64,000 bases of DNA from a virus, in the IMG/VR virus record IMGVR_UViG_3300026097_000008, positions 62,001-126,000 of that record. One strand, 5' to 3'. The translations under genes and the position numbers were made by a program. Every line of letters starts with the position of its first letter. Position 1 is the stretch's first letter. Below, piece by piece: positions 1 to 64,000 of this stretch. The notes under the pieces are model-generated. The model was not told the DNA's origin, did no database searches, and worked only from the letters and a program-made list of their open reading frames with translations.

Positions 1-279
1 GGTGATATAAACAACAGTGCAAGTGTAGGGGATAGCTTCTACGACGGACCAGATGCATGGAAAAACGCCGATGGTACAGACTTTGTAGCAAATGCTAATG
101 ACATTGTTGAGTGGGACGGTAATAATTGGTCAATTGTATTCGATGCTAGCGAAGACGATAGTACTATTGTATACACTACTAACCTAAATACTGGTGTTCA
201 ATACAAATATGACCAAGATGAATGGATACTTTCGTACGATGGTGAATATCCAGTTGGGACCTGGCGCTTAGAATTCTAA
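1..279 (+). CDS. C-terminal end of a phage structural protein, possibly neck protein gp14
   Basis: The window opens inside a frame that stays open from base 1 to the TAA at 277-279, giving the last 92 residues of a protein whose start lies outside. The segment is acidic and rich in Trp, Tyr, Asp and Asn, with the pattern DIVEWDGNNW, an aspartate-rich turn, VQYKYDQDEW and a terminal GTWRLEF. From memory this resembles the C-terminus of neck or tail-completion proteins (gp14 type) of marine T4-like phages, but I cannot check it. A Nudix gene follows 13 bases later on the same strand. The coding call is secure; the identity is tentative. Confidence 0.6.
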   Translation, partial: GDINNSASVGDSFYDGPDAWKNADGTDFVANANDIVEWDGNNWSIVFDASEDDSTIVYTTNLNTGVQYKYDQDEWILSYDGEYPVGTWRLEF

Positions 280-292
280 TATAATTAATAGT

Positions 293-730
293 ATGAGTGA
301 AGAAACTATTGTATGTAGTGGTGCACTGGTCTATGCCCTTGATACTAGACGCTTTTTGTTCTTACATAGAGCACAAGGCAAGAGATCTAACCTATGGGGA
401 CTAGTAGGAGGTACTAATGAAGGTGCTGAAACTCCGTGGGAAGGCTTACAACGTGAAATTTTTGAAGAAATTGGTGAAATTTCTATAAAAAAGACCATAC
501 CATTAGAGACATTCGTGTCTAATGATAGTAAATTTCTATTTCATACCTACCTTTGTGTAGTTGATACAGAGTTTTTGCCTAAACTTAACATTGAACACAA
601 CGGATATGCATGGACTGAGTTTAATAAGTGGCCAAAACCTTTACATCATGGATTAAAAAATACGCTATCTAATAAAATTAACCTTACAAAATTAGAAACA
701 GTATTTAAAGTAATAGACCTGTTGGAGTAA
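293..730 (+). CDS. Nudix hydrolase
   Basis: A 145-residue protein of normal length for a single-domain Nudix enzyme. Residues about 39-62 carry the Nudix box: Gly, five residues, Glu, seven residues, then REIFEEIGE, which supplies the metal-binding glutamates. The residue after the final Gly is Glu, where the consensus has an aliphatic residue. The family hydrolyses nucleoside diphosphates linked to another moiety, such as damaged dNTPs, NDP-sugars or NADH; the substrate cannot be read here. The W-x-E segment (YAWTEFNKWP) after the box is typical of the fold. No good ribosome binding site precedes the ATG. A cupin gene follows 2 bases after the stop, suggesting a small + strand operon. Confidence 0.85.
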   Translation: MSEETIVCSGALVYALDTRRFLFLHRAQGKRSNLWGLVGGTNEGAETPWEGLQREIFEEIGEISIKKTIPLETFVSNDSKFLFHTYLCVVDTEFLPKLNIEHNGYAWTEFNKWPKPLHHGLKNTLSNKINLTKLETVFKVIDLLE

Positions 731-732
731 TA

Positions 733-1092
733 ATGAAAGATAACACAGTTATTGAAAATGATTGGGGCAAAGAAATTATTTGGGCAAATTACAGTACTCA
801 TGGTTGTAAAATTATGCTCTTTGAAAAACAAGGAGGCAAAACTCCGTTCTATTTTAATAAAACAATGGAAAAAACATGGTTTATTAATCACGGTGTATTT
901 GTTATAAGATGGGTAGATACAGATGACGGTAAAATGTATCAACAAGAACTAAAAGAAGGTTCGGTCTTTCACGTAGAAACATTAAAACCCTGTTCTATTG
1001 AATGTACAAGCATAAACGGAAGTATTACTGAATCTAATAGTGGCATTGTAGAGAATGATGTGTATATAACTTTAGATAGGACACACTTTTGA
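733..1092 (+). CDS. Cupin-fold protein resembling the mannose-6-phosphate isomerase C-terminal domain
   Basis: A 119-residue single-domain protein. The N-terminal ENDWGKEIIWAN, the central glycine turns, the EGSVFHVETLKPCSIE segment and the terminal ENDVYITLDR follow the pattern of small sugar-isomerase-type cupins found in phages and nucleotide-sugar operons. The usual metal-binding His-x-His of cupin motif 1 is not evident (FYFNKTMEKTW occupies that place), so catalytic activity is doubtful and a binding role is possible. A GGAG ribosome site sits 5 bases before the ATG. The stop overlaps the next start (TGATG), so it is co-translated with its neighbour. The fold call is by pattern only. 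Confidence 0.6.
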   Translation: MKDNTVIENDWGKEIIWANYSTHGCKIMLFEKQGGKTPFYFNKTMEKTWFINHGVFVIRWVDTDDGKMYQQELKEGSVFHVETLKPCSIECTSINGSITESNSGIVENDVYITLDRTHF

Positions 1093-1343
1093 TGTTAAAA
1101 ATTAGCCAAAGTCGACAATTTAAAAAAGATATAAAGAAATTTAAGCAAGGTGCAAAGAAAATAACAAATCCATTCTTGCAAAAAGAGTATGATGAGCTAC
1201 TAATAAGGTTTATTGATCAATGTAATATTATAGATAACGCCCATAGCTCGGAATATAATGGAAATATAGATCCAAGAACCATAAGAGATAATGTTATGGA
1301 AATGTCTTTTTTACGAGAAAAATTAAATAGCTTATTAAATTAA
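1092..1343 (+). CDS. Small helical protein of unknown function
   Basis: An 83-residue lysine-rich, predicted alpha-helical protein starting at the ATG in the TGATG overlap with the cupin gene. The first 20 residues (QSRQFKKDIKKFKQG) look superficially like a YafQ/RelE toxin N-terminus, but the rest, including HSSEYNGNIDPRTIRDNV, does not follow that fold and there is no antitoxin partner. It is probably a conserved marine-myovirus protein with no assigned role. Its 3' end overlaps the 3' end of the opposing structural gene by 9 bases, so the two transcripts converge without an intervening terminator. Confidence 0.65.
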   Translation: MLKISQSRQFKKDIKKFKQGAKKITNPFLQKEYDELLIRFIDQCNIIDNAHSSEYNGNIDPRTIRDNVMEMSFLREKLNSLLN

Positions 1344-3122
1344 GCTTAATCTTTTAACCACGATAGCTCCTACCATAGGAGCATGTGCTGTACACACATA
1401 TCTGTAAGTGCCGCTAAAGGATTCTGGAATTCTCCAATACAGATGTCCTCTGTCAGGATCATGGCTTGCACCGTCTACAACTTGTTCTGTCACATTTCCA
1501 TTATCGCTTACATGAAAAACTCCAGTTGGCAACGGATTGCCTACTGAATCTTGAATTTCTGTAGGATGGCCTGCTGCTTGAGATAAATCAAAACAAATAG
1601 TTGTACCAGATATTGCATATATTGTTGGATTTTGGCCTGAATAATGACTATTGAACTCGTATGCTGTAAATCCTACTGCTGTTGTTCTCAAAGTGACAAT
1701 TGCATGTTCAAATTGACTGTCTATTGTTAATCCTGCTGAATTTGCATCTGTCAAATCTCTAAATCTTTCTGCGCCAGCAACTATATTACTAGAAATAGTG
1801 ATAGTATCTGTCGAAGCGTCTGTTAACATACTAATACCATTACCTGGAACAAAAGTTAATGTATCTGTTGTTGTATCAGCTGATATAGTTGTTTGTGAAG
1901 GAACAGTGTTTACAGCAATATTACTAAATGCATTTTGATTAGCATCTCCGCCACCGCCTCCTGTGGCAGGATCTGCTGGAACCCAATTTGATCCATTCCA
2001 TGCTAAAACTTGATCTGCGGCGGGTGATGCAGTAGTTGTATCTACATCACTTAAAGCATCTATACTAATAGAATTAAGGTCCGAAGCGGTGACTGTATAA
2101 TCCGTTATGTAATTTTGTAAATCACTTATTTGGCTTTCTGTTATAGATAATGCTGATTGATGCTGTATCACACTAGACTGGGTTATATTTGCATCTGGTA
2201 CATTCGCCCAAACCACTGCGGCAGTAAGATCATTAGCTTCTGTTGTTAATGCTCCTATACCTGTAGCAGTAGGCGGGGTAAATTTAAACTCTCCTGTGCT
2301 GTCGTTGTATGATATAGCACCGTTTCCGCTAGGAGTATTTTCAACTCCTATGCTAAAGCTATCAAGAGCAACAACTGAAGGAGTGTTTGATAGGTTGTTG
2401 TAATCTAGATAATATGCACTATCAAACCCGTCAAGTGTATCTGCATCTGTGCCTGCGCCGCCTGTCGTAGCATCAGCACCCGGCGCCCAATTTGATCCAT
2501 TCCATTTTAGAACCTGCCCTGTAGTAGGAGAACTGCTTGTTGTGTCAACGTCTGATAAAAAATCTATAGAGAAAGGTGATAAATTTATAGTGACTTCATC
2601 AGTATCAGTAGCAATACTAGTAGATATATTTGTTCCACCTGAAATAGTTAGAATATCAGTAGCACTGTCTGCAGAAGTTACGCCCTGATCAGCTGTAATA
2701 GTTGCAAATGTATCCTGTGTAGATCCTGTTGCATTTATTGTTAGAGTATTATCAACAATACTAGTAGTGACATTATTGCCACCTGCAACAATTAGAGTAT
2801 CATTAGTTGTTTGTGCTGTCCTTGATCCATTGTCTGCTGAAAAAGTTGAAAATAAATTTTGTGAGCCGCCGCCGGCTTGACCATTAATTGTTAGAATATC
2901 GCCTACTATTTCTGTTGTAATATTATTGCCACCTGCAATAGTTAAACTATCAGCTGCAACATCGGCTACAGTAAACCCAGTATCAGCATTAAATCTTGTA
3001 AAAACATTTACTCCTGCAACAGATTGACTAATATTCCATGCAGATCCGTCCCACTGCCATGTAGTTGTACCGTCTGTAAAAGTATCTCCTATAGTAGGAC
3101 TAGCTGGAAAATTTAATGCCAT
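1335..3122 (-). CDS. Tail-fibre-type virion protein with C-terminal cupredoxin-like domain
   Basis: A 595-residue Ser/Thr/Asn/Gly-rich protein. The N-terminus carries a tail-module motif (FPASPTIGDTFTDGTTTWQWDGSAW). Several degenerate repeats follow, of the type TNDTLIVAGGNNVTTSI, and two copies of LSDVDTTSSSPTTGQVLKWNGSNW-like sequence recur around residues 190 and 350, typical of trimeric beta fibres. The last 130 residues read as a small beta-sandwich ending in YRYVCTAHAPMVGAIVV. That is the Cys-x2-His-x2-Met spacing of a type 1 copper loop, with a possible fourth ligand in AAGHPTE. An AGAGG ribosome site precedes the ATG, and a GGTAAATAC element upstream could be a weak late promoter. Adhesin function is inferred. 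Confidence 0.75.
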   Translation of the reverse strand: MALNFPASPTIGDTFTDGTTTWQWDGSAWNISQSVAGVNVFTRFNADTGFTVADVAADSLTIAGGNNITTEIVGDILTINGQAGGGSQNLFSTFSADNGSRTAQTTNDTLIVAGGNNVTTSIVDNTLTINATGSTQDTFATITADQGVTSADSATDILTISGGTNISTSIATDTDEVTINLSPFSIDFLSDVDTTSSSPTTGQVLKWNGSNWAPGADATTGGAGTDADTLDGFDSAYYLDYNNLSNTPSVVALDSFSIGVENTPSGNGAISYNDSTGEFKFTPPTATGIGALTTEANDLTAAVVWANVPDANITQSSVIQHQSALSITESQISDLQNYITDYTVTASDLNSISIDALSDVDTTTASPAADQVLAWNGSNWVPADPATGGGGGDANQNAFSNIAVNTVPSQTTISADTTTDTLTFVPGNGISMLTDASTDTITISSNIVAGAERFRDLTDANSAGLTIDSQFEHAIVTLRTTAVGFTAYEFNSHYSGQNPTIYAISGTTICFDLSQAAGHPTEIQDSVGNPLPTGVFHVSDNGNVTEQVVDGASHDPDRGHLYWRIPESFSGTYRYVCTAHAPMVGAIVVKRLSLI

Positions 3123-3140
3123 TATAACCTCTCTTTGTAT

Positions 3141-4712
3141 TTACCGTAATCTCAAGTTTATATTTTTTAGTTGACTTGATCCTTGTGTTTGCACAGGTTG
3201 ATCACCATACTTTGAAAATAAAAATTTATTTGGTGCGCCTAATAAGCTTGTTCCGAAAACAGCGTAATCATTATCTAATCCGGTTGTGAACATAGTAGAC
3301 TTTGCATCACTTGTGACACGGTTTTTAATCTGTGTAGGTGTAAAATTTGGATTGACTTGCAAATGTTGTGCTATTACGCCTGCTGCTTGCGGAGCTGCCA
3401 TACTTGTTCCATTAATCATTGCAATTTTAAAATTTGTATCTTGTGGATAATCAATAGTAGAATAAATGCTACTGGTGCTGCATGTGCTTATAATATTAGT
3501 ACCCGGTGCAAATAAGTCTAGTCTAGGACCTCTACTAGTAGAATTTGCTGTTTTATCTTTATACTCACTTCCGTCTAGCTGAGTATCGTCGTCACTGTTG
3601 CCAACAATAAAAGCATCTGAACTGTATGGGCTACTGCCTCTATGATAAAAGTATGTTTGAGCACCGTAAACAACAGTATTATCATAATCGTCGCCGCCAG
3701 GATTATCACCTTTAAATAAGTCATTACCTGCCGCTATACAAACATGTATTCCTGCAGCAATCATATCATCTACTTCTGCATCAACACTTGCAACTCTTGC
3801 AGGTATAAATCTCGAAACACCATCTTGGGGGATTACTAGTCCCGTTGCCTGCCATAATGCAATATCATTTGCATAAGTCACGCCATAAGTCCAATTTGAT
3901 CCTCTATAGGTGCCGCCTGTAGGATCATCTGATCTAACACTTGCAAACCCCCAGCTCATATTTACAACTGTAGGTCTACCATTTGTTTTATTCAAATGCC
4001 AGAGCCTTATTGCATCAAATGCATCCGCAGTCGGTATGCCAGATCCACTATCGCCTGTGCCTTCAAGTCCTGCTAATTTTTGACCATATATATGTGCCCC
4101 TTTAGCCCACCCATATGTAAGTCCTGCTGCAATGCCTGCACAATGCGTCCCGTGGCCATCTGTATCTCTGTCATGATTAATACTTTGGCCGCCTATTAGT
4201 CCACTTGCGCTATACCAATCTATAAGTCTAACTCGTGTATTTCCGTTATAATCATTAAAATCAGGATGATCTACCTGTAAACCACTATCCTGAACTACTA
4301 TATCAACCCCTGTGCCGTCGAGAGCATATGGATATACGCCGCTAGCAACAAGACTATTTCGGTAGATATTAGTTTCTTCTATACAACGTCGTAGACCCCA
4401 ATTTACTTGCTGAGAATTAAGCACAGTAGGCTTGTTAAAATTTGCGTTTTGAAAGGCTCTCTTGCCTATTACAATGTCTGTTCTTTGGTCTACAGGAATT
4501 TCTACACTTAACACTCTGGGATCGTTTTGTAAATCTACAGCTTCTTGATCAGTTAGCATCCAATGTGTCATACGCTTCGAGCCAATTCTAGGATTAGCTA
4601 TATCAACAGTTCGATTAGGGATAGGACCACTACCTGATGAGGCTGACAATTCTGCATCAAACTCTTCTAAGTCTATTCCTTTGTGAACTACTACAACGTA
4701 CTCTTTTTCCAT
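3141..4712 (-). CDS. Subtilisin-like serine protease (S8 family) in the fibre cluster
   Basis: With the ATG in the TAATG overlap as start, the protein has 523 residues; an in-frame ATG 18 bases upstream (4730) is possible. The triad is intact: Asp142 in IVVQDSG, His187 in DGHGTHCAG and Ser437 in NGTSMAAPQAAG, with the oxyanion Asn330 in CIAAGND. About 130 residues precede the catalytic domain and may act as a propeptide or docking domain. No signal peptide is visible, so secretion through a host pathway is unlikely. Its place between two fibre-type genes suggests a virion-borne protease that processes tail proteins or attacks host surface proteins; that role is inference. Family assignment is firm. 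Confidence 0.92.
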   Translation of the reverse strand: MEKEYVVVVHKGIDLEEFDAELSASSGSGPIPNRTVDIANPRIGSKRMTHWMLTDQEAVDLQNDPRVLSVEIPVDQRTDIVIGKRAFQNANFNKPTVLNSQQVNWGLRRCIEETNIYRNSLVASGVYPYALDGTGVDIVVQDSGLQVDHPDFNDYNGNTRVRLIDWYSASGLIGGQSINHDRDTDGHGTHCAGIAAGLTYGWAKGAHIYGQKLAGLEGTGDSGSGIPTADAFDAIRLWHLNKTNGRPTVVNMSWGFASVRSDDPTGGTYRGSNWTYGVTYANDIALWQATGLVIPQDGVSRFIPARVASVDAEVDDMIAAGIHVCIAAGNDLFKGDNPGGDDYDNTVVYGAQTYFYHRGSSPYSSDAFIVGNSDDDTQLDGSEYKDKTANSTSRGPRLDLFAPGTNIISTCSTSSIYSTIDYPQDTNFKIAMINGTSMAAPQAAGVIAQHLQVNPNFTPTQIKNRVTSDAKSTMFTTGLDNDYAVFGTSLLGAPNKFLFSKYGDQPVQTQGSSQLKNINLRLR

Positions 4713-5941
4713 TAGACTAAGCTCGCCCATGCTCCGTTTTCGTAAACTTGTGCTTTGTTTAAAGTGCTATCATAAACCATATCGCCGTTTATCGCTGCAA
4801 GTGCATTTTTTTCTGTAGTTGTAAAGCTAGGCAATCTCAACGGACCGTTTTGGACAATCACACCGTCTGGTGCAGAGAGTGTTAATGTGCTTGCGCTTTG
4901 TATTTCCGGTAATCCAATTCCATTTGAAACAAAATTTGTAGCGTATGCATTATTATCTACAGTAAGATCATTTTCTACTGTTAAATCACTGTTCATCGTC
5001 ACATTTGGAATTATAGATATTCCGCTACTGTCGTCAGTTGTAATTGTTGATGTATTAAATGTAAAATTTCCTACGCTTCCAGATCCGCCGCTAGCATTTG
5101 TAAAGGAAAAATTTCCTGAACCATCTGTTGTTAAAACCTGTCCTGATGTACCATCACTTATGCCTAGGTCTAACAAACTTGTAGGCACAGGGGAACTTGG
5201 TTGCACCCATTGTCCGCTGTCGTCGTCTACCACATATATGTATAATCTCCCATTTGCACTATTATACCATATATTGCCTGCCTCTGGCGAGCTAGGTGCA
5301 GAGTCACTAATGTCAGTACTAGCTCCGCCGGATCCGGATCCAGGATCAGCGGTAGTAATAGTATTTCCCATGTCTAGATGATTTTGGCACCAATAATATA
5401 GTGTAGTCGGTGTCTGGTCTGTGATTGTAATTGCAACACTACGTTGCTCTGCTCTTTCGAACCCGTCCCAGTATCCTTGCTTGGTCACTACTTTATTATC
5501 TAGTTTATATACTACTCTATCAGTGTAAACAGTACCGCCACCAAGTTCCCCGTTAACATTATCTGAACTAAAATTTAAAGGATGTTGATTATTTGTAGTA
5601 CCAACGGCATTAGGATACCATACATTAGTTGAATCATTTTGATTAAAAATGTAGGTATAACCTATAACAAAACTTAGTGCTGGATTGTTTTCATCATTTA
5701 GGATGTATTTGTTGCCGGCACCGGTATCATTAATTACAACATTATAAGTTTTGGTTGCTATACCCGATAGGCTATTATTAGTAAGAACTTCAAAACCGCC
5801 AGCTAACTTACCACTATAAAGTCTTAAACTACTTGTTTCTGAATCAAAGAATACTTCACCACTAGATCCAACATTTCTATCAAGAAAATCATTTGGTCTT
5901 GGAATTATTCTTATTCTATCTACTATAGGTGCTGATGACAT
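4712..5941 (-). CDS. Virion structural protein with cupredoxin-like domain and C-terminal fibre module
   Basis: About 409 residues, counted from the ATG at 5941, which has a GAGG site at good spacing; an upstream ATG at 5953 is the alternative. Residues 1-60 have the module FFDSETSSLRLYSGKLAGGF. Residues about 65-200 form a beta-sandwich whose last strands read TLYYWCQNHLDMGN, a Cys-x2-His-x2-Met copper-loop pattern with NNQHPLNF upstream as possible first His. The C-terminus ends in a degenerate copy of the shared RP...NTD...W module (KNALAAINGDMVYDSTLNK followed by ENGAWASLV). It overlaps the protease start by one base and is preceded by a late promoter. It is probably part of the adhesion apparatus. 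Confidence 0.75.
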   Translation of the reverse strand: MSSAPIVDRIRIIPRPNDFLDRNVGSSGEVFFDSETSSLRLYSGKLAGGFEVLTNNSLSGIATKTYNVVINDTGAGNKYILNDENNPALSFVIGYTYIFNQNDSTNVWYPNAVGTTNNQHPLNFSSDNVNGELGGGTVYTDRVVYKLDNKVVTKQGYWDGFERAEQRSVAITITDQTPTTLYYWCQNHLDMGNTITTADPGSGSGGASTDISDSAPSSPEAGNIWYNSANGRLYIYVVDDDSGQWVQPSSPVPTSLLDLGISDGTSGQVLTTDGSGNFSFTNASGGSGSVGNFTFNTSTITTDDSSGISIIPNVTMNSDLTVENDLTVDNNAYATNFVSNGIGLPEIQSASTLTLSAPDGVIVQNGPLRLPSFTTTEKNALAAINGDMVYDSTLNKAQVYENGAWASLV

Positions 5942-5966
5942 CTTTATCCTCATTTATATTGCTACT

Positions 5967-5976
5967 GTATTTATTC
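5967..5976 (-). promoter_or_regulatory. T4-type late promoter
   Basis: The minus strand reads GAATAAATAC about 25 bases before the ATG at 5941. The ATAAATA core is the gp55-dependent late -10 element of T4-like phages, and the same element recurs before several structural operons here. It separates the late structural genes from the accessory operon upstream. Confidence 0.7.
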
Positions 5977-5990
5977 AATGCTATAGCATT
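5977..5990. repeat. Perfect 14-base palindrome next to the late promoter
   Basis: AATGCTATAGCATT is a perfect inverted repeat directly abutting the late promoter, between the end of the halogenase operon and the structural genes. It lacks a following T-run, so it is not a standard terminator. It could be a protein-binding operator or chance; nothing else in the 30-base gap supports a choice. Confidence 0.35.
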
Positions 5991-6008
5991 ATATTTTTGA
6001 GATAAATC

Positions 6009-6419
6009 TTAAAAGAGTAATGTTTTGTCTGATATCTCTTGAATTTTATCGTTTTTTAACACAAATTTAGTTATGTCATCTAGATGAATATGATAAGGAG
6101 TATTATCTGGAACACTAACAAATGGAACATGGTGATATGTTTGCACTGTTTCGCCTAACCAGTCCTCTTCTATAACTGGAATTTTCATAACATCTTCGTT
6201 GAATCCTTTTGTAGTTCCAATTACAAATTTTTCTTTCCCGTCATCTTCGTCTATATAAAAAATTATTACTTCGTTTTCTTTTAACAAAGCACGTATCCAG
6301 TTTCTTAATGTTTCACGATCTTTTTGGCTTTTGTAAAGGGCTGTGGCGTCGCCTTCTTTAACTTTTCTTTTCTTCACTGTATAGGTCACAAGCTCATGTG
6401 TCCGTAATTCTTCAATCAT
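6009..6419 (-). CDS. Unknown protein, last gene of the halogenase operon
   Basis: A 136-residue charged protein that I do not recognise. The middle (NEVIIFYIDEDDGKEKFVIGTTKGF) alternates hydrophobic and polar residues like a small beta-barrel; the N-terminal half is basic (YTVKKRKVKEGD). No catalytic motif, signal peptide or membrane segment is visible. A strong GGAGG site precedes the ATG, lying within the stop region of the upstream gene, so it belongs to the accessory operon by position. It could equally be a phage regulatory protein that happens to end the operon. Confidence 0.65.
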   Translation of the reverse strand: MIEELRTHELVTYTVKKRKVKEGDATALYKSQKDRETLRNWIRALLKENEVIIFYIDEDDGKEKFVIGTTKGFNEDVMKIPVIEEDWLGETVQTYHHVPFVSVPDNTPYHIHLDDITKFVLKNDKIQEISDKTLLF

Positions 6420-6421
6420 GC

Positions 6422-7156
6422 TTATCCTCCAAAATGTTTGTAATACAAATCTTGTATTATATTTCTTTTAAACGTAAAATTTGCACTTCTAAAATATTTC
6501 TTTTTGTCTAACCAAAATTTGTCTAAACTATTCATTTCTCTGCATACTATATCATAATCTTTTTCAGATAATGGAATTATATGAGCCAATGGTGTGCCTG
6601 CTTTAATCAACACGTCGCCTTTTTGAACATTGTAATATAATTGAATATTTATTTCATTACTATACCCAGGATTGAGAATACCGATAGAACTTTCAAATTC
6701 AAAATTATCTGGATATGCAATAGGCAACATTAATAATTTTACACCTCTAGGTGCAACAACGTGCCATGGTGTATTTATTTTTACAAATGTATTAAGACTC
6801 CACGGCTTAATAGGCATTTCTGTGCCGACTCCGTTAGATTGATTTTCTACAATGTTAACTTCCGGTGTCAAACTGGCGAGATCTGACGAAGGCACAGTCC
6901 ATGTAAACTCGTCTGGATTGCCGTTGGTGCTTATAATAACATCATGCCACATTGGCACAACAAATCCGTGCTTAAATAAATCGAATATACCAGGACACTG
7001 ATATATATGACTCATTGACCCTAAAGTTCTATTCTTTTTCTTTACATAGGAATCTCTAGCTATTTTTGTCCAAGCTGGCATCGCATCCTTTGCTTTTACA
7101 ATAGGATATAAATCTGGAAGTCCCGGAACAGTCGAATAAAATTCTATTTTTTTCAT
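6422..7156 (-). CDS. Unknown 244-residue protein of the halogenase operon
   Basis: Not recognised by family. Sequence features are an N-terminal FYSTVPGLPDLYPIVKAKDAMPAW, a Trp/Pro-rich centre (KINTPWHVVAPRG) and a C-terminal part reading GDVLIKAGTPLAHIIPL. The last segment has the rhythm of a beta-roll like that of dCTP deaminase/dUTPase relatives, with no active-site residues to confirm it. It starts inside the upstream oxygenase gene (ATGA overlap), so it is translationally coupled to the oxygenase and halogenase. A role as accessory factor or substrate carrier for that pathway is speculation. Confidence 0.7.
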   Translation of the reverse strand: MKKIEFYSTVPGLPDLYPIVKAKDAMPAWTKIARDSYVKKKNRTLGSMSHIYQCPGIFDLFKHGFVVPMWHDVIISTNGNPDEFTWTVPSSDLASLTPEVNIVENQSNGVGTEMPIKPWSLNTFVKINTPWHVVAPRGVKLLMLPIAYPDNFEFESSIGILNPGYSNEINIQLYYNVQKGDVLIKAGTPLAHIIPLSEKDYDIVCREMNSLDKFWLDKKKYFRSANFTFKRNIIQDLYYKHFGG

Positions 7157-7725
7157 ATTATCACATCATACGCTATATTAATTCGTTCTATATCTGAATT
7201 GTTGTATTCAACTTCGTGTGGTAGCCAAGAAGGCCATAAAACAAGATCTCTATCTTGTGGCAAATAATTGAAATCTCTAGTGTACGGCGAAGCATTACAA
7301 CAGTCCCCTAAAATATTAGCAGGATTGATTATACGTAAAGATCCTGTACCAGTACCTTGGATATAGTATACTCCTGAAAAAATTGCAGATTTGTGTGAAT
7401 GCATTGCATTCCTTGATTGGGGTTGATTGATGTTTGTCCAATAGTTTATTTTTAAATTATGTTTGCCTAAAGTTTCCATCTCTTGTGCAAAGAAATGATC
7501 TTTTTCGCTGTATAACTCAATAGCACGAAAGCATTTATCAGTAATTGCTTTGAGAAGCCAATCTACGTTTTTATACACATGTCCTGATCTCCAACAGCCG
7601 TCATTGCTCCTTGGTGCGCCTGGTTCGTGTCTGATTTCAGAAATTTGTTTTAGTAAGTCTTTAATTTCGTTGTCAGTTCCGATATTAGGTGTTGCATCTA
7701 AATGAGCTTCAAATAACGAAATCAT
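7153..7725 (-). CDS. 2OG-Fe(II) oxygenase-like protein, operon copy 1
   Basis: 190 residues from the ATG that overlaps the halogenase stop (ATGA); an in-frame ATG 12 bases upstream is less likely. The C-terminal half carries the double-stranded beta-helix signature of phage 2-oxoglutarate/Fe(II) oxygenases: NAMHSHKSAIFSGVYYIQ (metal His109 or His111), LVLWPSWLPHEV (His170) and RINIAYDVI (Arg181 for 2-oxoglutarate). The family hydroxylates, desaturates or otherwise oxidises small molecules or peptides in the cytoplasm. The C-terminal layout closely matches the oxygenase at 9236-9832, suggesting paralogy. The substrate is unknown; context suggests the halogenase substrate or product. Confidence 0.8.
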   Translation of the reverse strand: MISLFEAHLDATPNIGTDNEIKDLLKQISEIRHEPGAPRSNDGCWRSGHVYKNVDWLLKAITDKCFRAIELYSEKDHFFAQEMETLGKHNLKINYWTNINQPQSRNAMHSHKSAIFSGVYYIQGTGTGSLRIINPANILGDCCNASPYTRDFNYLPQDRDLVLWPSWLPHEVEYNNSDIERINIAYDVII

Positions 7726-9233
7726 GTGTTGTACCAATCTGTTAAGTAATCGTAATGGTTTTCGAACATACCTTCGGCAAGATCGAGGCGTTTTCTATGG
7801 CATTCTAAAAAATATTCAGCATATTGTTTTTCTTTTTCAGATAACGGTGATTCGACATCCTTATATGCACCGCCTGCATGCAATACACACCACCATTGTA
7901 CTACATTAAACATTGAATTAGGTGCAATATTAAAGAATCTTTTTGGCACTGGCAAGAATAATTCTAGTATTTCTCTTGCTCTTTCTGGTAAATTTTCTAA
8001 AGATTGCGTTCTAAAAGATTTCCAAAAATCTGTATCTTCTTTTGTTGAAAAATAATAATGAGCCCATACAAATGCTAGAATCTCGTTTGACATAAAATCA
8101 AAATTGTTGTTTATAGCATATTTTTGTTGTTCGCCCCATATATTACCACTAGTATTCAAGACTCCTGCAATGTCTGATACAACACTAGTTGTAAATGTTA
8201 TACCTGTAGCTTCTAAAGGTTCTACAAATCCTGCACTTAATCCTACTGCGCAGACATTTTTTACAGCAATTTCTTTATGATATCCGCATTTCATTTTTAA
8301 ATGTCTTGCGGGAGCAACAAACTCTCCAATTTTTTGTCTCAATTCTTGTTCAGCACTTTCTGCATCAATAAATTTAGAAGAATATACATAACCATTACCG
8401 ATACTTTTGTATGTAGGAATCGTGAACATCCAACCCGAATCCATAGCTGTAGCTTTGGTATACGGATGACATTCTTTTTGTGGATTAGTAAACTGAGTCC
8501 TAATAACAACAGCATTATCGTTGGGCAAATACTTTGTATAATCTATAAAAGGTACTTTTAGTTTTTGTTCTAACAATATACTTGCAAATCCTGTGCAGTC
8601 TATGAATAAATCAGACTGGTAAGTATTTGCATCTTCATCAATTAACGAATCTATACCTTCTTGATTTACTTTAACATCTGTAATTTTAGTATCAATATAT
8701 GTTATTTTGTCTGCTATTAAATGCTTTATAGTTTTTATAATATCGTACGCACCAAAATGCACTGCGCCAAAATCTGATGGTCCCATTCTATGATTTACAT
8801 CTAAATAACTGTCAAATTTCTGACATATATTCTTTTTTGCTAGCCTATAAGCAGGATGCCAATCTGCAAATTCACTATATGGCTTGTCTATAAAATAGTC
8901 ACTTGTGTAAAAGTTATGTGCTATGATGCCATTATCTTGATTATCATTGTCAACAAAGTAAGATTCATTATTCCATCCAATAAGCTCTACTCCGTACTTA
9001 AATGATGCATTACTATCTTTCATCCACATATGTGGGGGTATACCACATTCGCTTAAAAATTTTGTTGTGAAAGGCTGTGTCCCTTCGCCTACACCGATAG
9101 GACCTTGTTCTGAATCTTCGATTAAAACAATTTCTGTTGGTATTTTCAAGTTTTTTATAAGATATGCTGCTGTAAGCCATCCGCTTGTTCCGCCGCCAAA
9201 AATTGTAATTTTTTTAATTTTTTTTAGATACAT
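7722..9233 (-). CDS. Flavin-dependent halogenase, tryptophan-halogenase family
   Basis: A 503-residue protein of the usual length. It has the FAD-binding GGGTSGW (13-19) and GVGEGT (47-52), catalytic Lys79 in SFKYGVELIGW at the same number as in PrnA, and Glu340 in PLEATGI matching the PrnA catalytic Glu. The diagnostic WxWxIP motif is present as WMFTIP (267-272), so the second Trp is Phe, and the Ser after the catalytic Glu is Ala. These enzymes make hypohalous acid from FADH2, O2 and halide and pass it to Lys. A cyanophage relative, VirX1, is known to halogenate diverse small aromatics with a preference for iodide. It needs reduced flavin, and no reductase is seen here. Coupled by overlap to the oxygenase downstream. 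Confidence 0.92.
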   Translation of the reverse strand: MYLKKIKKITIFGGGTSGWLTAAYLIKNLKIPTEIVLIEDSEQGPIGVGEGTQPFTTKFLSECGIPPHMWMKDSNASFKYGVELIGWNNESYFVDNDNQDNGIIAHNFYTSDYFIDKPYSEFADWHPAYRLAKKNICQKFDSYLDVNHRMGPSDFGAVHFGAYDIIKTIKHLIADKITYIDTKITDVKVNQEGIDSLIDEDANTYQSDLFIDCTGFASILLEQKLKVPFIDYTKYLPNDNAVVIRTQFTNPQKECHPYTKATAMDSGWMFTIPTYKSIGNGYVYSSKFIDAESAEQELRQKIGEFVAPARHLKMKCGYHKEIAVKNVCAVGLSAGFVEPLEATGITFTTSVVSDIAGVLNTSGNIWGEQQKYAINNNFDFMSNEILAFVWAHYYFSTKEDTDFWKSFRTQSLENLPERAREILELFLPVPKRFFNIAPNSMFNVVQWWCVLHAGGAYKDVESPLSEKEKQYAEYFLECHRKRLDLAEGMFENHYDYLTDWYNT

Positions 9234-9235
9234 AA

Positions 9236-9832
9236 TTAGTCCTTAAAATCAAAATAAATGTTAAACGCTAAAGATATTCTTGTGTCATTGCTTTTATTAG
9301 GCAATACTTTATGCAATAACCAACTAGGAAATAACAATATCATTTCATCTAAAGGTTCTACAGTAAGTAAGTTGCTGTACTTATTTGAATGATGTGGAAA
9401 GCTAGCTACAAAAGGATTAGTGCTCTTAAATTGTATATCTCCACTATTTTTCGGTGCTCTATAATAATAGCAACCACTGAACATATTTGGCTGATAACCA
9501 TGTTCATGTAGTCCAATTACCTGATCTTTTGTAAAGGTATTCAACCATGAACCTAAAATATATGTGCTAGTCTTTTTGTATGGATAAGTCAACTGGTCTA
9601 AATATTTTCCTGCATGATTAATAATTTTAGTTTCAATTATTTTCATATCGAACTCTTTTATTATATCTGTAGAATTCTCATGACTAAAAGTTGTGTTTGC
9701 CGTGTCGTTATCCGGCTGCCAATCATTCTTAAATACTGCATGAGACATTGCATGTATAAATTCTCTATCTATGCTGTCACTAGTCTCTATTTTACCCATA
9801 TATATAGGAGTACTAAAAAAATTTTCTATCAT
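9236..9832 (-). CDS. 2OG-Fe(II) oxygenase-like protein, operon copy 2
   Basis: 198 residues from the ATG that overlaps the stop of the fusion gene upstream (ATGA). Motifs: IGLHEHGYQPNMFSGCYYY (His109/His111), MILLFPSWLLHKVLP (His174) and RISLAFN (Arg185), which are the metal and 2-oxoglutarate ligands of the phage oxygenase family. The N-terminus (MIENFFSTPIYMGKIE) is typical of that family. It lies 2 bases upstream of the halogenase start. The two oxygenases flank the halogenase, which points to a multi-step oxidation of one substrate. The substrate cannot be inferred from sequence. Confidence 0.82.
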   Translation of the reverse strand: MIENFFSTPIYMGKIETSDSIDREFIHAMSHAVFKNDWQPDNDTANTTFSHENSTDIIKEFDMKIIETKIINHAGKYLDQLTYPYKKTSTYILGSWLNTFTKDQVIGLHEHGYQPNMFSGCYYYRAPKNSGDIQFKSTNPFVASFPHHSNKYSNLLTVEPLDEMILLFPSWLLHKVLPNKSNDTRISLAFNIYFDFKD

Positions 9833-11496
9833 TTTCGTATCACAACTACATATAATCCGTTCCACCACTCGTTTTTATTTTCTTCTGAGTTGAGGAGCAT
9901 TTTTTCGTATACAGCAATTCCGTTTGAATTGTTTATACCCTGTCTAGCACCATCTACAACACCCTGCCAGTTTGCATCATCAAAAACTAGTATAGCTTCA
10001 TTTGCAAGTGCAGGCCAATAGTGTTCAACTGCTTTAGCCACACTAGTTTCATCGTGAGGACCATCATAAAAGAACATTTTGATGCTGTTTTGCGCAGGAG
10101 ACACATCAACACTAAATAAATCTTGGTTGAGTACGACTACATTAGAGTCGCCTCTGTGTTTTTCTAAATTTTTAAAAAATACATTAATATCGTTATCTTC
10201 AGCAACTTCACCGTTTTGCGATGCTATTCCTTCACTCCAATGATCTATTGCTACAGCTTGAATAGGATTATCTTTCAGTACCGCACATAGTGTTGCACCT
10301 AAATAAGTTCCAACTTCCATATAAGTATCTACACCCTGAGCGAGAGTATTTAAAAGTGTTTGTACTCTCGGTGATGTTAATCCCGGAATATCTAAATTTA
10401 TAGTAGGTATACCCGAATTAGCAATACACTCTGCTGCGTGTTTTACTAATTCGCTATGTTGTATTTTTGATTTTACTTCGTATATTTTGTCACAGTACTG
10501 GCATTCCCAACAATCAAACTTACAATTTTTAATTTTTTCTCGCCATACGTTAATTGGCTTTTCTACTAAATTTGTTTCTTGTAAATAAGGTGCAAAATTA
10601 TCGTTAAGAAGAGTTTCGTTTCTATCCCATTTACGAATTATTTCCATTGTTTCGTATAGTCTACTAATTGCTTCTCTTCCATGCATTTTAAACACATCTA
10701 TTCCAAGATCATTTAAAAATTCCTCCCAGTCCTCTTTCCACGGAGGTAAATCAGCATTTTTTAAATGCACTGCCGGGTCTTGTACGTCCCATTTAGGACA
10801 GCTGACTCTGCTAATAGGATCATTAAAATATTGCGGACTACTTCCTTCTCTAGTGTTATTAAATTCAAAGTGCTCTACCATCATTGGACAGTTGCCAAGA
10901 CATCCTTCATTTGCAAGTAAACTAATGTGTATTTCTTTGCCTAAATTTTCTTTTACCCATTCTTTAGCAGTTTTAATTCGTAGCAAAGTGTCTCTGTCTC
11001 GCATTAGATCTCTATCTAAATTTATGTAGTCGAAACCGGCTTTGGCAAGATTTACAATCTCTGCGGCGGTTCGTACTTCTCTTAAGATTGTATTTTTTAC
11101 TTTTAGTTTAGGAAATGCTTTTTGTATTTGCCCTGTAGCCATCCAGTGTGTATGAGGAACAGTAGCAGTATGTACTCCGGCATCATATAATGGTTTAAAA
11201 TGATATATAAAAGTGTCTAAGTTTTTTTGAGTAGGAGGTACTTGAATATTGTTAAAAGTTGCACTTAAAGGAATACCCGTATAATGCTGTATTTGTAAAG
11301 CTGCATCTATAGCATACTTATAGTCTTCTTCGTAAACAAAAGTATCTCCCATTGCGTCTTGGCTAAAGGGAGGTATACGGCTTGTGAAATATATATCATA
11401 AATTAGATGTTTATACTCTACAACAAATTTTATAAAATCCTGATATTGATCTGGACTAAGTTTCGGATTTAATGGAATACTAAAGATTTTTTTCAT
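9829..11496 (-). CDS. Fusion of a U32-peptidase-like Fe-S TIM-barrel domain and a SAM methyltransferase
   Basis: 555 residues in two parts. Residues 1 to about 350 look like the U32 'peptidase' family (YhbU/UbiU/UbiV/RlhA type), now known as Fe-S proteins in hydroxylation reactions: barrel-like repeats such as AGVHTATVPHTHW and AGFDYINLDRDL, then ANEGCLGNCP (Cys199, Cys203), SCPKW (Cys233) and a second group NCKFDCWECQYC (325-335). Residues about 375-555 are a class I methyltransferase: YMEVGTYLGATL (SAM motif I), AIDHW, FYDGPHDE and ILVFDDANW. It is the first gene after the sigma70-type promoter. I know no characterised protein with this fusion. The function may be oxygen-independent hydroxylation plus methylation, which is inference. 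Confidence 0.78.
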   Translation of the reverse strand: MKKIFSIPLNPKLSPDQYQDFIKFVVEYKHLIYDIYFTSRIPPFSQDAMGDTFVYEEDYKYAIDAALQIQHYTGIPLSATFNNIQVPPTQKNLDTFIYHFKPLYDAGVHTATVPHTHWMATGQIQKAFPKLKVKNTILREVRTAAEIVNLAKAGFDYINLDRDLMRDRDTLLRIKTAKEWVKENLGKEIHISLLANEGCLGNCPMMVEHFEFNNTREGSSPQYFNDPISRVSCPKWDVQDPAVHLKNADLPPWKEDWEEFLNDLGIDVFKMHGREAISRLYETMEIIRKWDRNETLLNDNFAPYLQETNLVEKPINVWREKIKNCKFDCWECQYCDKIYEVKSKIQHSELVKHAAECIANSGIPTINLDIPGLTSPRVQTLLNTLAQGVDTYMEVGTYLGATLCAVLKDNPIQAVAIDHWSEGIASQNGEVAEDNDINVFFKNLEKHRGDSNVVVLNQDLFSVDVSPAQNSIKMFFYDGPHDETSVAKAVEHYWPALANEAILVFDDANWQGVVDGARQGINNSNGIAVYEKMLLNSEENKNEWWNGLYVVVIRK

Positions 11497-11522
11497 AATT
11501 TTACTTTTCGGTAGTTTCTATT

Positions 11523-11551
11523 AGTATAACGGATTATTTTAAAAAAAGCAA
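11523..11551 (-). promoter_or_regulatory. Sigma70-type promoter of the halogenase operon
   Basis: The minus strand has TTGCTT, a 17-base spacer and TATACT, ending about 27 bases before the fusion gene ATG. The match is four of six bases at -35 and five of six at -10. The flanks are AT-rich and no late-promoter element is present, so early or middle expression is likely. Confidence 0.55.
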
Positions 11552-11566
11552 GAGTTTTTTAAATAA

Positions 11567-12088
11567 TTACTTTTCATTTCCTGGCCATTTTATATTGAAC
11601 TCAGGTTCCCTAGGCGTTTTGTTCATAGCCGGCGATGCCGTGACTTTGTAATAGTTATGCAAAATAAGTTCACATTCTTCTTTGGTAGAACATGCTTCAA
11701 CTTTTTGAAGTAATTTTTTTAGGATCTTTTTATCGGTAAGATTTTCATTTGCATACAATCTCATTGCTGATTTTATCAACACTGTGACGTTTTCTTTATC
11801 TTTATCAGTTAGTCTATAAACATATTTTTCCCACTCTACATCGCCAGAAGCTGTCACAATGTCTTCTGCTTTACTTACTGGCTCAGTTACACTAACTACA
11901 TCTCTGTATGCATTTGTTAACACAGCAGATTTAGCAACTTCTTCAGATAATTCAATATAATTTATCCAATCAATATATGCACCGTCTGGAATATAACGCA
12001 TAGTAAAGTGCCAATAATCGCCTACTACTTTACTGCCTTTAGGTATTCTAGGATCATTATCAGCTATCGTCGGATGTATTATATACAT
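11567..12088 (-). CDS. Unknown 173-residue protein
   Basis: I do not recognise the family. The protein starts MYIIHPTIADNDPRIPKG and contains a mid-section rich in charged helices (LTDKDKENVTVLIKSAMRL, KKILKKLLQKVEAC). There is no signal peptide or membrane segment. Its start lies 29 bases inside the end of the upstream gene in another frame, with AAGGA about 10 bases before the ATG, so the two are probably co-translated. The position at the downstream end of the fibre operon suggests a virion or assembly role, but nothing in the sequence shows it. Confidence 0.65.
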   Translation of the reverse strand: MYIIHPTIADNDPRIPKGSKVVGDYWHFTMRYIPDGAYIDWINYIELSEEVAKSAVLTNAYRDVVSVTEPVSKAEDIVTASGDVEWEKYVYRLTDKDKENVTVLIKSAMRLYANENLTDKKILKKLLQKVEACSTKEECELILHNYYKVTASPAMNKTPREPEFNIKWPGNEK

Positions 12089-12950
12089 TTAATATATTTC
12101 CTTGATCTACAGCCGATGCACTAGGAGCATTTACTGATAACTTCAATTCTGCATCGGAATCCTCTGTTGGCGGCTTTGTTAAAAATGCTGTATCTGCATT
12201 ACTATCTAACGCTAGTTTTTCGTCAATATTAGCTTGTATATTTTTTTGTATATGTTGCAGTTGCGTACCATAATTCATTGCTAGAGATAATGTTTCTGTT
12301 TGCTGGGTAGGAGACATACTAAGTATAGCATCCATATTTCCTGTGCCGACCCTTCCGTAAAACAACAAATCGGTAGCAGCTTGTTTAGCAAGTCTGTTAG
12401 TCCAATATTCTGCTTCGTAATAATCCTCTGCGTCAGTATCCATAATATCCATATATGTTCGGCCAGAACCATCTGGCAATAATGCTTCGTCTGAATTTAA
12501 AAATTCTTGTATTAAATCTAAAATTTGTTGTCTTTCTAGATACCAATTAAGCAACCGTCTTCTTGTTAATACTTGAGTACGGTTAAGCTCTTTTGCTTCT
12601 AGTAAATGCTCTCTACGATCAAAATCGTCAATTGCATTTTGTGCTTGATGCTCGTGTCTTTCAATCTGAATTTGCCATTTTTCAATATCATATTCTAATT
12701 TTCCAATAGCTTCTTCCCTTGATTTTAATTCAAGCAACCATTGACGCAGTTTGCTAAAGGGAGTGATTTGAGTTTCCCCTACAAACCAACGCATTTTATA
12801 TTTTGGATTTGCCCACTCTTTATTTTGCGAATAATCCAAAAGTGCTACTTCTTTTTCCGATAGTTGCGAAACATCGCTTAGAAGTTCGCTTTTATGTACT
12901 TCTGTTTCTTTAGCAAATTGTGACAGTCTGTCAGGCATATTAGATTCCAT
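12060..12950 (-). CDS. Unknown helical protein, probable assembly or structural factor
   Basis: 296 residues from the ATG at 12950, chosen because AAAGGAGA lies 7 bases upstream; an ATG at 12971 lacks such a site. Residues about 70-180 are strongly heptad-like and rich in Glu, Arg and Leu (KLEYDIEKWQIQIERHEHQ, RREHLLEAKELNRTQVLTRRRL), predicting a long coiled coil. The C-terminus is disordered and acidic (TEDSDAELKLSVNA). Not recognised by family. Preceded by a late-type promoter element, so it is probably a late protein such as a fibre chaperone or minor virion protein; that is inference. Confidence 0.65.
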   Translation of the reverse strand: MESNMPDRLSQFAKETEVHKSELLSDVSQLSEKEVALLDYSQNKEWANPKYKMRWFVGETQITPFSKLRQWLLELKSREEAIGKLEYDIEKWQIQIERHEHQAQNAIDDFDRREHLLEAKELNRTQVLTRRRLLNWYLERQQILDLIQEFLNSDEALLPDGSGRTYMDIMDTDAEDYYEAEYWTNRLAKQAATDLLFYGRVGTGNMDAILSMSPTQQTETLSLAMNYGTQLQHIQKNIQANIDEKLALDSNADTAFLTKPPTEDSDAELKLSVNAPSASAVDQGNILNVYNTSDDS

Positions 12951-12977
12951 GTTGTCTCCTTTAAAAAACATACATTA

Positions 12978-12984
12978 TATTTAT
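12978..12984 (-). promoter_or_regulatory. Probable late promoter
   Basis: The minus strand reads TTAATAAATATAATG, containing ATAAATA, about 30 bases before the ATG at 12950. It lies in the gap after the fibre gene upstream and matches the late-promoter core, though without the trailing C common at other sites in this window. Confidence 0.5.
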
Positions 12985-13026
12985 TAATTGAAAATTTATG
13001 ATTATATTATATTGGCAGAAAGAGTA

Positions 13027-14079
13027 TCAATCTCTCCAAGAACATACACCAGAACTAGCTCCTGGTTTCCCTTTTGGCTCCATTGAACTACCGCCTCTAA
13101 AGCCGCTTTCAGATACGTAATTCCATCTGTGTGAAATATTATTTTGCTGTCCGTTATACATACCAATCATATATTGATGATCTTGGCCCATGGTATAGTT
13201 TTCTTCGCCTGAGTCCCCTACAGGTTTAGATACAGTGCCAGAAGTTGTATTTGTTGTCCAATTAGTTCGACGATAATTGTTGCCGCCTCTGTATGTTCCT
13301 TCATTGCCAGCCCAAGCGTATTGTCCTTTGGAATTTACAGCTTTTTGTTGGTGATGATTGGCTGGATCAGTTCCGCCTCTGTTCGAAGCTGTTCTAGTAG
13401 AAAAGTTAAATGTAATACCATTATTTCCTTCGTACATTATGCCATACGTTTCGGTGCTCATACCCCATGTAGTACCACTGTACATAGTTGCACCGATAGT
13501 ACCTGTAAGTGTTTTGGTTGTCAAATTATATTCTTCAACAAGTGTATTTTCACCATTTAGCCAGGTTTCATAATGTTCTCTAAAAACGCCTCCATAATTG
13601 TGTCTCGATAGTGCCAAATTGCGATCAATGTCAGTAGCTTGTGTTTCAGTTCTCATGTTAAATGCAATTGTATAATTTGAACTAACTGAATGTCCACCTC
13701 CAGCACCAAAAACATATGCGTAATCTTTAGAACATGCTCCCCACTGATAGTTAAATGCAGCTTCGATTGCTCCGTCACCTAGGTTATAAGTGGTATCAGT
13801 GGCGGTGATTGTTCTATTGAGATTGTTCCAAGCTACACTGCTTTGGTAGCCGCCTTGCATATAACCATTATTTATAATTGTTCTAGTAAGAAAAGGTATG
13901 GTCATTTCAGACCATCCTGCACTAGTAGTGTACGTGCCGTCTTGATAATATTCGACTACACTATTATCTGTATTGTAGCGTATTCTGCCAGCATCATTAC
14001 CTGGACGCTGGGCTGTTGTACCTTTGGGTAATCTTAAATAGTCAGTGCCGTTAATAGTAGTGTTTTTTAATGTTGCCAT
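13027..14079 (-). CDS. Fibre-type structural protein, tandem copy A
   Basis: 350 residues. The first 60 carry the shared fibre module (LPKGTTAQRPGNDAGRIRYN followed by EYYQDG and W). The rest is a Trp/Tyr/Asn/Gly-rich domain with repeated short strands such as YAYVFGAGGGHSVSS, TWGMSTETYGIMY, YAWAGNEGTYRGG and YMIGMYNGQQNN. These suggest a beta-propeller-like receptor-binding head of about 290 residues. The neighbour at 14089-15138 is a close paralogue over this whole domain and shares the same C-terminus (GVC-x-WRD). Recent tandem duplication is likely, possibly giving two host specificities. Adhesin function is inferred. Confidence 0.75.
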   Translation of the reverse strand: MATLKNTTINGTDYLRLPKGTTAQRPGNDAGRIRYNTDNSVVEYYQDGTYTTSAGWSEMTIPFLTRTIINNGYMQGGYQSSVAWNNLNRTITATDTTYNLGDGAIEAAFNYQWGACSKDYAYVFGAGGGHSVSSNYTIAFNMRTETQATDIDRNLALSRHNYGGVFREHYETWLNGENTLVEEYNLTTKTLTGTIGATMYSGTTWGMSTETYGIMYEGNNGITFNFSTRTASNRGGTDPANHHQQKAVNSKGQYAWAGNEGTYRGGNNYRRTNWTTNTTSGTVSKPVGDSGEENYTMGQDHQYMIGMYNGQQNNISHRWNYVSESGFRGGSSMEPKGKPGASSGVCSWRD

Positions 14080-14088
14080 ATTATTATC

Positions 14089-15138
14089 CTAATCTCTCCA
14101 AGCACATACACCAGAACTTGAACCTGCTTTGCCTTTTGGCTCCATTGTAGAGCTACCTTGGAATCCGCTTTCTGTAGCATAATTCCAACGCCAAGATCTG
14201 TTGTTTTGTTGCCCATTATATTGTCCAAGCATATACTGGTGATCTTGTCCCATGGTAAAGTTTTCCTCGCCACAGTTGCCGTCTGGTTTTGCTACTGTAC
14301 CTGAGTCAGTTGTATTTGTTGACCAATTGGTTCTGCGGAAGTTTGATCCGCCACTATAACTTCCTTCGTTGCCTGCCCATGCATACGTACCTTTTGAGTT
14401 TACAGACTTTTGCTGATCGTGATTGGAAGGTGTAGTTCCGCCACGACTGGATTTTGTTTCAGTAGCAAATACAAATGTTTCTGCTGTATTTGCAGCGTAA
14501 AATAGCGCATAGTCCTCGTGGCTCATGCCCCATGTTGAACCTGACCTATAATTTTGTCCTATATTTCCGCTGCTTGTTTTAGTCACTAAATTGTATTTGT
14601 TAATATTACTATCACTATCTCCCGACATCCAAGTTTCGTAGTGTTCTCTAAAAATGCCACCGAATCTCCATCTGTTACTTGGCAGACTTCTATCTATGTC
14701 TGTCATTTGCTGTTCAGTACGCATGTTGTAAGCAATAGTATAGTTAGAACTAACCGCATGGCCGCCGCCTGCACCAAACACATATGAATAGTCTTTAGAA
14801 CATGCTCCCCATTGATAGTTGAATGCTGACTCAATTGCAGAGTCGCCTAAGTTTGTAGTTGTGTCAGTAGCAGCAATAGTTTTATTCAAATTATTCCACG
14901 CTGCACTACTTTTATACCCGCCTTGCATGAATGCTGTTGTTATAATTGTTCGAAAAGGAAATACGAGAGAACTTAATTCCCAAGCAACACCATTCCAATA
15001 CTCTAATTTACCACTGTCACTGTTGACCCTCATGCCTGCTATATTATCGGCATTTTCTGCTGGACGCTCGGCATCATTACCTACCGGCAATCTTAAAAAT
15101 CCTGTATCGTCTATTTCTGTATTTTTTAAAGTTGCCAT
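14089..15138 (-). CDS. Fibre-type structural protein, tandem copy B
   Basis: 349 residues, paralogous to the downstream gene across its length. It shares FNYQWGACSKDYSYVFGAGG, the central TWGMSHEDYALFY, YAWAGNEGSYSGG and the C-terminal GVCAWRD. Differences cluster in loop-like segments, for example PSNRWRFGGIF against ALSRHNYGGVF. The N-terminal module is a divergent form with three extra residues (ERPAENADNIAGMRVNSDSG). The start overlaps the upstream stop by one base (TAATG). The loops that vary between copies are the natural candidates for ligand contact. Role inferred as receptor binding. Confidence 0.75.
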   Translation of the reverse strand: MATLKNTEIDDTGFLRLPVGNDAERPAENADNIAGMRVNSDSGKLEYWNGVAWELSSLVFPFRTIITTAFMQGGYKSSAAWNNLNKTIAATDTTTNLGDSAIESAFNYQWGACSKDYSYVFGAGGGHAVSSNYTIAYNMRTEQQMTDIDRSLPSNRWRFGGIFREHYETWMSGDSDSNINKYNLVTKTSSGNIGQNYRSGSTWGMSHEDYALFYAANTAETFVFATETKSSRGGTTPSNHDQQKSVNSKGTYAWAGNEGSYSGGSNFRRTNWSTNTTDSGTVAKPDGNCGEENFTMGQDHQYMLGQYNGQQNNRSWRWNYATESGFQGSSTMEPKGKAGSSSGVCAWRD

Positions 15139-15971
15139 TAGAACCCTCCTCTTGCTAAAAGGGCTGATGATAGTCCCCTAATTTCATTTTCATTAAGAAC
15201 TCTGTCCCACGCAGCAAGGAACTGCCATTTCCAATCGCTTGGTTCACTTGTATTACTAGTGTGTGCTCCGACTCGTAAATTTGTTGGACCGTTAGATCCG
15301 CCTGTTGACTGCGCTCTCATAGTACCGTTCTTCCAATATTGCCATTCGTCTACACTTAAACCGCCTTCAAAATTAGTTCTACCTGTTCCTGTGTGTACAC
15401 CCCATTGATTATTACCTGCGCCTCCACCGCTTGAACTACTTTGAATTACCCAACCTTCTGCAAAGTATCTCACATCGCCATCGCTCCAGTGGCCTAACAA
15501 CCAGTTGTTTCCGCCTGGACCTGTAGTAGTAATTCTTCCTCTAGTGCCGCCGTTGTATCCACATAGTGTCATAACAGTGTATGGCTCACTGCTCATGTCT
15601 ACAGCAAAATCAATTCTGCCTGCACTTTGTCCACCAGTAAGGTATTTTGAACCTGTTCCTGAAGTTTGTTCTGTTACAGTTCCTGAAATTGTCACAGTTC
15701 TGTTGTTGCCGCTAATGTCTGTGAGTGTACTGCCGTCCCAGCTATCTGGATTGCCTACATCACACAACAACTGTAATCCTCTCATAGGTATACCGTCTTT
15801 GTTAGTTTCGGCATTTATCCAAAAACCCATCCAATAAAATTCAACATAACCCAAATCAGTATTAAATCTCATATCGCCATTTACTGGACTGGATGGTCTT
15901 TGAGCTGTAGTGCCTCTTGGCAGATATACAGATCCTGTATCATTAATTGTAGTGTCCAGTAGCGTAGCCAT
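15138..15971 (-). CDS. Fibre-type protein with LamG-like lectin domain
   Basis: 277 residues. The shared fibre module is at 15-50 (LPRGTTAQRPSSPVNGDMRF). From about residue 60 there is a concanavalin A/LamG-like domain: LLCDVGNPDSWDG...TDISGNNRTVT near its start, a strand-rich middle and the typical ending WKWQFLAAWDRVLNENEI. LamG domains bind glycans or proteins at surfaces, so this is probably an adhesin or fibre tip. It is coupled by TAATG overlaps on both sides. No signal peptide, as expected for a cytoplasmically assembled virion protein. Confidence 0.75.
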   Translation of the reverse strand: MATLLDTTINDTGSVYLPRGTTAQRPSSPVNGDMRFNTDLGYVEFYWMGFWINAETNKDGIPMRGLQLLCDVGNPDSWDGSTLTDISGNNRTVTISGTVTEQTSGTGSKYLTGGQSAGRIDFAVDMSSEPYTVMTLCGYNGGTRGRITTTGPGGNNWLLGHWSDGDVRYFAEGWVIQSSSSGGGAGNNQWGVHTGTGRTNFEGGLSVDEWQYWKNGTMRAQSTGGSNGPTNLRVGAHTSNTSEPSDWKWQFLAAWDRVLNENEIRGLSSALLARGGF

Positions 15972-16858
15972 TAATAACCTCTGCTTTTAAGTCTATTTAC
16001 TTCGGATGATAATTCTTTCACTGCTTCGATTAGATAAGCACTTAGTTTTGTATAGTTTATTCCTTTTGGATTTCCGTCACTGTCTTTGGATACAAGATTA
16101 GGAAGGATTTCGTTTACCGTTTCAGCAATTAATCCTGCTTCATTCTTTGTTGAGCCGTCTTTTCTATCGTAAGTGACTCCGTCAAGTTTTGTTATAATGT
16201 CTAGTGCATCGATGATAGGATTTACATTTTCTTTTAGTGTGATACTTGAATCCTCTACAATTGTAGTTGCAGTCATAGTAGTAAATTGTCCGGTATTTCT
16301 TGTTGTGCTACCAATTGGAGTATTGTTAATTGATCCGCCTGTAATAGGAACTCCAGAAAGACCTCCTGATAAAGTTAGCGATACAGCACTTAATACATTA
16401 CAGGATAAAGTACCAGTGCTAGGTTGATATGTTAATTTCGAACTGCTAACATTCAGTCCTGCAATAGATCCGCTAGTTGAATCTGTGAATGACGGGTAAT
16501 AAGTACTCGAATCAGCATTTTGATCGCTTACTGTGATTCCGCTTGTTATAAAAGATAAGTTTCCATTTCCATCAGTCGACAATACAGAGCCAGCGCCTCC
16601 ATCAGCAGCAGGAAAGGTTAAAGTATAATCTGCACTTACAGTTCCAGGTGCTTGCAGTGTTACAAAATTACTGGCGTTGTCACTTAAAAGCAACCCGTTA
16701 TTATTTGCAATTTGTAAGTCATTAGAGGAAACTGTCACACCCGAACCGCTAGGATTAAAATTAATGTTTTCGTTAGGCTGTGACTGGAAAGTATTATCAA
16801 CGGACGCCAAAGTTCCTAATATTGGTCCACCTACGATTCCTGTTGTAATTTTACGCAT
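15971..16858 (-). CDS. Fibre protein with C-terminal S74 intramolecular chaperone
   Basis: 295 residues. The first 200 are Ser/Thr/Asn-rich beta-fibre sequence. The last 90 are a clear peptidase S74 (endosialidase-type) intramolecular chaperone: SSITLKENVNPIIDALDIIT, the Asp-Gly VTYDRKDG, NEAGLIAETVNEILPNLV and LSAYLIEAVKELSSEVNRLK. In this family the domain trimerises the fibre and then cuts itself off at a Ser near its N-terminal end; the candidate is the Ser in EDSSITLKENV. AAGGA precedes the ATG. Being a separate short gene, it could act as the foot of a longer fibre or as a stand-alone trimeric spike. Confidence 0.85.
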   Translation of the reverse strand: MRKITTGIVGGPILGTLASVDNTFQSQPNENINFNPSGSGVTVSSNDLQIANNNGLLLSDNASNFVTLQAPGTVSADYTLTFPAADGGAGSVLSTDGNGNLSFITSGITVSDQNADSSTYYPSFTDSTSGSIAGLNVSSSKLTYQPSTGTLSCNVLSAVSLTLSGGLSGVPITGGSINNTPIGSTTRNTGQFTTMTATTIVEDSSITLKENVNPIIDALDIITKLDGVTYDRKDGSTKNEAGLIAETVNEILPNLVSKDSDGNPKGINYTKLSAYLIEAVKELSSEVNRLKSRGY

Positions 16859-16867
16859 TTGTTTTCC

Positions 16868-17188
16868 TTATGATGTTGCTGTTTCTATACCGTACACAAC
16901 TGCTGTTACATCAGTTCCACTAGCATAAACAACTATGTTTTTACCTGCATCTAATACAACTCCGCCTCGTTCAACAGTACCGTGTCCTAGTAATTCAGTA
17001 TCATATTCAATATATTCCTCATCACTTGGAGTACCTGATGCTGCTAACGCAATTCTAATATCGCGTGATGTTGCGTTTCTATTTGTCACATTTATTGTAA
17101 CTACACTAAATGTTGCTGCAGGAACAGTATACACAACAGTGTCTGTTGTTGCTGTTAATGCTTCTTGTCCTAATATACCTGTTGCCAT
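16868..17188 (-). CDS. Small beta-sandwich virion protein, family member 1
   Basis: A 106-residue beta-rich protein. The pattern is an N-terminal strand (TDTVVYTVPAATFSVVTINVTN), a short turn, then LLGHGTVERGGVVLDAGKNIVVYASG and a final strand. The same pattern appears in the proteins at 33012-33341 and 41926-42282, with their VLDAG or LPAGTSL segments, so three small paralogues are scattered through the fibre cluster. A GAGAGGA site precedes the ATG. It may be a linker or decoration protein joining fibre parts. Function is unknown. Confidence 0.65.
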   Translation of the reverse strand: MATGILGQEALTATTDTVVYTVPAATFSVVTINVTNRNATSRDIRIALAASGTPSDEEYIEYDTELLGHGTVERGGVVLDAGKNIVVYASGTDVTAVVYGIETATS

Positions 17189-17209
17189 TTTATTTCCTCT
17201 CCGGTAGCT

Positions 17210-20200
17210 TTATCTTAAAAAGTAATTGTATGCTAATGGTAATCCAAGTACAGTACCTGTAAAATTAACATTTGCTTTAATATTTATCGTTTCACCGCTT
17301 ACCGTAGTAATTGTGTTGGTGCCTAGGAAGATGTCCCCAGCTGTCACACTGTTTACGTTAAGAGTGGCTCCGCCTCCACCAATTTGTGATTCAATATATG
17401 CTTTGATTGCACGTTGAGTAGGCACAACAGTGTCACTGTTTGCAGTAAAGAATGGATCTGTACTGAATTCTGTGATACTTGCACTATTACCACCTAGCGT
17501 GACTTCACCTAGTGAAAGTTCTTGGAGTCCTGCAATATTAAACGCTTCAGCGTTCAACGTTGCTACACCAGTTGCCTGTTCAACACTAAACAAATCACCG
17601 ACCCTAAAATTACCATCTTGGTCTGTAGCTGTAAAGAATACTCTACCGCCATCTGAGTCTGTTGTTTCTTTGGTTTGATCTGGATCGTTTATCGGCACTC
17701 CTGGATAATTTGTATCTGTGAAATTACCAGTTCCGATATCTAAGAAGTCGTGTCCTGTTAATCGAACTTGCGAGAATCTAATACGTAGTGTTACACCGTC
17801 GCCATCTTGTGGAGTGTCTTCGATTTCCATTGATGGTGTAATTTGTAAAAATGCTGTATAGCTTCCATCATTACTTCCAAGAAAACTAACTGTATTAACA
17901 AGTTTGAAGAACTGCCCGGGTAAACTATCAAATTCTATATTTGATCCATTTACAGGACGATCACTTAACCGTCTAACAGCAATAAATGTACCGTCTTGGA
18001 AGAAATCAGCAACACCGTTTGAATTTTGTGTATCCATACTTGCTGTAGCTGTAATAAATCCACTACCCCTGTTTACAAATGTAGGATTACCGATCGCACC
18101 ATTACCTATGCGCGGAGTTATAAGCACATCATTAATGTTATTAGGATCTGTTACAGTATCTGTAGGAGCACTTGTATATCCATGTCCCGGTTCTGTTATT
18201 CTTACTTCGAATATTTGTTCATTTGCTACAGCTACTCTTGCTCTAGCAGTTACACCTATTCTCATGTCAACATGGGCTGTAGTTGCGCCAGCGCCTATTG
18301 CTACAAACTTAGGCGTTTGTCCTGGATTGCCAAATGCGATTGCATTTAATCCGCCTGTGTACGTATCTGATAGTGTATATCCGCCACTTGGCCAATAAAC
18401 TCCGTCTTCGGAATATGCAACTTGATTTGTGTCATCAGTTGTCACCACAAATTGTCCTTGACCGTATGCAATCTTAGCACCTACTGTACCAGGTAAGGCA
18501 CCAGATACTGCTGTCCAATTTTGGCCATCTAAGCTATATGCTATTCCTGTTGTATCGTCAGTAATTGCTACAAAACGTCCATTGCCCCAGACTACATCTG
18601 ACCAACCTGCTGTAGTTGGCATGCCTGTTGCTTCTTGGGTCCATGTAATACCATCTTCGGAATAAGCCATTTCCTGACTGCCGTTCTTGACAGCAACAAA
18701 TATACCTTTACCGTATGTAAGTGCAGTATATCCTGTGGATGGCAATGCATTTGATGTTATAGTCCATGTTTGACCGCCATTATCTGAATATGCAACGTCT
18801 CTATCATTATCTCCTATCACAACAAATCGTGTCACACTTGAACTAACTTGTCCTGCTGCTACGCTTGATACTGCACTAACTGTAATTGCAGGTGTAGGCG
18901 AATTTGCAGTCCAACTAGATCCATCTGAAGAATAATTGACAAGCAGATTATTTGTAGCACCATATCCTACTACCATTGCAGTGCTAGGATTTAATGTTGT
19001 GGATCCGTCATCGATTAATGCACTTGTAATATTTGTCCATGCTGTGGCACTAGTAGCAAGTGTCACACTTGTATCAAAATCGGTGCCATCTACACTTGAT
19101 TCAGCTGCTGTACCTGCATCGGGTATTGCAATAAACTTACCCTTACTGCCTAATCCTGTGAAGTCAAAATCTACAACAGCACCTGTATTAGCGTTTATAG
19201 TAGATACAGTTATGACAATGTCATTAGCTGGCGTTGCGCCGCCAACGCTAGTTCCTGCTATAGTAAGTGTATCCAGTCGTGTATAATCTTGTCCAGCAGC
19301 ATTTAGTGTAAGATAATACTTAGAACCGTTTCTAATTACATCAAAAGTAGCACCTGTACCGTCGCCCTGCGAAGTAGTTGCAACACCTGTATATTCTGCA
19401 GATGTTTCCATGTAATGCATTGCATTCCAAGTATCTGATGTCAGTGTTGTTGCTTGTGTATTTGCTTTGGTCGGGCTACTAAACGAAATTCTAGGCTCAA
19501 TCAAATAAGTTGATGTAGAATTAGGAGCAACAATTGTTGTACCCGGTACTACATGATCCCAACCTGCTGTGCCGTCTGTTTCCTTAATTACAGTAGCAAT
19601 CTTTGATCCAGAATTATATGTATCAATGATACCAAAATTACCTGCACCTGCGCCGCCTGTAATATATACTTTCATTCCCGGATATGCTGTAGAACTATTT
19701 CCGTCTGTTGCTGCAAGGGTGACTTGCGATGTAGTTCCTGCTTGCGCAGTGTTTGTGACTACAAGATATCCACTTCCGCCAGCTGTTGCATCTGGATTAC
19801 CCGTTGAGTCATCTACTTCTATTATTCGTCCTTCAAACAATGCTTGATCACGGAATTCATCTGCAACTAACTCTTCTGCGGTTCCTGCTCCAAAGATATC
19901 AATTACTGCTTCAGTATATTCATTACCTGCATGACTAAATTCAAGTCCAAGCAACTCGTTTGTATCAGTAAACACACTTGCTATTGTTGCATTATATTGT
20001 GTTTTGTTATCAACAATAGCTGTGACTGGAGTTTCGTCTGGATCGACTCCTTCTGCTACACTACCAAATGTACCATACGAGTTATTACCATTAGTTGCTC
20101 GTACTCTGCCGCCAGTTTCTGCTAGATAGCCAATGTGAGAGTAGTATGTGAACACAGATACAAGTTCTGCTCTACCGTTGTTAAGGATGTGAGCACCGAT

Positions 20201-23200
20201 ACCGTCACTAATAACCTGTGTAAAGTCATTGCTTACAATAGAGTCATTACCGCCATTATGTAAAGCGCCGTCAATACGTTGTCCTGTAGCAGCAAAACCA
20301 AATGTAGTTAGATTTTGTACATAAGGCGAACGTGCAGTAATCCATACACGTTCGTCATCTGGGCCCCAACCTGGATCTAGACTTGCATATGCTCCGGCTG
20401 TAGGACGACTTGTTCCAAATTCGTTTGCAGGACCAAGATCTCCTCTTAATCCGTCTAGTGTTTGTAGTCGTAGTCCTGTACCATTGCGTAGATAATACAT
20501 ATCTTCTTCTTGTGATCCAATAATACTGTTCACATAGTATCGTGAAGCAAGTTGTGTTCTATAACTACCAGGTAAGTAGATTGTTATGTTATCAGTATAA
20601 GATCTCTTCCACATTTGCGGCCAAGTAAGATCATATTTAATTGCATCTACGTATTCTCTTACATCTCTAGCACATAGTACTCTATCATACTCATATTCTT
20701 TTACTACATAGTATCCTTCACTATAATCAGTAATGGTAGTATCAGAGCCGCCACCTGCAACACTGTATTGTGACGCAGAAATTGTAAATGCTGTAGCACT
20801 TAATATATCTTGAACATAGTATGTTGTTGATGTGCTAAATCCTGCATCTGTAACTGCATCAGTACTATCGTCTGGATTTTCAAATTTGATAGGCATTCCT
20901 ACTTCGAGCCAATCAGTTGATGCAATACTTAATGAATTTGTTGCAGGGTCAGTTGAAGTCACTATTGCTTTAAAATATTCGTCTACATATGATAATGCTT
21001 CGTCTACAATAAATTCTTTGTTAAGTTCTAGTTGTCTAATTGCATTATAGACTTCTACGTCTTCTACAGCATCATTTCCGCCTTCTGGTGCTCCGCTCCA
21101 AATTATATCTTCTACCCATTGCCAAGTACTGTTTATCCCTGCAATTGCTGTTGCATTCCCACCTACATTCTGAACAGCAAGAGTTCTAGCAAATTCGTTA
21201 GCTGCTATTGTTGCTGTTTTTTGATTGCCAAGTATTTTTGCACTAGGTTCTCTCAAATAGCTATAGGCTGCGACTATACTTGCAAAGTTAGTTCCGAGCA
21301 TCCAGTCATAACGTGCAGCAAGTGCAATTTTGCCAATGTCTCTTTGACATTTTGCCTGATCATAATTAAAATCATTGTATGTAGTGTTAATATACTGTAT
21401 TGTGTCGACAATAACATCTTCTCTATCACTTGCAATATCGCTATGAGCTGTTTGATATTCAGCACCTTGATTTGTAATTGTTGGGAATGTGATAGCAGGC
21501 ACACTATCAGTATTGCCAGCTGTTAAAGCATTACGAGTGATGTCAATTTTGTTATCTAACTCATCTGCTTCTGTCGAAGTTGCTGGTGTGCCTGGTGTGG
21601 TTTGGGTTTCGCCGTTTCCTGATTGTTTAGTGTACGTACCGTCTTCAGTGACCACAGCTCTTACTACAGTTTTTAAATGATTATATGCAGCTATTATTTC
21701 AGTTGTGTAGTCTGCATATTCTGTATAAACTGCATTATCTAAGAAGTAAACATCGACATTTCTTGTGCTTGCTTGTGTACCTTGATAAAGTATATCATAA
21801 GTTAAAGCATCAACAAAGTATCCGATGTTTGCTCTATACAAGTTTGCATCATATACAAAGCTGTACGTATTGTTGATGTATGCAATAACGTCTTCTACAA
21901 TAAATGTTCTGTTAGCAACAAGATTATCTTTAGCATCTTTGCGATTTTGAACCACAGATCCAGGATCTGGGAAGGTTAACGCATCCGCATCTCCATCGCC
22001 TGGCGCTGCTGTTCTAAATGTGCCATTTCTTATAATATCGACGATCTCGTCGTAGGCAGTATCTATTCTATCACTAGCATTTGAAGAACCAACAGCACTC
22101 GATCCGTCTGTGGTGACACTTATTTTTAATTGATCTCTTGCATATCTAATTGCACCGACAGTTTGTGTAATTTGATCATTAATAACAGTATAAGACATAG
22201 GTCTTTGATATGCAATGCCATTGTATACAGCATTAAAGTTTGTTCCTAGTGCAACATCGTAAGAAGTATCTGTAATAATTTTTCTTAAATCTCTACGGCA
22301 TTTACCACTATCATACGTAAAGCTACCAAAGTTTTTACTTATAAAGTCAATTGTTTGTTCTTTTATTGTAGGCAATCCAGTTTCGAGTAATTCACTTGCC
22401 GAAGTTAATGCACCGTCAACATTACTCAAACTAGGATATACTGTTGCTACAGTATCAACGCCATTATTAATGATACTTGTAATATTGTCCATCAAGTTGC
22501 CAATTCTAGTGGCAGAGTTTGCATCGCCACCTACACCTGCTCTTTGCGGAAATGGAATTGTACTTACATCGCCCTCTGTGGCTTCAGTTTGCGATACCGG
22601 ATTTACAGTAATATTTCTTCCAACAGTTTGTAATAATGCTTTTAAGTTTCCATATGCTGCTAAAGTTGCGGCTTTTTCACTAGAATCTATTTGCAATGTT
22701 CCAGTTCTACCATTGTAGTATGCTTCGCCTGCAATAACACTTTGGAAATTGCCACCATATGTTAAATCATATCGTAGAGCATCAATAATAAATCCTACAT
22801 CTTGTTTACATTTGGTTCTGCTGTACTTTAGGTTAGGATAATTTTCTGTAATATAAGCAATAGTTTCGTTTTGAAAAAACTCTTTGTTTATGAAAATTAA
22901 ATCTCTAGCTCTAGCATCGTTTGTGTCAACAACACCACTTTCGTAGTATCTTGGCAAGTCAGCTTCAACTTTATTACCTAAACTTGCATCTGATTTTCTT
23001 TTAATTGTTCTGGCCAATTTTTCTACAGATGGTCCAACCACTGAAGTTTCTGCATAAGGCCAGCTTTGATCTTGTGTTTCTGTATTACCGGTTGTAGGAG
23101 TCACAGCAGATCCAGTAACAATATCATCAACAACAGATTTTACTCTGTCTAGTGCATGATAGCTGTAAGTAAAATCTTTCGCAGGAGTAAGCGCACTATT

Positions 23201-23422
23201 TGCAGCAGTTCTCGCTTGTACATTAGCAGAACGCAATTCGTCTCCCATAATACAACATTCTGCAGGTACAATTATAGGCAGCACTTCGTAGTATTTTCCT
23301 GTAGAAACTTTCACTAATGTACTTCTTATTACTCTTGCAGGAACATTTGTATCGTCACCGGCTGTGATAGCGTCTGTTACTATTCCGCTTAGTTCCGTAA
23401 TTGTTTCAAATATAGTTGCCAT
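17210..23422 (-). CDS. Giant fibre/baseplate-associated protein, C-terminal partner of a split pair
   Basis: 2070 residues. It opens with STGKYYEVLPIIVPAECCIMGDELRS, a beta-helix start. Residues about 180-950 contain five helical repeats with the pattern C-x2-D-x6-DA-x2-YDL-x3-G-N at roughly 160-residue spacing. Then a beta-helix with DGLRGDLGPANEFGTSRPTAG, an Asp-box (BNR) propeller of S-x-DG-x-x-W repeats at about 1500-1720, and a C-terminus with TGHDFLDIGTGNF and STDPFFTANSDTVVPTQRAI. This matches the second part of the 2241-residue protein at 25848-32573. Its start overlaps the stop of the 793-residue upstream gene by one base, so together they mirror the single-chain paralogue. Role in adhesion is inferred. 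Confidence 0.75.
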   Translation of the reverse strand: MATIFETITELSGIVTDAITAGDDTNVPARVIRSTLVKVSTGKYYEVLPIIVPAECCIMGDELRSANVQARTAANSALTPAKDFTYSYHALDRVKSVVDDIVTGSAVTPTTGNTETQDQSWPYAETSVVGPSVEKLARTIKRKSDASLGNKVEADLPRYYESGVVDTNDARARDLIFINKEFFQNETIAYITENYPNLKYSRTKCKQDVGFIIDALRYDLTYGGNFQSVIAGEAYYNGRTGTLQIDSSEKAATLAAYGNLKALLQTVGRNITVNPVSQTEATEGDVSTIPFPQRAGVGGDANSATRIGNLMDNITSIINNGVDTVATVYPSLSNVDGALTSASELLETGLPTIKEQTIDFISKNFGSFTYDSGKCRRDLRKIITDTSYDVALGTNFNAVYNGIAYQRPMSYTVINDQITQTVGAIRYARDQLKISVTTDGSSAVGSSNASDRIDTAYDEIVDIIRNGTFRTAAPGDGDADALTFPDPGSVVQNRKDAKDNLVANRTFIVEDVIAYINNTYSFVYDANLYRANIGYFVDALTYDILYQGTQASTRNVDVYFLDNAVYTEYADYTTEIIAAYNHLKTVVRAVVTEDGTYTKQSGNGETQTTPGTPATSTEADELDNKIDITRNALTAGNTDSVPAITFPTITNQGAEYQTAHSDIASDREDVIVDTIQYINTTYNDFNYDQAKCQRDIGKIALAARYDWMLGTNFASIVAAYSYLREPSAKILGNQKTATIAANEFARTLAVQNVGGNATAIAGINSTWQWVEDIIWSGAPEGGNDAVEDVEVYNAIRQLELNKEFIVDEALSYVDEYFKAIVTSTDPATNSLSIASTDWLEVGMPIKFENPDDSTDAVTDAGFSTSTTYYVQDILSATAFTISASQYSVAGGGSDTTITDYSEGYYVVKEYEYDRVLCARDVREYVDAIKYDLTWPQMWKRSYTDNITIYLPGSYRTQLASRYYVNSIIGSQEEDMYYLRNGTGLRLQTLDGLRGDLGPANEFGTSRPTAGAYASLDPGWGPDDERVWITARSPYVQNLTTFGFAATGQRIDGALHNGGNDSIVSNDFTQVISDGIGAHILNNGRAELVSVFTYYSHIGYLAETGGRVRATNGNNSYGTFGSVAEGVDPDETPVTAIVDNKTQYNATIASVFTDTNELLGLEFSHAGNEYTEAVIDIFGAGTAEELVADEFRDQALFEGRIIEVDDSTGNPDATAGGSGYLVVTNTAQAGTTSQVTLAATDGNSSTAYPGMKVYITGGAGAGNFGIIDTYNSGSKIATVIKETDGTAGWDHVVPGTTIVAPNSTSTYLIEPRISFSSPTKANTQATTLTSDTWNAMHYMETSAEYTGVATTSQGDGTGATFDVIRNGSKYYLTLNAAGQDYTRLDTLTIAGTSVGGATPANDIVITVSTINANTGAVVDFDFTGLGSKGKFIAIPDAGTAAESSVDGTDFDTSVTLATSATAWTNITSALIDDGSTTLNPSTAMVVGYGATNNLLVNYSSDGSSWTANSPTPAITVSAVSSVAAGQVSSSVTRFVVIGDNDRDVAYSDNGGQTWTITSNALPSTGYTALTYGKGIFVAVKNGSQEMAYSEDGITWTQEATGMPTTAGWSDVVWGNGRFVAITDDTTGIAYSLDGQNWTAVSGALPGTVGAKIAYGQGQFVVTTDDTNQVAYSEDGVYWPSGGYTLSDTYTGGLNAIAFGNPGQTPKFVAIGAGATTAHVDMRIGVTARARVAVANEQIFEVRITEPGHGYTSAPTDTVTDPNNINDVLITPRIGNGAIGNPTFVNRGSGFITATASMDTQNSNGVADFFQDGTFIAVRRLSDRPVNGSNIEFDSLPGQFFKLVNTVSFLGSNDGSYTAFLQITPSMEIEDTPQDGDGVTLRIRFSQVRLTGHDFLDIGTGNFTDTNYPGVPINDPDQTKETTDSDGGRVFFTATDQDGNFRVGDLFSVEQATGVATLNAEAFNIAGLQELSLGEVTLGGNSASITEFSTDPFFTANSDTVVPTQRAIKAYIESQIGGGGATLNVNSVTAGDIFLGTNTITTVSGETINIKANVNFTGTVLGLPLAYNYFLR

Positions 23423-25803
23423 TAATAGCCTCCTCCGCTACCTGCCCCGGTTGATGTTGATAATGTTGTTGCACCCCCACCGGAAATAATGCTGTCGTAT
23501 TCTAAATCTGCTTGATTTCCAAGGGCTGTTTCAAAATATTGTTCGACGATAGCAGTTGAATTATCTCCATTGGTTGTTTGATAATTTACATCAGGTGCTT
23601 CTTGTTTGAGCACATTTTCGATTAGTGTCAAGCCGTATTGTATACTTGCTACTGTTTCTGCTTCTTGTCCTAAAATATAAAATTGGCCTGGTTCATTTAC
23701 ATATTTAAGGGCTGCTTCTCTACTTCTAACGTTTCCGCCGTGAGTAAGATCCCAAATAAATGCATCAATGAGTAATCCCATGTCTCTTTCGCACTTTGTA
23801 CTATCATATTCAAATGCAGTTGTAAATGGAGCATTATTGTTTGTAATTTGATAATCTGTCCATTCTACAATTTCACGCTGTATAAAACGTCTGTTTAATT
23901 CTAACAGTCTAGCTGCTGACGGAACTTTTGTTCCTCTTTCAATCTGTTGTGTTGCATATCTAATAGTTCTAAAAGGTCTGTCTATTGATATACCATATTC
24001 TGGCGCAGGTGCATCTACACCGTGCTCTGCCACATAATATACATCATCAGACGTACCTAAAGTTGCCCATTCGGGAATGCCACTTGCACTTACAGTAAGT
24101 ATTTGACCATTTGTTCCTATAGGCAATCTTGTTGGACCTACGCTACTGTAATATACAAGATCTCCTGTTGTAGTTAAAACACCTTGTTCTGATCCTACAG
24201 CAATAATGTTCCAGTATGTTCCTGATGTATCTAAATCAGGACGAGAATTTTCTGCTCCGCCGCCTGGATCTGTTTCTGTTTCTGTTGAAAAATCATCACC
24301 TTCTGAAATATGCTGTTGAATACATATATAGGAGTTATCTCCATAACGTGCGACGTCGCCCTGTAAATATTCTTGATCGTCTAACCATTCGCCACGCCAT
24401 CTTAAGCCTTCAGATATTTTTTCCCAGTACAATGCATTTGGTGGTTCTTGATTTTGATGGTCTTGTATACATCTATAAGTCCAAGAACCGTGGCTAACTA
24501 CCTGTCCTACCTCATATTCAAACCCTGCTGAGTCATCGCCCCATGGGCCTAAAAACTTTAATCCTTCTGAAAAAAGATCCCAGTCATCAGCGGAACTTGG
24601 AGGAATTGATCCTGTATGATTAGTCTTTGAAACATATTGGTTTCCGCCATATCTAACAATGTCACCCGCTTGATATTCTGTTTCAATATTCCACTGGTTT
24701 TCAAATACTAAACCTTCAGAAAATTTACTCCAATTTGCAATATCGGTTTCAAAATCAGCCGATGCAGTATGATATGCTGTTGCTATCCATGTTGTCGGTC
24801 CGTATTTTACAATGTCATTAATCTTATATTTTGTGCCAGTTGCCCAATCGCCTTTGTAATCAAAACCTTCATTAAATGCTTCCCATTTTAAAATGTCAGT
24901 TTCTAATCCATCTCCTGAACCTAAGGCAACTGATTGGTGTTCATCAATACATACATACGAGCTTCCGCCATATTTTACAAAGTCGTTTAATCTATATACA
25001 AAGTCTTCGTGCCAGTTGCCTTTCCAATCTAATCCGTCTGTAAAATTGTCCCACTTACTTGCATCATCCGTTTGCCCTCTACTAATAACTTCTACAGAAG
25101 CAGTACTGCTCATTCCTGCATGATGATAACAAAAATAGTATAGAGTATCGGGTGCATCTTCTGCGACTGTAATACGCATTTGTCTAGTGGTTGCTGCTGC
25201 AAATCCAGCATCATATGCCGCAGCATCATCTACTTCTGCACCATCTAAGAAATAGGACACACCATCTGTATAAATTGTTCCGCCATTATGTGTACCGTCT
25301 TGTGTTGTACTCATAACCATCGGATGCCTTGCTACTCCTGCTCCAGTAAACAAATTAGTTGCATCGTCCTGATTCCAAACGTATGTCCAACCTCTCATCA
25401 TTTGTAAATCTGGGTGTGCAACACCGTCAATTCTAAATATACCGTTGCTTACACTCGGATCATCTCTTACAGTGACAACATAGTTTTCTGTGCCTGTATT
25501 TGACCCTGAGGTGTGTCTTTCATTTGCAATGTAAAGAGAAGACCCGTATTTTGCAATATCACCTACAAAATACTCTGTATCGTTTCTCCAATCACCTCTC
25601 CAATTTTGGCCATCGCTTACAAGATTCCATTTTGGAGGTGTAATTTCAAAATCTGTATAGAAACTTTCAGATGCAGTGTGACCTATCACACAAATATAAA
25701 TTTTTCCACCAACTGCTACTACATCGTCTTGAAAATAGGTTGTACCAGTGACCCATTGATTTTTCCAAACAAATCTTAATCTACCAAGTTTAAATTCTGC
25801 CAT
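23422..25803 (-). CDS. Virion protein with seven chitin-binding-like modules and a cupredoxin-like domain
   Basis: 793 residues. Seven copies of a roughly 45-residue module follow the pattern W-x(n)-Y-x2-GDiVkYGg-x-YvC-x3-H, like carbohydrate-binding family 5/12 (type 3 chitin-binding) domains. Between the second and third copies lies a beta-sandwich with RHPMVMST and TLYYFCYHHAGMSST, a His plus Cys-x2-His-x2-Met set of possible copper ligands. The last 170 residues contain one C-x2-D...DAFIWDLTHGGN helical repeat, the type found five times in the next gene. A late promoter and a GGAG site precede the ATG. Probably the N-terminal partner of the 2070-residue protein in a long fibre. Confidence 0.75.
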   Translation of the reverse strand: MAEFKLGRLRFVWKNQWVTGTTYFQDDVVAVGGKIYICVIGHTASESFYTDFEITPPKWNLVSDGQNWRGDWRNDTEYFVGDIAKYGSSLYIANERHTSGSNTGTENYVVTVRDDPSVSNGIFRIDGVAHPDLQMMRGWTYVWNQDDATNLFTGAGVARHPMVMSTTQDGTHNGGTIYTDGVSYFLDGAEVDDAAAYDAGFAAATTRQMRITVAEDAPDTLYYFCYHHAGMSSTASVEVISRGQTDDASKWDNFTDGLDWKGNWHEDFVYRLNDFVKYGGSSYVCIDEHQSVALGSGDGLETDILKWEAFNEGFDYKGDWATGTKYKINDIVKYGPTTWIATAYHTASADFETDIANWSKFSEGLVFENQWNIETEYQAGDIVRYGGNQYVSKTNHTGSIPPSSADDWDLFSEGLKFLGPWGDDSAGFEYEVGQVVSHGSWTYRCIQDHQNQEPPNALYWEKISEGLRWRGEWLDDQEYLQGDVARYGDNSYICIQQHISEGDDFSTETETDPGGGAENSRPDLDTSGTYWNIIAVGSEQGVLTTTGDLVYYSSVGPTRLPIGTNGQILTVSASGIPEWATLGTSDDVYYVAEHGVDAPAPEYGISIDRPFRTIRYATQQIERGTKVPSAARLLELNRRFIQREIVEWTDYQITNNNAPFTTAFEYDSTKCERDMGLLIDAFIWDLTHGGNVRSREAALKYVNEPGQFYILGQEAETVASIQYGLTLIENVLKQEAPDVNYQTTNGDNSTAIVEQYFETALGNQADLEYDSIISGGGATTLSTSTGAGSGGGY

Positions 25804-25820
25804 TTTTTACTCCGCTTACA

Positions 25821-25828
25821 TATTTATC
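25821..25828 (-). promoter_or_regulatory. T4-type late promoter
   Basis: The minus strand reads ATGATAAATATG about 20 bases before the ATG at 25803, in the 44-base gap after the giant fibre gene upstream. The ATAAATA core fits the gp55 late consensus. Confidence 0.65.
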
Positions 25829-25847
25829 ATTATCTATATTTTTAAAA

Positions 25848-28800
25848 TTATTGTATGGTATCATTGAAAGTCCTAAAGTAAAGCATTTGAGAAATAATAG
25901 TCCCTTGTATATCTGTGATATTTCCGTTCTCGTCGCTAGTAAAGAATTGAACATCAACTGGAATATTTACATATCCGTCAGATACATTATCTATAACATT
26001 ATTTTCTGTTCCGATGAGAACTTGACCTGCTTGTATTCCTCCAGCTTCGAGATCGGAACCGCCTACACTTAGTCTATCTGCTAGAAAAGTTGCAATAGCT
26101 CTCTGGGTCGGAATAACATTATTAGAATCCGCAGCAAAAGTTGGGTCAGTACTGAATTCGCTAACAACTGTTCCTGATCCACCGAGTCTTACACCACCTA
26201 GTGCCAATTCACTTAGGCCATCTAAGTCAAAAAATTCAGCACTGATAGTGACAATACCTGTCGCCTGATCTACACTAAACAGTTCTCCTGCTCTAAAATT
26301 ACCATCTTGGTCAGTACTTGTATAAAATACTCTACCACCGTCTACTTCTAAGACTTCGTTTTCAGGAGCTGCGGTAAAGAAATTACCCCCTGCATATATT
26401 TCAGGATAATTTGTTTCTAAAAAGTTTCCTGTGCCAATATCTAAAAAGTCATGGCCTGATATTCTGCATTGTGAAAATTTTGTTCTAAGTGTTGCTGAAG
26501 TGTCATGCGCAAGATTGTCTTCGTTTTTCAAACTAGGAGAAATAGTAAATCTAACTAACCGTGTGCCGTTTCCAGTATCATCTTCACCAAGATCCTCTAC
26601 ACCAACAGCCGAAAATAATTTTTTGTCGTTGGGATCAAGGGTGTTAATATCGTCAATAGTGTCGAATCTAACCTGTGCTCCTGGGCCAGGAACAACTGAT
26701 ACTCCAGTTACTGTCACTGTATTAGCTTCTGGGACAATATCTGCAAATCCGTCACCTAAAATTTCAATAGTAGATGTGCTTGTTCTATAACCCGTTCCTC
26801 TATTTACAAAGTCTGGTTGCGTTAGTACCCCATTACCTATTCTGTTATCGGTTTCCACTTCTGTGATAAATTGATTGTCTGTCACTGTGATAGTAATTGG
26901 GTTGTCGTCACTATATCCGCTACCCGGATCCCAAATTTTTATATTTCGGAACGAACCTTGGAATACGTCAGCTCTTAATTTAGCTTGGGCGCCTGTATAG
27001 ACTTCGTTAAGGCCGCCTGTTGTTGCATCATTTGCAAATACATGCCAACGGCCAATATGATCAAAATTAGAAAATGTTGCAACTTTGTTTACTCCAGGTG
27101 ATCCTAAAGTTCTTTCATACCAATAAAGACCATCTTCTGTTGTTGCTACGTACAAAGATCCTCCGTTAGAATCCTGTGCTGTCACAAAAAATACTCCTTG
27201 CGAAAACTTAATATCATGGAAGGTCAAATCTGTGTCTGGACTTGAAACACTTACTCCATCTGGTGCATTAGTCCCAGTATACCAAGTAGCGCCATGATCT
27301 AAACTATATGCCGTTGACCCGTCTTTTGCAATAGCAAGGAATCTGTTGTTTCCAAATGCCATACCCGCCCAATCGTAATCTCCTGCTGGCAAAACTCCCG
27401 AATTTAATGTCCAAGTCGCACCATTGTCGCTTACAGCTACATCTCTTGTCTGTGATCCTGTAATCGCTACAAACTTACCTGCGCCATGTGCTATTGCTTG
27501 GTATTGATCAACTGTAGAATCGCTTCCAGCTGGTAAAGATGCTGAACTCCAGGTTAACCCATTCGGACTATATACCACAGAATTTCCTGTTAGACTTTGC
27601 GCTAGTACAACAAATCTGCCGCCTCCGAACACACCGTCTATCCAGGTTTCGTCTACTGGTAAACTTCTTGTTGTCCATGTTGCTCCTGTTTCAGACCACG
27701 CAACAGTATTTCCGCTTTCAGGAACAATCACAAATTTTCCATTTCCGTTTAATACTTTTCTAAAAGGACCGTTGAAAGGTAAATTAGTTTCTGACCAACT
27801 TTGACCATCATCACTCCATTGAGCATAATTTGGTTCTGCGGCTGCAACTATTCTTCCTTCTCTTCCTGTTCCGCTTTGACTGAATGTTTGTATGCTATTT
27901 GTACTATCGTCTGATACATCTGTCACAGTAAGCACTAGATCATTATCGGGTGTTGCGCCCCCTAACTCTGTGCCTAGTATAGTGAATGTATCATTTATTG
28001 CATAGCCTGCTCCAGGATCAGTAAGAGTGACTGTATATATGCCACTATTCTGTACTACCGTCACTGTTGCAGCAACAGCTTCTCCGTCAAACGTTTCGCC
28101 TGTGCCTGTGTTTAGATCTATACCGGTAAATGTTTCTGTAATGCCGCCAAATGCCGCATCTGAATATGTACGATTACTTGGTAAGTTTCTTAATGTAGTA
28201 GTAAATCCTGGGTGATTGGTTGTTAACCTAGGCTCAATTCTATAAACAGCAGTACTATCTAGCTCTGACTCTATCGGAGTACCCGGAAGTATGTGATCCC
28301 ATCCTGGTGTACCGTCAGACTCTTTAATTACATCACAAACTTTTGAAGCTTGATCGTATCCGTTAACTATACCATATTGTCCTATGCCATCGCCGGCAAC
28401 AATTAATATTCGCATACCATCAATTTCACTTAAGAACTGTGTGGTTTCATTTGTATTTAAAATTATTCTATCTTCTGCACTTGTGGTAGTTTGTGCGGAA
28501 TTTTGTTTTACCAGATAATTTGATCCGCCTTCTGACCCAGATCCAGAAGAGTTTACAAGTCTTGCCTGGAATAACGCTCCGTCTCTAAAATCAGTAAACA
28601 ACACATTAGCATCTGCACCTGCTCCTGTAATTTCTGCGGTTGCTGTAGTATAATTTTCTCCCGTATGACTGTATTCTAAAGCAAAGATTTTATCAGTTGG
28701 GCCGCCAGCAAAGGCTTCTACTACTTGAGCTTCATTGTTTCTATTAAAGACTGATATAGTTTGTGGAGTTTCTGTAGGGTCATTACCTTCGGCAATACTA

Positions 28801-31800
28801 CCAAACTGTCCGTACGAGTTGTTTCCGTTTGTAGCGCGAATAATTCCGCCGTCTTCTGCTAAGTATCCAACTTGCGCATAATATGTAAACACAGATACAA
28901 GTTCTGCCCTTCCATTATTCAAAACCCAAGCGCCAATTCCATCACTAATAACTTGCGTAAAATCGTTTGAAGTCATAGATTTATTACCGCCATTGTGTAG
29001 ATTGCCGTCGATTTTTTGTCCTATGGCTGCGGTTCCTAGAGTTGTCACACCTTGTATGTACGGAGAACGATTGTTGATCCATGTTCTTTCGTCTGCTGGT
29101 CCCCAACCTGGATCTAAAGAACAATATGCTCCTCCTGTTGGTCTTTGGAACTGTGCAAACACACCTGGAGGATTAAGTCCACCGCGCAATCCGTCGACAG
29201 TACAGTTTCTTAACCCTGTAGTGTCTCTTAGATAGAACATGTCGTCAATTTGACTTCCTAGAACCTGACTTGCAAATCTTCTGCCTGCAAGAGTAGTTGC
29301 ATAATTACCGCTAAAGGTTAAATCTCTATTAAAGGCTCTAATTAGAGAATATACGTCTGCTTTTATATTATCCGGGTAAAAGGTTATCGACGGATATGTA
29401 TCTTCTAAAAAGCCTATGATTTCGTTGTATATAAATTCTCTATTTGCTTGTAAAATAGCACCTGCATTAGCAATATCTTGATCAGGGTTTGCTTCGTTGG
29501 ATCCTGTCACAGTAGGATTATTACCGCCTGATAGTAATCTAGCTTCTATTGTGTTTTTGTAATCTGTAATCAAAGCACTTGTTGCGTTAGTGCCATCTAG
29601 ATTTGAAGATGCTAGAGTTTTATTTTGGCCAACACCGCCTGTATATCCGCCACTTACATCTTGATTAGTAAGTAAATTATTTAAGAAAGTAAGAACATAA
29701 TCTAAATATGCCGAGACGTAAGTATAATGTCCGTCGTATTCGGTTTTTGGACTATTTGCAATTATTGTTGTAGATCTTAATTCGTCGCCCATTACTACAC
29801 AACCCGCAGGTATAATAATAGGACAATTTTCTTCATATCTTCCTGTTGCAATTGATACCTTTGTCGGAGTAAGAGCAGGTATGTTATCCTCTATATATTC
29901 GCATGCATGTCTAATTGTTTTGAATGGAGAGTATAATGTTCCATTTCCTGTAATATCACTTCCTTTTGTAGAAACATAGATTACTTCGGCATCGTTAGTG
30001 ACTTCTCGCCAAAATACTTCTAGTTCTTCACTTACCGAAAGTTTCTGATTTGCTGTTCCAATAGGTATGCGCAACGAACCTTCGGTACTGCCGTCTCCTA
30101 CATTTTCTCTGTTTAGACCGTATGATAATAAATCACCAATTTGAAGCATTCCGCCTGGCTGGCCAGCTTGTATGAGTGTATCCCAGAAATTAAAAGTATT
30201 TCCGTTATCTCCTGGAAAATTTAAATTTGACGAAATATGTTCGATATTACACACATAGGCTGTACCTAGATAACTTACAACTTCTCCTACAGAATACCTT
30301 TGTCCAGATTGCCACTGACTCGAAAATACATTTCCAGGTAGTAGTAATTCCCACTGAGCTGTATCAACTTCTGTACCTTCGTCTACTATAATGTTAAGTT
30401 GATTTCCTTGATTTGCATTGAAATGACCATAGTAATATAATGTATCCGGTGCGTCAAGTGGCACTGAAAATTCTATTGTACGCACTGTAGCATTTTGAAA
30501 TCCTGTGATATATTGATCTACAGTTAACTCACGACCGTCTAATTTGTAAACTACGCCAGTTGTGTAAGCTGTACCACCCAGCACTAAATCTCCATCCTCA
30601 CTAGTACTAAATTTAAGTGGATGATATAGTGGATCATCCTCTCCTATAAGAGAATATTCGTTGTTAGAGGAATCAGATTGATCAAATATATAAGTAGCTC
30701 CCTTGATTAGATCAAGCTGTGGTTTTTCTACTCCGTCTATATAAAATGCTCCTGCATTTTGATTTGATGCATTATCTAGTCCTACCGTGATTACTTTTGT
30801 AAGGTTTTTTGCGCTTTCATCTATATCAGTAAGTGCTTGATAAAGTCTGCCGCCTCTAAGAATTATATCACCTGGACGATATTCTGTTTCAAGATTCCAT
30901 TCGTTTGTAGCGTATATGCTTAATGAATTCCCCTGATTAAGACCGTTATGACCAAAATAATACAGGGTAGCCGGCGCACCAAAGTCAACGGTTATTTCAA
31001 CTGTGCGTGTAGAAGCTGCTTCGAACCCGTTCATATAATCATTCATAGATACAGCGACACCGTCTAATTTATAAACAACTCCTGTAGAATAATGACTAAT
31101 AACGTCATTATTTCTACCATCACTTATTGTACTAAACATAAATGGATGATATGTTCCTCCAAAGCTACTATTTGTAGCATCAGATTGATCAAAAATGTAA
31201 GTTGATCCTTTTACTAGATCCAGTGTAGGTTTTTCGACACCGTCTATATAAAATACGCCAGTCGCAAGTCCATTAACTGTATCCGTACCTACTGTCACAG
31301 TCTTTTGCACTAATCTACTAGATCTAAAGTTATATGTTTTTGATAATAAAGACCAATATATAATAGGTATTTGTACCGTAATAGACGATGCTCCTGCTAT
31401 ACCAGTTTGATTTTCACTTGCATAATAAAGTGTTTCGGGTGTACCTGTATTAATAGCGATTCTTAGTTCTCGCTGTGATGCTGCGTCAAATCCTGCTACA
31501 TATGCAGCTCGATTCGCTACTTGAACTCCATCTAGAAAGTATGTGACTCCGGTACTATAAGCAGTGCCGTCACCTAATATTCCATCTTGTGTCGTGCTTA
31601 AATCTAGCGGATAACCGTCATTGGTTGCAGAATCCTGATTAAATATATAAATTCCATTAGGCACAAATGTTAGATTTGGTGTTTGTGTATCGTCTATAAG
31701 ATAAACATCTCCGCTTCCTCCGTCCTCAACTGTGACAGTATATGTAGTAGTCACGACGGTTTCACTATCTTCTTGTTCAGCTGAGGTTGATGGTAATTGA

Positions 31801-32573
31801 TTACTATTAGTTAAATTTGCATAATATAAATATCCGCCGTATCTTACAACATCACCAACTTGATATGTTTCTGAACTTGACCAATCTTTTTCGTGTTGAT
31901 ATCCTGGAAATTCCAATGTAAAATTTGTTGTACTAAAAGAACTTGTAGAAGTATGTGTTGTATTACATACAAAAATACTTCCGCCATATTTTACTCTATC
32001 GTTTTTTCTATAAGCAGTACTAGAAGTCCAAGCTCCTTTATAGTCTACGCCTTCATAAAATTCTCGCCAGTCGCTAATATTATCCTCTAATAACGATCCT
32101 GAATTGTGTGCAGTTATACATTCGTATACATAGCCGTTATATTTTACAATTGCACCAGGAGCGTAATCTATGCTAGTATTCCAATCTCCTAGATAATCGA
32201 TACTTGCAGCAAACACAGTCCAATTAGAATAATCAGTGACAAAGGATGTAGAAGAATGACTAGCGGTACAAAGATATAGATGACCGTTATAAAGCACTAT
32301 ATCACCTAAATTATAATTTACAGAAGTTATCCAATCACCGAGGAAAGATCTACCGCTAGTCATTACTACCCAACGAGGTTGCGGTTGCGGAGGATTAGAC
32401 CCTGGTAATATAGCATTTAGATCATTACGAAATGCACTATCTGCAACGTGTGCTATCAAACAAACATAACTTTTTCCGTTAACACGAATAATGTCATCTC
32501 TTCTATAACTTGCTGCGGCTGTCCACTCACCTCGCCATCTATATTTAAATTTATCTAAACTAAATTCTGACAT
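25848..32573 (-). CDS. Giant 2241-residue fibre/adhesin protein
   Basis: The longest gene here. The N-terminal 820 residues hold seven chitin-binding-like modules (Y-x2-GDiVkYnG-x-Y-x-C-x3-H) interspersed with three cupredoxin-like sandwiches whose copper loops are degenerate: TLYYASENQTGIAG, TLYYFGHNGLNQGN and TLYYYGHFNANQGN. Then follow a beta-helix (STKGSDITGNGTLYSPFKTI), one DLTFSGN helical repeat, a second beta-helix (DGLRGGLNPPGVFAQFQRPT), an Asp-box propeller at about 1590-1790 and a C-terminus with SGHDFLDIGTGNF. From about residue 880 it parallels the 2070-residue protein downstream. Probably a trimeric host-recognition fibre; glycan binding is inferred. Confidence 0.78.
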   Translation of the reverse strand: MSEFSLDKFKYRWRGEWTAAASYRRDDIIRVNGKSYVCLIAHVADSAFRNDLNAILPGSNPPQPQPRWVVMTSGRSFLGDWITSVNYNLGDIVLYNGHLYLCTASHSSTSFVTDYSNWTVFAASIDYLGDWNTSIDYAPGAIVKYNGYVYECITAHNSGSLLEDNISDWREFYEGVDYKGAWTSSTAYRKNDRVKYGGSIFVCNTTHTSTSSFSTTNFTLEFPGYQHEKDWSSSETYQVGDVVRYGGYLYYANLTNSNQLPSTSAEQEDSETVVTTTYTVTVEDGGSGDVYLIDDTQTPNLTFVPNGIYIFNQDSATNDGYPLDLSTTQDGILGDGTAYSTGVTYFLDGVQVANRAAYVAGFDAASQRELRIAINTGTPETLYYASENQTGIAGASSITVQIPIIYWSLLSKTYNFRSSRLVQKTVTVGTDTVNGLATGVFYIDGVEKPTLDLVKGSTYIFDQSDATNSSFGGTYHPFMFSTISDGRNNDVISHYSTGVVYKLDGVAVSMNDYMNGFEAASTRTVEITVDFGAPATLYYFGHNGLNQGNSLSIYATNEWNLETEYRPGDIILRGGRLYQALTDIDESAKNLTKVITVGLDNASNQNAGAFYIDGVEKPQLDLIKGATYIFDQSDSSNNEYSLIGEDDPLYHPLKFSTSEDGDLVLGGTAYTTGVVYKLDGRELTVDQYITGFQNATVRTIEFSVPLDAPDTLYYYGHFNANQGNQLNIIVDEGTEVDTAQWELLLPGNVFSSQWQSGQRYSVGEVVSYLGTAYVCNIEHISSNLNFPGDNGNTFNFWDTLIQAGQPGGMLQIGDLLSYGLNRENVGDGSTEGSLRIPIGTANQKLSVSEELEVFWREVTNDAEVIYVSTKGSDITGNGTLYSPFKTIRHACEYIEDNIPALTPTKVSIATGRYEENCPIIIPAGCVVMGDELRSTTIIANSPKTEYDGHYTYVSAYLDYVLTFLNNLLTNQDVSGGYTGGVGQNKTLASSNLDGTNATSALITDYKNTIEARLLSGGNNPTVTGSNEANPDQDIANAGAILQANREFIYNEIIGFLEDTYPSITFYPDNIKADVYSLIRAFNRDLTFSGNYATTLAGRRFASQVLGSQIDDMFYLRDTTGLRNCTVDGLRGGLNPPGVFAQFQRPTGGAYCSLDPGWGPADERTWINNRSPYIQGVTTLGTAAIGQKIDGNLHNGGNKSMTSNDFTQVISDGIGAWVLNNGRAELVSVFTYYAQVGYLAEDGGIIRATNGNNSYGQFGSIAEGNDPTETPQTISVFNRNNEAQVVEAFAGGPTDKIFALEYSHTGENYTTATAEITGAGADANVLFTDFRDGALFQARLVNSSGSGSEGGSNYLVKQNSAQTTTSAEDRIILNTNETTQFLSEIDGMRILIVAGDGIGQYGIVNGYDQASKVCDVIKESDGTPGWDHILPGTPIESELDSTAVYRIEPRLTTNHPGFTTTLRNLPSNRTYSDAAFGGITETFTGIDLNTGTGETFDGEAVAATVTVVQNSGIYTVTLTDPGAGYAINDTFTILGTELGGATPDNDLVLTVTDVSDDSTNSIQTFSQSGTGREGRIVAAAEPNYAQWSDDGQSWSETNLPFNGPFRKVLNGNGKFVIVPESGNTVAWSETGATWTTRSLPVDETWIDGVFGGGRFVVLAQSLTGNSVVYSPNGLTWSSASLPAGSDSTVDQYQAIAHGAGKFVAITGSQTRDVAVSDNGATWTLNSGVLPAGDYDWAGMAFGNNRFLAIAKDGSTAYSLDHGATWYTGTNAPDGVSVSSPDTDLTFHDIKFSQGVFFVTAQDSNGGSLYVATTEDGLYWYERTLGSPGVNKVATFSNFDHIGRWHVFANDATTGGLNEVYTGAQAKLRADVFQGSFRNIKIWDPGSGYSDDNPITITVTDNQFITEVETDNRIGNGVLTQPDFVNRGTGYRTSTSTIEILGDGFADIVPEANTVTVTGVSVVPGPGAQVRFDTIDDINTLDPNDKKLFSAVGVEDLGEDDTGNGTRLVRFTISPSLKNEDNLAHDTSATLRTKFSQCRISGHDFLDIGTGNFLETNYPEIYAGGNFFTAAPENEVLEVDGGRVFYTSTDQDGNFRAGELFSVDQATGIVTISAEFFDLDGLSELALGGVRLGGSGTVVSEFSTDPTFAADSNNVIPTQRAIATFLADRLSVGGSDLEAGGIQAGQVLIGTENNVIDNVSDGYVNIPVDVQFFTSDENGNITDIQGTIISQMLYFRTFNDTIQ

Positions 32574-32574
32574 T

Positions 32575-33012
32575 TTAGTATCCTTCGTTTGGTTGGCTAT
32601 ATGTTGTAATTACATCTGTGTCTGGTCCGTCACCGTATGCAGGAGATGATATATTTGTTGGATATGTGTATGTTTCTGATAATCTCTGAATAAACTGGCC
32701 GTCACTAGGGTCTATAAAATATGTTAAACTTCTGTTATCCCATCTAAATTGCGGATAACGTAAATTGTCGTTTACAATTTCGTGATCTTCGTTAATTCCT
32801 GCCAGGTAATTAATACCTTCTTCAAAATCAAGATAGTTTTCTGCTGCTACACCAATATCGTTTATTACAGCAATATTTTCGTCGCCTCCTGATAACTGAT
32901 CTATTTTTACTAAAAAAAGTTCACCGTCGTCATTTCTACGCATACCATACATATATCTTTTAATAAAACCGTTGATTACGTCAGTAGGACTTGTTCCTAT
33001 ATAATATGTCAT
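32575..33012 (-). CDS. Unknown 145-residue virion protein
   Basis: An acidic, Tyr-rich protein (MTYYIGTSPTDVINGFIKRY) with a central YLDFEEGINYLAGINEDHEIV and a Gly/Pro-rich C-terminus. It has no recognisable domain, signal or membrane segment. It sits between the giant fibre gene (one base apart) and a small beta-sandwich gene (TAATG overlap), so it is co-expressed with them. The arrangement of a small protein preceding a giant fibre suggests a connector or fibre chaperone, which is inference. Confidence 0.65.
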   Translation of the reverse strand: MTYYIGTSPTDVINGFIKRYMYGMRRNDDGELFLVKIDQLSGGDENIAVINDIGVAAENYLDFEEGINYLAGINEDHEIVNDNLRYPQFRWDNRSLTYFIDPSDGQFIQRLSETYTYPTNISSPAYGDGPDTDVITTYSQPNEGY

Positions 33013-33341
33013 TATGTTATCTCCACATAGCTTACTACTACGTCAACTGCATCATCTACACTCGACCTTACAAGCAATCTATTACTAGGTGCAAGTACTA
33101 GTTTTTCACCTGTACTCACTGCTCTCAAACTAGTTCCTGCTGGTAAAATACTATCTTTTAGATAGTAGCCGCTAACACTAGTATCGTCTTCAACTAACAC
33201 ATCTACGTAAACAAACTGATTTGTTAGATTTGTAAAACTTAAACCAAGTATTGTGACTCTGGTTGTCGGTAGTGTTTCGTAAATTAACACAGGTACTGTA
33301 CCACAATTTTTTATTACTGTATTTTTTAATAGTGTTGCCAT
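33012..33341 (-). CDS. Small beta-sandwich virion protein, family member 2
   Basis: A 109-residue beta-rich protein related in pattern to 16868-17188 and 41926-42282: an N-terminal VLIYETLPTTRVTILGLSFTN, a turn, then SILPAGTSLRAVSTGEKLVLAPSNRLLV and a final VDVVVSYVEI. It overlaps the next gene by one base. Probably a connector or decoration unit attached to fibres. The repeated placement of this small gene type among large fibre genes is the best clue to its role. Confidence 0.65.
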   Translation of the reverse strand: MATLLKNTVIKNCGTVPVLIYETLPTTRVTILGLSFTNLTNQFVYVDVLVEDDTSVSGYYLKDSILPAGTSLRAVSTGEKLVLAPSNRLLVRSSVDDAVDVVVSYVEIT

Positions 33342-33344
33342 TTT

Positions 33345-36300
33345 CTATCCAAATATTAAAACTTTTTCAATTGCTATATCTTCTGCATCTTGGAAGCTGA
33401 TACCACCTGATGCTCCAGCAACAGAAACCCAATTAGTCCCGTCAAATAATTCAACCCTTGCATCATCAGTATTGAAACGTATCATTCCTGTAACACCTGT
33501 TGGTCTAGTGACATTACCCCCAACTGGTAAAACTACTCCATAAGTTCCGTCTATGTTTACATAACCATCACCAGTCGTTGTGAAAGTAGTAATAGCATCT
33601 TCTACAGTATTAGTTATAGTATTGTCTTTAAATCCAAAATTCTCAAAAACAACTCTTCCAGTCCCTTGTGCAGATAATTGCAAATCAGTGTTTGTTGTAG
33701 TAGTACTTATCACATTACCATCTACTTCAATGTCATCTACGGTTACTCTATTCGCATTAAATCTAGACGAATCTATATCTGCTACTGCTACTCCGTCAAT
33801 ATAAAATCTTATGACGTTGTCATTTGCTCCGGGAGTAAGTTCTGCCGTAATACGAGTATTTCCGTCTAAATCTTGTAATCCATTTAGCCGTATCCAATTA
33901 GTGCCGTCGTATCCTTCAAATTGTGCAGTGTCACTGTTAAATCTAATTTGTCCTGCATTTGCGCTTGGTCGATCTCCTGTACCCCCTACAGGTAATTTGA
34001 GTGCTCCTGTACTATCTATATTAACTAATCCTGTACCAGGTGATAATGTCATATCACCTGTGGTTGTAATAGTACTGTCTTTTATCGAAAAATCGTCAAT
34101 AACAATAGATCCGGTTCCTGCTGCACGTAGTTCTAGATCAGAATTAGAAATTGTTGTTGTAATAAAATTATCATCTATCAGGATATCGCCAGTCGTAAAG
34201 TTATTCGCTTGAATAGTACCAGCACTTTCTATATCATTTACAGTCAACGTACCGGTTATATTTACATTATTACCAACGGTTATGTTTCCTGTGACTTCTA
34301 AATTTTGAGACATTTGAACATCATTACTTGGTACATTTACTACACCAGACCCGTTCGCACGTAATATTAGATCTGTATCTGCTGTTATTGTTTCTACAAC
34401 ATTGTTGTCAATTAATACAGTGTTATTTGTAAAACTGTCTGCTGTTATCAAACCTGTACTAATTATATCAACTGTAGTAGTTGCTCCGTTTACTGTAAAG
34501 TCATTGTTTACTGTAAAATCGTTAGTCGGTATCAGTATTTTACCTGTGCCATTTGCTCGTAGTTCAAGATCAGTATTTGAGGATGTAGTAGTGATAAAAT
34601 TATCGTCTACTAGTATTTCTTCAAACTGTGCAGAAGCACCTACATTAATGTCCTGTTCTACTGTGACATCGCCAGACACACTTGTGTCTCCTGTCTGGTC
34701 AAAATCTCCTACAAGTGTCACTGTACCTGTAATATTTGTATTAGCAAGAGTTGCGGTTCCATCAACATTAAGATCTTGATCTATTTGTACATCGTTACTA
34801 GGCACAACAACGTTGCCTGAGCCGTTTGCTCGTAAATCCAAATCAGCGTTTGAATCTGTTGTTGTAATGTAATTTTGTGTAATTTTTATGCCGTCAATGT
34901 CTGCTTCATTAACATATATATTACTCCAAGTTTTTGATGCACTACCAAGATTATATGTTGAAGTTAAACTAGGTAATAAGTCACTGTCTATACCTGCAAC
35001 AATTTGTATTGTATCACTAGGGTCATTACCTACAGTAATATTACCCCCAATAGTCACATTTCCTGTGACATCAAGATCACCTGTGATATTGACATTATTA
35101 TTAAGATTGATTATGTCACTACTTGCAGTAAAGTTTACGTCTCCTGACAAGCTTTCTATAGTATTACCACTTATTCTAAGATTACCAGTATCTATTCTTT
35201 CGCCGCTTACAAATGTAGTATCGCCGCCTGTGGTAAATGTTGCACCAGTAGTTAGGTCTATGTTTAGAGCACTTGCAACAAAGTTTACAGTTCCGTCATC
35301 TTGATTTACATAGAATAAATCACCTACTCTAAAATCACCTTTGTGGTCAACACTGTTATAGCGTATTTTTGCACTATTAGATTCTACTACTTCATTTTCT
35401 TGTATAACTGTAGCTGCGTCATTTGTGACTTCTTTACCATTTCCGATATATGCTAAATTTTGTCCTATAGCATATACAATCACGCCGTCGCCGTCGCCTA
35501 CTAATCCAAAATTTCCGTAAACAGATGCAGAGCCGATCATGCGCATTTCAGCGCCGAAGTCGCGTTTGTCTATGTTGAGTATTTCTGTGGCTGTTTCTGT
35601 GCCGTCACTTATACTTTGTGGAGTAGTATCAAAACCGTCTAAATCATCGAACTTGCCTGCGATACTGATTACATCTCCATCAACTGCTGCAATAGTTCCT
35701 GTAACAACAGTTGAGCTATCAGTTGATGTAAATGTAACTGTTGCACCTTCAGTAAATGTTCCGCTAGTTCCGCCTAAACGTATATGCGTTTGTCCTGCAC
35801 TTTTTAAACCTAAATTACTATTATACGCATACAAACTTCTATTTGCAAAATACGTAAAGCTGTTTAGCCATTCAATACGTACACCGTTTGTAGCTACAAC
35901 ACCATCTACACCAGGTACAATAAATGTGACACTATGGAACAGCATACTTGCTTCTTTAGAATTTGCTGTAGCATATGAACCGTCTATGTATGCTCCTTTA
36001 CCTGCGTCACCTGAATTAAATCCTCTTGGATCTTCTGCTGTAGTTGTGCTACCTGCTGTAATTACTGTAACATTTCTAATATAAGGAGAACGTGTAGTGA
36101 CTTCAAAGTCTGTTGCGAAACGGAAAGCATATCCGTTGTTAGGGTATACTTTATTTCCATTACTACAGCTAAATGTTAGATTTGACACAAATACACTATG
36201 ACCTACATAGCTATCGTGTGCTGCATCTAAATCTATTGTTAGCACACCAGTAGTGTTATCATAAGTTGCATTGTTTATATCGATCGGTGCAGTGCTGTCA

Positions 36301-37385
36301 CTAAAGTCAACAGTTCCGCCACTTACGTATGTATGTGCTTGTGGTGCTGTACCTATGTTAACTTTGATAGTGTTTGCATCAACAACTTCAGTAATATCAA
36401 AATAATTCCCGCCGCTGTAGAAGCCTTTAATAGTAACATCTTCTACAGTGCTTTCACCATTTACAAGTATTGCATCATTATAGCGTGTTTCTGTAGTAGG
36501 TTGTATTGTGACACTTCTTAAACTTGTACCTTTTAGAGTGACTCCAACTGGTACAGTTAGCGGAAATTCTTCTGTGTAAACACCGGGATAAATGTGAACA
36601 GTATCTCCTGCTGTTGCTAAACTTAGTGCGTATTTGATAGTACCTACAGGATCTTGCTGGTGTGTTCCTGTATTTGTGTCGCTACCATTTTCGGCAACAT
36701 AAAAAATATTTCCTTGACGAAGCACTAGATCAACTCCGTCAACTACTAATGCAGTAGAACTAATTGATCCTGCTACAAAGTTATCTACCCAAACATCAGA
36801 CCACTGTTTTCCGCCGCTTAATGGGTCACTTCCTAAGGTATATGTGCTAGTTGTATCCGGTATAATATTGCTTGCTACTTCTGCATTGAATGTGACGTTG
36901 TCTGTATCAGCATCACCAATTGTAATATTGCCGTCTGCTGTGATATTTCCAGTAGCATGTATATTACCGTCTACGTTCATAGATGCAGCAACTTCTACTG
37001 TGCCTGTTCCGTTGGGTCGTAGTTCTAAATTGGCATTTGAATCATTAGTGCTGATAATGTTGCCTTCAATATCAATGCTATCTATTCTTGCACGATTTTG
37101 ATATACAACAGTGTCTAGTGTTCCTAAGTTTAGGAATCGATTAGGTGTGCTAATTGTATTGCCAACTATGTTAATATCAGCAATATCAGCTTCTGTGTCT
37201 ACAATAAGATTTGTAGTTCTAGTGGTTCCGATTACGTCTAATTCGTGTTGAGGCGCATTTGTTTTGACGCCGATGCGCTGGTTATTTACATCTAGATATA
37301 ATAGATCAGTCTCAAAGGCTAAATCAATCCCATTACGGATCAAGTTAGACTTCAAGAGCGGACCTGATATGCGACCTACAGCCAT
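33345..37385 (-). CDS. Fibre protein with RISGPLL N-terminus and beta-helix, copy A
   Basis: 1346 residues. The first 60 (VGRISGPLLKSNLIRNGIDL, LYLDVNNQRIGVKT) form a conserved attachment domain shared with the gene at 37532-41092 and known in marine T4-like fibres. A pectate-lyase-like beta-helix starts near residue 215 (NIFYVAENGSDTNTGTHQQD, GDTVHIYPGVYTEEFPLTVP). Residues 700-1150 contain many short repeats alternating TTTDSNADLDLRANGSGNVVVP with nested VTGNITVG strands, a long triple-beta fibre shaft. Two fibre modules (LPVGGTGDRPSANAGQIRFN and LPVGGNVTRPTGVTGMIRFN) close the chain. A late promoter with a 110-base leader precedes it. Probable long tail fibre or baseplate fibre. Confidence 0.8.
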   Translation of the reverse strand: MAVGRISGPLLKSNLIRNGIDLAFETDLLYLDVNNQRIGVKTNAPQHELDVIGTTRTTNLIVDTEADIADINIVGNTISTPNRFLNLGTLDTVVYQNRARIDSIDIEGNIISTNDSNANLELRPNGTGTVEVAASMNVDGNIHATGNITADGNITIGDADTDNVTFNAEVASNIIPDTTSTYTLGSDPLSGGKQWSDVWVDNFVAGSISSTALVVDGVDLVLRQGNIFYVAENGSDTNTGTHQQDPVGTIKYALSLATAGDTVHIYPGVYTEEFPLTVPVGVTLKGTSLRSVTIQPTTETRYNDAILVNGESTVEDVTIKGFYSGGNYFDITEVVDANTIKVNIGTAPQAHTYVSGGTVDFSDSTAPIDINNATYDNTTGVLTIDLDAAHDSYVGHSVFVSNLTFSCSNGNKVYPNNGYAFRFATDFEVTTRSPYIRNVTVITAGSTTTAEDPRGFNSGDAGKGAYIDGSYATANSKEASMLFHSVTFIVPGVDGVVATNGVRIEWLNSFTYFANRSLYAYNSNLGLKSAGQTHIRLGGTSGTFTEGATVTFTSTDSSTVVTGTIAAVDGDVISIAGKFDDLDGFDTTPQSISDGTETATEILNIDKRDFGAEMRMIGSASVYGNFGLVGDGDGVIVYAIGQNLAYIGNGKEVTNDAATVIQENEVVESNSAKIRYNSVDHKGDFRVGDLFYVNQDDGTVNFVASALNIDLTTGATFTTGGDTTFVSGERIDTGNLRISGNTIESLSGDVNFTASSDIINLNNNVNITGDLDVTGNVTIGGNITVGNDPSDTIQIVAGIDSDLLPSLTSTYNLGSASKTWSNIYVNEADIDGIKITQNYITTTDSNADLDLRANGSGNVVVPSNDVQIDQDLNVDGTATLANTNITGTVTLVGDFDQTGDTSVSGDVTVEQDINVGASAQFEEILVDDNFITTTSSNTDLELRANGTGKILIPTNDFTVNNDFTVNGATTTVDIISTGLITADSFTNNTVLIDNNVVETITADTDLILRANGSGVVNVPSNDVQMSQNLEVTGNITVGNNVNITGTLTVNDIESAGTIQANNFTTGDILIDDNFITTTISNSDLELRAAGTGSIVIDDFSIKDSTITTTGDMTLSPGTGLVNIDSTGALKLPVGGTGDRPSANAGQIRFNSDTAQFEGYDGTNWIRLNGLQDLDGNTRITAELTPGANDNVIRFYIDGVAVADIDSSRFNANRVTVDDIEVDGNVISTTTTNTDLQLSAQGTGRVVFENFGFKDNTITNTVEDAITTFTTTGDGYVNIDGTYGVVLPVGGNVTRPTGVTGMIRFNTDDARVELFDGTNWVSVAGASGGISFQDAEDIAIEKVLIFG

Positions 37386-37509
37386 CTCTTCTCCTCAACA
37401 CGGGGATCCTGTCCCTCTAGCCTAAATTTTCAGCTTGCGCTCTTTGCTGGCTAACCACAGTTTGACCCTGCAATACAATGGTCGCTGTACTGCATTAGTA
37501 GTATTTATG
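37386..37509 (-). promoter_or_regulatory. Late promoter and structured 5' leader
   Basis: CATAAATAC on the minus strand at 37501-37509 fits the late promoter. The roughly 110-base leader to the ATG at 37385 is long for this phage. It contains a 9-bp stem (37469-37477 with 37486-37494) that pairs fully, with one G-U, only in minus-strand RNA, and a GAGC-GCAA-GCT tetraloop hairpin. The leader ends in GAGGAGAAG before the ATG. The structure may protect or regulate the mRNA. Confidence 0.6.
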
Positions 37510-37531
37510 TGTTTTAAAGAAAAGGTGCTTA

Positions 37532-40500
37532 TTACCCGTAAATTAAAGTTTGAATTAGACTTATATCGTCCATTTCGGCTTCACTTACAGCTTCAAATGC
37601 TCCAGCTGATGTTTGCCATTGATCACCAATCCAAGTTTCCATTTCTCCTGAATCTGTATTCACACGAGTTTGACCAAGGATTGGTGATGCAGGTCTATTG
37701 CTGTTTGAGCCTGTAGGTATTTTGACGGCACCGTCGCCGTCAAACTGATAATAACCGTCGTCTGTACTACTAAAAACTAGGGGCTCGTCGGTTGCTGTAT
37801 TTTGAATGGTGCTACCAGAAACTTTAATGTTGTCAATTATAACACCGCCAGATCCGTCTGGTCTTAATTCAAGATCAGAATTTGAAACTGTTGTGCTTAT
37901 ACCAAGGCCGTCTATAAGTATATCATCAACCTGTAAACCGTGTATATTAATGCCGTCGCTATCAAAATTTCCTACTTGTATATTTGCAATATCTAATAAT
38001 AATGTATCATTTGTTGGGTGGGCTCTTAAATTAGTTAAGCTATTATCTGAGTAAACACCGTTAAAAAATATATTTGATGTAGCATATCCTTGAAATAAAT
38101 TTTTATCAGTATTCAACCGTATTTGAGATTGGGTGAGTGTATCGTCAGGTCCAATTGGTAATTTTAATGCTTTAGTACTATCAATAATTAATTGATCTTC
38201 AACATCTAATACAATGTCTGTAAGCGAACTATCCGGAGTTGTTTTACTACCTATAGTATTGTTTGTAAATTCAAGAATCTCTAAATATATACTTCCAGCA
38301 CCGGCTCCGCGGAGTTCAAGATTTGAATTAGAATTAGTGGTTGTAATTACATTATCAAATATTTGAATATCAGTACTACTGGTCATATCTTCCATTGCAA
38401 AGCTATCTGTGATATTAATCGCGCCAACTGTGATAGAGTCAGAGGTTAGATTTTCTCCAGAGATATTATTAGAAGTAGTTAAATTTTGTGTAATATTCAC
38501 ATCATTACTAAAAAGTACATTTCCTGTTGCACGTATGTCAAGATCAGCGTTTGATATATGAGTTTCTATTATGTTTGTCTGAGTGCGCACTGTACTATTA
38601 TCAAAATTTACTGCTTCTACTTGTGTTGCACTTATCCAATCACTGGAATAAACTGTTCCTTGTGTATCAAAGTTATTTGTTAATACTAAATCTTCTGTAG
38701 GAACAAGTATATTTCCAGTACCTGAAGCACGTAATTCAAAATCTGTATTAGAAGTTGTAGTGGTTATATAATTATCATCGATTTTTATTTCTTCAAATTG
38801 CGCAATTTGAGCTACGTTTAGATTTTGGGTTATTGTTAAATTTGTAGTAGAAAAATTATTATTAAGTGCAATAGCACCTGCAGTTGTTAAATCATTTGTA
38901 GAAAGATTGTTTATAAAAGTAGTGGTTTGAACTTGAAGATTGTTAGTAATATTTAAATTTTCATCTTCAAAATATATACGTCCGGTACCGTTTGCGCGAA
39001 ATTCAAGGTCTGCATTTGAATCATTAGTAGTAATTACATTATCAAATAATTGTACGTCACCTAAGTTTGCTTGACTTCCGTGTACTATATTCCAAACTTT
39101 TGTTGGGCTTCCTAGATCAAATTGGAGAGTTTGATTTGGTACAAGATCCTGATCAAAATCTACATTAAAGTCTACTGTATCCGTTGACTGATCACCTATA
39201 GTATTCAGTGTGCCATCAAAACTGAGATTTCCTGTAATATCAAGATCTTTTAAAATATTAGTGCTAGATGTAAAATTTATATTTCCAGCCGCACTGTCTA
39301 TTTCAATATTTCCAGACAGACTACGGATAGTGTTTTCTCTAAAACGAATATTTCCTGTTTCTACTCTTGTGCCGTCAATAAATGTTGTACTGCCGTTTGT
39401 AGTCACGGTCATGCCGCCTAACGAATCAATATCCGCTTCGGTTAAAACTAAGCTTGTTTCTCCTGATTCCTGATCAACTAAAAAATTGTTGCCTACTCTA
39501 AAATTGCCTAAATGATCTTCTGTTTGGAAATATATTCTACCAGAATTAAGTTCTGACACTTCTTGGCTCTGTATAACTCTACTTGGGTCATTATCTACAA
39601 ACTTGCCGGCGCCTATATAGGCCATGTTGTGTTGTATTAAGTACATTAAACAATCAGAGCCATCTGCTACTGCGCCATAATTACCGTACACGTTTGCACT
39701 ACCAATAGAGCGTATTTCTGCACCATACTTTACAGTACTGCCATCAGTACTTAAATGACCAGTAACTCCGTCGAATGCATATAAACCTCTATTCGCAAAA
39801 TATGTAAAACTGTTAAGCCATTCTACCCTAACACCATTGGTCATTGTAAGGCCGTCCACTCCGGGTGTGATAAAGGTCACACTATGAAACAACATACTTG
39901 CTTCTTCGCTTGCGCTTAAAACATCAGCACCATCTACCAAAGCACCTTTACCTGCGTCGCCGCTAGCAAACCCCCTAGGATCACTTGCACTAGTTGTAGT
40001 GCCTTTGGTGATAACTGTGACATTTTGTATATATGGAGAACGTGTTGTGACTACAGTATTAGGTGCAAAACGGAAGGCGTACCCGGTATCATTTCCGCTG
40101 TCATAATAAAAATCAGTAATAGTAAGATTTTGAACTGTACTTTCACCATTTAGGTGGAAAATATCTTTTGACTGATCTGCACTCGTTGGACGTATAAACG
40201 TATTCCTGTAATCTTCCCCTACAATATTAACATTAGTAGGAACAACTAGTGGAAGTTCTTCTTCGTATCCGCCAGCGTATACATAGATTGTGACTGGCCC
40301 ACTTGTACTTGCATCTGCAAAATCTAAAGCACGTTTTAAAGTTTTAAAAGGACCATTTGGATGATCACCTACATTAGAATCGTTGCCGTTTTCAGCTACA
40401 TAAATTATATTTCCTTGCCTACTAGATAGGAAGACCGGTCCTACTGCAACACTAGCAGTTGTAATGCTTTGACCGTTTAAAAATACAGAATACAAATCTT

Positions 40501-41092
40501 TCCATCTTTTAGAAGGAGTTCCTAAAGAATATGTGTTGTTTTGATCAGGTATAATACTACTATTGACATCAGAGTTTATGATTACAGTATCTTGTGCTAA
40601 AGCATCACCTAAAATTATACTTCCGTCAAAAGTAATATTTCCTGTAGCATGCAAACTTCCGGCTATGTTTACATTATTATGTACATCAAGTATTCCTGTA
40701 CCATTTGTTTGTAAATCTAAATTACTATTAGATCTATAAGTAGAAATAGTATTATCAGTAATACTAATATTATCTGTTTGAAAATTGCTAAGACTAATTA
40801 TTTCACTTGCATTAAGATTTATATCTCCTGTGAGATTATTAATATTATTTGTATCAATAGAAAAATCTGAAATATTTGCACTAGTGCTTGCGATTAAATT
40901 AATAGTTTTAGTTGTGCCAGAAATATCTGCTGTATTTCCAGGATCGCTTTTGTTGACTCCGATTAATCCGGTGTTAACATCTAGAAATAAAAGTTGTGTG
41001 TCATCTTGCGTGTTTCGAAACGCTAGATCAATTCCGTTTCTTTCTAAATTAGCGTTTAATAAAGGACCAGATATTCTACCTACTTGTGCCAT
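37532..41092 (-). CDS. Fibre protein with RISGPLL N-terminus and beta-helix, copy B
   Basis: 1186 residues, paralogous to the gene at 33345-37385: the same N-terminal VGRISGPLLNANLERNGIDL, a beta-helix from about residue 230 (NIIYVAENGNDSNVGDHPNG, VTIYVYAGGYEEELPLVVPT), a common RSPYIQNVTVITKGTTT segment, then a shaft of TTTSNTDFELRASGTGNILV-type repeats. It ends in one fibre module (IPTGSNSNRPASPILGQTRV) and a short tail ISLIQTLIYG, where copy A ends IAIEKVLIFG. The two copies probably descend from a duplication and may form different fibres or the two halves of one. A late promoter precedes it. Confidence 0.8.
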   Translation of the reverse strand: MAQVGRISGPLLNANLERNGIDLAFRNTQDDTQLLFLDVNTGLIGVNKSDPGNTADISGTTKTINLIASTSANISDFSIDTNNINNLTGDINLNASEIISLSNFQTDNISITDNTISTYRSNSNLDLQTNGTGILDVHNNVNIAGSLHATGNITFDGSIILGDALAQDTVIINSDVNSSIIPDQNNTYSLGTPSKRWKDLYSVFLNGQSITTASVAVGPVFLSSRQGNIIYVAENGNDSNVGDHPNGPFKTLKRALDFADASTSGPVTIYVYAGGYEEELPLVVPTNVNIVGEDYRNTFIRPTSADQSKDIFHLNGESTVQNLTITDFYYDSGNDTGYAFRFAPNTVVTTRSPYIQNVTVITKGTTTSASDPRGFASGDAGKGALVDGADVLSASEEASMLFHSVTFITPGVDGLTMTNGVRVEWLNSFTYFANRGLYAFDGVTGHLSTDGSTVKYGAEIRSIGSANVYGNYGAVADGSDCLMYLIQHNMAYIGAGKFVDNDPSRVIQSQEVSELNSGRIYFQTEDHLGNFRVGNNFLVDQESGETSLVLTEADIDSLGGMTVTTNGSTTFIDGTRVETGNIRFRENTIRSLSGNIEIDSAAGNINFTSSTNILKDLDITGNLSFDGTLNTIGDQSTDTVDFNVDFDQDLVPNQTLQFDLGSPTKVWNIVHGSQANLGDVQLFDNVITTNDSNADLEFRANGTGRIYFEDENLNITNNLQVQTTTFINNLSTNDLTTAGAIALNNNFSTTNLTITQNLNVAQIAQFEEIKIDDNYITTTTSNTDFELRASGTGNILVPTEDLVLTNNFDTQGTVYSSDWISATQVEAVNFDNSTVRTQTNIIETHISNADLDIRATGNVLFSNDVNITQNLTTSNNISGENLTSDSITVGAINITDSFAMEDMTSSTDIQIFDNVITTTNSNSNLELRGAGAGSIYLEILEFTNNTIGSKTTPDSSLTDIVLDVEDQLIIDSTKALKLPIGPDDTLTQSQIRLNTDKNLFQGYATSNIFFNGVYSDNSLTNLRAHPTNDTLLLDIANIQVGNFDSDGINIHGLQVDDILIDGLGISTTVSNSDLELRPDGSGGVIIDNIKVSGSTIQNTATDEPLVFSSTDDGYYQFDGDGAVKIPTGSNSNRPASPILGQTRVNTDSGEMETWIGDQWQTSAGAFEAVSEAEMDDISLIQTLIYG

Positions 41093-41110
41093 TAAAGTCT
41101 CCTTGACACA

Positions 41111-41120
41111 GTATTTATAG
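41111..41120 (-). promoter_or_regulatory. T4-type late promoter
   Basis: The minus strand reads CTATAAATAC about 20 bases before the ATG at 41092, matching the full T4 late consensus TATAAATA. It occupies the gap after the preceding structural gene. Confidence 0.75.
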
Positions 41121-41122
41121 CT

Positions 41123-41926
41123 TTATTTGTTGAAATTATGTAGGACTGTTACAGGCTTATCAAGATCAACCGGCGACGTAAAAGATAGATACCAACCTGG
41201 TAAATATGGTCCGGTGCTTGAACCTACTTCTAGAATAAACCCAGTGCTAGAAACATAGTTTCCAATATTTGCACCTGATGTGTCTACGGCTAATTCTAAA
41301 CGTGTAGCAGTTGGTGCGCTTACAACTCCATGACTTCCTGGTGAGCTAGAATCATCAGTATTCAAGTTTTCTAAATTATCATCAGTACTAGATTCAACAC
41401 CACTAACATACACTTGATCTCCGGCGCTTAATCCGTGAGATCCTGATAATTCTATTACAGTTGTTGTGCCTACACTAATAATATTAATTACTTCTAATCT
41501 ATTACCAGGATTTTGTGTTAGTGTATAGTTTGTACCAAAAATTTGAAATACATTTTCTACAAATACAAGTATGTCTGTAGATCCGCCGCTGTTTTGTGGA
41601 CTAGGGTAATCTGTATCGCCGTTATCTAAAGGTCCAAATAGTGTTTCAACAGCATCGCCTGAGCCAAGATTTTGTTGTACAATAGTCCTTGGTTCTTTAT
41701 AACGACCTTTGCGCCAGGCTCCATCTTGATAAAATTCAAATTCGTTAGCAGTTGTATTGTAGCGTATATGACCGTTTGTAGGATTGTCAGGACGCTGCGC
41801 TTCTGTACCTTTTGGTACAAGCATAACATTAGTACTATCTACAACTACCTGGTCGTTAACATCATACTTAACGCCCTTTCCGTAAATATTACGTAGATTA
41901 GTATTTTGCGCTTTTAATAATCTCAT
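41123..41926 (-). CDS. Virion structural protein with N-terminal fibre module
   Basis: 267 residues. After a short lead (MRLLKAQNTNLRNIYGKGVK) the shared module appears at 37-70 (VPKGTEAQRPDNPTNGHIRY followed by EFYQDGAW). A beta-rich middle (ILVFVENVFQIFGTNYTLTQ, then VIELSGSHGLSAGDQVYVSG) resembles structural domains of marine-phage baseplate or fibre proteins. The C-terminus (YLPGWYLSFTSPVDLDKPVT) is hydrophobic. It overlaps the upstream start region by TAATG coupling. Likely a baseplate-fibre connector; no enzymatic motif. Confidence 0.7.
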   Translation of the reverse strand: MRLLKAQNTNLRNIYGKGVKYDVNDQVVVDSTNVMLVPKGTEAQRPDNPTNGHIRYNTTANEFEFYQDGAWRKGRYKEPRTIVQQNLGSGDAVETLFGPLDNGDTDYPSPQNSGGSTDILVFVENVFQIFGTNYTLTQNPGNRLEVINIISVGTTTVIELSGSHGLSAGDQVYVSGVESSTDDNLENLNTDDSSSPGSHGVVSAPTATRLELAVDTSGANIGNYVSSTGFILEVGSSTGPYLPGWYLSFTSPVDLDKPVTVLHNFNK

Positions 41927-42282
41927 TAAACTTCCAAATAGCTAATGGTTGCTGCCAAATCTGTATTACTACCGCCTACATCAGGCTCTGCAACAAAAGC
42001 CACAACATCACCTGCATCTAAAACAACACGCTCTGTGTCAAATGTAAAAGTTTCTCCTGCAGGTAATGTCAGTTGTCTAACTACGCATGTTCTTGTATTA
42101 GACAATGCTTGACCGTTAGGAATTAAGTGTAAATCAAATATTGCATCGTGCGATGCTGCATCAACTGCACCCGGGTCGTATGTATTACAAACAAGTATAT
42201 TTGTAATTGCATATTGCGTATCTGCAGGCACAGTTATAATATCTAATTGTGTGGTTGTAAGTCTTTGATTTACTATTGCCAT
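41926..42282 (-). CDS. Small beta-sandwich virion protein, family member 3
   Basis: 118 residues with the same pattern as the two other small proteins of the cluster: a leading TTTQLDIITVPADTQYAITNILVCNT, then LPAGETFTFDTERVVLDAGDVVAFV and a terminal strand ISYLEV. GAGGAAAAC precedes the ATG. It lies directly before a gene carrying the fibre module, as family member 1 does. Role unknown; a small capping or connector protein is plausible. Confidence 0.65.
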   Translation of the reverse strand: MAIVNQRLTTTQLDIITVPADTQYAITNILVCNTYDPGAVDAASHDAIFDLHLIPNGQALSNTRTCVVRQLTLPAGETFTFDTERVVLDAGDVVAFVAEPDVGGSNTDLAATISYLEV

Positions 42283-42293
42283 TTGTTTTCCTC

Positions 42294-43322
42294 TTAGAAT
42301 AGCATGCTAAAAATTAGTGATCTATTTCTACTTATTAATTCGTCTGATGTATTACTTTTATTTACAAAATAAATCCCGCTGCCGCCTTCTGCTTGAGTTT
42401 TGGAATAAATTTTTACTCCTTCGGTCGGTGCATTTGGATCAATAAATGCATCATCGTCATTTGGTGTTTCAGAAATCTCCAAGTTATCGTTTATCTTAAC
42501 AGTTCCAGTTCCAGGAGATTTTAAAATCAAGTCTTCATTACTGTTGACTGTACTAATTTCGTTATTTTGGACTTTTATATTTGCAACTTCTAGTCTGTTT
42601 GAATAGAAATTAGCAATAATCGATCCGTCTACTGTAGCGACTATTGTACTCTCAACACTAGTTTCGCTATCATCTTCAGTTGCTAGTCGTGTGTCGCCTT
42701 CTTCAATTGCATCTTGCAAATTCGTAGATAAAGCAAAATCTACATAGTCTACTACACCTTTTGCATTAGGTATAAAGTCATTATTTAATACAGCCGGCGC
42801 AACAATACTACCTGCAGAGTAATTAAAAACATTTTCTTCGTAGTCTGTTGTTCCTGCAACATTTATAGCACTACCTGGAGTAGTTATATAAAGTGTTCCC
42901 TGAGCGTTTATACTGTTAACACTGACTGGTAATAATTGACCTGCTGCATTTTCAAATACAAAACTTCCGTTGCCGCTAGAACCTCCTGTGACATAAGGAA
43001 CACTTTCGTCAAACAATAATCTTGCTTCTGATAAACTTCCTCTGTCTATTCCAATTCCTGCTTGAAATCCCAATGCTGCACTGATACCATCTCCAGTCTG
43101 GCCTTCATTAAGTGTAATAATATTATCTGCGATTGTAGTGACGGTAGATTCAACAGTAGTAGTGATACCTTTAACTTCTAAGTCTCCGGTTATCACTACT
43201 TTTCCTCTGTCGGTAGTATAGCCTCCAGTAGTGTCAAGTGTAATCAATCCTCCAGAAGCATCTGATGGATTGTCCACTACAATTTTATAATTGCCGTCTT
43301 TTACTCTAACTACTCTTGACAT
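42294..43322 (-). CDS. Virion structural protein, fibre-like
   Basis: 342 residues. The N-terminal part (VVRVKDGNYKIVVDNPSDAS, then GKVVITGDLEVKGITTTVES) is beta-rich and resembles the first repeats of marine-phage fibre shafts. A later segment (NEISTVNSNEDLILKSPGTG) is the same repeat type found tens of times in the genes at 33345 and 37532. The C-terminus (GIYFVNKSNTSDELISRNRS LIFSMLF in sense) is hydrophobic. Probably part of the fibre or baseplate assembly, co-transcribed with its neighbours. No enzymatic features. Confidence 0.65.
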   Translation of the reverse strand: MSRVVRVKDGNYKIVVDNPSDASGGLITLDTTGGYTTDRGKVVITGDLEVKGITTTVESTVTTIADNIITLNEGQTGDGISAALGFQAGIGIDRGSLSEARLLFDESVPYVTGGSSGNGSFVFENAAGQLLPVSVNSINAQGTLYITTPGSAINVAGTTDYEENVFNYSAGSIVAPAVLNNDFIPNAKGVVDYVDFALSTNLQDAIEEGDTRLATEDDSETSVESTIVATVDGSIIANFYSNRLEVANIKVQNNEISTVNSNEDLILKSPGTGTVKINDNLEISETPNDDDAFIDPNAPTEGVKIYSKTQAEGGSGIYFVNKSNTSDELISRNRSLIFSMLF

Positions 43323-43334
43323 TGATTACCCTTA

Positions 43335-43820
43335 TTAGATTGCTGTAAGAATAAGCACGTTTTCAGCAGAGTCGTTATCAACATACCAAGTATACTGGTT
43401 GTCGTCGAACCCTGTAATCTTACGTCCTGAAATTTTCTTTACAAAGACTTGAGTTCCTGAATCAGTTCCTACAAATCCACGTAGTACCATTTCGTTATTA
43501 CCAATGCCCGACGACCCGTCATCATCCACAAGTTTACATACTCCTACGCCGTTAGCTTCTGAATATACTTTGAATCTACGAGCACCTTTTTGTTGTAAAA
43601 TATAGCAACTGTTTGGTCCATCATCTTGCACATCTACCGCTGCTGTGCTTGAAACTTTAGCTTTGTACACTGGAATGTTATATCCTTTTTGACGATCTGT
43701 GCTTGCAGATGTAGTATCAAATCCGTGGATATTACGGCCGTCTCCTGTATCAGGGTATCCTGATGTGCTTGTTGTTGATCCTAGTGGACCGAAGTTCTTT
43801 TTACCTAGTGGTCTTCCCAT
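43335..43820 (-). CDS. Small virion protein, first gene of the fibre operon
   Basis: 161 residues. The N-terminus is basic and glycine-rich (MGRPLGKKNFGPLG), followed by a disordered Gly/Ser/Asp stretch and a compact beta domain from about residue 70 (SCYILQQKGARRFKVYSEAN, KKISGRKITGFDDNQYTWYV). Not recognised by family. A strong GGAG site, a late promoter and a leader with two GC-rich hairpins suggest high late expression, which fits an abundant virion component such as a decoration protein; that is inference. Confidence 0.7.
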   Translation of the reverse strand: MGRPLGKKNFGPLGSTTSTSGYPDTGDGRNIHGFDTTSASTDRQKGYNIPVYKAKVSSTAAVDVQDDGPNSCYILQQKGARRFKVYSEANGVGVCKLVDDDGSSGIGNNEMVLRGFVGTDSGTQVFVKKISGRKITGFDDNQYTWYVDNDSAENVLILTAI

Positions 43821-43923
43821 TTGTTTTCTCCTTTTTAAGAAGTCCGATGCAGGTTCTAGCTGCTACGCTGTGGGTACAGCATAAGTCCGCCTCGCGGCAC
43901 ACTATCTGACATATGTATTTATC
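43821..43923 (-). promoter_or_regulatory. Late promoter and hairpin-bearing leader
   Basis: GATAAATAC on the minus strand at 43915-43923 is a late promoter. The leader holds CCGC-loop-GCGG (43887-43897) and GCTGT-loop-ACAGC (43867-43880) hairpins, then AAAAAGGAG just before the ATG at 43820. GC-rich stems in an AT-rich genome suggest selection for RNA structure. Confidence 0.65.
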
Positions 43924-43930
43924 AAAAGAG

Positions 43931-43963
43931 AAAAAAGCCCGACACAGTTAAGCATCGGGCTTT
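43931..43963 (-). terminator. Rho-independent terminator of the intergenic RNA
   Basis: GCCCGA (43937-43942) pairs with TCGGGC (43955-43960) around a 12-base loop. In minus-strand reading the stem is followed by six Ts. On the plus strand the run is only three Ts, so the minus direction is favoured. Confidence 0.8.
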
Positions 43964-44175
43964 ATAAAAAAGTGGGTGAAGGACTTGGGTTTACCTCCAA
44001 CTAAGCGCCTAGATACCTTTCATCGTTAACACTTAGAACCTTGCTCTGTCTAGTATGACAGTGTGCGTACTCCTAGTCTCCTAAGTCTACGCCGGGCACT
44101 ACCCCTAACAAGTGCGCTTATCCTCTCTAGAAACAGGATTATTAGCGCCAACCCTTGTAACAACGTCTTGCTACA
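43931..44175 (-). ncRNA. Putative structured small RNA of about 245 nt
   Basis: Between the gp23 terminator and the fibre operon lies a 245-base segment with no reading frame, framed by its own sigma70-type promoter and a strong terminator, both on the minus strand. Visible stems are 44157-44174 (7 bp, 4-base loop), 44114-44123 with 44136-44148, 44046-44061 (5 bp), 44001-44007 with 44030-44036 (7 bp), and a closing GGGTT/AACCC pairing between 44150-44154 and 43987-43991. Two stems contain G-U pairs only in minus-strand RNA and would be A-C mismatches on plus, which supports the orientation. I do not recognise the family; it does not look like tRNA, tmRNA or 6S. Confidence 0.65.
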
Positions 44176-44181
44176 GTAATA

Positions 44182-44209
44182 ATAATAACATCACTGCAAC
44201 AAATGTCAA
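44182..44209 (-). promoter_or_regulatory. Sigma70-type promoter with extended -10
   Basis: The minus strand has TTGACA (44204-44209), a 16-base spacer and TATTAT (44182-44187), with TG one base before the -10 element. This is a near-perfect host-type promoter placed to transcribe the intergenic RNA, not a gp55 late promoter. Confidence 0.75.
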
Positions 44210-44230
44210 CCACTTTTTTTAAAAAAGTCA

Positions 44231-44260
44231 TAAAAAAAGGCCCCGTAGGGCCTTTTTCTT
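44231..44260 (-). terminator. Rho-independent terminator after gp23
   Basis: AGGCCC (44238-44243), a 4-base loop and GGGCCT (44248-44253) flanked by A- and T-runs. On the minus strand the stem is followed by seven Ts about 20 bases after the gp23 stop codon, so it ends the capsid operon transcript. The stem is symmetric enough to work both ways. Confidence 0.85.
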
Positions 44261-44280
44261 GTTGTCGTTCTAAGTTAAAC

Positions 44281-45450
44281 TTAGCTGAATGACAAGTTCC
44301 CAGTTGTAACTGTGATCTCGTCTAGGTAGTCAGCTGCATTACCTAGTGACGATGCTGTGTTTGATAGCTCAACATAACCATAACGTGTCATGAATGATAC
44401 GACTGGCTCAAATGTTGATGGATCTAGTACAACACCACTGCTCATCAATGGAATGTATGGGCAGTAGAACGCTGCTGCGTCTGATTCTGAAGTACCTTTG
44501 TACCCAACAAGAATGTTGTCATCAGATGCATATGTGTTTACATACACTTTCATTGCATTGTTCAATGTACCAACCATCTTAGTGTTAGTTGGTGCTTCGA
44601 ATGTACCTTCTGTTGTACGTGCAAACGCTGAAGTAGTTGCTGACTGTAGGATTGTTAACACTGTTGGTGAAACAACTGCCCAATTACCAGCACCACGACG
44701 TGTACGCTGTGCGATACGGTTTGCTGCGCGGTTCATAAGAACTGCTAGAGCAGCATGCTCGTCGCCAACGAATGTTGCAGTACCACTTACTGCTGCCTGA
44801 TCGTATGTATCAGTTGCACCAGCTAGTGTGAATAGTGAAGCAAGTACTTCTTGGTCGATTTCAGCAGTAATCTCTTGAGCAAGTGCTGCCATGATTTCTG
44901 CTTCTACGTCGATGCCGTGCTGCGACTGAGCGTCTTGTGCAGACTCAAAAGTCCAACGTGCGCTTAGTTTACGAGTCTTAGCTTCAACTGTTTGCTTCAA
45001 GATTTGAATGCTTAGTCTGTTTCCAGCTGCACCTTCTAGTGCTGCTGTTGCATCAGCTTTAGCAGTTGTAGCATTACCCGAGTATGCTTCTGCAATCTTG
45101 AATGGGCTTAGAGCCTCTTCGCCTGCTACTGCGCCGCTTGCGTCTGAGCCAGCTGTGTCCGAATAACGAACACGTAATGTGTGGATTTGACCCACAGGAC
45201 CAGTCATAGGCTGAACACCTACAAGCTCGTTTGCAATGACTGTTGGCATTACACGACGAATAACTGGAAGAATAACACGGTTAAGTGTTGCGATATTACC
45301 GGCAGAGGTAGCACCAGCTGTAGCAGTCTCTGCGAGATACGAGCGAGTATTCTCTAGAGTAGTTGCCATAACAGATTTCTTTGTGCCTTGTAGGCCTTCA
45401 AGTAGAGCTGTTTTGGTGTCCTGCCAGCGACTTTCTAGTAGTTCTGACAT
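44281..45450 (-). CDS. gp23: Major capsid protein gp23
   Basis: 389 residues. The N-terminal delta-like helix (LESRWQDTKTALLEGL) is followed by NTRSYLAETATAGATSAGN and the diagnostic T4-family capsid sequence IATLNRVILPVIRRVMPTVI, ANELVGVQPMTGPVGQI and FVGDEH. The C-terminus (RYGYVELSNTASSLGNAADY) is the usual gp23 ending. T4 gp23 has 521 residues and marine relatives about 460, so this one is short, perhaps lacking the surface insertion domain. gp21 should cleave the N-terminal segment. AAAAGGAGA precedes the ATG, the scaffold gene is 12 bases upstream and a strong terminator follows. Confidence 0.95.
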   Translation of the reverse strand: MSELLESRWQDTKTALLEGLQGTKKSVMATTLENTRSYLAETATAGATSAGNIATLNRVILPVIRRVMPTVIANELVGVQPMTGPVGQIHTLRVRYSDTAGSDASGAVAGEEALSPFKIAEAYSGNATTAKADATAALEGAAGNRLSIQILKQTVEAKTRKLSARWTFESAQDAQSQHGIDVEAEIMAALAQEITAEIDQEVLASLFTLAGATDTYDQAAVSGTATFVGDEHAALAVLMNRAANRIAQRTRRGAGNWAVVSPTVLTILQSATTSAFARTTEGTFEAPTNTKMVGTLNNAMKVYVNTYASDDNILVGYKGTSESDAAAFYCPYIPLMSSGVVLDPSTFEPVVSFMTRYGYVELSNTASSLGNAADYLDEITVTTGNLSFS

Positions 45451-45462
45451 AATTATCTCCTT

Positions 45463-46560
45463 TTATAATCCAGCTAGACGTTTAATGTCAACGACATTGT
45501 GTTCGTCTGCTGTTCTACTAACGTTAGTTTGTGACTGTGTGTCACGGTTGCCTGTTACTTCTTTTGCCTCTGATAATACTGCCTTCTTTGCCGGTGTCTT
45601 ACCATCGATAACTGATGGTAGATACTTATCAAACGCAGACTGTAGTCTGTTTGTTTGAACCGATTCAAGTAAATCTGTCATGATTTCTTTTTGGTCCTTG
45701 CTTAGAGGACTTACAAGATTACTCATAACTTCTTTGCGTTCTGCTAATGCTTTCATTTTACCAATTTCTGCATCTTTGCTTTCTGCAAGTTGTTTTTTCT
45801 TAGCCGCTTCTGCTTTTGCTTCTGTAAGTTGCTTGTCTTTTAGAGCAACAACTTTCATTAGTTTAGCAGTTTCTGATTTCTCATTTAAGTGGCTAGTTGA
45901 ATATTCGTTCGCAAATGCTTCGAATAGCTTGCGACCGAAGTCGTTTCTACGTGCTTCTTCGATATCTTCTTTAAGTGCAGTAATTTCACTTGTGAGTGTC
46001 TTACTGACAATATCTGATACCTTGTTAGCACTTGTTTCGACAAAGGATTTTTTAACCTCTGCGAATTTTGATTTTGCTTCTTTAACAAGTTTAACTTTTG
46101 TTTCTGCAAGATCTTTTTTATCTTCGTGGAACTCAGCAATTTCTTTAGCTAGTGCATCTACAACAAAGTTCTCTAGCATGCCAAACTTGTCAGCAATTGC
46201 TTTTTGATCTTCGTGTAGTTCTGAAATTTCTTTTGCAAGAGACTCTGCAACAAAACGCTTCATTAGATCAGCATTTTCACGCATTGCAATGGCATACTTT
46301 GCCTTTGCTTCTGCAAGTTGCTTTCTATCATCTGCAAATTCTGCAATTTCTTCTGCAAGACGCTCTGAAAGCATAGCATCGATAGCTTCAACCATAGTTG
46401 ACTTATCGTGCTCGTACTTTTGTGCAAATTCTTCGCGAAGCTCAGCTGTGACAGCTTGCTTATTCTCGAGGATTTTTGCATTCCAAGCCTCTTCAATTTC
46501 CGCACGAACATCTTCTGAAACAACATCGTTCTCGAAAAGTGTTTTTAGTGCATCCAACAT
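45463..46560 (-). CDS. gp22: Prohead scaffold core protein gp22
   Basis: 365 residues of almost continuous heptad-rich helix, dense in Lys, Glu and Ala (KQAVTAELREEFAQKYEHDK). There are at least four imperfect repeats of the pattern A-E-EIAEF-x-DDRKQLAE/EISELHEDQKAIAD/EIAEFHEDKKDLAETK, indicating internal duplication. The C-terminus (TNVSRTADEHNVVDIKRLAGL) is conserved-looking. It forms the temporary core inside the prohead and is degraded by gp21. Position between gp21 and gp23 is the classic T4 order. GGAGAAC precedes the ATG. Confidence 0.9.
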   Translation of the reverse strand: MLDALKTLFENDVVSEDVRAEIEEAWNAKILENKQAVTAELREEFAQKYEHDKSTMVEAIDAMLSERLAEEIAEFADDRKQLAEAKAKYAIAMRENADLMKRFVAESLAKEISELHEDQKAIADKFGMLENFVVDALAKEIAEFHEDKKDLAETKVKLVKEAKSKFAEVKKSFVETSANKVSDIVSKTLTSEITALKEDIEEARRNDFGRKLFEAFANEYSTSHLNEKSETAKLMKVVALKDKQLTEAKAEAAKKKQLAESKDAEIGKMKALAERKEVMSNLVSPLSKDQKEIMTDLLESVQTNRLQSAFDKYLPSVIDGKTPAKKAVLSEAKEVTGNRDTQSQTNVSRTADEHNVVDIKRLAGL

Positions 46561-46573
46561 AGTGTTCTCCTTT

Positions 46574-47200
46574 TTATTGGAGTCGACTGATTATATTAAT
46601 CAGCGATTCTTTTAAATATTTTTGTGCCTTAGGGTCTTCTTTTGTTGCCTGTGCTAATTCGTATGCCTTGTATCCTCCACGAGCATTCATTAAGTGTTCG
46701 TAAATTGGTGTAGGATATGCACCAGGGGCGCTAGGCTGAGCCACTACGTCCACGGTGATAATTTCAAAATCAGAGACAGTATTACTGCCGTCTTCTGATA
46801 CATTTCCGCTACCACGCGATGAAACACCTAGCTTAACTCCGCTTTCAAGCATTGTTTTAACTAAGGTGCCCATCGGTGTAGGTAGGATTTTCATCTTTCC
46901 ATAACCATTAGCATCGTCCATCCACATTTCTGTAATCATGTGCGATACTCTATCTAGGTTAACATTAAGTCCATCTGGATGATCAACTTCGCCGAGAACA
47001 CTATAACCTCCGCTAATTTGATCGTTGAGAGTTTTGACAGCCCTGCCAATTTCATTTACAGGGTACACACGCTGGTTAGCGTTGCGTACTCCGCCTTGTA
47101 TACAAATACCTTTCATATACAAGTCTTTTCCTTCGTTGGCATTCTCAACTACAATCCTTGCAGCATCAAATGTCAAATGCTCTCTTAAAAAGTTGTTCAT
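46574..47200 (-). CDS. gp21: Prohead core protease gp21
   Basis: 208 residues of the T4 prohead protease family. The catalytic His74 is in GEVDHPDG, and the Ser is in LGVSSRGSG (127-131). An N-terminal strand motif KGICIQGGVRNANQRVYP and the C-terminal VDVVAQPSAPGA are typical. The enzyme cleaves core and capsid proteins during prohead maturation and then itself. It is located between the acidic core protein and gp22, as in T4. A GAGGAAAG site precedes the ATG. Confidence 0.95.
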   Translation of the reverse strand: MNNFLREHLTFDAARIVVENANEGKDLYMKGICIQGGVRNANQRVYPVNEIGRAVKTLNDQISGGYSVLGEVDHPDGLNVNLDRVSHMITEMWMDDANGYGKMKILPTPMGTLVKTMLESGVKLGVSSRGSGNVSEDGSNTVSDFEIITVDVVAQPSAPGAYPTPIYEHLMNARGGYKAYELAQATKEDPKAQKYLKESLINIISRLQ

Positions 47201-47223
47201 TCAAACTTTCCTCTTTATACTGC

Positions 47224-48174
47224 TTACTTTGCTCTTTTTGGAGCACCGTTTAGTGGTGATCCTGCGCTTTTGTCAGCAGTCTCTGGCTTGCCCTTTTTCT
47301 CAGCGCCGTGGCCAGGTTGTGACTTCATTGATTTTGAAGCCTTTCCACCAGGTACATTTACGTTCCCGTGTGAATCTTCTTTAGTATTTGGAGCAGCTAG
47401 ACCACCTTGTGTGCCGCCTGTTCCGCCGTCACCGCCTGCTGTAATATTAGACGCTGTTCCGCCCATATCGTTTTTACCAGCTACAGTTGACTTTGTGTTT
47501 GCACCATTGTCGCCCATTTTAGCATTGACTTTTTCTACATACTCACGCATTTCTTCTGCGTTAGATTTTTTCATTTTCTTTTTGCCTTCTTCGACGTTGT
47601 CTTCAAATGATTCCATTTCGTTGTCATCATCTTCGCCTTCGTCGTCCATGTCCATGTCGTCTCCGCCCATATCCATGTCGCCGTCTTCGTCTTCTTCGCC
47701 TTCGTCGTCACCGGCCATCATTTTTTCAAATTCAGCTTTTAGATCTTGTAGTGCATCTTCTAGGTCTTCAACACGGTCGTCTAGATCTTCGTCATCGCCG
47801 TCCATGTCCATACCGTCTTCGTCGCCCATCTCTGGCTCCATAGCACCCATCATGTCGTCTGCTGGGTCACCGCCCATCATGTCCATCGGATCTGCTTCTA
47901 CTTCAAACTCGTCTAGATCGAAGTCTTCAGACATTTCTTCGTCTTCGTCTTCATCTTCATCTTTTGATTCGTCAACTTCTTCATCATCTGACTCATCTAC
48001 TTCTTCGTCAGAAGCTTCGTCAACTTCTTCGTCTTCTAAATCTGCTTCTAATAGTGATTCATAAATGTCACGTGATTTTTCAACCACGATCTCGTGGAAT
48101 AGCTCTTCCGCACCGTCACGATCTTCGTTGACTAGGCGCTCAAGCATTTCTTCAAACTTATTGCGTGTTGCCAT
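47224..48174 (-). CDS. Highly acidic prohead core-type protein
   Basis: 316 residues. Residues 40-200 are extraordinarily acidic, with tandem DEEVDES-type repeats around 50-75 and Met/Asp/Gly runs (DDEGEDDDNEMESFED). The C-terminal third is basic and glycine-rich (KKMKKSNAEEMREYVEKVNA, then GGTGGTQGG) and ends NGAPKRAK. It has no enzymatic motif. Its place directly upstream of gp21 is where T4-like genomes keep small core proteins (gp67/gp68), and the composition suits a scaffold core component or DNA-mimic. AGGAGA precedes the ATG. Identity with a named T4 gene is not established. Confidence 0.7.
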   Translation of the reverse strand: MATRNKFEEMLERLVNEDRDGAEELFHEIVVEKSRDIYESLLEADLEDEEVDEASDEEVDESDDEEVDESKDEDEDEDEEMSEDFDLDEFEVEADPMDMMGGDPADDMMGAMEPEMGDEDGMDMDGDDEDLDDRVEDLEDALQDLKAEFEKMMAGDDEGEEDEDGDMDMGGDDMDMDDEGEDDDNEMESFEDNVEEGKKKMKKSNAEEMREYVEKVNAKMGDNGANTKSTVAGKNDMGGTASNITAGGDGGTGGTQGGLAAPNTKEDSHGNVNVPGGKASKSMKSQPGHGAEKKGKPETADKSAGSPLNGAPKRAK

Positions 48175-48219
48175 TACTTTTCTCCTATAAATGTTATACC
48201 TATGGTAAGGCTGTCAGTT

Positions 48220-48228
48220 GTATTTAAC
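48220..48228 (-). promoter_or_regulatory. Possible weak late promoter
   Basis: GTTAAATAC on the minus strand, about 50 bases before the ATG at 48174. It differs from the usual ATAAATA/CTAAATA at the first core base. The surrounding 101-base gap has no gene. Confidence 0.35.
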
Positions 48229-48275
48229 ATACTGCGAGAAAAGTACGTAGAAATAGGCCAAAAACGGCGTATTTT

Positions 48276-49028
48276 TTAACAGTTGCCAGAAAAGTCGAAA
48301 ATTCTTTGAAAATTTTCTACTGTTATTGTATTAAAGTTGTCAAATTTATTTAGTTCGTCAGGCTGATAATTATCAGGTGCTATAACTCTAATGTAGTGAG
48401 TTTGTTTATGTTCTTGAATAACACTTTTAGTTTGACGCAACCAATTTCCAAAAAAAGTAGCACCATCTAATGACTTTTTATAGTTAGGTGTATCAGCATA
48501 CATGTTATTAAAACGCTTTCCATTTTCTAGACCTTGATAATCAAATCCTAAAATGTAAATTGTTTTATATCCATGCTGACTTGCTAGCCATAATGCTGTA
48601 GGACCACTGCTCCAACCTTTTGAAGGATTGAAATAATTGAATCCTTGCATGCGTTGGTATGCTTTGTTTGGATTGGTCCATACTTCGTGTTTTTTTTGAT
48701 ATCCGGACTTGTTTATTTCTAATATCATTTTAGTATCAACAGCAACTAGATAGTCAGGGTTAAATGTTCTATATAGAGCATTGCAACCGTATGTATTTCC
48801 AAATTGTGTTAAATTTTCCGGATTTATAGGTGATCTACTAGTTCCATTGCCAAGAACAAAGGCTGTGTTCTTTTTTTCTAATCCTATATTCTTTGTAGGA
48901 GCAGCAATAAATTCTATTTTTTGTTCAGGATCTTTATTCAGACGTTTTTCTTCTTTTTGTCTACGCCTTTGTTCTTTAATAATTTTCCACTGAGATTTAG
49001 AATATTGAGATTTATCAATTTTAGCCAT
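48276..49028 (-). CDS. Sialyltransferase-fold-like protein inside the capsid operon
   Basis: 250 residues. A basic helical lead of 50 residues is followed by a Rossmann-like domain: TAFVLGNGTSRSPINPENL (Gly60-Asn61-Gly62), YGCNALYR (Cys82-Asn83), then GWSSGPTALWLASQHGYKTIYILGFDYQG (140-166). This order (GNG-x-S, CNxxY, SG-x2-A-x-A-x-GYKxIYLxGxDF) is that of GT42 sialyltransferases such as Campylobacter Cst-II and of the related MptE-like/DUF115 proteins. The catalytic His of Cst-II is not evident; the matching area reads ATFFGNWL. It may be a glycosyltransferase or a fold relative with a structural job. It overlaps the next gene's stop by one base. Confidence 0.6.
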   Translation of the reverse strand: MAKIDKSQYSKSQWKIIKEQRRRQKEEKRLNKDPEQKIEFIAAPTKNIGLEKKNTAFVLGNGTSRSPINPENLTQFGNTYGCNALYRTFNPDYLVAVDTKMILEINKSGYQKKHEVWTNPNKAYQRMQGFNYFNPSKGWSSGPTALWLASQHGYKTIYILGFDYQGLENGKRFNNMYADTPNYKKSLDGATFFGNWLRQTKSVIQEHKQTHYIRVIAPDNYQPDELNKFDNFNTITVENFQRIFDFSGNC

Positions 49029-49276
49029 TATACTCCGCCGGCTGCTGCTTGAGCTGCTATTCCATACATTTGTCTTACAAAGTCTAGTTCTTTTGACTTT
49101 TCATTTGTATGTAGCTCACTTGCTTTCCTTGCACGGTTTATTTGGCGTAGAGTAAGTCTTGTTTTGCGAGTATCGTCTAAGTCAACAATACTATCGTCAT
49201 ACTGAGGATCGTAGCGATCGTCTTCGATCGGCTCAATAGTTTCTTTGTCGTAATAAAAAAGTTCTCTCAGTATCAT
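49028..49276 (-). CDS. Small prohead core-type protein
   Basis: 82 residues, charged, with a conserved-looking centre DDSIVDLDDTRKTRLTLRQINR and a C-terminal AAQAAAGGV. Short proteins of this kind sit between gp20 and gp21 in marine T4-like phages, the position of the T4 prohead core proteins. The late promoter element ends only 5-6 bases before the ATG, so transcripts from it would be leaderless or begin at the codon itself; no ribosome site is visible. The gene might be translated mainly from read-through mRNA from gp20. Confidence 0.65.
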   Translation of the reverse strand: MILRELFYYDKETIEPIEDDRYDPQYDDSIVDLDDTRKTRLTLRQINRARKASELHTNEKSKELDFVRQMYGIAAQAAAGGV

Positions 49277-49280
49277 GTTA

Positions 49281-49290
49281 GTATTTATAT
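49281..49290 (-). promoter_or_regulatory. T4-type late promoter inside the gp20 stop region
   Basis: The minus strand reads ATATAAATAC, overlapping the last bases of gp20 and lying 4 bases before the ATG at 49276. It contains the full TATAAATA core. Transcription from here would serve the small core protein, the sialyltransferase-like protein and the capsid genes. Confidence 0.7.
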
Positions 49291-51039
49291 CGTTTGATCA
49301 GTTGTTGCGCCAGTCGGTGCTGGTTCTTGTCCTGTGACAGTATCAGGTGGAGTTGCTTCAGGTCCTGTTTCTGCTTCTCCTTCAATAGGAGCTAAGTCTT
49401 CTGCTCCATCTAAGTCTGCACTAATACCTGCACTACTAATGCCTGCGGAGCGCATTTCACCTGCTGCATCAGTTGATGGTTGATCTAGTGTTTCGTCATT
49501 TTCTTCACGCCATAGACGTTCATTTTCTGCAACTTCTTCGTCGCTTAGTCCAAGGAATCTTTTAAGCGCAAATCTATTAGACATGTAAGGTATAGCACTC
49601 ATTTGTGTAAATGTCGGAACGCGACTGTTGTCTAGTTCTGCTTGACGATAGCTTGCAAAATTCTGTGGCGGCATAAACTTGAGGTCAAACATGTTAGTAT
49701 CAATGTTTACACCTTTTTCTAATAAGAAACGTTTAAATTCTTGATTAAACTGTTCTACTACTAGGCCTTGTAGACGTTCGCAATAAGTGTTAAAACGTAG
49801 CTCTTGAATATAAGCTGTGCCTACTCTACCGTCGTTATAGCTAGTTGCTCCGTCATCAGCGCCGGTAGGCAAATATGAACTCGGGATTCGTAAGCCGCGT
49901 ACAAGCTTATTAGTAAAGTATCTAAGATCATCAATTTCTCCTAGGTTAGTTCCGCCCGGTAGTGTTTCAACTTTTGATCCACGACCTTCAGCAGTTTGTG
50001 GGAAGAAGTAGTCTTCGTTGATTGACAGCGGATTGTAAGAACTGTCTATGACATTTGTGCCTCCGCCTGTCTGCGATGGGATACGTCTTTGATGTATTTC
50101 CGTCTTGACACGTTCAACAAATTGCATCGCCAAGTGACTTGGCATATTGCCCACATCAACATAGAATACTCTTCTTTCTGGAGCTCTCTGCACACGATAG
50201 ATAATAATCGCGTCTTCAAGCAATTCTTTTTGTTTGTAAACTTTAAAAATAGTTTCTAATAAACTATTTCCAAACGGAAAATTGTTGTCTAATCCTTCGC
50301 TTAAACTGAGATGCATAACATGCTCCGCAGCAATAGCAATTTCGCCTTCTTCAATAGTAAATCTATTTCCATTTTGTACAGGGGAGTTCCCTACCATACC
50401 TTGTGCACCGCCAGTAAAATATCCTTGGCCACCTGGTACATTTGGAGATTGAATATTACCATTTGTAATATGCGGACTAGTTGCTACTAGATCTTTAAAA
50501 TTAAGATTAATATCTTTTATTACATATTGCTCAGGAGTTTTTCCTTCGCTTTCGTTTACAATTATACGTGTGACTTTTGCTGGGTCTACGTAAAATAATT
50601 TTTTAGTTTCAGGATCTCTAAGAAAAAATTGATCGCCATACTTAAATGTATTACGAAAAACACGAAACATACGTGTGTCAAATTGTTGCAGTTTTACCCA
50701 TTGCTTAAGGTATTGTCCTAAAATTTGTACTTCTGTGTTTGTTGCACTTTTATTAAACTCAAAATCAAAATTTGTATTATTTCTTTTGTTTTTTTGTGTA
50801 CAAAATTCAGCAAGGATATCAAGTGCTGCATTAACTTCTGAATCTTGATCCATTGTGTTATACTGCCCGTAGCGTTCAACACGATTAGGCGAACCTACAT
50901 ACACGTCTGGAAGATAACTAGAATAGTTTGATCGTGCAGGACCAGCTTGTGTTCCGTTTCTCGATCCGTTTATAGGTGAGTAATTGCCGCTAGGGTTGTC
51001 ACCTGTAGGTACTGGTGTGAAGTACTTTTTCCAGCTCAT
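49285..51039 (-). CDS. gp20: Portal vertex protein gp20
   Basis: 584 residues (T4: 524). Diagnostic stretches include the N-terminal YLPDVYVGSPNRVERYGQY, QDSEVNAALDILAEF, NTFKYGDQFFLRDPETKKLF, the central ALYRVQRAPERRVFYVDVGN-type sequence (here IIYRVQRAPERRVFYVDVGN) and SSYLPTGADDGATSYNDGRV. The last 80 residues are an acidic, Pro/Gly/Thr-rich tail. The portal is the dodecameric ring through which DNA enters the head and to which the neck attaches. Its start overlaps the tape-measure stop (ATGA), so the two are co-translated, an arrangement unlike T4. Confidence 0.95.
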   Translation of the reverse strand: MSWKKYFTPVPTGDNPSGNYSPINGSRNGTQAGPARSNYSSYLPDVYVGSPNRVERYGQYNTMDQDSEVNAALDILAEFCTQKNKRNNTNFDFEFNKSATNTEVQILGQYLKQWVKLQQFDTRMFRVFRNTFKYGDQFFLRDPETKKLFYVDPAKVTRIIVNESEGKTPEQYVIKDINLNFKDLVATSPHITNGNIQSPNVPGGQGYFTGGAQGMVGNSPVQNGNRFTIEEGEIAIAAEHVMHLSLSEGLDNNFPFGNSLLETIFKVYKQKELLEDAIIIYRVQRAPERRVFYVDVGNMPSHLAMQFVERVKTEIHQRRIPSQTGGGTNVIDSSYNPLSINEDYFFPQTAEGRGSKVETLPGGTNLGEIDDLRYFTNKLVRGLRIPSSYLPTGADDGATSYNDGRVGTAYIQELRFNTYCERLQGLVVEQFNQEFKRFLLEKGVNIDTNMFDLKFMPPQNFASYRQAELDNSRVPTFTQMSAIPYMSNRFALKRFLGLSDEEVAENERLWREENDETLDQPSTDAAGEMRSAGISSAGISADLDGAEDLAPIEGEAETGPEATPPDTVTGQEPAPTGATTDQTI

Positions 51040-53345
51040 CTAGCTCTTACCCCTTGTAATAGATTACCGCTTGCACCTCTTAGTGCATCTACAGTTTTGT
51101 TGCCTGTTCTTGACATATTGTTATTTATTGAAACTAATTGTAACATACTTTGGTTAAGAGTGTCAAGTAATTGCTCCATGCGCTGGGTGCTTATAGCAGG
51201 ATCATCATTTATTGCGCTTTTCAATTCTTCAATTGTGTTAGTAAGATCGTTGCTAGTATTATTTTCGGGCATATTTTCTAGTCTAGATCGTAAGTTGTTG
51301 GCCATTTGCATCATAGAGCTTTGCATAGATACAGATTCACTTCTCATAGAAGGCATAATAGATCCCATTGCTTGTTGCATAGATGCTGATTCACTTTGCA
51401 TAGCTGTTTGCATTTTAGGTATATTATTTTCTATCACCTGTTGCATAGATGCTGATTCACTTTGCATAGCTGTTTGCATTTTAGGTATATTATTTTCTAT
51501 AACCTGTTGCATAGATGCTATTTCTTCTTGCATATTAGGAAGAATTACGCCATTTGCACCTGGAACAAATGTTTCTGGACCTTCTTCGCCTACAAGGTAA
51601 GATCTACCTGTGTTGACTGGACCGCCTAGAGCTCTTGCTCCGTCTCGTTGCACTCTAGCTTTGTCTAATGCACTTGCAACTTGATCAGAATTAAAACCTA
51701 AACCATTTAAAATATCAGGTAAATTTACAATTTCTGTACGCAAGGCATTAGTAGTAATTAAAGGTTTAAATAAACTTGTAAATGGACTTAGTTCAGCAAT
51801 TTCTGGATCTACTTCTCCAGGCGTTACTCCTTCGACTATACCTTTACCTATTTCGCCTGCGCCTATAGCTATTGAACTTATCGCCTTCAGCCCTTCGGCA
51901 GCAGAGTTCTGTAATTCAGTATTAGCACTTAGATTTCTTCCAATTTCTTGATTGATGCCGGCAGCACTATCAGCTAGTGCAACGGTTGCTATGTTTATTT
52001 CTCTAGATATTGCTTGCCCTTCTGCTTCTCCTCCTCTTTGAGCACCAACTCGATCTCTTGCTTCGGCTTGGAATCTTCTAGCAGCTTCGGCTTCGGTGAC
52101 GTCTCCAAACCCGCCTGTATATTTTTGTCCAGATGCTTCTGCTCTTTCGCGAGCCATTTGCGCTCGCATTTGTTCTATGCCTAGTCTAGTATTTTCAGTT
52201 TGTGCAAGATTGTCGGCTACAGTTTGTCCTACACCACTTACTTGACCTAAAGAAGCTGCCGCAGTATTAGTTGCACTTACATATTCAGATGCAGAAACTT
52301 GCACAGCTCTGTCAGCTTGTTCTCTAAGTCTTATTCGCTTGGTTTCTGCATCTTCTTCGCTTTTTAACACAGCTGCCATTTGCCTAATTTGTTCAGCTAC
52401 TTGAGGATTCATTGCAGCAAAATTCTTAGTAAGGTCACTCATAGGAGCACCAGATTGTATCATGTCTTGAAAAAATGCTTGAGCCTGCTGACCAGCAGGA
52501 GCTAGACCTGCAAATGCTTCGTCAAATCCTCCCTGGATTCCTTCAAGGCCTTGAGCTTCTAAGCGTCTCAGTGCAGCTATATTTCTACCATCACGTTGTG
52601 CGTCTACAAGGCTTTGGCGTTGCTGGTCTGCACTTTCGCCTGTAATTTCTGCCATATAAGCAAGATTTTCAGCCATATTTAGAGTAGCTTGAGCAACTTG
52701 ATCTGGCCCCATTCCTTCAAGCATTTGTTGACGTCTTAGAAGGTTTGCATTATCTAGCAAGAACTCGTTTGCTTGTTCTATAGTATATCCTAGGTTCATC
52801 ATTCCTCGGATAACTTGACCGTCTTCGAACATTGCACGAGATAATTCTGCAAATCTTTTAGCGCCGTTGTTTACACCTGTGCCTAACCCTGCCAAGGAAT
52901 CACTATTTTTACCAACTAGATCTGCAAATGCTTCTAAAGGCATTCTTGTATTAGCAGCAGCAGATCTTAATGCACCTAGGTCTCCATTAAACCCTGCACC
53001 TACTTTAGACAAAGCTTGAAAGGTAGCGTTTGTGTTGTCTAAGTATCCAACTACGCCTTGCACAGAATCGCCAAACAATCCAAGGATACCGCCTATAGCA
53101 GGCACTTCTTTTGCTAATCTATTAACATTTCCTGTAAAATCGCTTACAGATCCGCCTGCACGACTAACAAATCCTGTAAGGTCGCCAAAAGCACCTTCTA
53201 ATTCTTTTGTCTTTTGTCCAAATTTTAAAGAAGATTTGTCAGAGGACGCCCTAGGCTGGGATAGGGTTGATCCTTGCTGCCTTAATGATTTTGCAAGGGC
53301 TTCTATGCTTTCGGGAGATAGATTTACTTCTTCTGTTGCTGACAT
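51036..53345 (-). CDS. Tail tape-measure protein
   Basis: 769 residues, helical and Ala/Gln/Met-rich. Near residue 570 it has the tape-measure signature ARALGGPVNTGRSYLVGEEG followed by PETFVPGANG, common to C-terminal parts of many phage tape measures. A hydrophobic segment at about 80-100 (VPAIGGILGLFGDSVQGVVG) suits membrane insertion at DNA injection. At 51375-51515 a 22-residue unit (SMQQVIENNIPKMQTAMQSESA) is repeated in tandem. The adjacent, divergent gp26/gp51-type chaperone gene supports the call. In T4 the counterpart is gp29. It sets tail length by its own length. Confidence 0.85.
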   Translation of the reverse strand: MSATEEVNLSPESIEALAKSLRQQGSTLSQPRASSDKSSLKFGQKTKELEGAFGDLTGFVSRAGGSVSDFTGNVNRLAKEVPAIGGILGLFGDSVQGVVGYLDNTNATFQALSKVGAGFNGDLGALRSAAANTRMPLEAFADLVGKNSDSLAGLGTGVNNGAKRFAELSRAMFEDGQVIRGMMNLGYTIEQANEFLLDNANLLRRQQMLEGMGPDQVAQATLNMAENLAYMAEITGESADQQRQSLVDAQRDGRNIAALRRLEAQGLEGIQGGFDEAFAGLAPAGQQAQAFFQDMIQSGAPMSDLTKNFAAMNPQVAEQIRQMAAVLKSEEDAETKRIRLREQADRAVQVSASEYVSATNTAAASLGQVSGVGQTVADNLAQTENTRLGIEQMRAQMARERAEASGQKYTGGFGDVTEAEAARRFQAEARDRVGAQRGGEAEGQAISREINIATVALADSAAGINQEIGRNLSANTELQNSAAEGLKAISSIAIGAGEIGKGIVEGVTPGEVDPEIAELSPFTSLFKPLITTNALRTEIVNLPDILNGLGFNSDQVASALDKARVQRDGARALGGPVNTGRSYLVGEEGPETFVPGANGVILPNMQEEIASMQQVIENNIPKMQTAMQSESASMQQVIENNIPKMQTAMQSESASMQQAMGSIMPSMRSESVSMQSSMMQMANNLRSRLENMPENNTSNDLTNTIEELKSAINDDPAISTQRMEQLLDTLNQSMLQLVSINNNMSRTGNKTVDALRGASGNLLQGVRAR
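51375..51515 (-). repeat. 66-base direct repeat within the tape-measure gene
   Basis: Two almost identical 66-base units, with a partial third, begin at 51375, 51441 and 51507. They encode 22 residues each. One unit change would alter tail length by an integral number of helical turns. The near-identity of the DNA suggests recent duplication. Confidence 0.85.
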
Positions 53346-53381
53346 TTGTATTCCAAATTAAAATATACGTACTTAATTTAT

Positions 53382-53390
53382 TATAAATAC
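53382..53390 (+). promoter_or_regulatory. T4-type late promoter (rightward)
   Basis: TATAAATAC, a full match to the T4 late consensus, about 30 bases before the ATG at 53420. The expected start of transcription near 53395 lies next to that of the leftward promoter. Confidence 0.75.
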
Positions 53391-53400
53391 TTGTACAATG

Positions 53401-53408
53401 TATTTAGC
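53401..53408 (-). promoter_or_regulatory. T4-type late promoter (leftward)
   Basis: GCTAAATA on the minus strand, about 55 bases before the tape-measure ATG at 53345. The core differs from TATAAATA in its first two bases but matches other sites here, such as that before gp48. It lies to the right of the rightward promoter, so the two start sites nearly coincide. Confidence 0.5.
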
Positions 53409-53419
53409 GAGATTATAAT

Positions 53420-54286
53420 ATGAGTAGTTTTCTTCAAAATTATCAAAGACAACCTAAACTTTTTATAGATTTACCTAGTAAAGGAAAATACTATGATGCG
53501 TCTATTGTAGAAGATGAACAGTATGTGCAAATTCCTGTATTTGGAATGAATGCAATGGACGAAATTATGTTTAAAACTCCTGATGCATTGTTCGGAGGCG
53601 AAGCTACAGCACAAGTTATACAGAGTTGTATTCCTACAATTAAAGAACCGTGGAAGCTAGTAGGCTTTGATATTGATTTTATTTTAATTGCAATAAGAAT
53701 TGCTACCTACGGCGACGATATGGCTGTATCAACACAATGCCCTAAATGTGCAGAAAGAACAGAAAACAACCTAAGTTTAACCAACATGATTCAAACTTAT
53801 GAAACTTTTCCAGTTGATCATAGCTTTTCTATAGACGATCTAACATTTAATCTTAAGCCTTTGACATATAAGCAAATGACAGATTTTAGTATCGAAAACT
53901 ACACTTACGAACGGCAACTTTTACAAATTGCTCAACAAACAGAAATGTCTGATGATGATAAAAATAAAGCAACACAAGACATATACAATAAAATTAACGA
54001 CTTAAATTTGCGTGTTGCTATTTCATATGTTAAATCTATTTCTAACAATACAGAAGCAGAAACTAATATTGAAAATATAACACAATTTATTATTCAAAAT
54101 GACGCTGTTTTTTATAATAATTTAAAAGACAGTGTATTTGAACTAAGCAATCGTTGGCGTGTTCCTAAAATGACTGCACAGTGTGCAAATGAAGAATGTA
54201 ATCATGAGTATGAATCAAAAGTAGAATTGGATTACTCAAATTTTTTCGGACTCAAATTCTTACACTCTCGGAATCTGATCTCTTAA
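53420..54286 (+). CDS. gp26: gp26-type baseplate/tail chaperone protein
   Basis: 288 residues. The N-terminus (LFIDLPSKGKYYDASIVEDE, MNAMDEIMFKTPDALFGGEA) is typical of the T4 gp26/gp51 baseplate family. It has a zinc-ribbon-like pair of Cys clusters, CPKC near 112 and CANEEC near 270. It is transcribed away from the tape-measure gene, as tail chaperones usually lie beside it. The last codons include A-AAT-TTT-TTC, a slippery site that leads into an open -1 frame (see the next two entries). The function is assembly of the baseplate hub or chaperoning of the tape measure; the latter is inferred from analogy to lambda gpG/gpGT. Confidence 0.85.
   Translation: MSSFLQNYQRQPKLFIDLPSKGKYYDASIVEDEQYVQIPVFGMNAMDEIMFKTPDALFGGEATAQVIQSCIPTIKEPWKLVGFDIDFILIAIRIATYGDDMAVSTQCPKCAERTENNLSLTNMIQTYETFPVDHSFSIDDLTFNLKPLTYKQMTDFSIENYTYERQLLQIAQQTEMSDDDKNKATQDIYNKINDLNLRVAISYVKSISNNTEAETNIENITQFIIQNDAVFYNNLKDSVFELSNRWRVPKMTAQCANEECNHEYESKVELDYSNFFGLKFLHSRNLIS
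54238..54247 (+). promoter_or_regulatory. Probable programmed -1 ribosomal frameshift site
   Basis: In the gp26 frame the bases read TCA-AAT-TTT-TTC. This contains two overlapping slippery heptamers of the form X-XXY-YYZ: A-AAT-TTT and T-TTT-TTC. A -1 shift here avoids the TAA at 54284-54286 and continues to the TAA at 54478-54480. No ATG lies at the start of the -1 frame, so frameshifting is the simplest route of expression. Confidence 0.75.
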
Positions 54287-54480
54287 GTTTAGTAGACGAT
54301 TACGAAAACGATGTAAAACGTATCAAAGACGAACGTTATAGGTTGGGTTGGTATATGAGAGGTTCAATAACATATCAAAATCTAATGTATAATATTACTA
54401 GAGATGATATTGAAATCTTAAACAATATTATCAAAGATAATATAGAAGCTACAGAAAAAACTAGATTGCCTTTAATTTAA
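54247..54480 (+). CDS. gp51-type extension in the -1 frame of gp26
   Basis: 78 codons, including the stop, open in the -1 frame after the slippery site. The sequence ILTLSESDLLSLVDDYENDV, KRIKDERYRLGWYMRGSITY and IIKDNIEATEKTRLPLI is strongly reminiscent of the small baseplate hub assembly protein region in marine T4-like phages. It has no early initiation codon; the first ATG is 33 codons in, inside WYMRG. The fused product would be 353 residues. In T4 genes 26 and 51 are adjacent, which fits. It ends 3 bases before the opposing gene's stop. Confidence 0.75.
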   Translation, partial: RTQILTLSESDLLSLVDDYENDVKRIKDERYRLGWYMRGSITYQNLMYNITRDDIEILNNIIKDNIEATEKTRLPLI

Positions 54481-54483
54481 TTC

Positions 54484-55782
54484 TTATCCAGGATCTCCTG
54501 AACGCATAATTTCTTTTGCTTCTTCTTTTCCGCGCTTATAAGCAGCTTGCATTTTTGGATTTGATTTAATAAAGTCTTTAATAATTGCTTTTGCTTTGTT
54601 AGGATTTATTGCATTATTCTTGTTTTCTGTATAGGTTATACTATCTCTTACAATATCTCCTGCATCGTCGGCACCGGCTATTCCCCCTAACCAGTCTAGA
54701 CGTTCGCCAAACCATTGTTGAGTTCCGTCAACTGCTAGTGCAGTTCCTAAAATTCTTGCAGGGTTCATTAGAGGTCCAGACATGTTGTTTTCTAACCAAT
54801 CATTAATTCCTAAAGATTCAAATAACTGATACAATGCCATAGTGCCGCCTACTACAAAGGCACCGCCTGCAACAAGTGATAATATAGCACCAACCCCGCC
54901 AGTGCCTATAGAAAATCCTGTAAGCAAGGCGAATGCTGTCCATCCTCCTGCTAGTACAATGCTTATAACAGCTTCAACTATTAATTGATTAAATCTTTCT
55001 ACAGCTTCTAAATATGCTCTACTTACGCCTGGTGTAAGATTACCGTTTTCTAAACCTGTTAAAAATGCTTGGCGTCCTGCTTTATCAACATTATTAGCAT
55101 CGTTTTTTATAGCTCGTAAATAAGCATCCAGTTGATCTTCGAAAGCAGATATATTAATTGCAGAATTTAAAACTACAGCAATTTTTGTACTAAAAAGTGC
55201 CTTAAGTGTTGAAGCTACACGTGATCCTAAAGCGTCTAATATTTTTCCTAATAAACCTTTTGGAGGATCGTCTGGAGTATCAGGAGTATCTGGTTTAGCA
55301 GTAGGCTTTACTTTATCATCTCCAGGACGTACATCTTTACCAGCAGCCGAATTGCGAATACGTTCTGCTTCTGCATCTGCTGCTGCAATCTGTGCTCTAG
55401 TATATGATTGACCATTTACCTTAATTTTTCCGTGTCTAGACAACTTTCTTTGTTGGCTTCTACTAAGACTATCACTTGTAGGTGTGCCAGGTTTAACACC
55501 TGCTTTTAATTCACCAGGATCTTTAGGAGTATCAGTAGGTGTTGCAGGACCAACTTTAGGAGCATCGCCTTTAGGCTGATCTACGATTGGAGTTGGCGCT
55601 TTTGCACCAGGCAACATTTCCTTAGCTCGTATTTCAGCAGCATATCTGTTAGATGCAATAGATGTTTTTCCATCAGGAGCAGTAATTTTTATCTGTCCGT
55701 CATCAAGTGTATCAAAAGAAAATCCTTGAAGTGGTCCTTTTTTTACAATAGTTTTTGCTTCTGTTATTTGATATACCTTCAT
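54484..55782 (-). CDS. Protein with central membrane segments, unknown function
   Basis: 432 residues. A conserved-looking start MKVYQITEA is followed by a disordered Pro/Lys/Asp-rich region (about 65-180) with DTPDTPDDPPKG. Residues about 265-320 hold one or two hydrophobic helices rich in Gly and Ala (ISIVLAGGWTAFALLTGFSI, then GAILSLVAGGAFVVGGTMAL). The C-terminus is basic. I do not know the family. The layout of a charged lead, flexible linker and membrane helices suits a virion protein ejected into the host or a tail-tip pore, which is speculation. A late promoter precedes it. Convergent with the frameshift gene, without a visible terminator. Confidence 0.65.
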   Translation of the reverse strand: MKVYQITEAKTIVKKGPLQGFSFDTLDDGQIKITAPDGKTSIASNRYAAEIRAKEMLPGAKAPTPIVDQPKGDAPKVGPATPTDTPKDPGELKAGVKPGTPTSDSLSRSQQRKLSRHGKIKVNGQSYTRAQIAAADAEAERIRNSAAGKDVRPGDDKVKPTAKPDTPDTPDDPPKGLLGKILDALGSRVASTLKALFSTKIAVVLNSAINISAFEDQLDAYLRAIKNDANNVDKAGRQAFLTGLENGNLTPGVSRAYLEAVERFNQLIVEAVISIVLAGGWTAFALLTGFSIGTGGVGAILSLVAGGAFVVGGTMALYQLFESLGINDWLENNMSGPLMNPARILGTALAVDGTQQWFGERLDWLGGIAGADDAGDIVRDSITYTENKNNAINPNKAKAIIKDFIKSNPKMQAAYKRGKEEAKEIMRSGDPG

Positions 55783-55807
55783 AATCGTCCTTCGATATTG
55801 TTAAGTA

Positions 55808-55815
55808 TATTTATG
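55808..55815 (-). promoter_or_regulatory. T4-type late promoter
   Basis: CATAAATA on the minus strand, about 30 bases before the ATG at 55782 and downstream of the hairpin-rich non-coding stretch. It separates expression of the membrane-segment protein from that stretch. Confidence 0.65.
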
Positions 55816-55819
55816 TCTC

Positions 55820-56388
55820 AACTTCGTTGATCCAAGTTTTCGCTATCGCTCAAACTGTTTACTTCGTAATTAATTATGTGATATATTATTTGAAACGCAT
55901 TATTACGAAGTAATAATGTTTAAGTTTCATGTAGATTGTTTCAGTCAGACGGAACCTGTTACGGTTCCATCTAATCTCAAAAATAGCTTCATGTGAGTTC
56001 GCCACCAGCCGAGACTTGGAAGTAGGTGTTTTCTGCTACACAATGGGCTCTGACCTTTCCCAACCTACGTCGACATCACATAATGCGCATTTATTTGCAC
56101 TTTATCTGTAAAAATACAAGTTAAAGTGCAAATGATTGCACACTATGCTACCTTCCGCTTCGTTCCTGTTGCTAAGAAGTTTTTGTGTGTAATTTGCAGT
56201 TTTTCGAATGACAGCAATTCATCCTATGTCAATACGTTGGGCATATGGTTCGAACCCTCAGACTCACTTCCATTTTTCAGGATACTAGGATCTACCTAGG
56301 GGAGTGTCTCAACATGTTACGTGTGCTCCGATCAAGGATGCTTTTTCCACAGCGGTATTACAATCTGGCCCGCTAACCTTATGTGCTG
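55820..56388 (-). ncRNA. Hairpin-rich 570-nt non-coding stretch, candidate large structured RNA
   Basis: No credible gene lies here on either strand. Strong stems are visible: 55898-55918 (9 bp, GAA loop), 55945-55956 with 55963-55974 (12 bp), 56094-56104 with 56122-56132 (11 bp), and TACTAGGATCTACCTAG near 56282-56298. In the 12-bp stem two pairs are G-U in minus-strand RNA but A-C in plus-strand RNA, which supports minus orientation. A sequence GGTTCGAACC near 56250 mimics a T-loop but no tRNA can be built around it. No terminator or strong promoter is obvious. Alternatives are a replication or packaging site, or a riboregulator. Confidence 0.5.
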
Positions 56389-56625
56389 TTATATGCTGCC
56401 TTTTGGTAACCATGTAACAAATTTGCCGTTGCAATCGTTACATATTACTTTGCCTGCGTGTGGGCCTAAATCTAACTTTATAACTTGCCAGTTGTGATTT
56501 TCGTGGATGCCTAACTTGATATCTTTCTTAGGTTTTTTCTTTTTCAATTGATTGCGTTCAATTGCTTCGGCATAGTGATCTATCTTATCGTATTGATTAC
56601 GTTTTTGATGATTTAACTTTGCCAT
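56389..56625 (-). CDS. Small basic protein with zinc-ribbon-like Cys pair
   Basis: 78 residues. The N-terminal half is basic (QLKKKKPKKDIKLG). The C-terminal half reads HNWQVIKLDLGPHAGKVICNDCNGKFVTWLP, where His plus CNDC suggests a small metal-binding fold of the type His-x(n)-Cys-x2-Cys. It probably binds nucleic acid. Its start lies 29 bases inside the 3' end of the upstream GIY-YIG-like gene. It is last in the gp47-gp46 early operon. No named family. Confidence 0.65.
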   Translation of the reverse strand: MAKLNHQKRNQYDKIDHYAEAIERNQLKKKKPKKDIKLGIHENHNWQVIKLDLGPHAGKVICNDCNGKFVTWLPKGSI

Positions 56626-57043
56626 GTTCTAAAAGTGCCGTCCTAAGTTTTTCTGACCCGCCTACTCTAACATTAATAATACCATTGTAGTATTCATCTG
56701 TTTCAAGTACACGCCTGTCAAATTGTTCTCTTGCCTCTATGTAGGACATTTCGCCCCTACCTTTACATAGGTATAATATTTCTCTTGTGAAGTTTTCTGG
56801 GCCTAGTGCTGCAACGTCAGCATTGAGTCTATCAGATGATCCCCAATAGTCTTTCCAATCGCTTTCTTTTGTGCCGCGCCTTTTATTTTTCTTGCCTTTG
56901 AGTGGAGGTTTGGTAGTTTTAAATTTTGCAAGTTTTTTGCCTATATATTTTTGCCCAGTAGTTAGATTGGTTATGAGATAAACAAAACCTTCGTATTCGT
57001 CTGGTATTGTTTCTATTACTTTGCCTTGATAAGTCCACTCCAT
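56597..57043 (-). CDS. GIY-YIG-like endonuclease
   Basis: 148 residues. The N-terminal motif EGFVYLITNLTTGQKYIGKK corresponds to the two short strands of the GIY-YIG nuclease fold (here VYL and KYIG) with a following Lys-rich segment and a DWKDYWGSS loop. The Glu of the catalytic helix may be in MSYIEAREQFDRRVL. Such proteins in T4-like phages are homing or structure-specific endonucleases. A free-standing homing role is possible, but proximity to gp46 and gp47 also fits DNA repair. Preceded by a small helical protein gene. Confidence 0.75.
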   Translation of the reverse strand: MEWTYQGKVIETIPDEYEGFVYLITNLTTGQKYIGKKLAKFKTTKPPLKGKKNKRRGTKESDWKDYWGSSDRLNADVAALGPENFTREILYLCKGRGEMSYIEAREQFDRRVLETDEYYNGIINVRVGGSEKLRTALLEHGKVKSSKT

Positions 57044-57067
57044 GCGTGTACTTACCGATTGCCTATG

Positions 57068-57265
57068 TTATTTGCTTTCTATCTTGGTTTGATGCTTTTC
57101 GTGTATTTCTTCCATGCGGGCCTTTGCAAGTTCTCGTATTTTTCTTAACCAACGCCTTGCTTCTCTGTGTGTTCGCACACTATTTCGAGCCTCAAACTTT
57201 TCGTTTGCCTTAAAATAGGCCATGTATGCCTTTGTTAGTTGATCGTGTGTATCGTCTTCAATCAT
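57068..57265 (-). CDS. Small charged helical protein
   Basis: 65 residues, nearly all helix, rich in Arg, Lys and Glu (RTHREARRWLRKIRELAKAR). Its start overlaps the gp46 stop (TAATG), so it is co-translated with the nuclease subunit. Not recognised; possibly an accessory to the recombination nuclease or a nucleic-acid-binding peptide. Confidence 0.65.
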   Translation of the reverse strand: MIEDDTHDQLTKAYMAYFKANEKFEARNSVRTHREARRWLRKIRELAKARMEEIHEKHQTKIESK

Positions 57266-59037
57266 TAATCTACAATGTCTATGTCATTTGCATATGACGT
57301 AAAGCCATTCTCCTTCACAACTTTCATAACATGATTAACTCTTCCAACTAATTCGTCTTTGTGCGAGATTAGATAGACATTTTTATCACGTTCGCGCCCC
57401 ATTTTCTTAAGGACGCTTAGTGCATTTTCTACACCAGCGGTATCCATACCGCTATCGATAAGTTCGTCAATGAACAGTAAGTTAATGTTTTGATATAAAC
57501 TTTCCCAAACATCTCTAAATGCAAAGCTCATACCTAATATAAGTCTGTTGCGCTCACCACGACTCAGATTATCAAAGTCTAGATCCTGACCTAACTGTGT
57601 AATTTCAACGTTTAGATCATTTTGGAATACAACTTGATGCGGCAGACCCAAACGATCGAGATAGTATGTAAGTCTATTGTTTAGATATGCGAGATTTTGA
57701 TCAATAATTTTCTTACGTATAAAACTATCTTTGTTTGTAAGAAGTTTAAGCAAAAATTCTTGGTGTTCCTTAAAGCTTGTAAGATCATTTACAGGCATCC
57801 AGTCAATATCTTGTAGTGCAGTTTCTGTCAGATCGTTAATTTGTTCTTGATAAGGATCTGCTTCTGTTTGCTTTGCTTCTAATGTTTGTTTTAAACTATC
57901 AACATTCTGTCTATGTTCGTAAGCTTCTTTAGCAGTTTCATAAAATGTATTAGGACGTCCGTTGATATCGCCAATTTCACCTAATCCTGCAAGAACATCT
58001 TGTAGTTTTGTACTAACTTCGGTTTGATATGCTATTGCATCGTTTAATTCTTTAGTTTTTCTAGACAAAATTTCTTCTTTTTTGTCTGCGTGAAGCTCTT
58101 GTCCGCAAGTATAACATGTAGCATCGTCAAGATTTGAGATGTCTTTTTCTGCTTTTTCAACACTTTTATCAGCACGTAATAGTGCCGAGTCCAGTGTGCT
58201 TTTTTCCTTATTAAGAGCCAAAATAGCATTGTTCATTTCTGTCCAATTAGACAGTTTTTCGTGTGCTTCTAGCTCGGCATCAATATCTAGTTTTTCTAAT
58301 TGTGCAATACCCTGTGATAATTTTTCACAATCTTGCTTCTGTTTAGATTGCCAAGCACGTTGTCTACCTTCTAATGTGCTAATGCTTTCATTAATTTTTT
58401 CATTAGCTGTTTGAATTGCATTAATTTTTGCAGTTTCCTCTGTGATTGCTTCTTTGGTCACACGAACTTGTTCTTTAAGTGCTTCTGCCTTTTCTGTAAG
58501 AATCGTAATACCTAACAATTGTTCGATAATAGCACGTTGATCATTTGCTCGCATACTTAAGAACGGCTCAGTGTAGGTATTAAGTGCAACAATATGCTTA
58601 AACATATCGTGACTCATGTTTAGTAAGTCATTAATAAATTCTTGTGTTTTACGACTATCGCCTTGCGATTCATCGATCATTTCTTGTTCTTGATCATTAA
58701 TATAAAACTTAAGAACGTTAGGCGAACGTCCTCTTTCAATACGATAATCTTGTCCATCTTTCTCAAAATGCAAAGTCACTAACATTCCCTTGCTATTTGT
58801 CTTATTAATAAGATTATTACGCTTGATGTTAGTCAATGCAGTACCGTATAATGCATACGATAGTGCATTAATAATAGTTGTTTTACCAGTACCATTGCGG
58901 GATCCGCTGTCGTCTCCGCCTTGATCTAGATTTTCACCTAGCACAAGTGTTAATTGTTCTCTATTAAAGTCAACAGCTTGAGTTTGATTGCCCACGCTCA
59001 TAAAATTCTTGACGGTAAGATCTTTAATTTTTATCAT
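57265..59037 (-). CDS. gp46: Recombination endonuclease subunit gp46 (Rad50-like)
   Basis: 590 residues. The Walker A motif GSRNGTGKTT is at 45-54, preceded by a Gly/Asp-rich insert (GENLDQGGDD) characteristic of marine forms. Long coiled coils flank a zinc hook CYTC (Cys307, Cys310). The C-terminal lobe carries the ABC signature LSRGERNRLILGMS and Walker B LLFIDELIDSGMD, then an LSKK-like H-loop region ending in LISHKDEL. It forms the ATPase arms of the Mre11/Rad50-type complex with gp47, processing DNA ends for recombination-dependent replication and host DNA breakdown. Starts within the gp47 stop (ATGA). Confidence 0.95.
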   Translation of the reverse strand: MIKIKDLTVKNFMSVGNQTQAVDFNREQLTLVLGENLDQGGDDSGSRNGTGKTTIINALSYALYGTALTNIKRNNLINKTNSKGMLVTLHFEKDGQDYRIERGRSPNVLKFYINDQEQEMIDESQGDSRKTQEFINDLLNMSHDMFKHIVALNTYTEPFLSMRANDQRAIIEQLLGITILTEKAEALKEQVRVTKEAITEETAKINAIQTANEKINESISTLEGRQRAWQSKQKQDCEKLSQGIAQLEKLDIDAELEAHEKLSNWTEMNNAILALNKEKSTLDSALLRADKSVEKAEKDISNLDDATCYTCGQELHADKKEEILSRKTKELNDAIAYQTEVSTKLQDVLAGLGEIGDINGRPNTFYETAKEAYEHRQNVDSLKQTLEAKQTEADPYQEQINDLTETALQDIDWMPVNDLTSFKEHQEFLLKLLTNKDSFIRKKIIDQNLAYLNNRLTYYLDRLGLPHQVVFQNDLNVEITQLGQDLDFDNLSRGERNRLILGMSFAFRDVWESLYQNINLLFIDELIDSGMDTAGVENALSVLKKMGRERDKNVYLISHKDELVGRVNHVMKVVKENGFTSYANDIDIVD

Positions 59038-60044
59038 AGTTCGTTATAAATGTCCAAAAGTGTTTTCTTGTCGTAGTTAGTAGTGTCTAATGCAGATATT
59101 TCTCCTGCAACAATCTGATCAACACTTTCAAAGTGCTGAATGTCTAATTGTGTCGAAATTTCTTCCATTTGTTTTTGCGGAATAAGACTTATCTCTCTAC
59201 AGTTGTATTGTCTAATGAATGTCTCTTTGATAAATTGTGCTTCTTCATAACTGATAGGCTTATCAATAGTGACACGTAGGTACATTTTAGGTTTTATAAT
59301 ACTTTCGATATTATCTAGTAAATTGCTTAATGCTATAGTTCTGTATTTAGGACAATTAGGCCAGTTAATATATTCAGGTTCCTTGCCGTTTTCGCGATCA
59401 AGGATCATCATACCACGCTCGTCGTCTCCAGCATCTGCATAGTTATGGGGAAATGCATTACCTATATAGTGTACTTTACCTTGTTTTTGCCGCTTGTGAA
59501 AGTGACCACTGAATACATATTCTTGATTTTTAAAATGTTCTACTTTTAAATCACCATGATCAGGCATTTGCACCATAGCGTTCATGTAAAAGCTAGGAAG
59601 TTCAAAGTGACCAAACATGTATTTGGCTTTGATCTTTTCAATCTTCTTCCATTCATCGCCTACTAGCCACGGAACAAGACACACGTCGTCTTCTTGATAA
59701 ATTTCATCAACAAATGTAATACCTGGAATATGTTTTGCAAATGCAGTTGAATTTACGTCACGCTTGTCTTTGTAGTATAAATCGTGGTTGCCGTCAAAGA
59801 AGTAAAACTTTTCAAAAGCAGAACCAAGTTTTTCCATACTACGAATGGTTGCATCCATAGTCGTAAGGTTAAGACTGTTGCGATTGTGATGCCAATCGCC
59901 ACAAAAGATACCAGTTTCACAACCATTGGCTTGTGCTTGTTCGATAAACCAGTCGACAAATTCTTCGCAATCGTCGTTGTGTACACGCGAGTTGCCTTTT
60001 AGACCAAAATGGATGTCTGTAAACACCGCAGCTTTTTTAAACAA
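59034..60044 (-). CDS. gp47: Recombination endonuclease subunit gp47 (Mre11-like)
   Basis: 336 residues. Calcineurin-like phosphoesterase motifs are in order: DIHFG (Asp10, His12), GDWHHNR (Asp50), DGNHD (Asn86, His87) and GHFHKRQ near residue 175. The start is TTG at 60044, with GAGGA about 10 bases upstream; no ATG lies before the first motif, so this non-AUG start is required. It is the nuclease partner of gp46. A consensus sigma70 promoter precedes the gene, so it is expressed early as the first gene of a five-gene operon. Confidence 0.95.
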   Translation of the reverse strand: MFKKAAVFTDIHFGLKGNSRVHNDDCEEFVDWFIEQAQANGCETGIFCGDWHHNRNSLNLTTMDATIRSMEKLGSAFEKFYFFDGNHDLYYKDKRDVNSTAFAKHIPGITFVDEIYQEDDVCLVPWLVGDEWKKIEKIKAKYMFGHFELPSFYMNAMVQMPDHGDLKVEHFKNQEYVFSGHFHKRQKQGKVHYIGNAFPHNYADAGDDERGMMILDRENGKEPEYINWPNCPKYRTIALSNLLDNIESIIKPKMYLRVTIDKPISYEEAQFIKETFIRQYNCREISLIPQKQMEEISTQLDIQHFESVDQIVAGEISALDTTNYDKKTLLDIYNEL

Positions 60045-60071
60045 AATTAAATTCCTCTTTTATGCTGTCTT

Positions 60072-60100
60072 ATAATAGCAGTTTTTTTGACAGGTGTCAA
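60072..60100 (-). promoter_or_regulatory. Sigma70-type promoter of the gp47-gp46 operon
   Basis: Minus strand TTGACA (60095-60100), exactly 17 bases, TATTAT (60072-60077), about 27 bases before the TTG start at 60044. It is a near-perfect match to the host vegetative promoter and therefore a likely early promoter. Confidence 0.8.
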
Positions 60101-60110
60101 GAGAATTTTG

Positions 60111-60938
60111 TTATTTTTCATTATTTTCTGCTTCTCGTTTAAGAGCAGCTTCCCACTCTCCTGCATGTTGTCTAGTATGACTTGGATTGAGATCGTTCAT
60201 TTCTAGAATATCATCTCTAATGTTTTGATTGCGTTTTTCAATATTGATAACTCTTACAAATGAGTTTGTCACAGCCGCAGTATAATACGCAAAAGGATTC
60301 TGTGATTTTGATTCGTCAAACTGTAATCCAATCTGAGCAAGTTGTAGAATTGCTTGACCGCGCATTTCGTCATTGTAAGTATAACCACGAACATTACCGC
60401 GAGTAGCATATCGATCACACAATTTCATCCACATAAGTGCAAGTTTGTCAGTTGCCTTACCGTGATCTTTTGAAAAATGTCCGTTTTCCATACCTCCTAT
60501 CCAGTGACTTTTACCTACGCAAACAAGTTCGCCGTCCTCGTTAAACTTAAAATGTTGAAAAGGAGGAAAGTTAAGCTTAGTTTTTGTATCTGCAACAGTT
60601 TTTGGATTCTTTTTTCGTCCAGGTTCCTCTGGAATATGATCAAAAGTCATAATACGAAAGATAAGTTCTTCTTTTGTAATCTTTTTATAATCAACTTCGC
60701 ATTCTGCTAATTTAATCTTTTCGCCTGCTAGTTTACGCGAATCAAAGTCTTGATGTTGCAATCTTTTTGCTTTGTTTCTTTTTGCTTCTGCTATTGTTCT
60801 AATATTAATTTTTTCAATACTAGGTAATATAATATCGTATTGCCCGTATTCTGATTCAACATAGCTACAAAACTTGTTTTTTGATTTGTGTATTTCTTTC
60901 AAAATATCTTTATTGTTAAGGTAATTTGTTTTCCTCAT
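60111..60938 (-). CDS. gp55: Late-transcription sigma factor gp55
   Basis: 275 residues (T4: 185). The core conserved segment is in the C-terminal half: ALMWMKLCDRYATRGNVRGY, MRGQAILQLAQIGLQFDESK and QNPFAYYTAAVTNSFVRVIN, matching sigma region 2 for binding the late promoter -10 element. The N-terminal 150 residues are basic and include FPPFQHFKFNEDGELV, an extension over T4. It redirects host RNA polymerase to late promoters of the ATAAATA type found in this window. GGAG lies 6 bases before the ATG, and a perfect consensus promoter precedes it. Confidence 0.85.
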   Translation of the reverse strand: MRKTNYLNNKDILKEIHKSKNKFCSYVESEYGQYDIILPSIEKINIRTIAEAKRNKAKRLQHQDFDSRKLAGEKIKLAECEVDYKKITKEELIFRIMTFDHIPEEPGRKKNPKTVADTKTKLNFPPFQHFKFNEDGELVCVGKSHWIGGMENGHFSKDHGKATDKLALMWMKLCDRYATRGNVRGYTYNDEMRGQAILQLAQIGLQFDESKSQNPFAYYTAAVTNSFVRVINIEKRNQNIRDDILEMNDLNPSHTRQHAGEWEAALKREAENNEK

Positions 60939-60959
60939 GAGTTCTCCGTTATTTTAACT

Positions 60960-60988
60960 ATTATAATATACGCAGATAATTTTGTCAA
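60960..60988 (-). promoter_or_regulatory. Perfect-consensus sigma70 promoter of gp55
   Basis: Minus strand TTGACA (60983-60988), 17 bases, TATAAT (60960-60965), a twelve-of-twelve consensus match with optimal spacing, about 22 bases before the ATG at 60938. Confidence 0.85.
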
Positions 60989-60995
60989 CTAAATA
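60989..60995 (+). promoter_or_regulatory. Late promoter of the gp48-gp53 operon
   Basis: CTAAATA, directly abutting the -35 element of the divergent gp55 promoter. It is followed by AAGGAG and the ATG at 61017. The core is a variant of the late consensus. Confidence 0.55.
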
Positions 60996-61016
60996 ATGTA
61001 TAAGGAGACTAATCTC

Positions 61017-61904
61017 ATGGCCGGGTACGATGACGCAATTTTACGACAAGCTAGAGCACAACAAAGTTCTACACGTTCACAACAACGAAATTCTGTTAAT
61101 CCACAACAGTCTGTACAAAACTTTTTAGGTTCAGCAGGCAGATTTGGACAAAATTTAGGCAATGCTGTTGTAGATGTTGGCAAACAAGTTGTAGGCGAAA
61201 TTGCAAGTGCAACAGGATTTGGTAGATTTCTTCGAGGTGCAAATTTACCTGTATTTGGTATGCCAGGCGGAGCAGGGTTTGCTGAAGGCGCCTGGGCAAG
61301 TCAAGATCCTGGTGACTGGCGTGTGAGATTAAGTATTCCTCCTAATTTTAATTTACCTGGGCCGCTAGGTACAAAGCTAGCTGCTACTAACGGTATGGTG
61401 TTTCCTTATACACCGCAAATTATTTTGCAACATTCTGCACAGTATGGTCAGCTAAGACCTACACATAGTAATTATCCTTTTCCGGTATATCAGAGTAGCT
61501 CAGTTGATACAATTAGTATAACTGGAGAGTTTTTAGTAGAAAATACAGACGAAGCAAAATATTGGATAGCCGCTGTACACTATCTTAGAAGCGTCACTAA
61601 AATGGCGTATGGTGAAACAAGTAATCAAGGATCGCCTCCTCCTGTGGTGCGACTAAACGGGTACGGAGACTTTGTCTTAAAAAACGTTCCTGTAGTTGTC
61701 ACAGTATTCAATGTAGACATGCCTACAGATGTCGACTATTTGCATGTACCAGATATCGGACCGCAAGGCACATGGGTACCTGTAAGAAGTCAGATTGCAA
61801 TCCAAGTCACACCAACATATAGTAGACGTGCTGTGCAGTCATTTAGTCTCGACAAATTTGTAGCAGGCGGATATGCTAACAGCAATGGAGTAGGATTTAT
61901 CTAA
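61017..61904 (+). CDS. gp48: Baseplate tail-tube cap/initiator protein, gp48-like
   Basis: 295 residues from the ATG at 61017, which has AAGGAG 8 bases upstream; an in-frame ATG at 60996 lies before that site. The N-terminal 70 residues are Gln/Asn/Ser-rich. The rest is the conserved domain: GDWRVRLSIPPNFNLPGPLG, MVFPYTPQIILQHSAQYGQL, YPFPVYQSSSVDTISITGEF and VDYLHVPDIGPQGTWVPVRS. These are typical of gp48/gp54 relatives that form the platform on which the tail tube polymerises. The choice between gp48 and gp54 is open. Coupled to gp53 by TAATG overlap. Confidence 0.8.
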   Translation: MAGYDDAILRQARAQQSSTRSQQRNSVNPQQSVQNFLGSAGRFGQNLGNAVVDVGKQVVGEIASATGFGRFLRGANLPVFGMPGGAGFAEGAWASQDPGDWRVRLSIPPNFNLPGPLGTKLAATNGMVFPYTPQIILQHSAQYGQLRPTHSNYPFPVYQSSSVDTISITGEFLVENTDEAKYWIAAVHYLRSVTKMAYGETSNQGSPPPVVRLNGYGDFVLKNVPVVVTVFNVDMPTDVDYLHVPDIGPQGTWVPVRSQIAIQVTPTYSRRAVQSFSLDKFVAGGYANSNGVGFI

Positions 61905-62206
61905 TGGCAAGTTATACATCAACAAGTCCATGGCATAAAACAAATATAGTTAGAGGACAGTATCTGGATGTTTTAACAATTCGACCTGTACCTGCAGAAA
62001 GTGACGATGTATTATACACAATAGAAGTTCAGTATACACATCGCCCTGACTTGCTAGCATACGATATGTATGGCGATAAAAATCTTTGGTGGGTATTTGC
62101 CCAAAGGAACATGAATATAATAAAAGATCCTATTTACGATATTGAAGCAGGAGTAGAAATTTATGTTCCTAAGGGCGAAAAGCTACAACGAGTATTAGGA
62201 ATCTAA
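61904..62206 (+). CDS. gp53: Baseplate wedge subunit gp53
   Basis: 100 residues. The C-terminal LysM-like segment is the gp53 hallmark: YTHRPDLLAYDMYGDKNLWW, FAQRNMNIIKDPIYDIEAG and EIYVPKGEKL. T4 gp53 has 196 residues; this shorter form appears to keep only the LysM-like part. It joins wedges around the central hub. It follows the gp48-like gene with a one-base overlap and is followed at once by the next gene (TAAATG). Confidence 0.85.
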   Translation: MASYTSTSPWHKTNIVRGQYLDVLTIRPVPAESDDVLYTIEVQYTHRPDLLAYDMYGDKNLWWVFAQRNMNIIKDPIYDIEAGVEIYVPKGEKLQRVLGI

Positions 62207-64000
62207 ATGTCATTTGTACCCCAAAACTGGAAAGACAGATTAAGTGCAGCTGGTCGCTCTATAGAAGAACGTGCAGAAGGTGTAGCTAGCGGTTTAGCAA
62301 AAAATGTAGGGCAGTCTGCTCGAATAGATGTAAACGGAGTAGCTAGTGCAATAGAAGGTGCTGCTTCAGAGCTTACTGGTGCTACAGTAGATTTAGCAAA
62401 GAGTGTAAATGGACTTACTGGACAAAGTATAGCAGATGGCATTAGTGGTGCTGTAGCAGGAGCAACAAGTGATTTTGTTAATGGCATTACCAATCAATTA
62501 GGAGGAGTGCTAGGAGGTCTCCTTGGCGGCGACAAACAACCTAATCCATTAGATCAATATGCAAGCTACAATTACGATATTACACTAGGATGTTTAACCT
62601 CGTTCGAAGTAAATTTACCAGACTTTACTTATAGACGTAGAGAACCCTTTGTCACAGTTTTACGAAGCAGTGGCGGAGATACTAGAGGTAGTCGATTATT
62701 ATTTGAAAACGGCGGAAAAACCGAATATTTTATAGATGACCTTGAAATCGATTCTATTGTTGCACCTAATGATAATACAAGACTTACTAATGCACATTCT
62801 ATTAGTTTTAATATTTTAGAACCGTATAGTATGGGCAATTTTTTAGAAGCACTACAAGTCGCTGCTCTTACAGCAGGACATAAAAATTATATAGAAGCCC
62901 CTTATTGCCTTATTATTCAATTCAAGGGTTGGGATGATTTTGGAAGACCAATAAGCGTTCCGAATACTAGAAGAGTGTATCCTCTAAAATTTGTCGACAT
63001 TAAATTTGATATAGACGAAGGTGGTAGTAATTATAAAGTTCAAGCTATACCTTATAATGAAGTTGCACTTACAGATGAAAATCAAGCGTCTCATACGGAC
63101 ATACAAATACAAGGCAGAACAGTAGCTGAAATATTACAAACAGGAGCAGAAAGTTTATCCACAATTTTAAATAATAGAGAATTGCAAAGGGTAGAAGCAG
63201 GTCAAATAGAAACTGCAAATCAATATGTAATAATGTTTCCTACATCAACCAGCAGTGTAGAAGAAGCCTTACTTGCAGGTCCTGAGAATAATGACGGCGC
63301 AACTTCTGCCAGTTCTGCTGACAGTGAAAGTGCTGGTATGCGAGAACTTACAGAAGAACAAAAGCAAAGATTATTTGAAAGTATAACAGGAATTCAAAAT
63401 GGAGAAGTTCCCGCAGACTTTGATGCAGAACTTGAAAAGATAGCCGGAATAGTTGTAAGAAGATCTGACTACGGCGAACAGATTAGAGAATACGCCGAAA
63501 AAGTAGAAAACACCAATGCAGTCGGCCAGGCATCTTTAGTAAAAACTAATTTAGACGGCGGCACTCAACCTATGGCAACTCCAAATTTAAGCGAAGATGA
63601 AAATCAACCAGGAAAATTTAATAGATGTCAGATTGGAAGAAGTCAAGACTTACGTTGTATGACTTTTAGTTCTGGTAAAAGAGTGCAAGATATGATCGAA
63701 CAAGTTGTACTTGCTAGCGAATTTGGTAGAAGTATAGCAACTGCTGAATCAGACGCAAATGGGATGGTAAATTGGTTTAGAATAGAATCGCAAGTATACC
63801 TAGTGGGCGGAAGCGAACAAGTTGATAGAACTGGCGAACAAGCAAAAGTTTTTGCTTATAGAGTAGTGCCCTATAAAGTTCATAGGAGTGTATTCCAATC
63901 ACCTACTCAGAGTGCTCCGGGAATTAATAATTTATTCAAACAAGCAGTTAAAGAATATAATTACATCTATACAGGATTAAACAAAGATATAATAAATTTT
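62207..64000 (+). CDS. Baseplate hub-type structural protein, cut at the window end
   Basis: 598 codons are open to the last base; the C-terminus lies outside. The first 110 residues are Ala/Gly-rich with helical zipper-like spacing (GLTGQSIADGISGAVAGATS, GGVLGGLLGGD). From about residue 120 a beta-rich domain follows: YDITLGCLTSFEVNLPDFTY, VAPNDNTRLTNAHSISFNIL and FKGWDDFGRPISVPNTRRVY, then a linker with QGRTVAEIL. This arrangement suggests a hub or gpD/gp27-like tail-hub domain, and the place after gp53 is where T4 keeps the hub lysozyme gene 5. No lysozyme motif is seen in the visible part. Confidence 0.65.
   Translation, partial: MSFVPQNWKDRLSAAGRSIEERAEGVASGLAKNVGQSARIDVNGVASAIEGAASELTGATVDLAKSVNGLTGQSIADGISGAVAGATSDFVNGITNQLGGVLGGLLGGDKQPNPLDQYASYNYDITLGCLTSFEVNLPDFTYRRREPFVTVLRSSGGDTRGSRLLFENGGKTEYFIDDLEIDSIVAPNDNTRLTNAHSISFNILEPYSMGNFLEALQVAALTAGHKNYIEAPYCLIIQFKGWDDFGRPISVPNTRRVYPLKFVDIKFDIDEGGSNYKVQAIPYNEVALTDENQASHTDIQIQGRTVAEILQTGAESLSTILNNRELQRVEAGQIETANQYVIMFPTSTSSVEEALLAGPENNDGATSASSADSESAGMRELTEEQKQRLFESITGIQNGEVPADFDAELEKIAGIVVRRSDYGEQIREYAEKVENTNAVGQASLVKTNLDGGTQPMATPNLSEDENQPGKFNRCQIGRSQDLRCMTFSSGKRVQDMIEQVVLASEFGRSIATAESDANGMVNWFRIESQVYLVGGSEQVDRTGEQAKVFAYRVVPYKVHRSVFQSPTQSAPGINNLFKQAVKEYNYIYTGLNKDIINF

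Follow-up and report, generated by a model that had tools for sequence, protein, structure and literature searches.

Most discussions treat viral flavin-dependent halogenases as auxiliary metabolic genes, and we know of no natural substrate for VirX1 or for other members of this group. We identify VirX1 as gp42 of Syn9, where it stands after the fibre genes and is followed by a homologue (gp43) of the gene called B below and by 2OG oxygenases. The same order is found in S-RIM44, P-TIM40, S-CREM1, Sf-FR1, and Sf-CH3, with up to 8 to 9 oxygenases in S-CREM1, while the halogenases of S-PM2, P-SSM2, S-MbCM6, and Sf-CH11 are not near fibre genes and instead neighbour nrdAB, tRNA, or psbA. VirX1 itself forms trimers, and its active site is large and open (PMC8407142). 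In T4-like marine phages, a hotspot for metabolic genes is known within the structural-gene region (PMC2984593).

The window analysed here, 64,000 nucleotides of the IMG/VR record IMGVR_UViG_3300026097_000008 (positions 62,001 to 126,000), carries a halogenase gene in a comparable setting. A preliminary description had recognized six minus-strand genes, and all six open reading frames are indeed present (6009-11496; Table 1), joined as it had proposed by ATGA overlaps (F/E, D/C, and C/B) or 2-nt gaps (E/D and B/A). The start of C was placed at ATG 7725, replacing a mechanical TTG at 7737, and that of E at ATG 9832, replacing GTG 9868. All genes of the set are under strong purifying selection, with pN values of 0.10 to 0.24 and synonymous sites near saturation, and an Rfam search of 3000-17500 returned no RNA family. 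The families first assigned (a U32-like/methyltransferase fusion, two oxygenases, and a halogenase) are backed by profile matches and, for the U32 part, by predicted fold and cysteines. Overall, the results support a real set of several tailoring enzymes that is conserved, coupled, and served by a promoter of its own.

Table 1. Features of the tailoring gene set and its surroundings (window coordinates)
Feature	Coordinates	Strand	Description
Late promoter element	5968..5975	-	AATAAATA, 22 nt ahead of the next tail gene
Tail gene after set	4712..5953	-	Baseplate wedge/tail fibre matches
A	6009..6419	-	136 aa; conserved position, end of set
B	6422..7156	-	phrog_7084, 244 aa; predicted beta-clip (dUTPase/dCTP deaminase-like) fold
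C	7153..7725	-	2OG-Fe(II) oxygenase, PF13759
D	7722..9233	-	Flavin-dependent halogenase, 503 aa
E	9236..9832	-	2OG-Fe(II) oxygenase, PF13759/TIGR02466
F	9829..11496	-	555 aa; U32-like barrel (predicted) + class I SAM methyltransferase; T4-GC 354/phrog_1458
Sigma70-type promoter	11523..11551	-	TTGCTT-N17-TATACT, ahead of F
173-aa gene	11567..12088	-	Between fibre genes and F
Tail-module gene	12060..12971	-	phrog_1409; NATAAATA 14 nt upstream
FIB	13027..14079	-	Fibre-like, phrog_1417, T4-GC 351 'sericin-like'; conserved C terminus ..SSGVCSWRD; candidate substrate
FIB paralogue	14089..15138	-	phrog_1417; C terminus ..SSGVCAWRD; candidate substrate

Judged by family and by its intact catalytic residues, D reads as a flavin-dependent halogenase. 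It matches PF04820 with an E value of 2.3e-90 (304 bits; cutoff 21 in the Pfam profile search), and its FAD motif GxGxxG appears as GGGTSG at positions 13 to 18 with invariant glycines. Across 34 phage sequences the catalytic K79 is invariant and E341 is at least 90% conserved, and the WxWxIP motif takes the form GWMFTIP in the window and WRWTIP or WRFTIP in relatives. No PF01613 flavin reductase was found in the 155-kb record, which is possibly incomplete; a host reductase could supply the flavin. The two oxygenases match PF13759 at 5e-17 (C, 62.6 bits) and 3e-18 (E, 66.6 bits; cutoff 27 for both). Their metal-ligand-like residues H109, H111, and H170 (C) or H174 (E) are invariant among 108 sequences, and an arginine is conserved in 87%.

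The C terminus of F matches PF13578, and the whole protein matches phrog_1458 (9e-176). No U32 model was detected by Pfam search at E values up to 0.1, yet the predicted fold resembles the U32 peptidase Mk0906 (5d88; Foldseek E = 2e-6, target TM-score 0.61), which supports a U32-like barrel. Seven cysteines, invariant in 36 homologues and with a spacing matched to no solved cluster, are probably Fe-S cluster ligands. For B and A, nothing useful came from Pfam, NCBIfam, or PDB sequence searches; B matches phrog_7084 (2e-37), and A matches nothing in profile searches including PHROG. Going by structure prediction, B is a dUTPase-like beta-clip protein, with dUTPases and dCTP deaminases as its best PDB matches (E = 5e-4, query TM 0.3 to 0.4, core only). 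It carries a motif-III-like GILDP..S.E.N and AGTPL, the others among the five catalytic dUTPase motifs are unrecognized by eye, and we do not class it as a dUTPase. A degenerate-peptide scan, which is a limited test, found B in no bacterial genome; here it occurs in viruses only.

The sigma70-type promoter proposed for the set is weak when taken alone, matching the consensus at only 8 of 12 positions, and sites of such strength show no excess (58 found versus 57.8 expected from shuffles), but its position is conserved in close halogenase-bearing relatives. In these, a significant site is present at that position in 20 of 37 loci, commonly as TTGACA-17-TATACT or TATAATAAGTA, compared with none of 24 comparison loci, nearly all of which have F without a halogenase. 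The late promoter reported after the set is likewise present, with a late NATAAATA element, here AATAAATA, at 5975-5968. ATAAATA occurs in 30 copies in the 155-kb genome and lies within 100 nt upstream of the start of 21 genes, mostly 13 to 38 nt away. Late read-through into F from the element ahead of the phrog_1409 gene is possible.

In the phage's own clade the predicted co-occurrence is evident: F lies upstream of D in all 63 loci with room, and downstream of D we observe a 2OG oxygenase in 64 and B in 65 of 75 loci. The order F-(E)-D-C-B-A is kept down to approximately 55% identity in tens of contigs, and all 39 main-clade members retain the halogenase within the F-to-B block. The view that the halogenase is the heart of the set is not supported. 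Of 69 B-selected loci, 21 have no halogenase yet retain F and B, and an oxygenase accompanies these in nearly every case; the core of the cassette thus appears to be F-oxygenase-B, with halogenation as an optional extra step. Halogenase presence requires only two changes on the F tree. Viral halogenases in general adjoin 2OG oxygenases: the 111 neighbours examined downstream of distant viral halogenases include 36 matches to PF13759 and 31 to PF13640, and oxygenase density near these genes is 0.25 per kb versus 0.010 per kb at F-alone loci. B directly follows the halogenase in distant cyanophages, with no F present.

The claim that the set is separable from the surrounding virion genes is not supported, because the same fibre family (FIB) precedes F in all 56 F-selected loci with room and the six-gene block is placed between fibre genes in its own clade. 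A conserved row of enzymes directly behind the tail-fibre genes of this marine phage suggests decoration of the phage's own fibres, not a small-molecule pathway. Among the substrates initially proposed (a small molecule, a host peptide, or a virion peptide), the virion is now favoured. With moderate confidence, we propose that the enzymes form a fibre-maturation cassette that hydroxylates, halogenates, and possibly methylates the phage's own tail-fibre proteins. In such a cassette, C and E would hydroxylate side chains of freshly made fibre proteins encoded upstream (FIB, 13027-15138); D, given FADH2 by a host reductase, would halogenate one of their aromatic side chains; and F might add further hydroxylation or methylation by means of its methyltransferase domain and Fe-S U32-like barrel. 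B, probably trimeric like its fold relatives, may bind the substrate or assemble the enzymes, and with the sigma70 promoter the enzymes could build up before or alongside their late-expressed substrates. The phage could benefit through a fibre tip with altered adhesion, stability, or host range.

We favour fibre modification because of the F-FIB linkage, the Syn9-type order, the oxygenase neighbours, the intact catalytic residues, and the purifying selection, as well as the lack of a scaffold-making enzyme in the block or its neighbours. The peptide precedent of SrpI, the open active site of VirX1, and the SAM synthetase encoded by the phage itself count on the same side. Against it weigh the circumstantial nature of position, given the metabolic-gene hotspot among the structural genes of T4-like marine phages (PMC2984593), the cyanophage halogenases located away from fibres, the missing PF01613 match, and the C-terminal tryptophan of the fibres, the sole substrate site tried, which does not track the halogenase.

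That terminal Trp motif is present in 32 of 41 nonredundant fibres of halogenase phages versus 3 of 17 others (P = 5e-5). As a halogenation site it is unsupported: on the F tree, gain or loss of the halogenase accounts for just two changes, F-oxygenase-B phages without a halogenase also end in Trp, and independent pairs show no direction with the halogenase. The motif tracks B in about four of six independent pairs and runs contrary in hardly any (P = 0.125), which gives a lead but no firm result.

An unlikely alternative is that a halogenated metabolite, derived for instance from Trp or some other aromatic molecule of the host, is made or destroyed during infection, with antibiotic or signalling effects. 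Free Trp and natural products are substrates of flavin halogenases in this family, D matches PrnA and RebH among others, and a phage PrnA was earlier proposed to protect against antibiotics (PMC2984593, PMC9964418). No scaffold enzyme of a natural-product cluster (NRPS, PKS, amine oxidase, or decarboxylase), however, stands beside the tailoring enzymes in the set or the neighbouring loci examined. Most alignments of D to Trp halogenases end at residue 406 to 466 of 503, before its C terminus, so free-Trp specificity is unreadable there, and a small-molecule product would leave the constant linkage to fibre genes unexplained.

We regard it as quite unlikely that these are unconnected auxiliary metabolic genes in a hyperplastic insertion region, of a kind known in T4-like cyanophages (PMC2984593), with oxygenases tuning 2-oxoglutarate, a modulation proposed earlier (PMC3037559), or repairing DNA, and a halogenase with a separate role; the conserved gene order, the translational overlaps, and the recurrence of the coupling in distant phages, including the VirX1 phage, argue otherwise. 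Hydroxylation or halogenation of a host protein (ribosome, RNA polymerase, or surface receptor) for takeover or phage exclusion appears distinctly improbable. Ribosomal proteins are hydroxylated by 2OG oxygenases in prokaryotes and eukaryotes (PMC4396695) and an early-type promoter would suit takeover, but the set sits in the late tail module in fixed linkage to FIB, and the widely varying oxygenase number, highest in S-CREM1, suits variable fibres over one target. Finally, a halogenase that drifted with another role into a fibre-modifying group of oxygenases, F, and B, though compatible with the halogenase-free cassettes and the two presence changes, is highly improbable given its retention throughout the main clade and the halogenase-B adjacency without F in distant cyanophages.

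Beyond this locus, we tentatively suggest that viral halogenases, including VirX1, could be parts of modular cassettes that halogenate and hydroxylate the phage's own receptor-binding fibres, forming a virion-directed chemical modification system that differs between phages just as the fibres do. If true, halogenation and hydroxylation would add a new level to the chemistry of phage adhesins, and a role could be assigned to the many 2OG oxygenases of marine phages that still lack an explanation.

Compared with PrnA, RebH, and PyrH, D shares the FAD box and the catalytic Lys and Glu but has F in place of the second W of WxWxIP and lacks surrounding genes for Trp-derived natural products. U32 family proteins include UbiU/UbiV, RlhA, and TrhP; F resembles Mk0906 in predicted barrel fold and has invariant cysteines but lies below Pfam detection and is fused to a methyltransferase. 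Full-length F homologues (43 to 48% identity) are found in Kyanoviridae and relatives as T4-GC 354 (Syn19, P-HM2, S-RIM12, and S-ShM2), annotated as hypothetical protein; they also sit behind fibre-module genes (T4-GC 351-353), but in the cases examined no halogenase or B follows directly. The RiPP flavin brominase SrpI shows that flavin halogenases can take a large peptide as substrate (PMC10858898), although it acts on a leader-guided natural-product precursor and we identified no gene resembling such a precursor here. VirX1 and its tandem paralogue (Syn10, Syn9; PDB 6qgm) share only about 27 to 30% identity with D, and their block lacks F; Syn9 and Syn10 infect Synechococcus, whereas the terminase of the window phage, used as the taxonomic marker since the tail-tube protein is weakly informative, is closest (54%) to PA5oct-type jumbo phages. 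Both loci nonetheless combine fibre genes, halogenases, a B-family gene, and 2OG oxygenases, a context that points to a concrete substrate, the fibre proteins of cultured phages.

The preliminary description placed six minus-strand genes (F to A) in this region; all are present where it put them and are coupled as it said, by ATGA overlaps at F/E, D/C and C/B and by 2-nt gaps at E/D and B/A. Family searches assign F, E, D, C and B and give no match for A. All six genes are constrained, since pN against the two closest contigs is 0.10 to 0.24 with synonymous sites close to saturation.

Coordinates of the gene set and associated features (L numbers denote individual loci or contigs compared; L094 is the phage's own genome outside the window)
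Feature	Coordinates	Strand	Assignment
F	9829-11496	-	first gene of set; C-terminal Methyltransf_24 domain
E	9236-9832	-	PF13759 2OG-Fe(II) oxygenase
D	7722-9233	-	halogenase
C	7153-7725	-	PF13759 2OG-Fe(II) oxygenase
B	6422-7156	-	phrog_7084 match
A	6009-6419	-	conserved orphan, last gene of set
FIB paralogues	13027-14079, 14089-15138	-	fibre-like, phrog_1417
Tail-module gene	12060-12971		ATAAATA upstream
Protease gene	3141-4730		subtilisin-like S8, phrog_9158; tail-fibre region
S-adenosylmethionine synthetase	L094:4913-6001		own genome, outside window
DAHP/KDO-type synthase	L094:4095-4934		own genome, outside window
CMP-sugar cytidylyltransferase	L094:2858-3541		own genome, outside window
B homologue	L116:6001-6660		haloarchaeal phage HF1

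Catalytic residues are retained in the halogenase and both oxygenases. Across 34 aligned phage halogenases, D shares a conserved FAD motif, K79 and active-site Glu (E341); in the oxygenases C and E, the residues kept are H109, H111 and a third His, all invariant across 108 homologues. For F, which has seven invariant Cys, the structure prediction (pLDDT 84) shows a U32-like barrel (5d88) fused to a methyltransferase. The high-confidence model of B (pLDDT 92) is a beta-clip protein resembling dUTPase and dCTP deaminase, with recognisable motif-III-like and AGTPL segments. The phage record (154,976 bp) encodes no PF01613 flavin reductase, so the host, or an enzyme not recognised here, would have to supply FADH2. 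The phage's terminase, 54% identical to that of PA5oct-type jumbo Pseudomonas phages, marks it as broadly T4-like and distinct from typical cyanophages. Together with the three L094 genes, carbamoyltransferase and asparagine-synthase-like genes elsewhere in the genome make up an extensive module for sugar and methyl donors.

With respect to gene neighbourhoods, taken from 80 contigs with F as query, FIB lies upstream of F in all 56 F loci with at least 5 kb upstream (median gap, 1.5 kb); the cyanophage counterpart, T4-GC 351-352-353-354, likewise adjoins fibre genes. The proposed co-occurrence holds within the window's own clade, with F upstream of D in 63/63 loci with room, and an oxygenase (64/75) and B (65/75) downstream. 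Among 69 B-query loci, an oxygenase is nearby in 66 and a halogenase upstream in 48; the halogenase is missing from the other 21, which have F and B and, in nearly every case, an oxygenase. Since, in addition, halogenase presence changes only twice on the F tree, the halogenase is an optional component of an F-oxygenase-B cassette, seldom acquired but stably retained once present. Many relatives keep the S8 protease gene beside the cassette; many (L022, L024, L025, L028, L032, L035, L036) have a second, diverged B paralogue adjoining A, and A and B swap places in some (L007-L011). The weak B homologue of HF1 (23%, E 1e-5) runs opposite to the tail genes, without a halogenase.

The set was also said to have its own sigma70-type promoter, which is unremarkable in a consensus scan alone and is borne out by comparison of relatives: a significant site, often TTGACA-17-TATACT or TATAATAAGTA, precedes F in 20/37 distinct halogenase-bearing loci versus 0/24 comparison loci, nearly all of the latter being F without halogenase. 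In the subclade L028-L037, the -10 falls within one side of a strong hairpin that carries a T-tract; folding of the two complete elements gives predicted energies of -15.8 to -18.2 kcal/mol. The arrangement looks as if one element served as both tail-transcript terminator and cassette promoter. In L028, L031, L033, L034 and L037, the hairpin is near-perfect, the -10 occupies its 5' arm and the T-tract comes after it. The late element ATAAATA has 30 copies genome-wide; 21 genes carry one no more than 100 nt upstream of the start, among them the tail gene that comes after the set and the tail-module gene of the table. Given this last copy and its own promoter, the set could be read both independently and by late read-through, and its strict separation from the virion genes is not established.

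Earlier work has suggested that phage PrnA might protect against antibiotics (PMC2984593, PMC9964418) and that phage 2OG oxygenases modulate 2OG or act in repair (PMC3037559, PMC2984593). The preferred reading, an inference, is that the set modifies the fibres of the phage itself, because of the constant link to one fibre family and the tail-module location, the absence of scaffold enzymes from the set and the neighbouring loci examined, the recurrence of halogenase-hydroxylase coupling across phages, and the precedent of SrpI, a flavin halogenase with a peptide substrate (PMC10858898). Gene position is the main argument; against it, insertion hotspots are known among the structural genes of T4-like marine phages (PMC2984593). 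Both tandem FIB paralogues end in a conserved C-terminal motif, PKG..G.SSG.C.WRD. Its Trp failed as a candidate halogenation site for the halogenase; it tends to be present with B in the cassette and absent without B (about 4/6 independent pairs for, almost none against, P = 0.125). A search confined to open-access papers yielded no account of a halogenase-oxygenase cassette tied to fibre genes.

Among 61 loci of distant viral halogenases, a 2OG oxygenase lies within 3 kb in 16 of the 22 having both flanks; oxygenase density is 0.25 per kb versus 0.010 per kb in F-only loci. The 111 downstream neighbours include 36 matches to PF13759 and 31 to PF13640 (the sets may overlap); one neighbour matches PF22814 WelO5 (E 1.5e-4), possibly an Fe/2OG-type halogenase beside the flavin halogenase. 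It is common for one locus to hold two halogenases, either in tandem or separated by a few genes (L108, L109, L110, L045, L056), and in Syn9 the first of two is a VirX1 paralogue. Syn9 gp42, which matches the solved VirX1 over its full length (1,271 bits), is preceded by fibre genes and this other halogenase; a B homologue and 2OG oxygenases come after it, an order also found in S-RIM44, P-TIM40, S-CREM1, Sf-FR1 and Sf-CH3. In contrast, certain other cyanophage halogenases have nrdAB, tRNA or psbA nearby and are not close to fibre genes; therefore, not every phage halogenase belongs to the fibre-linked kind.
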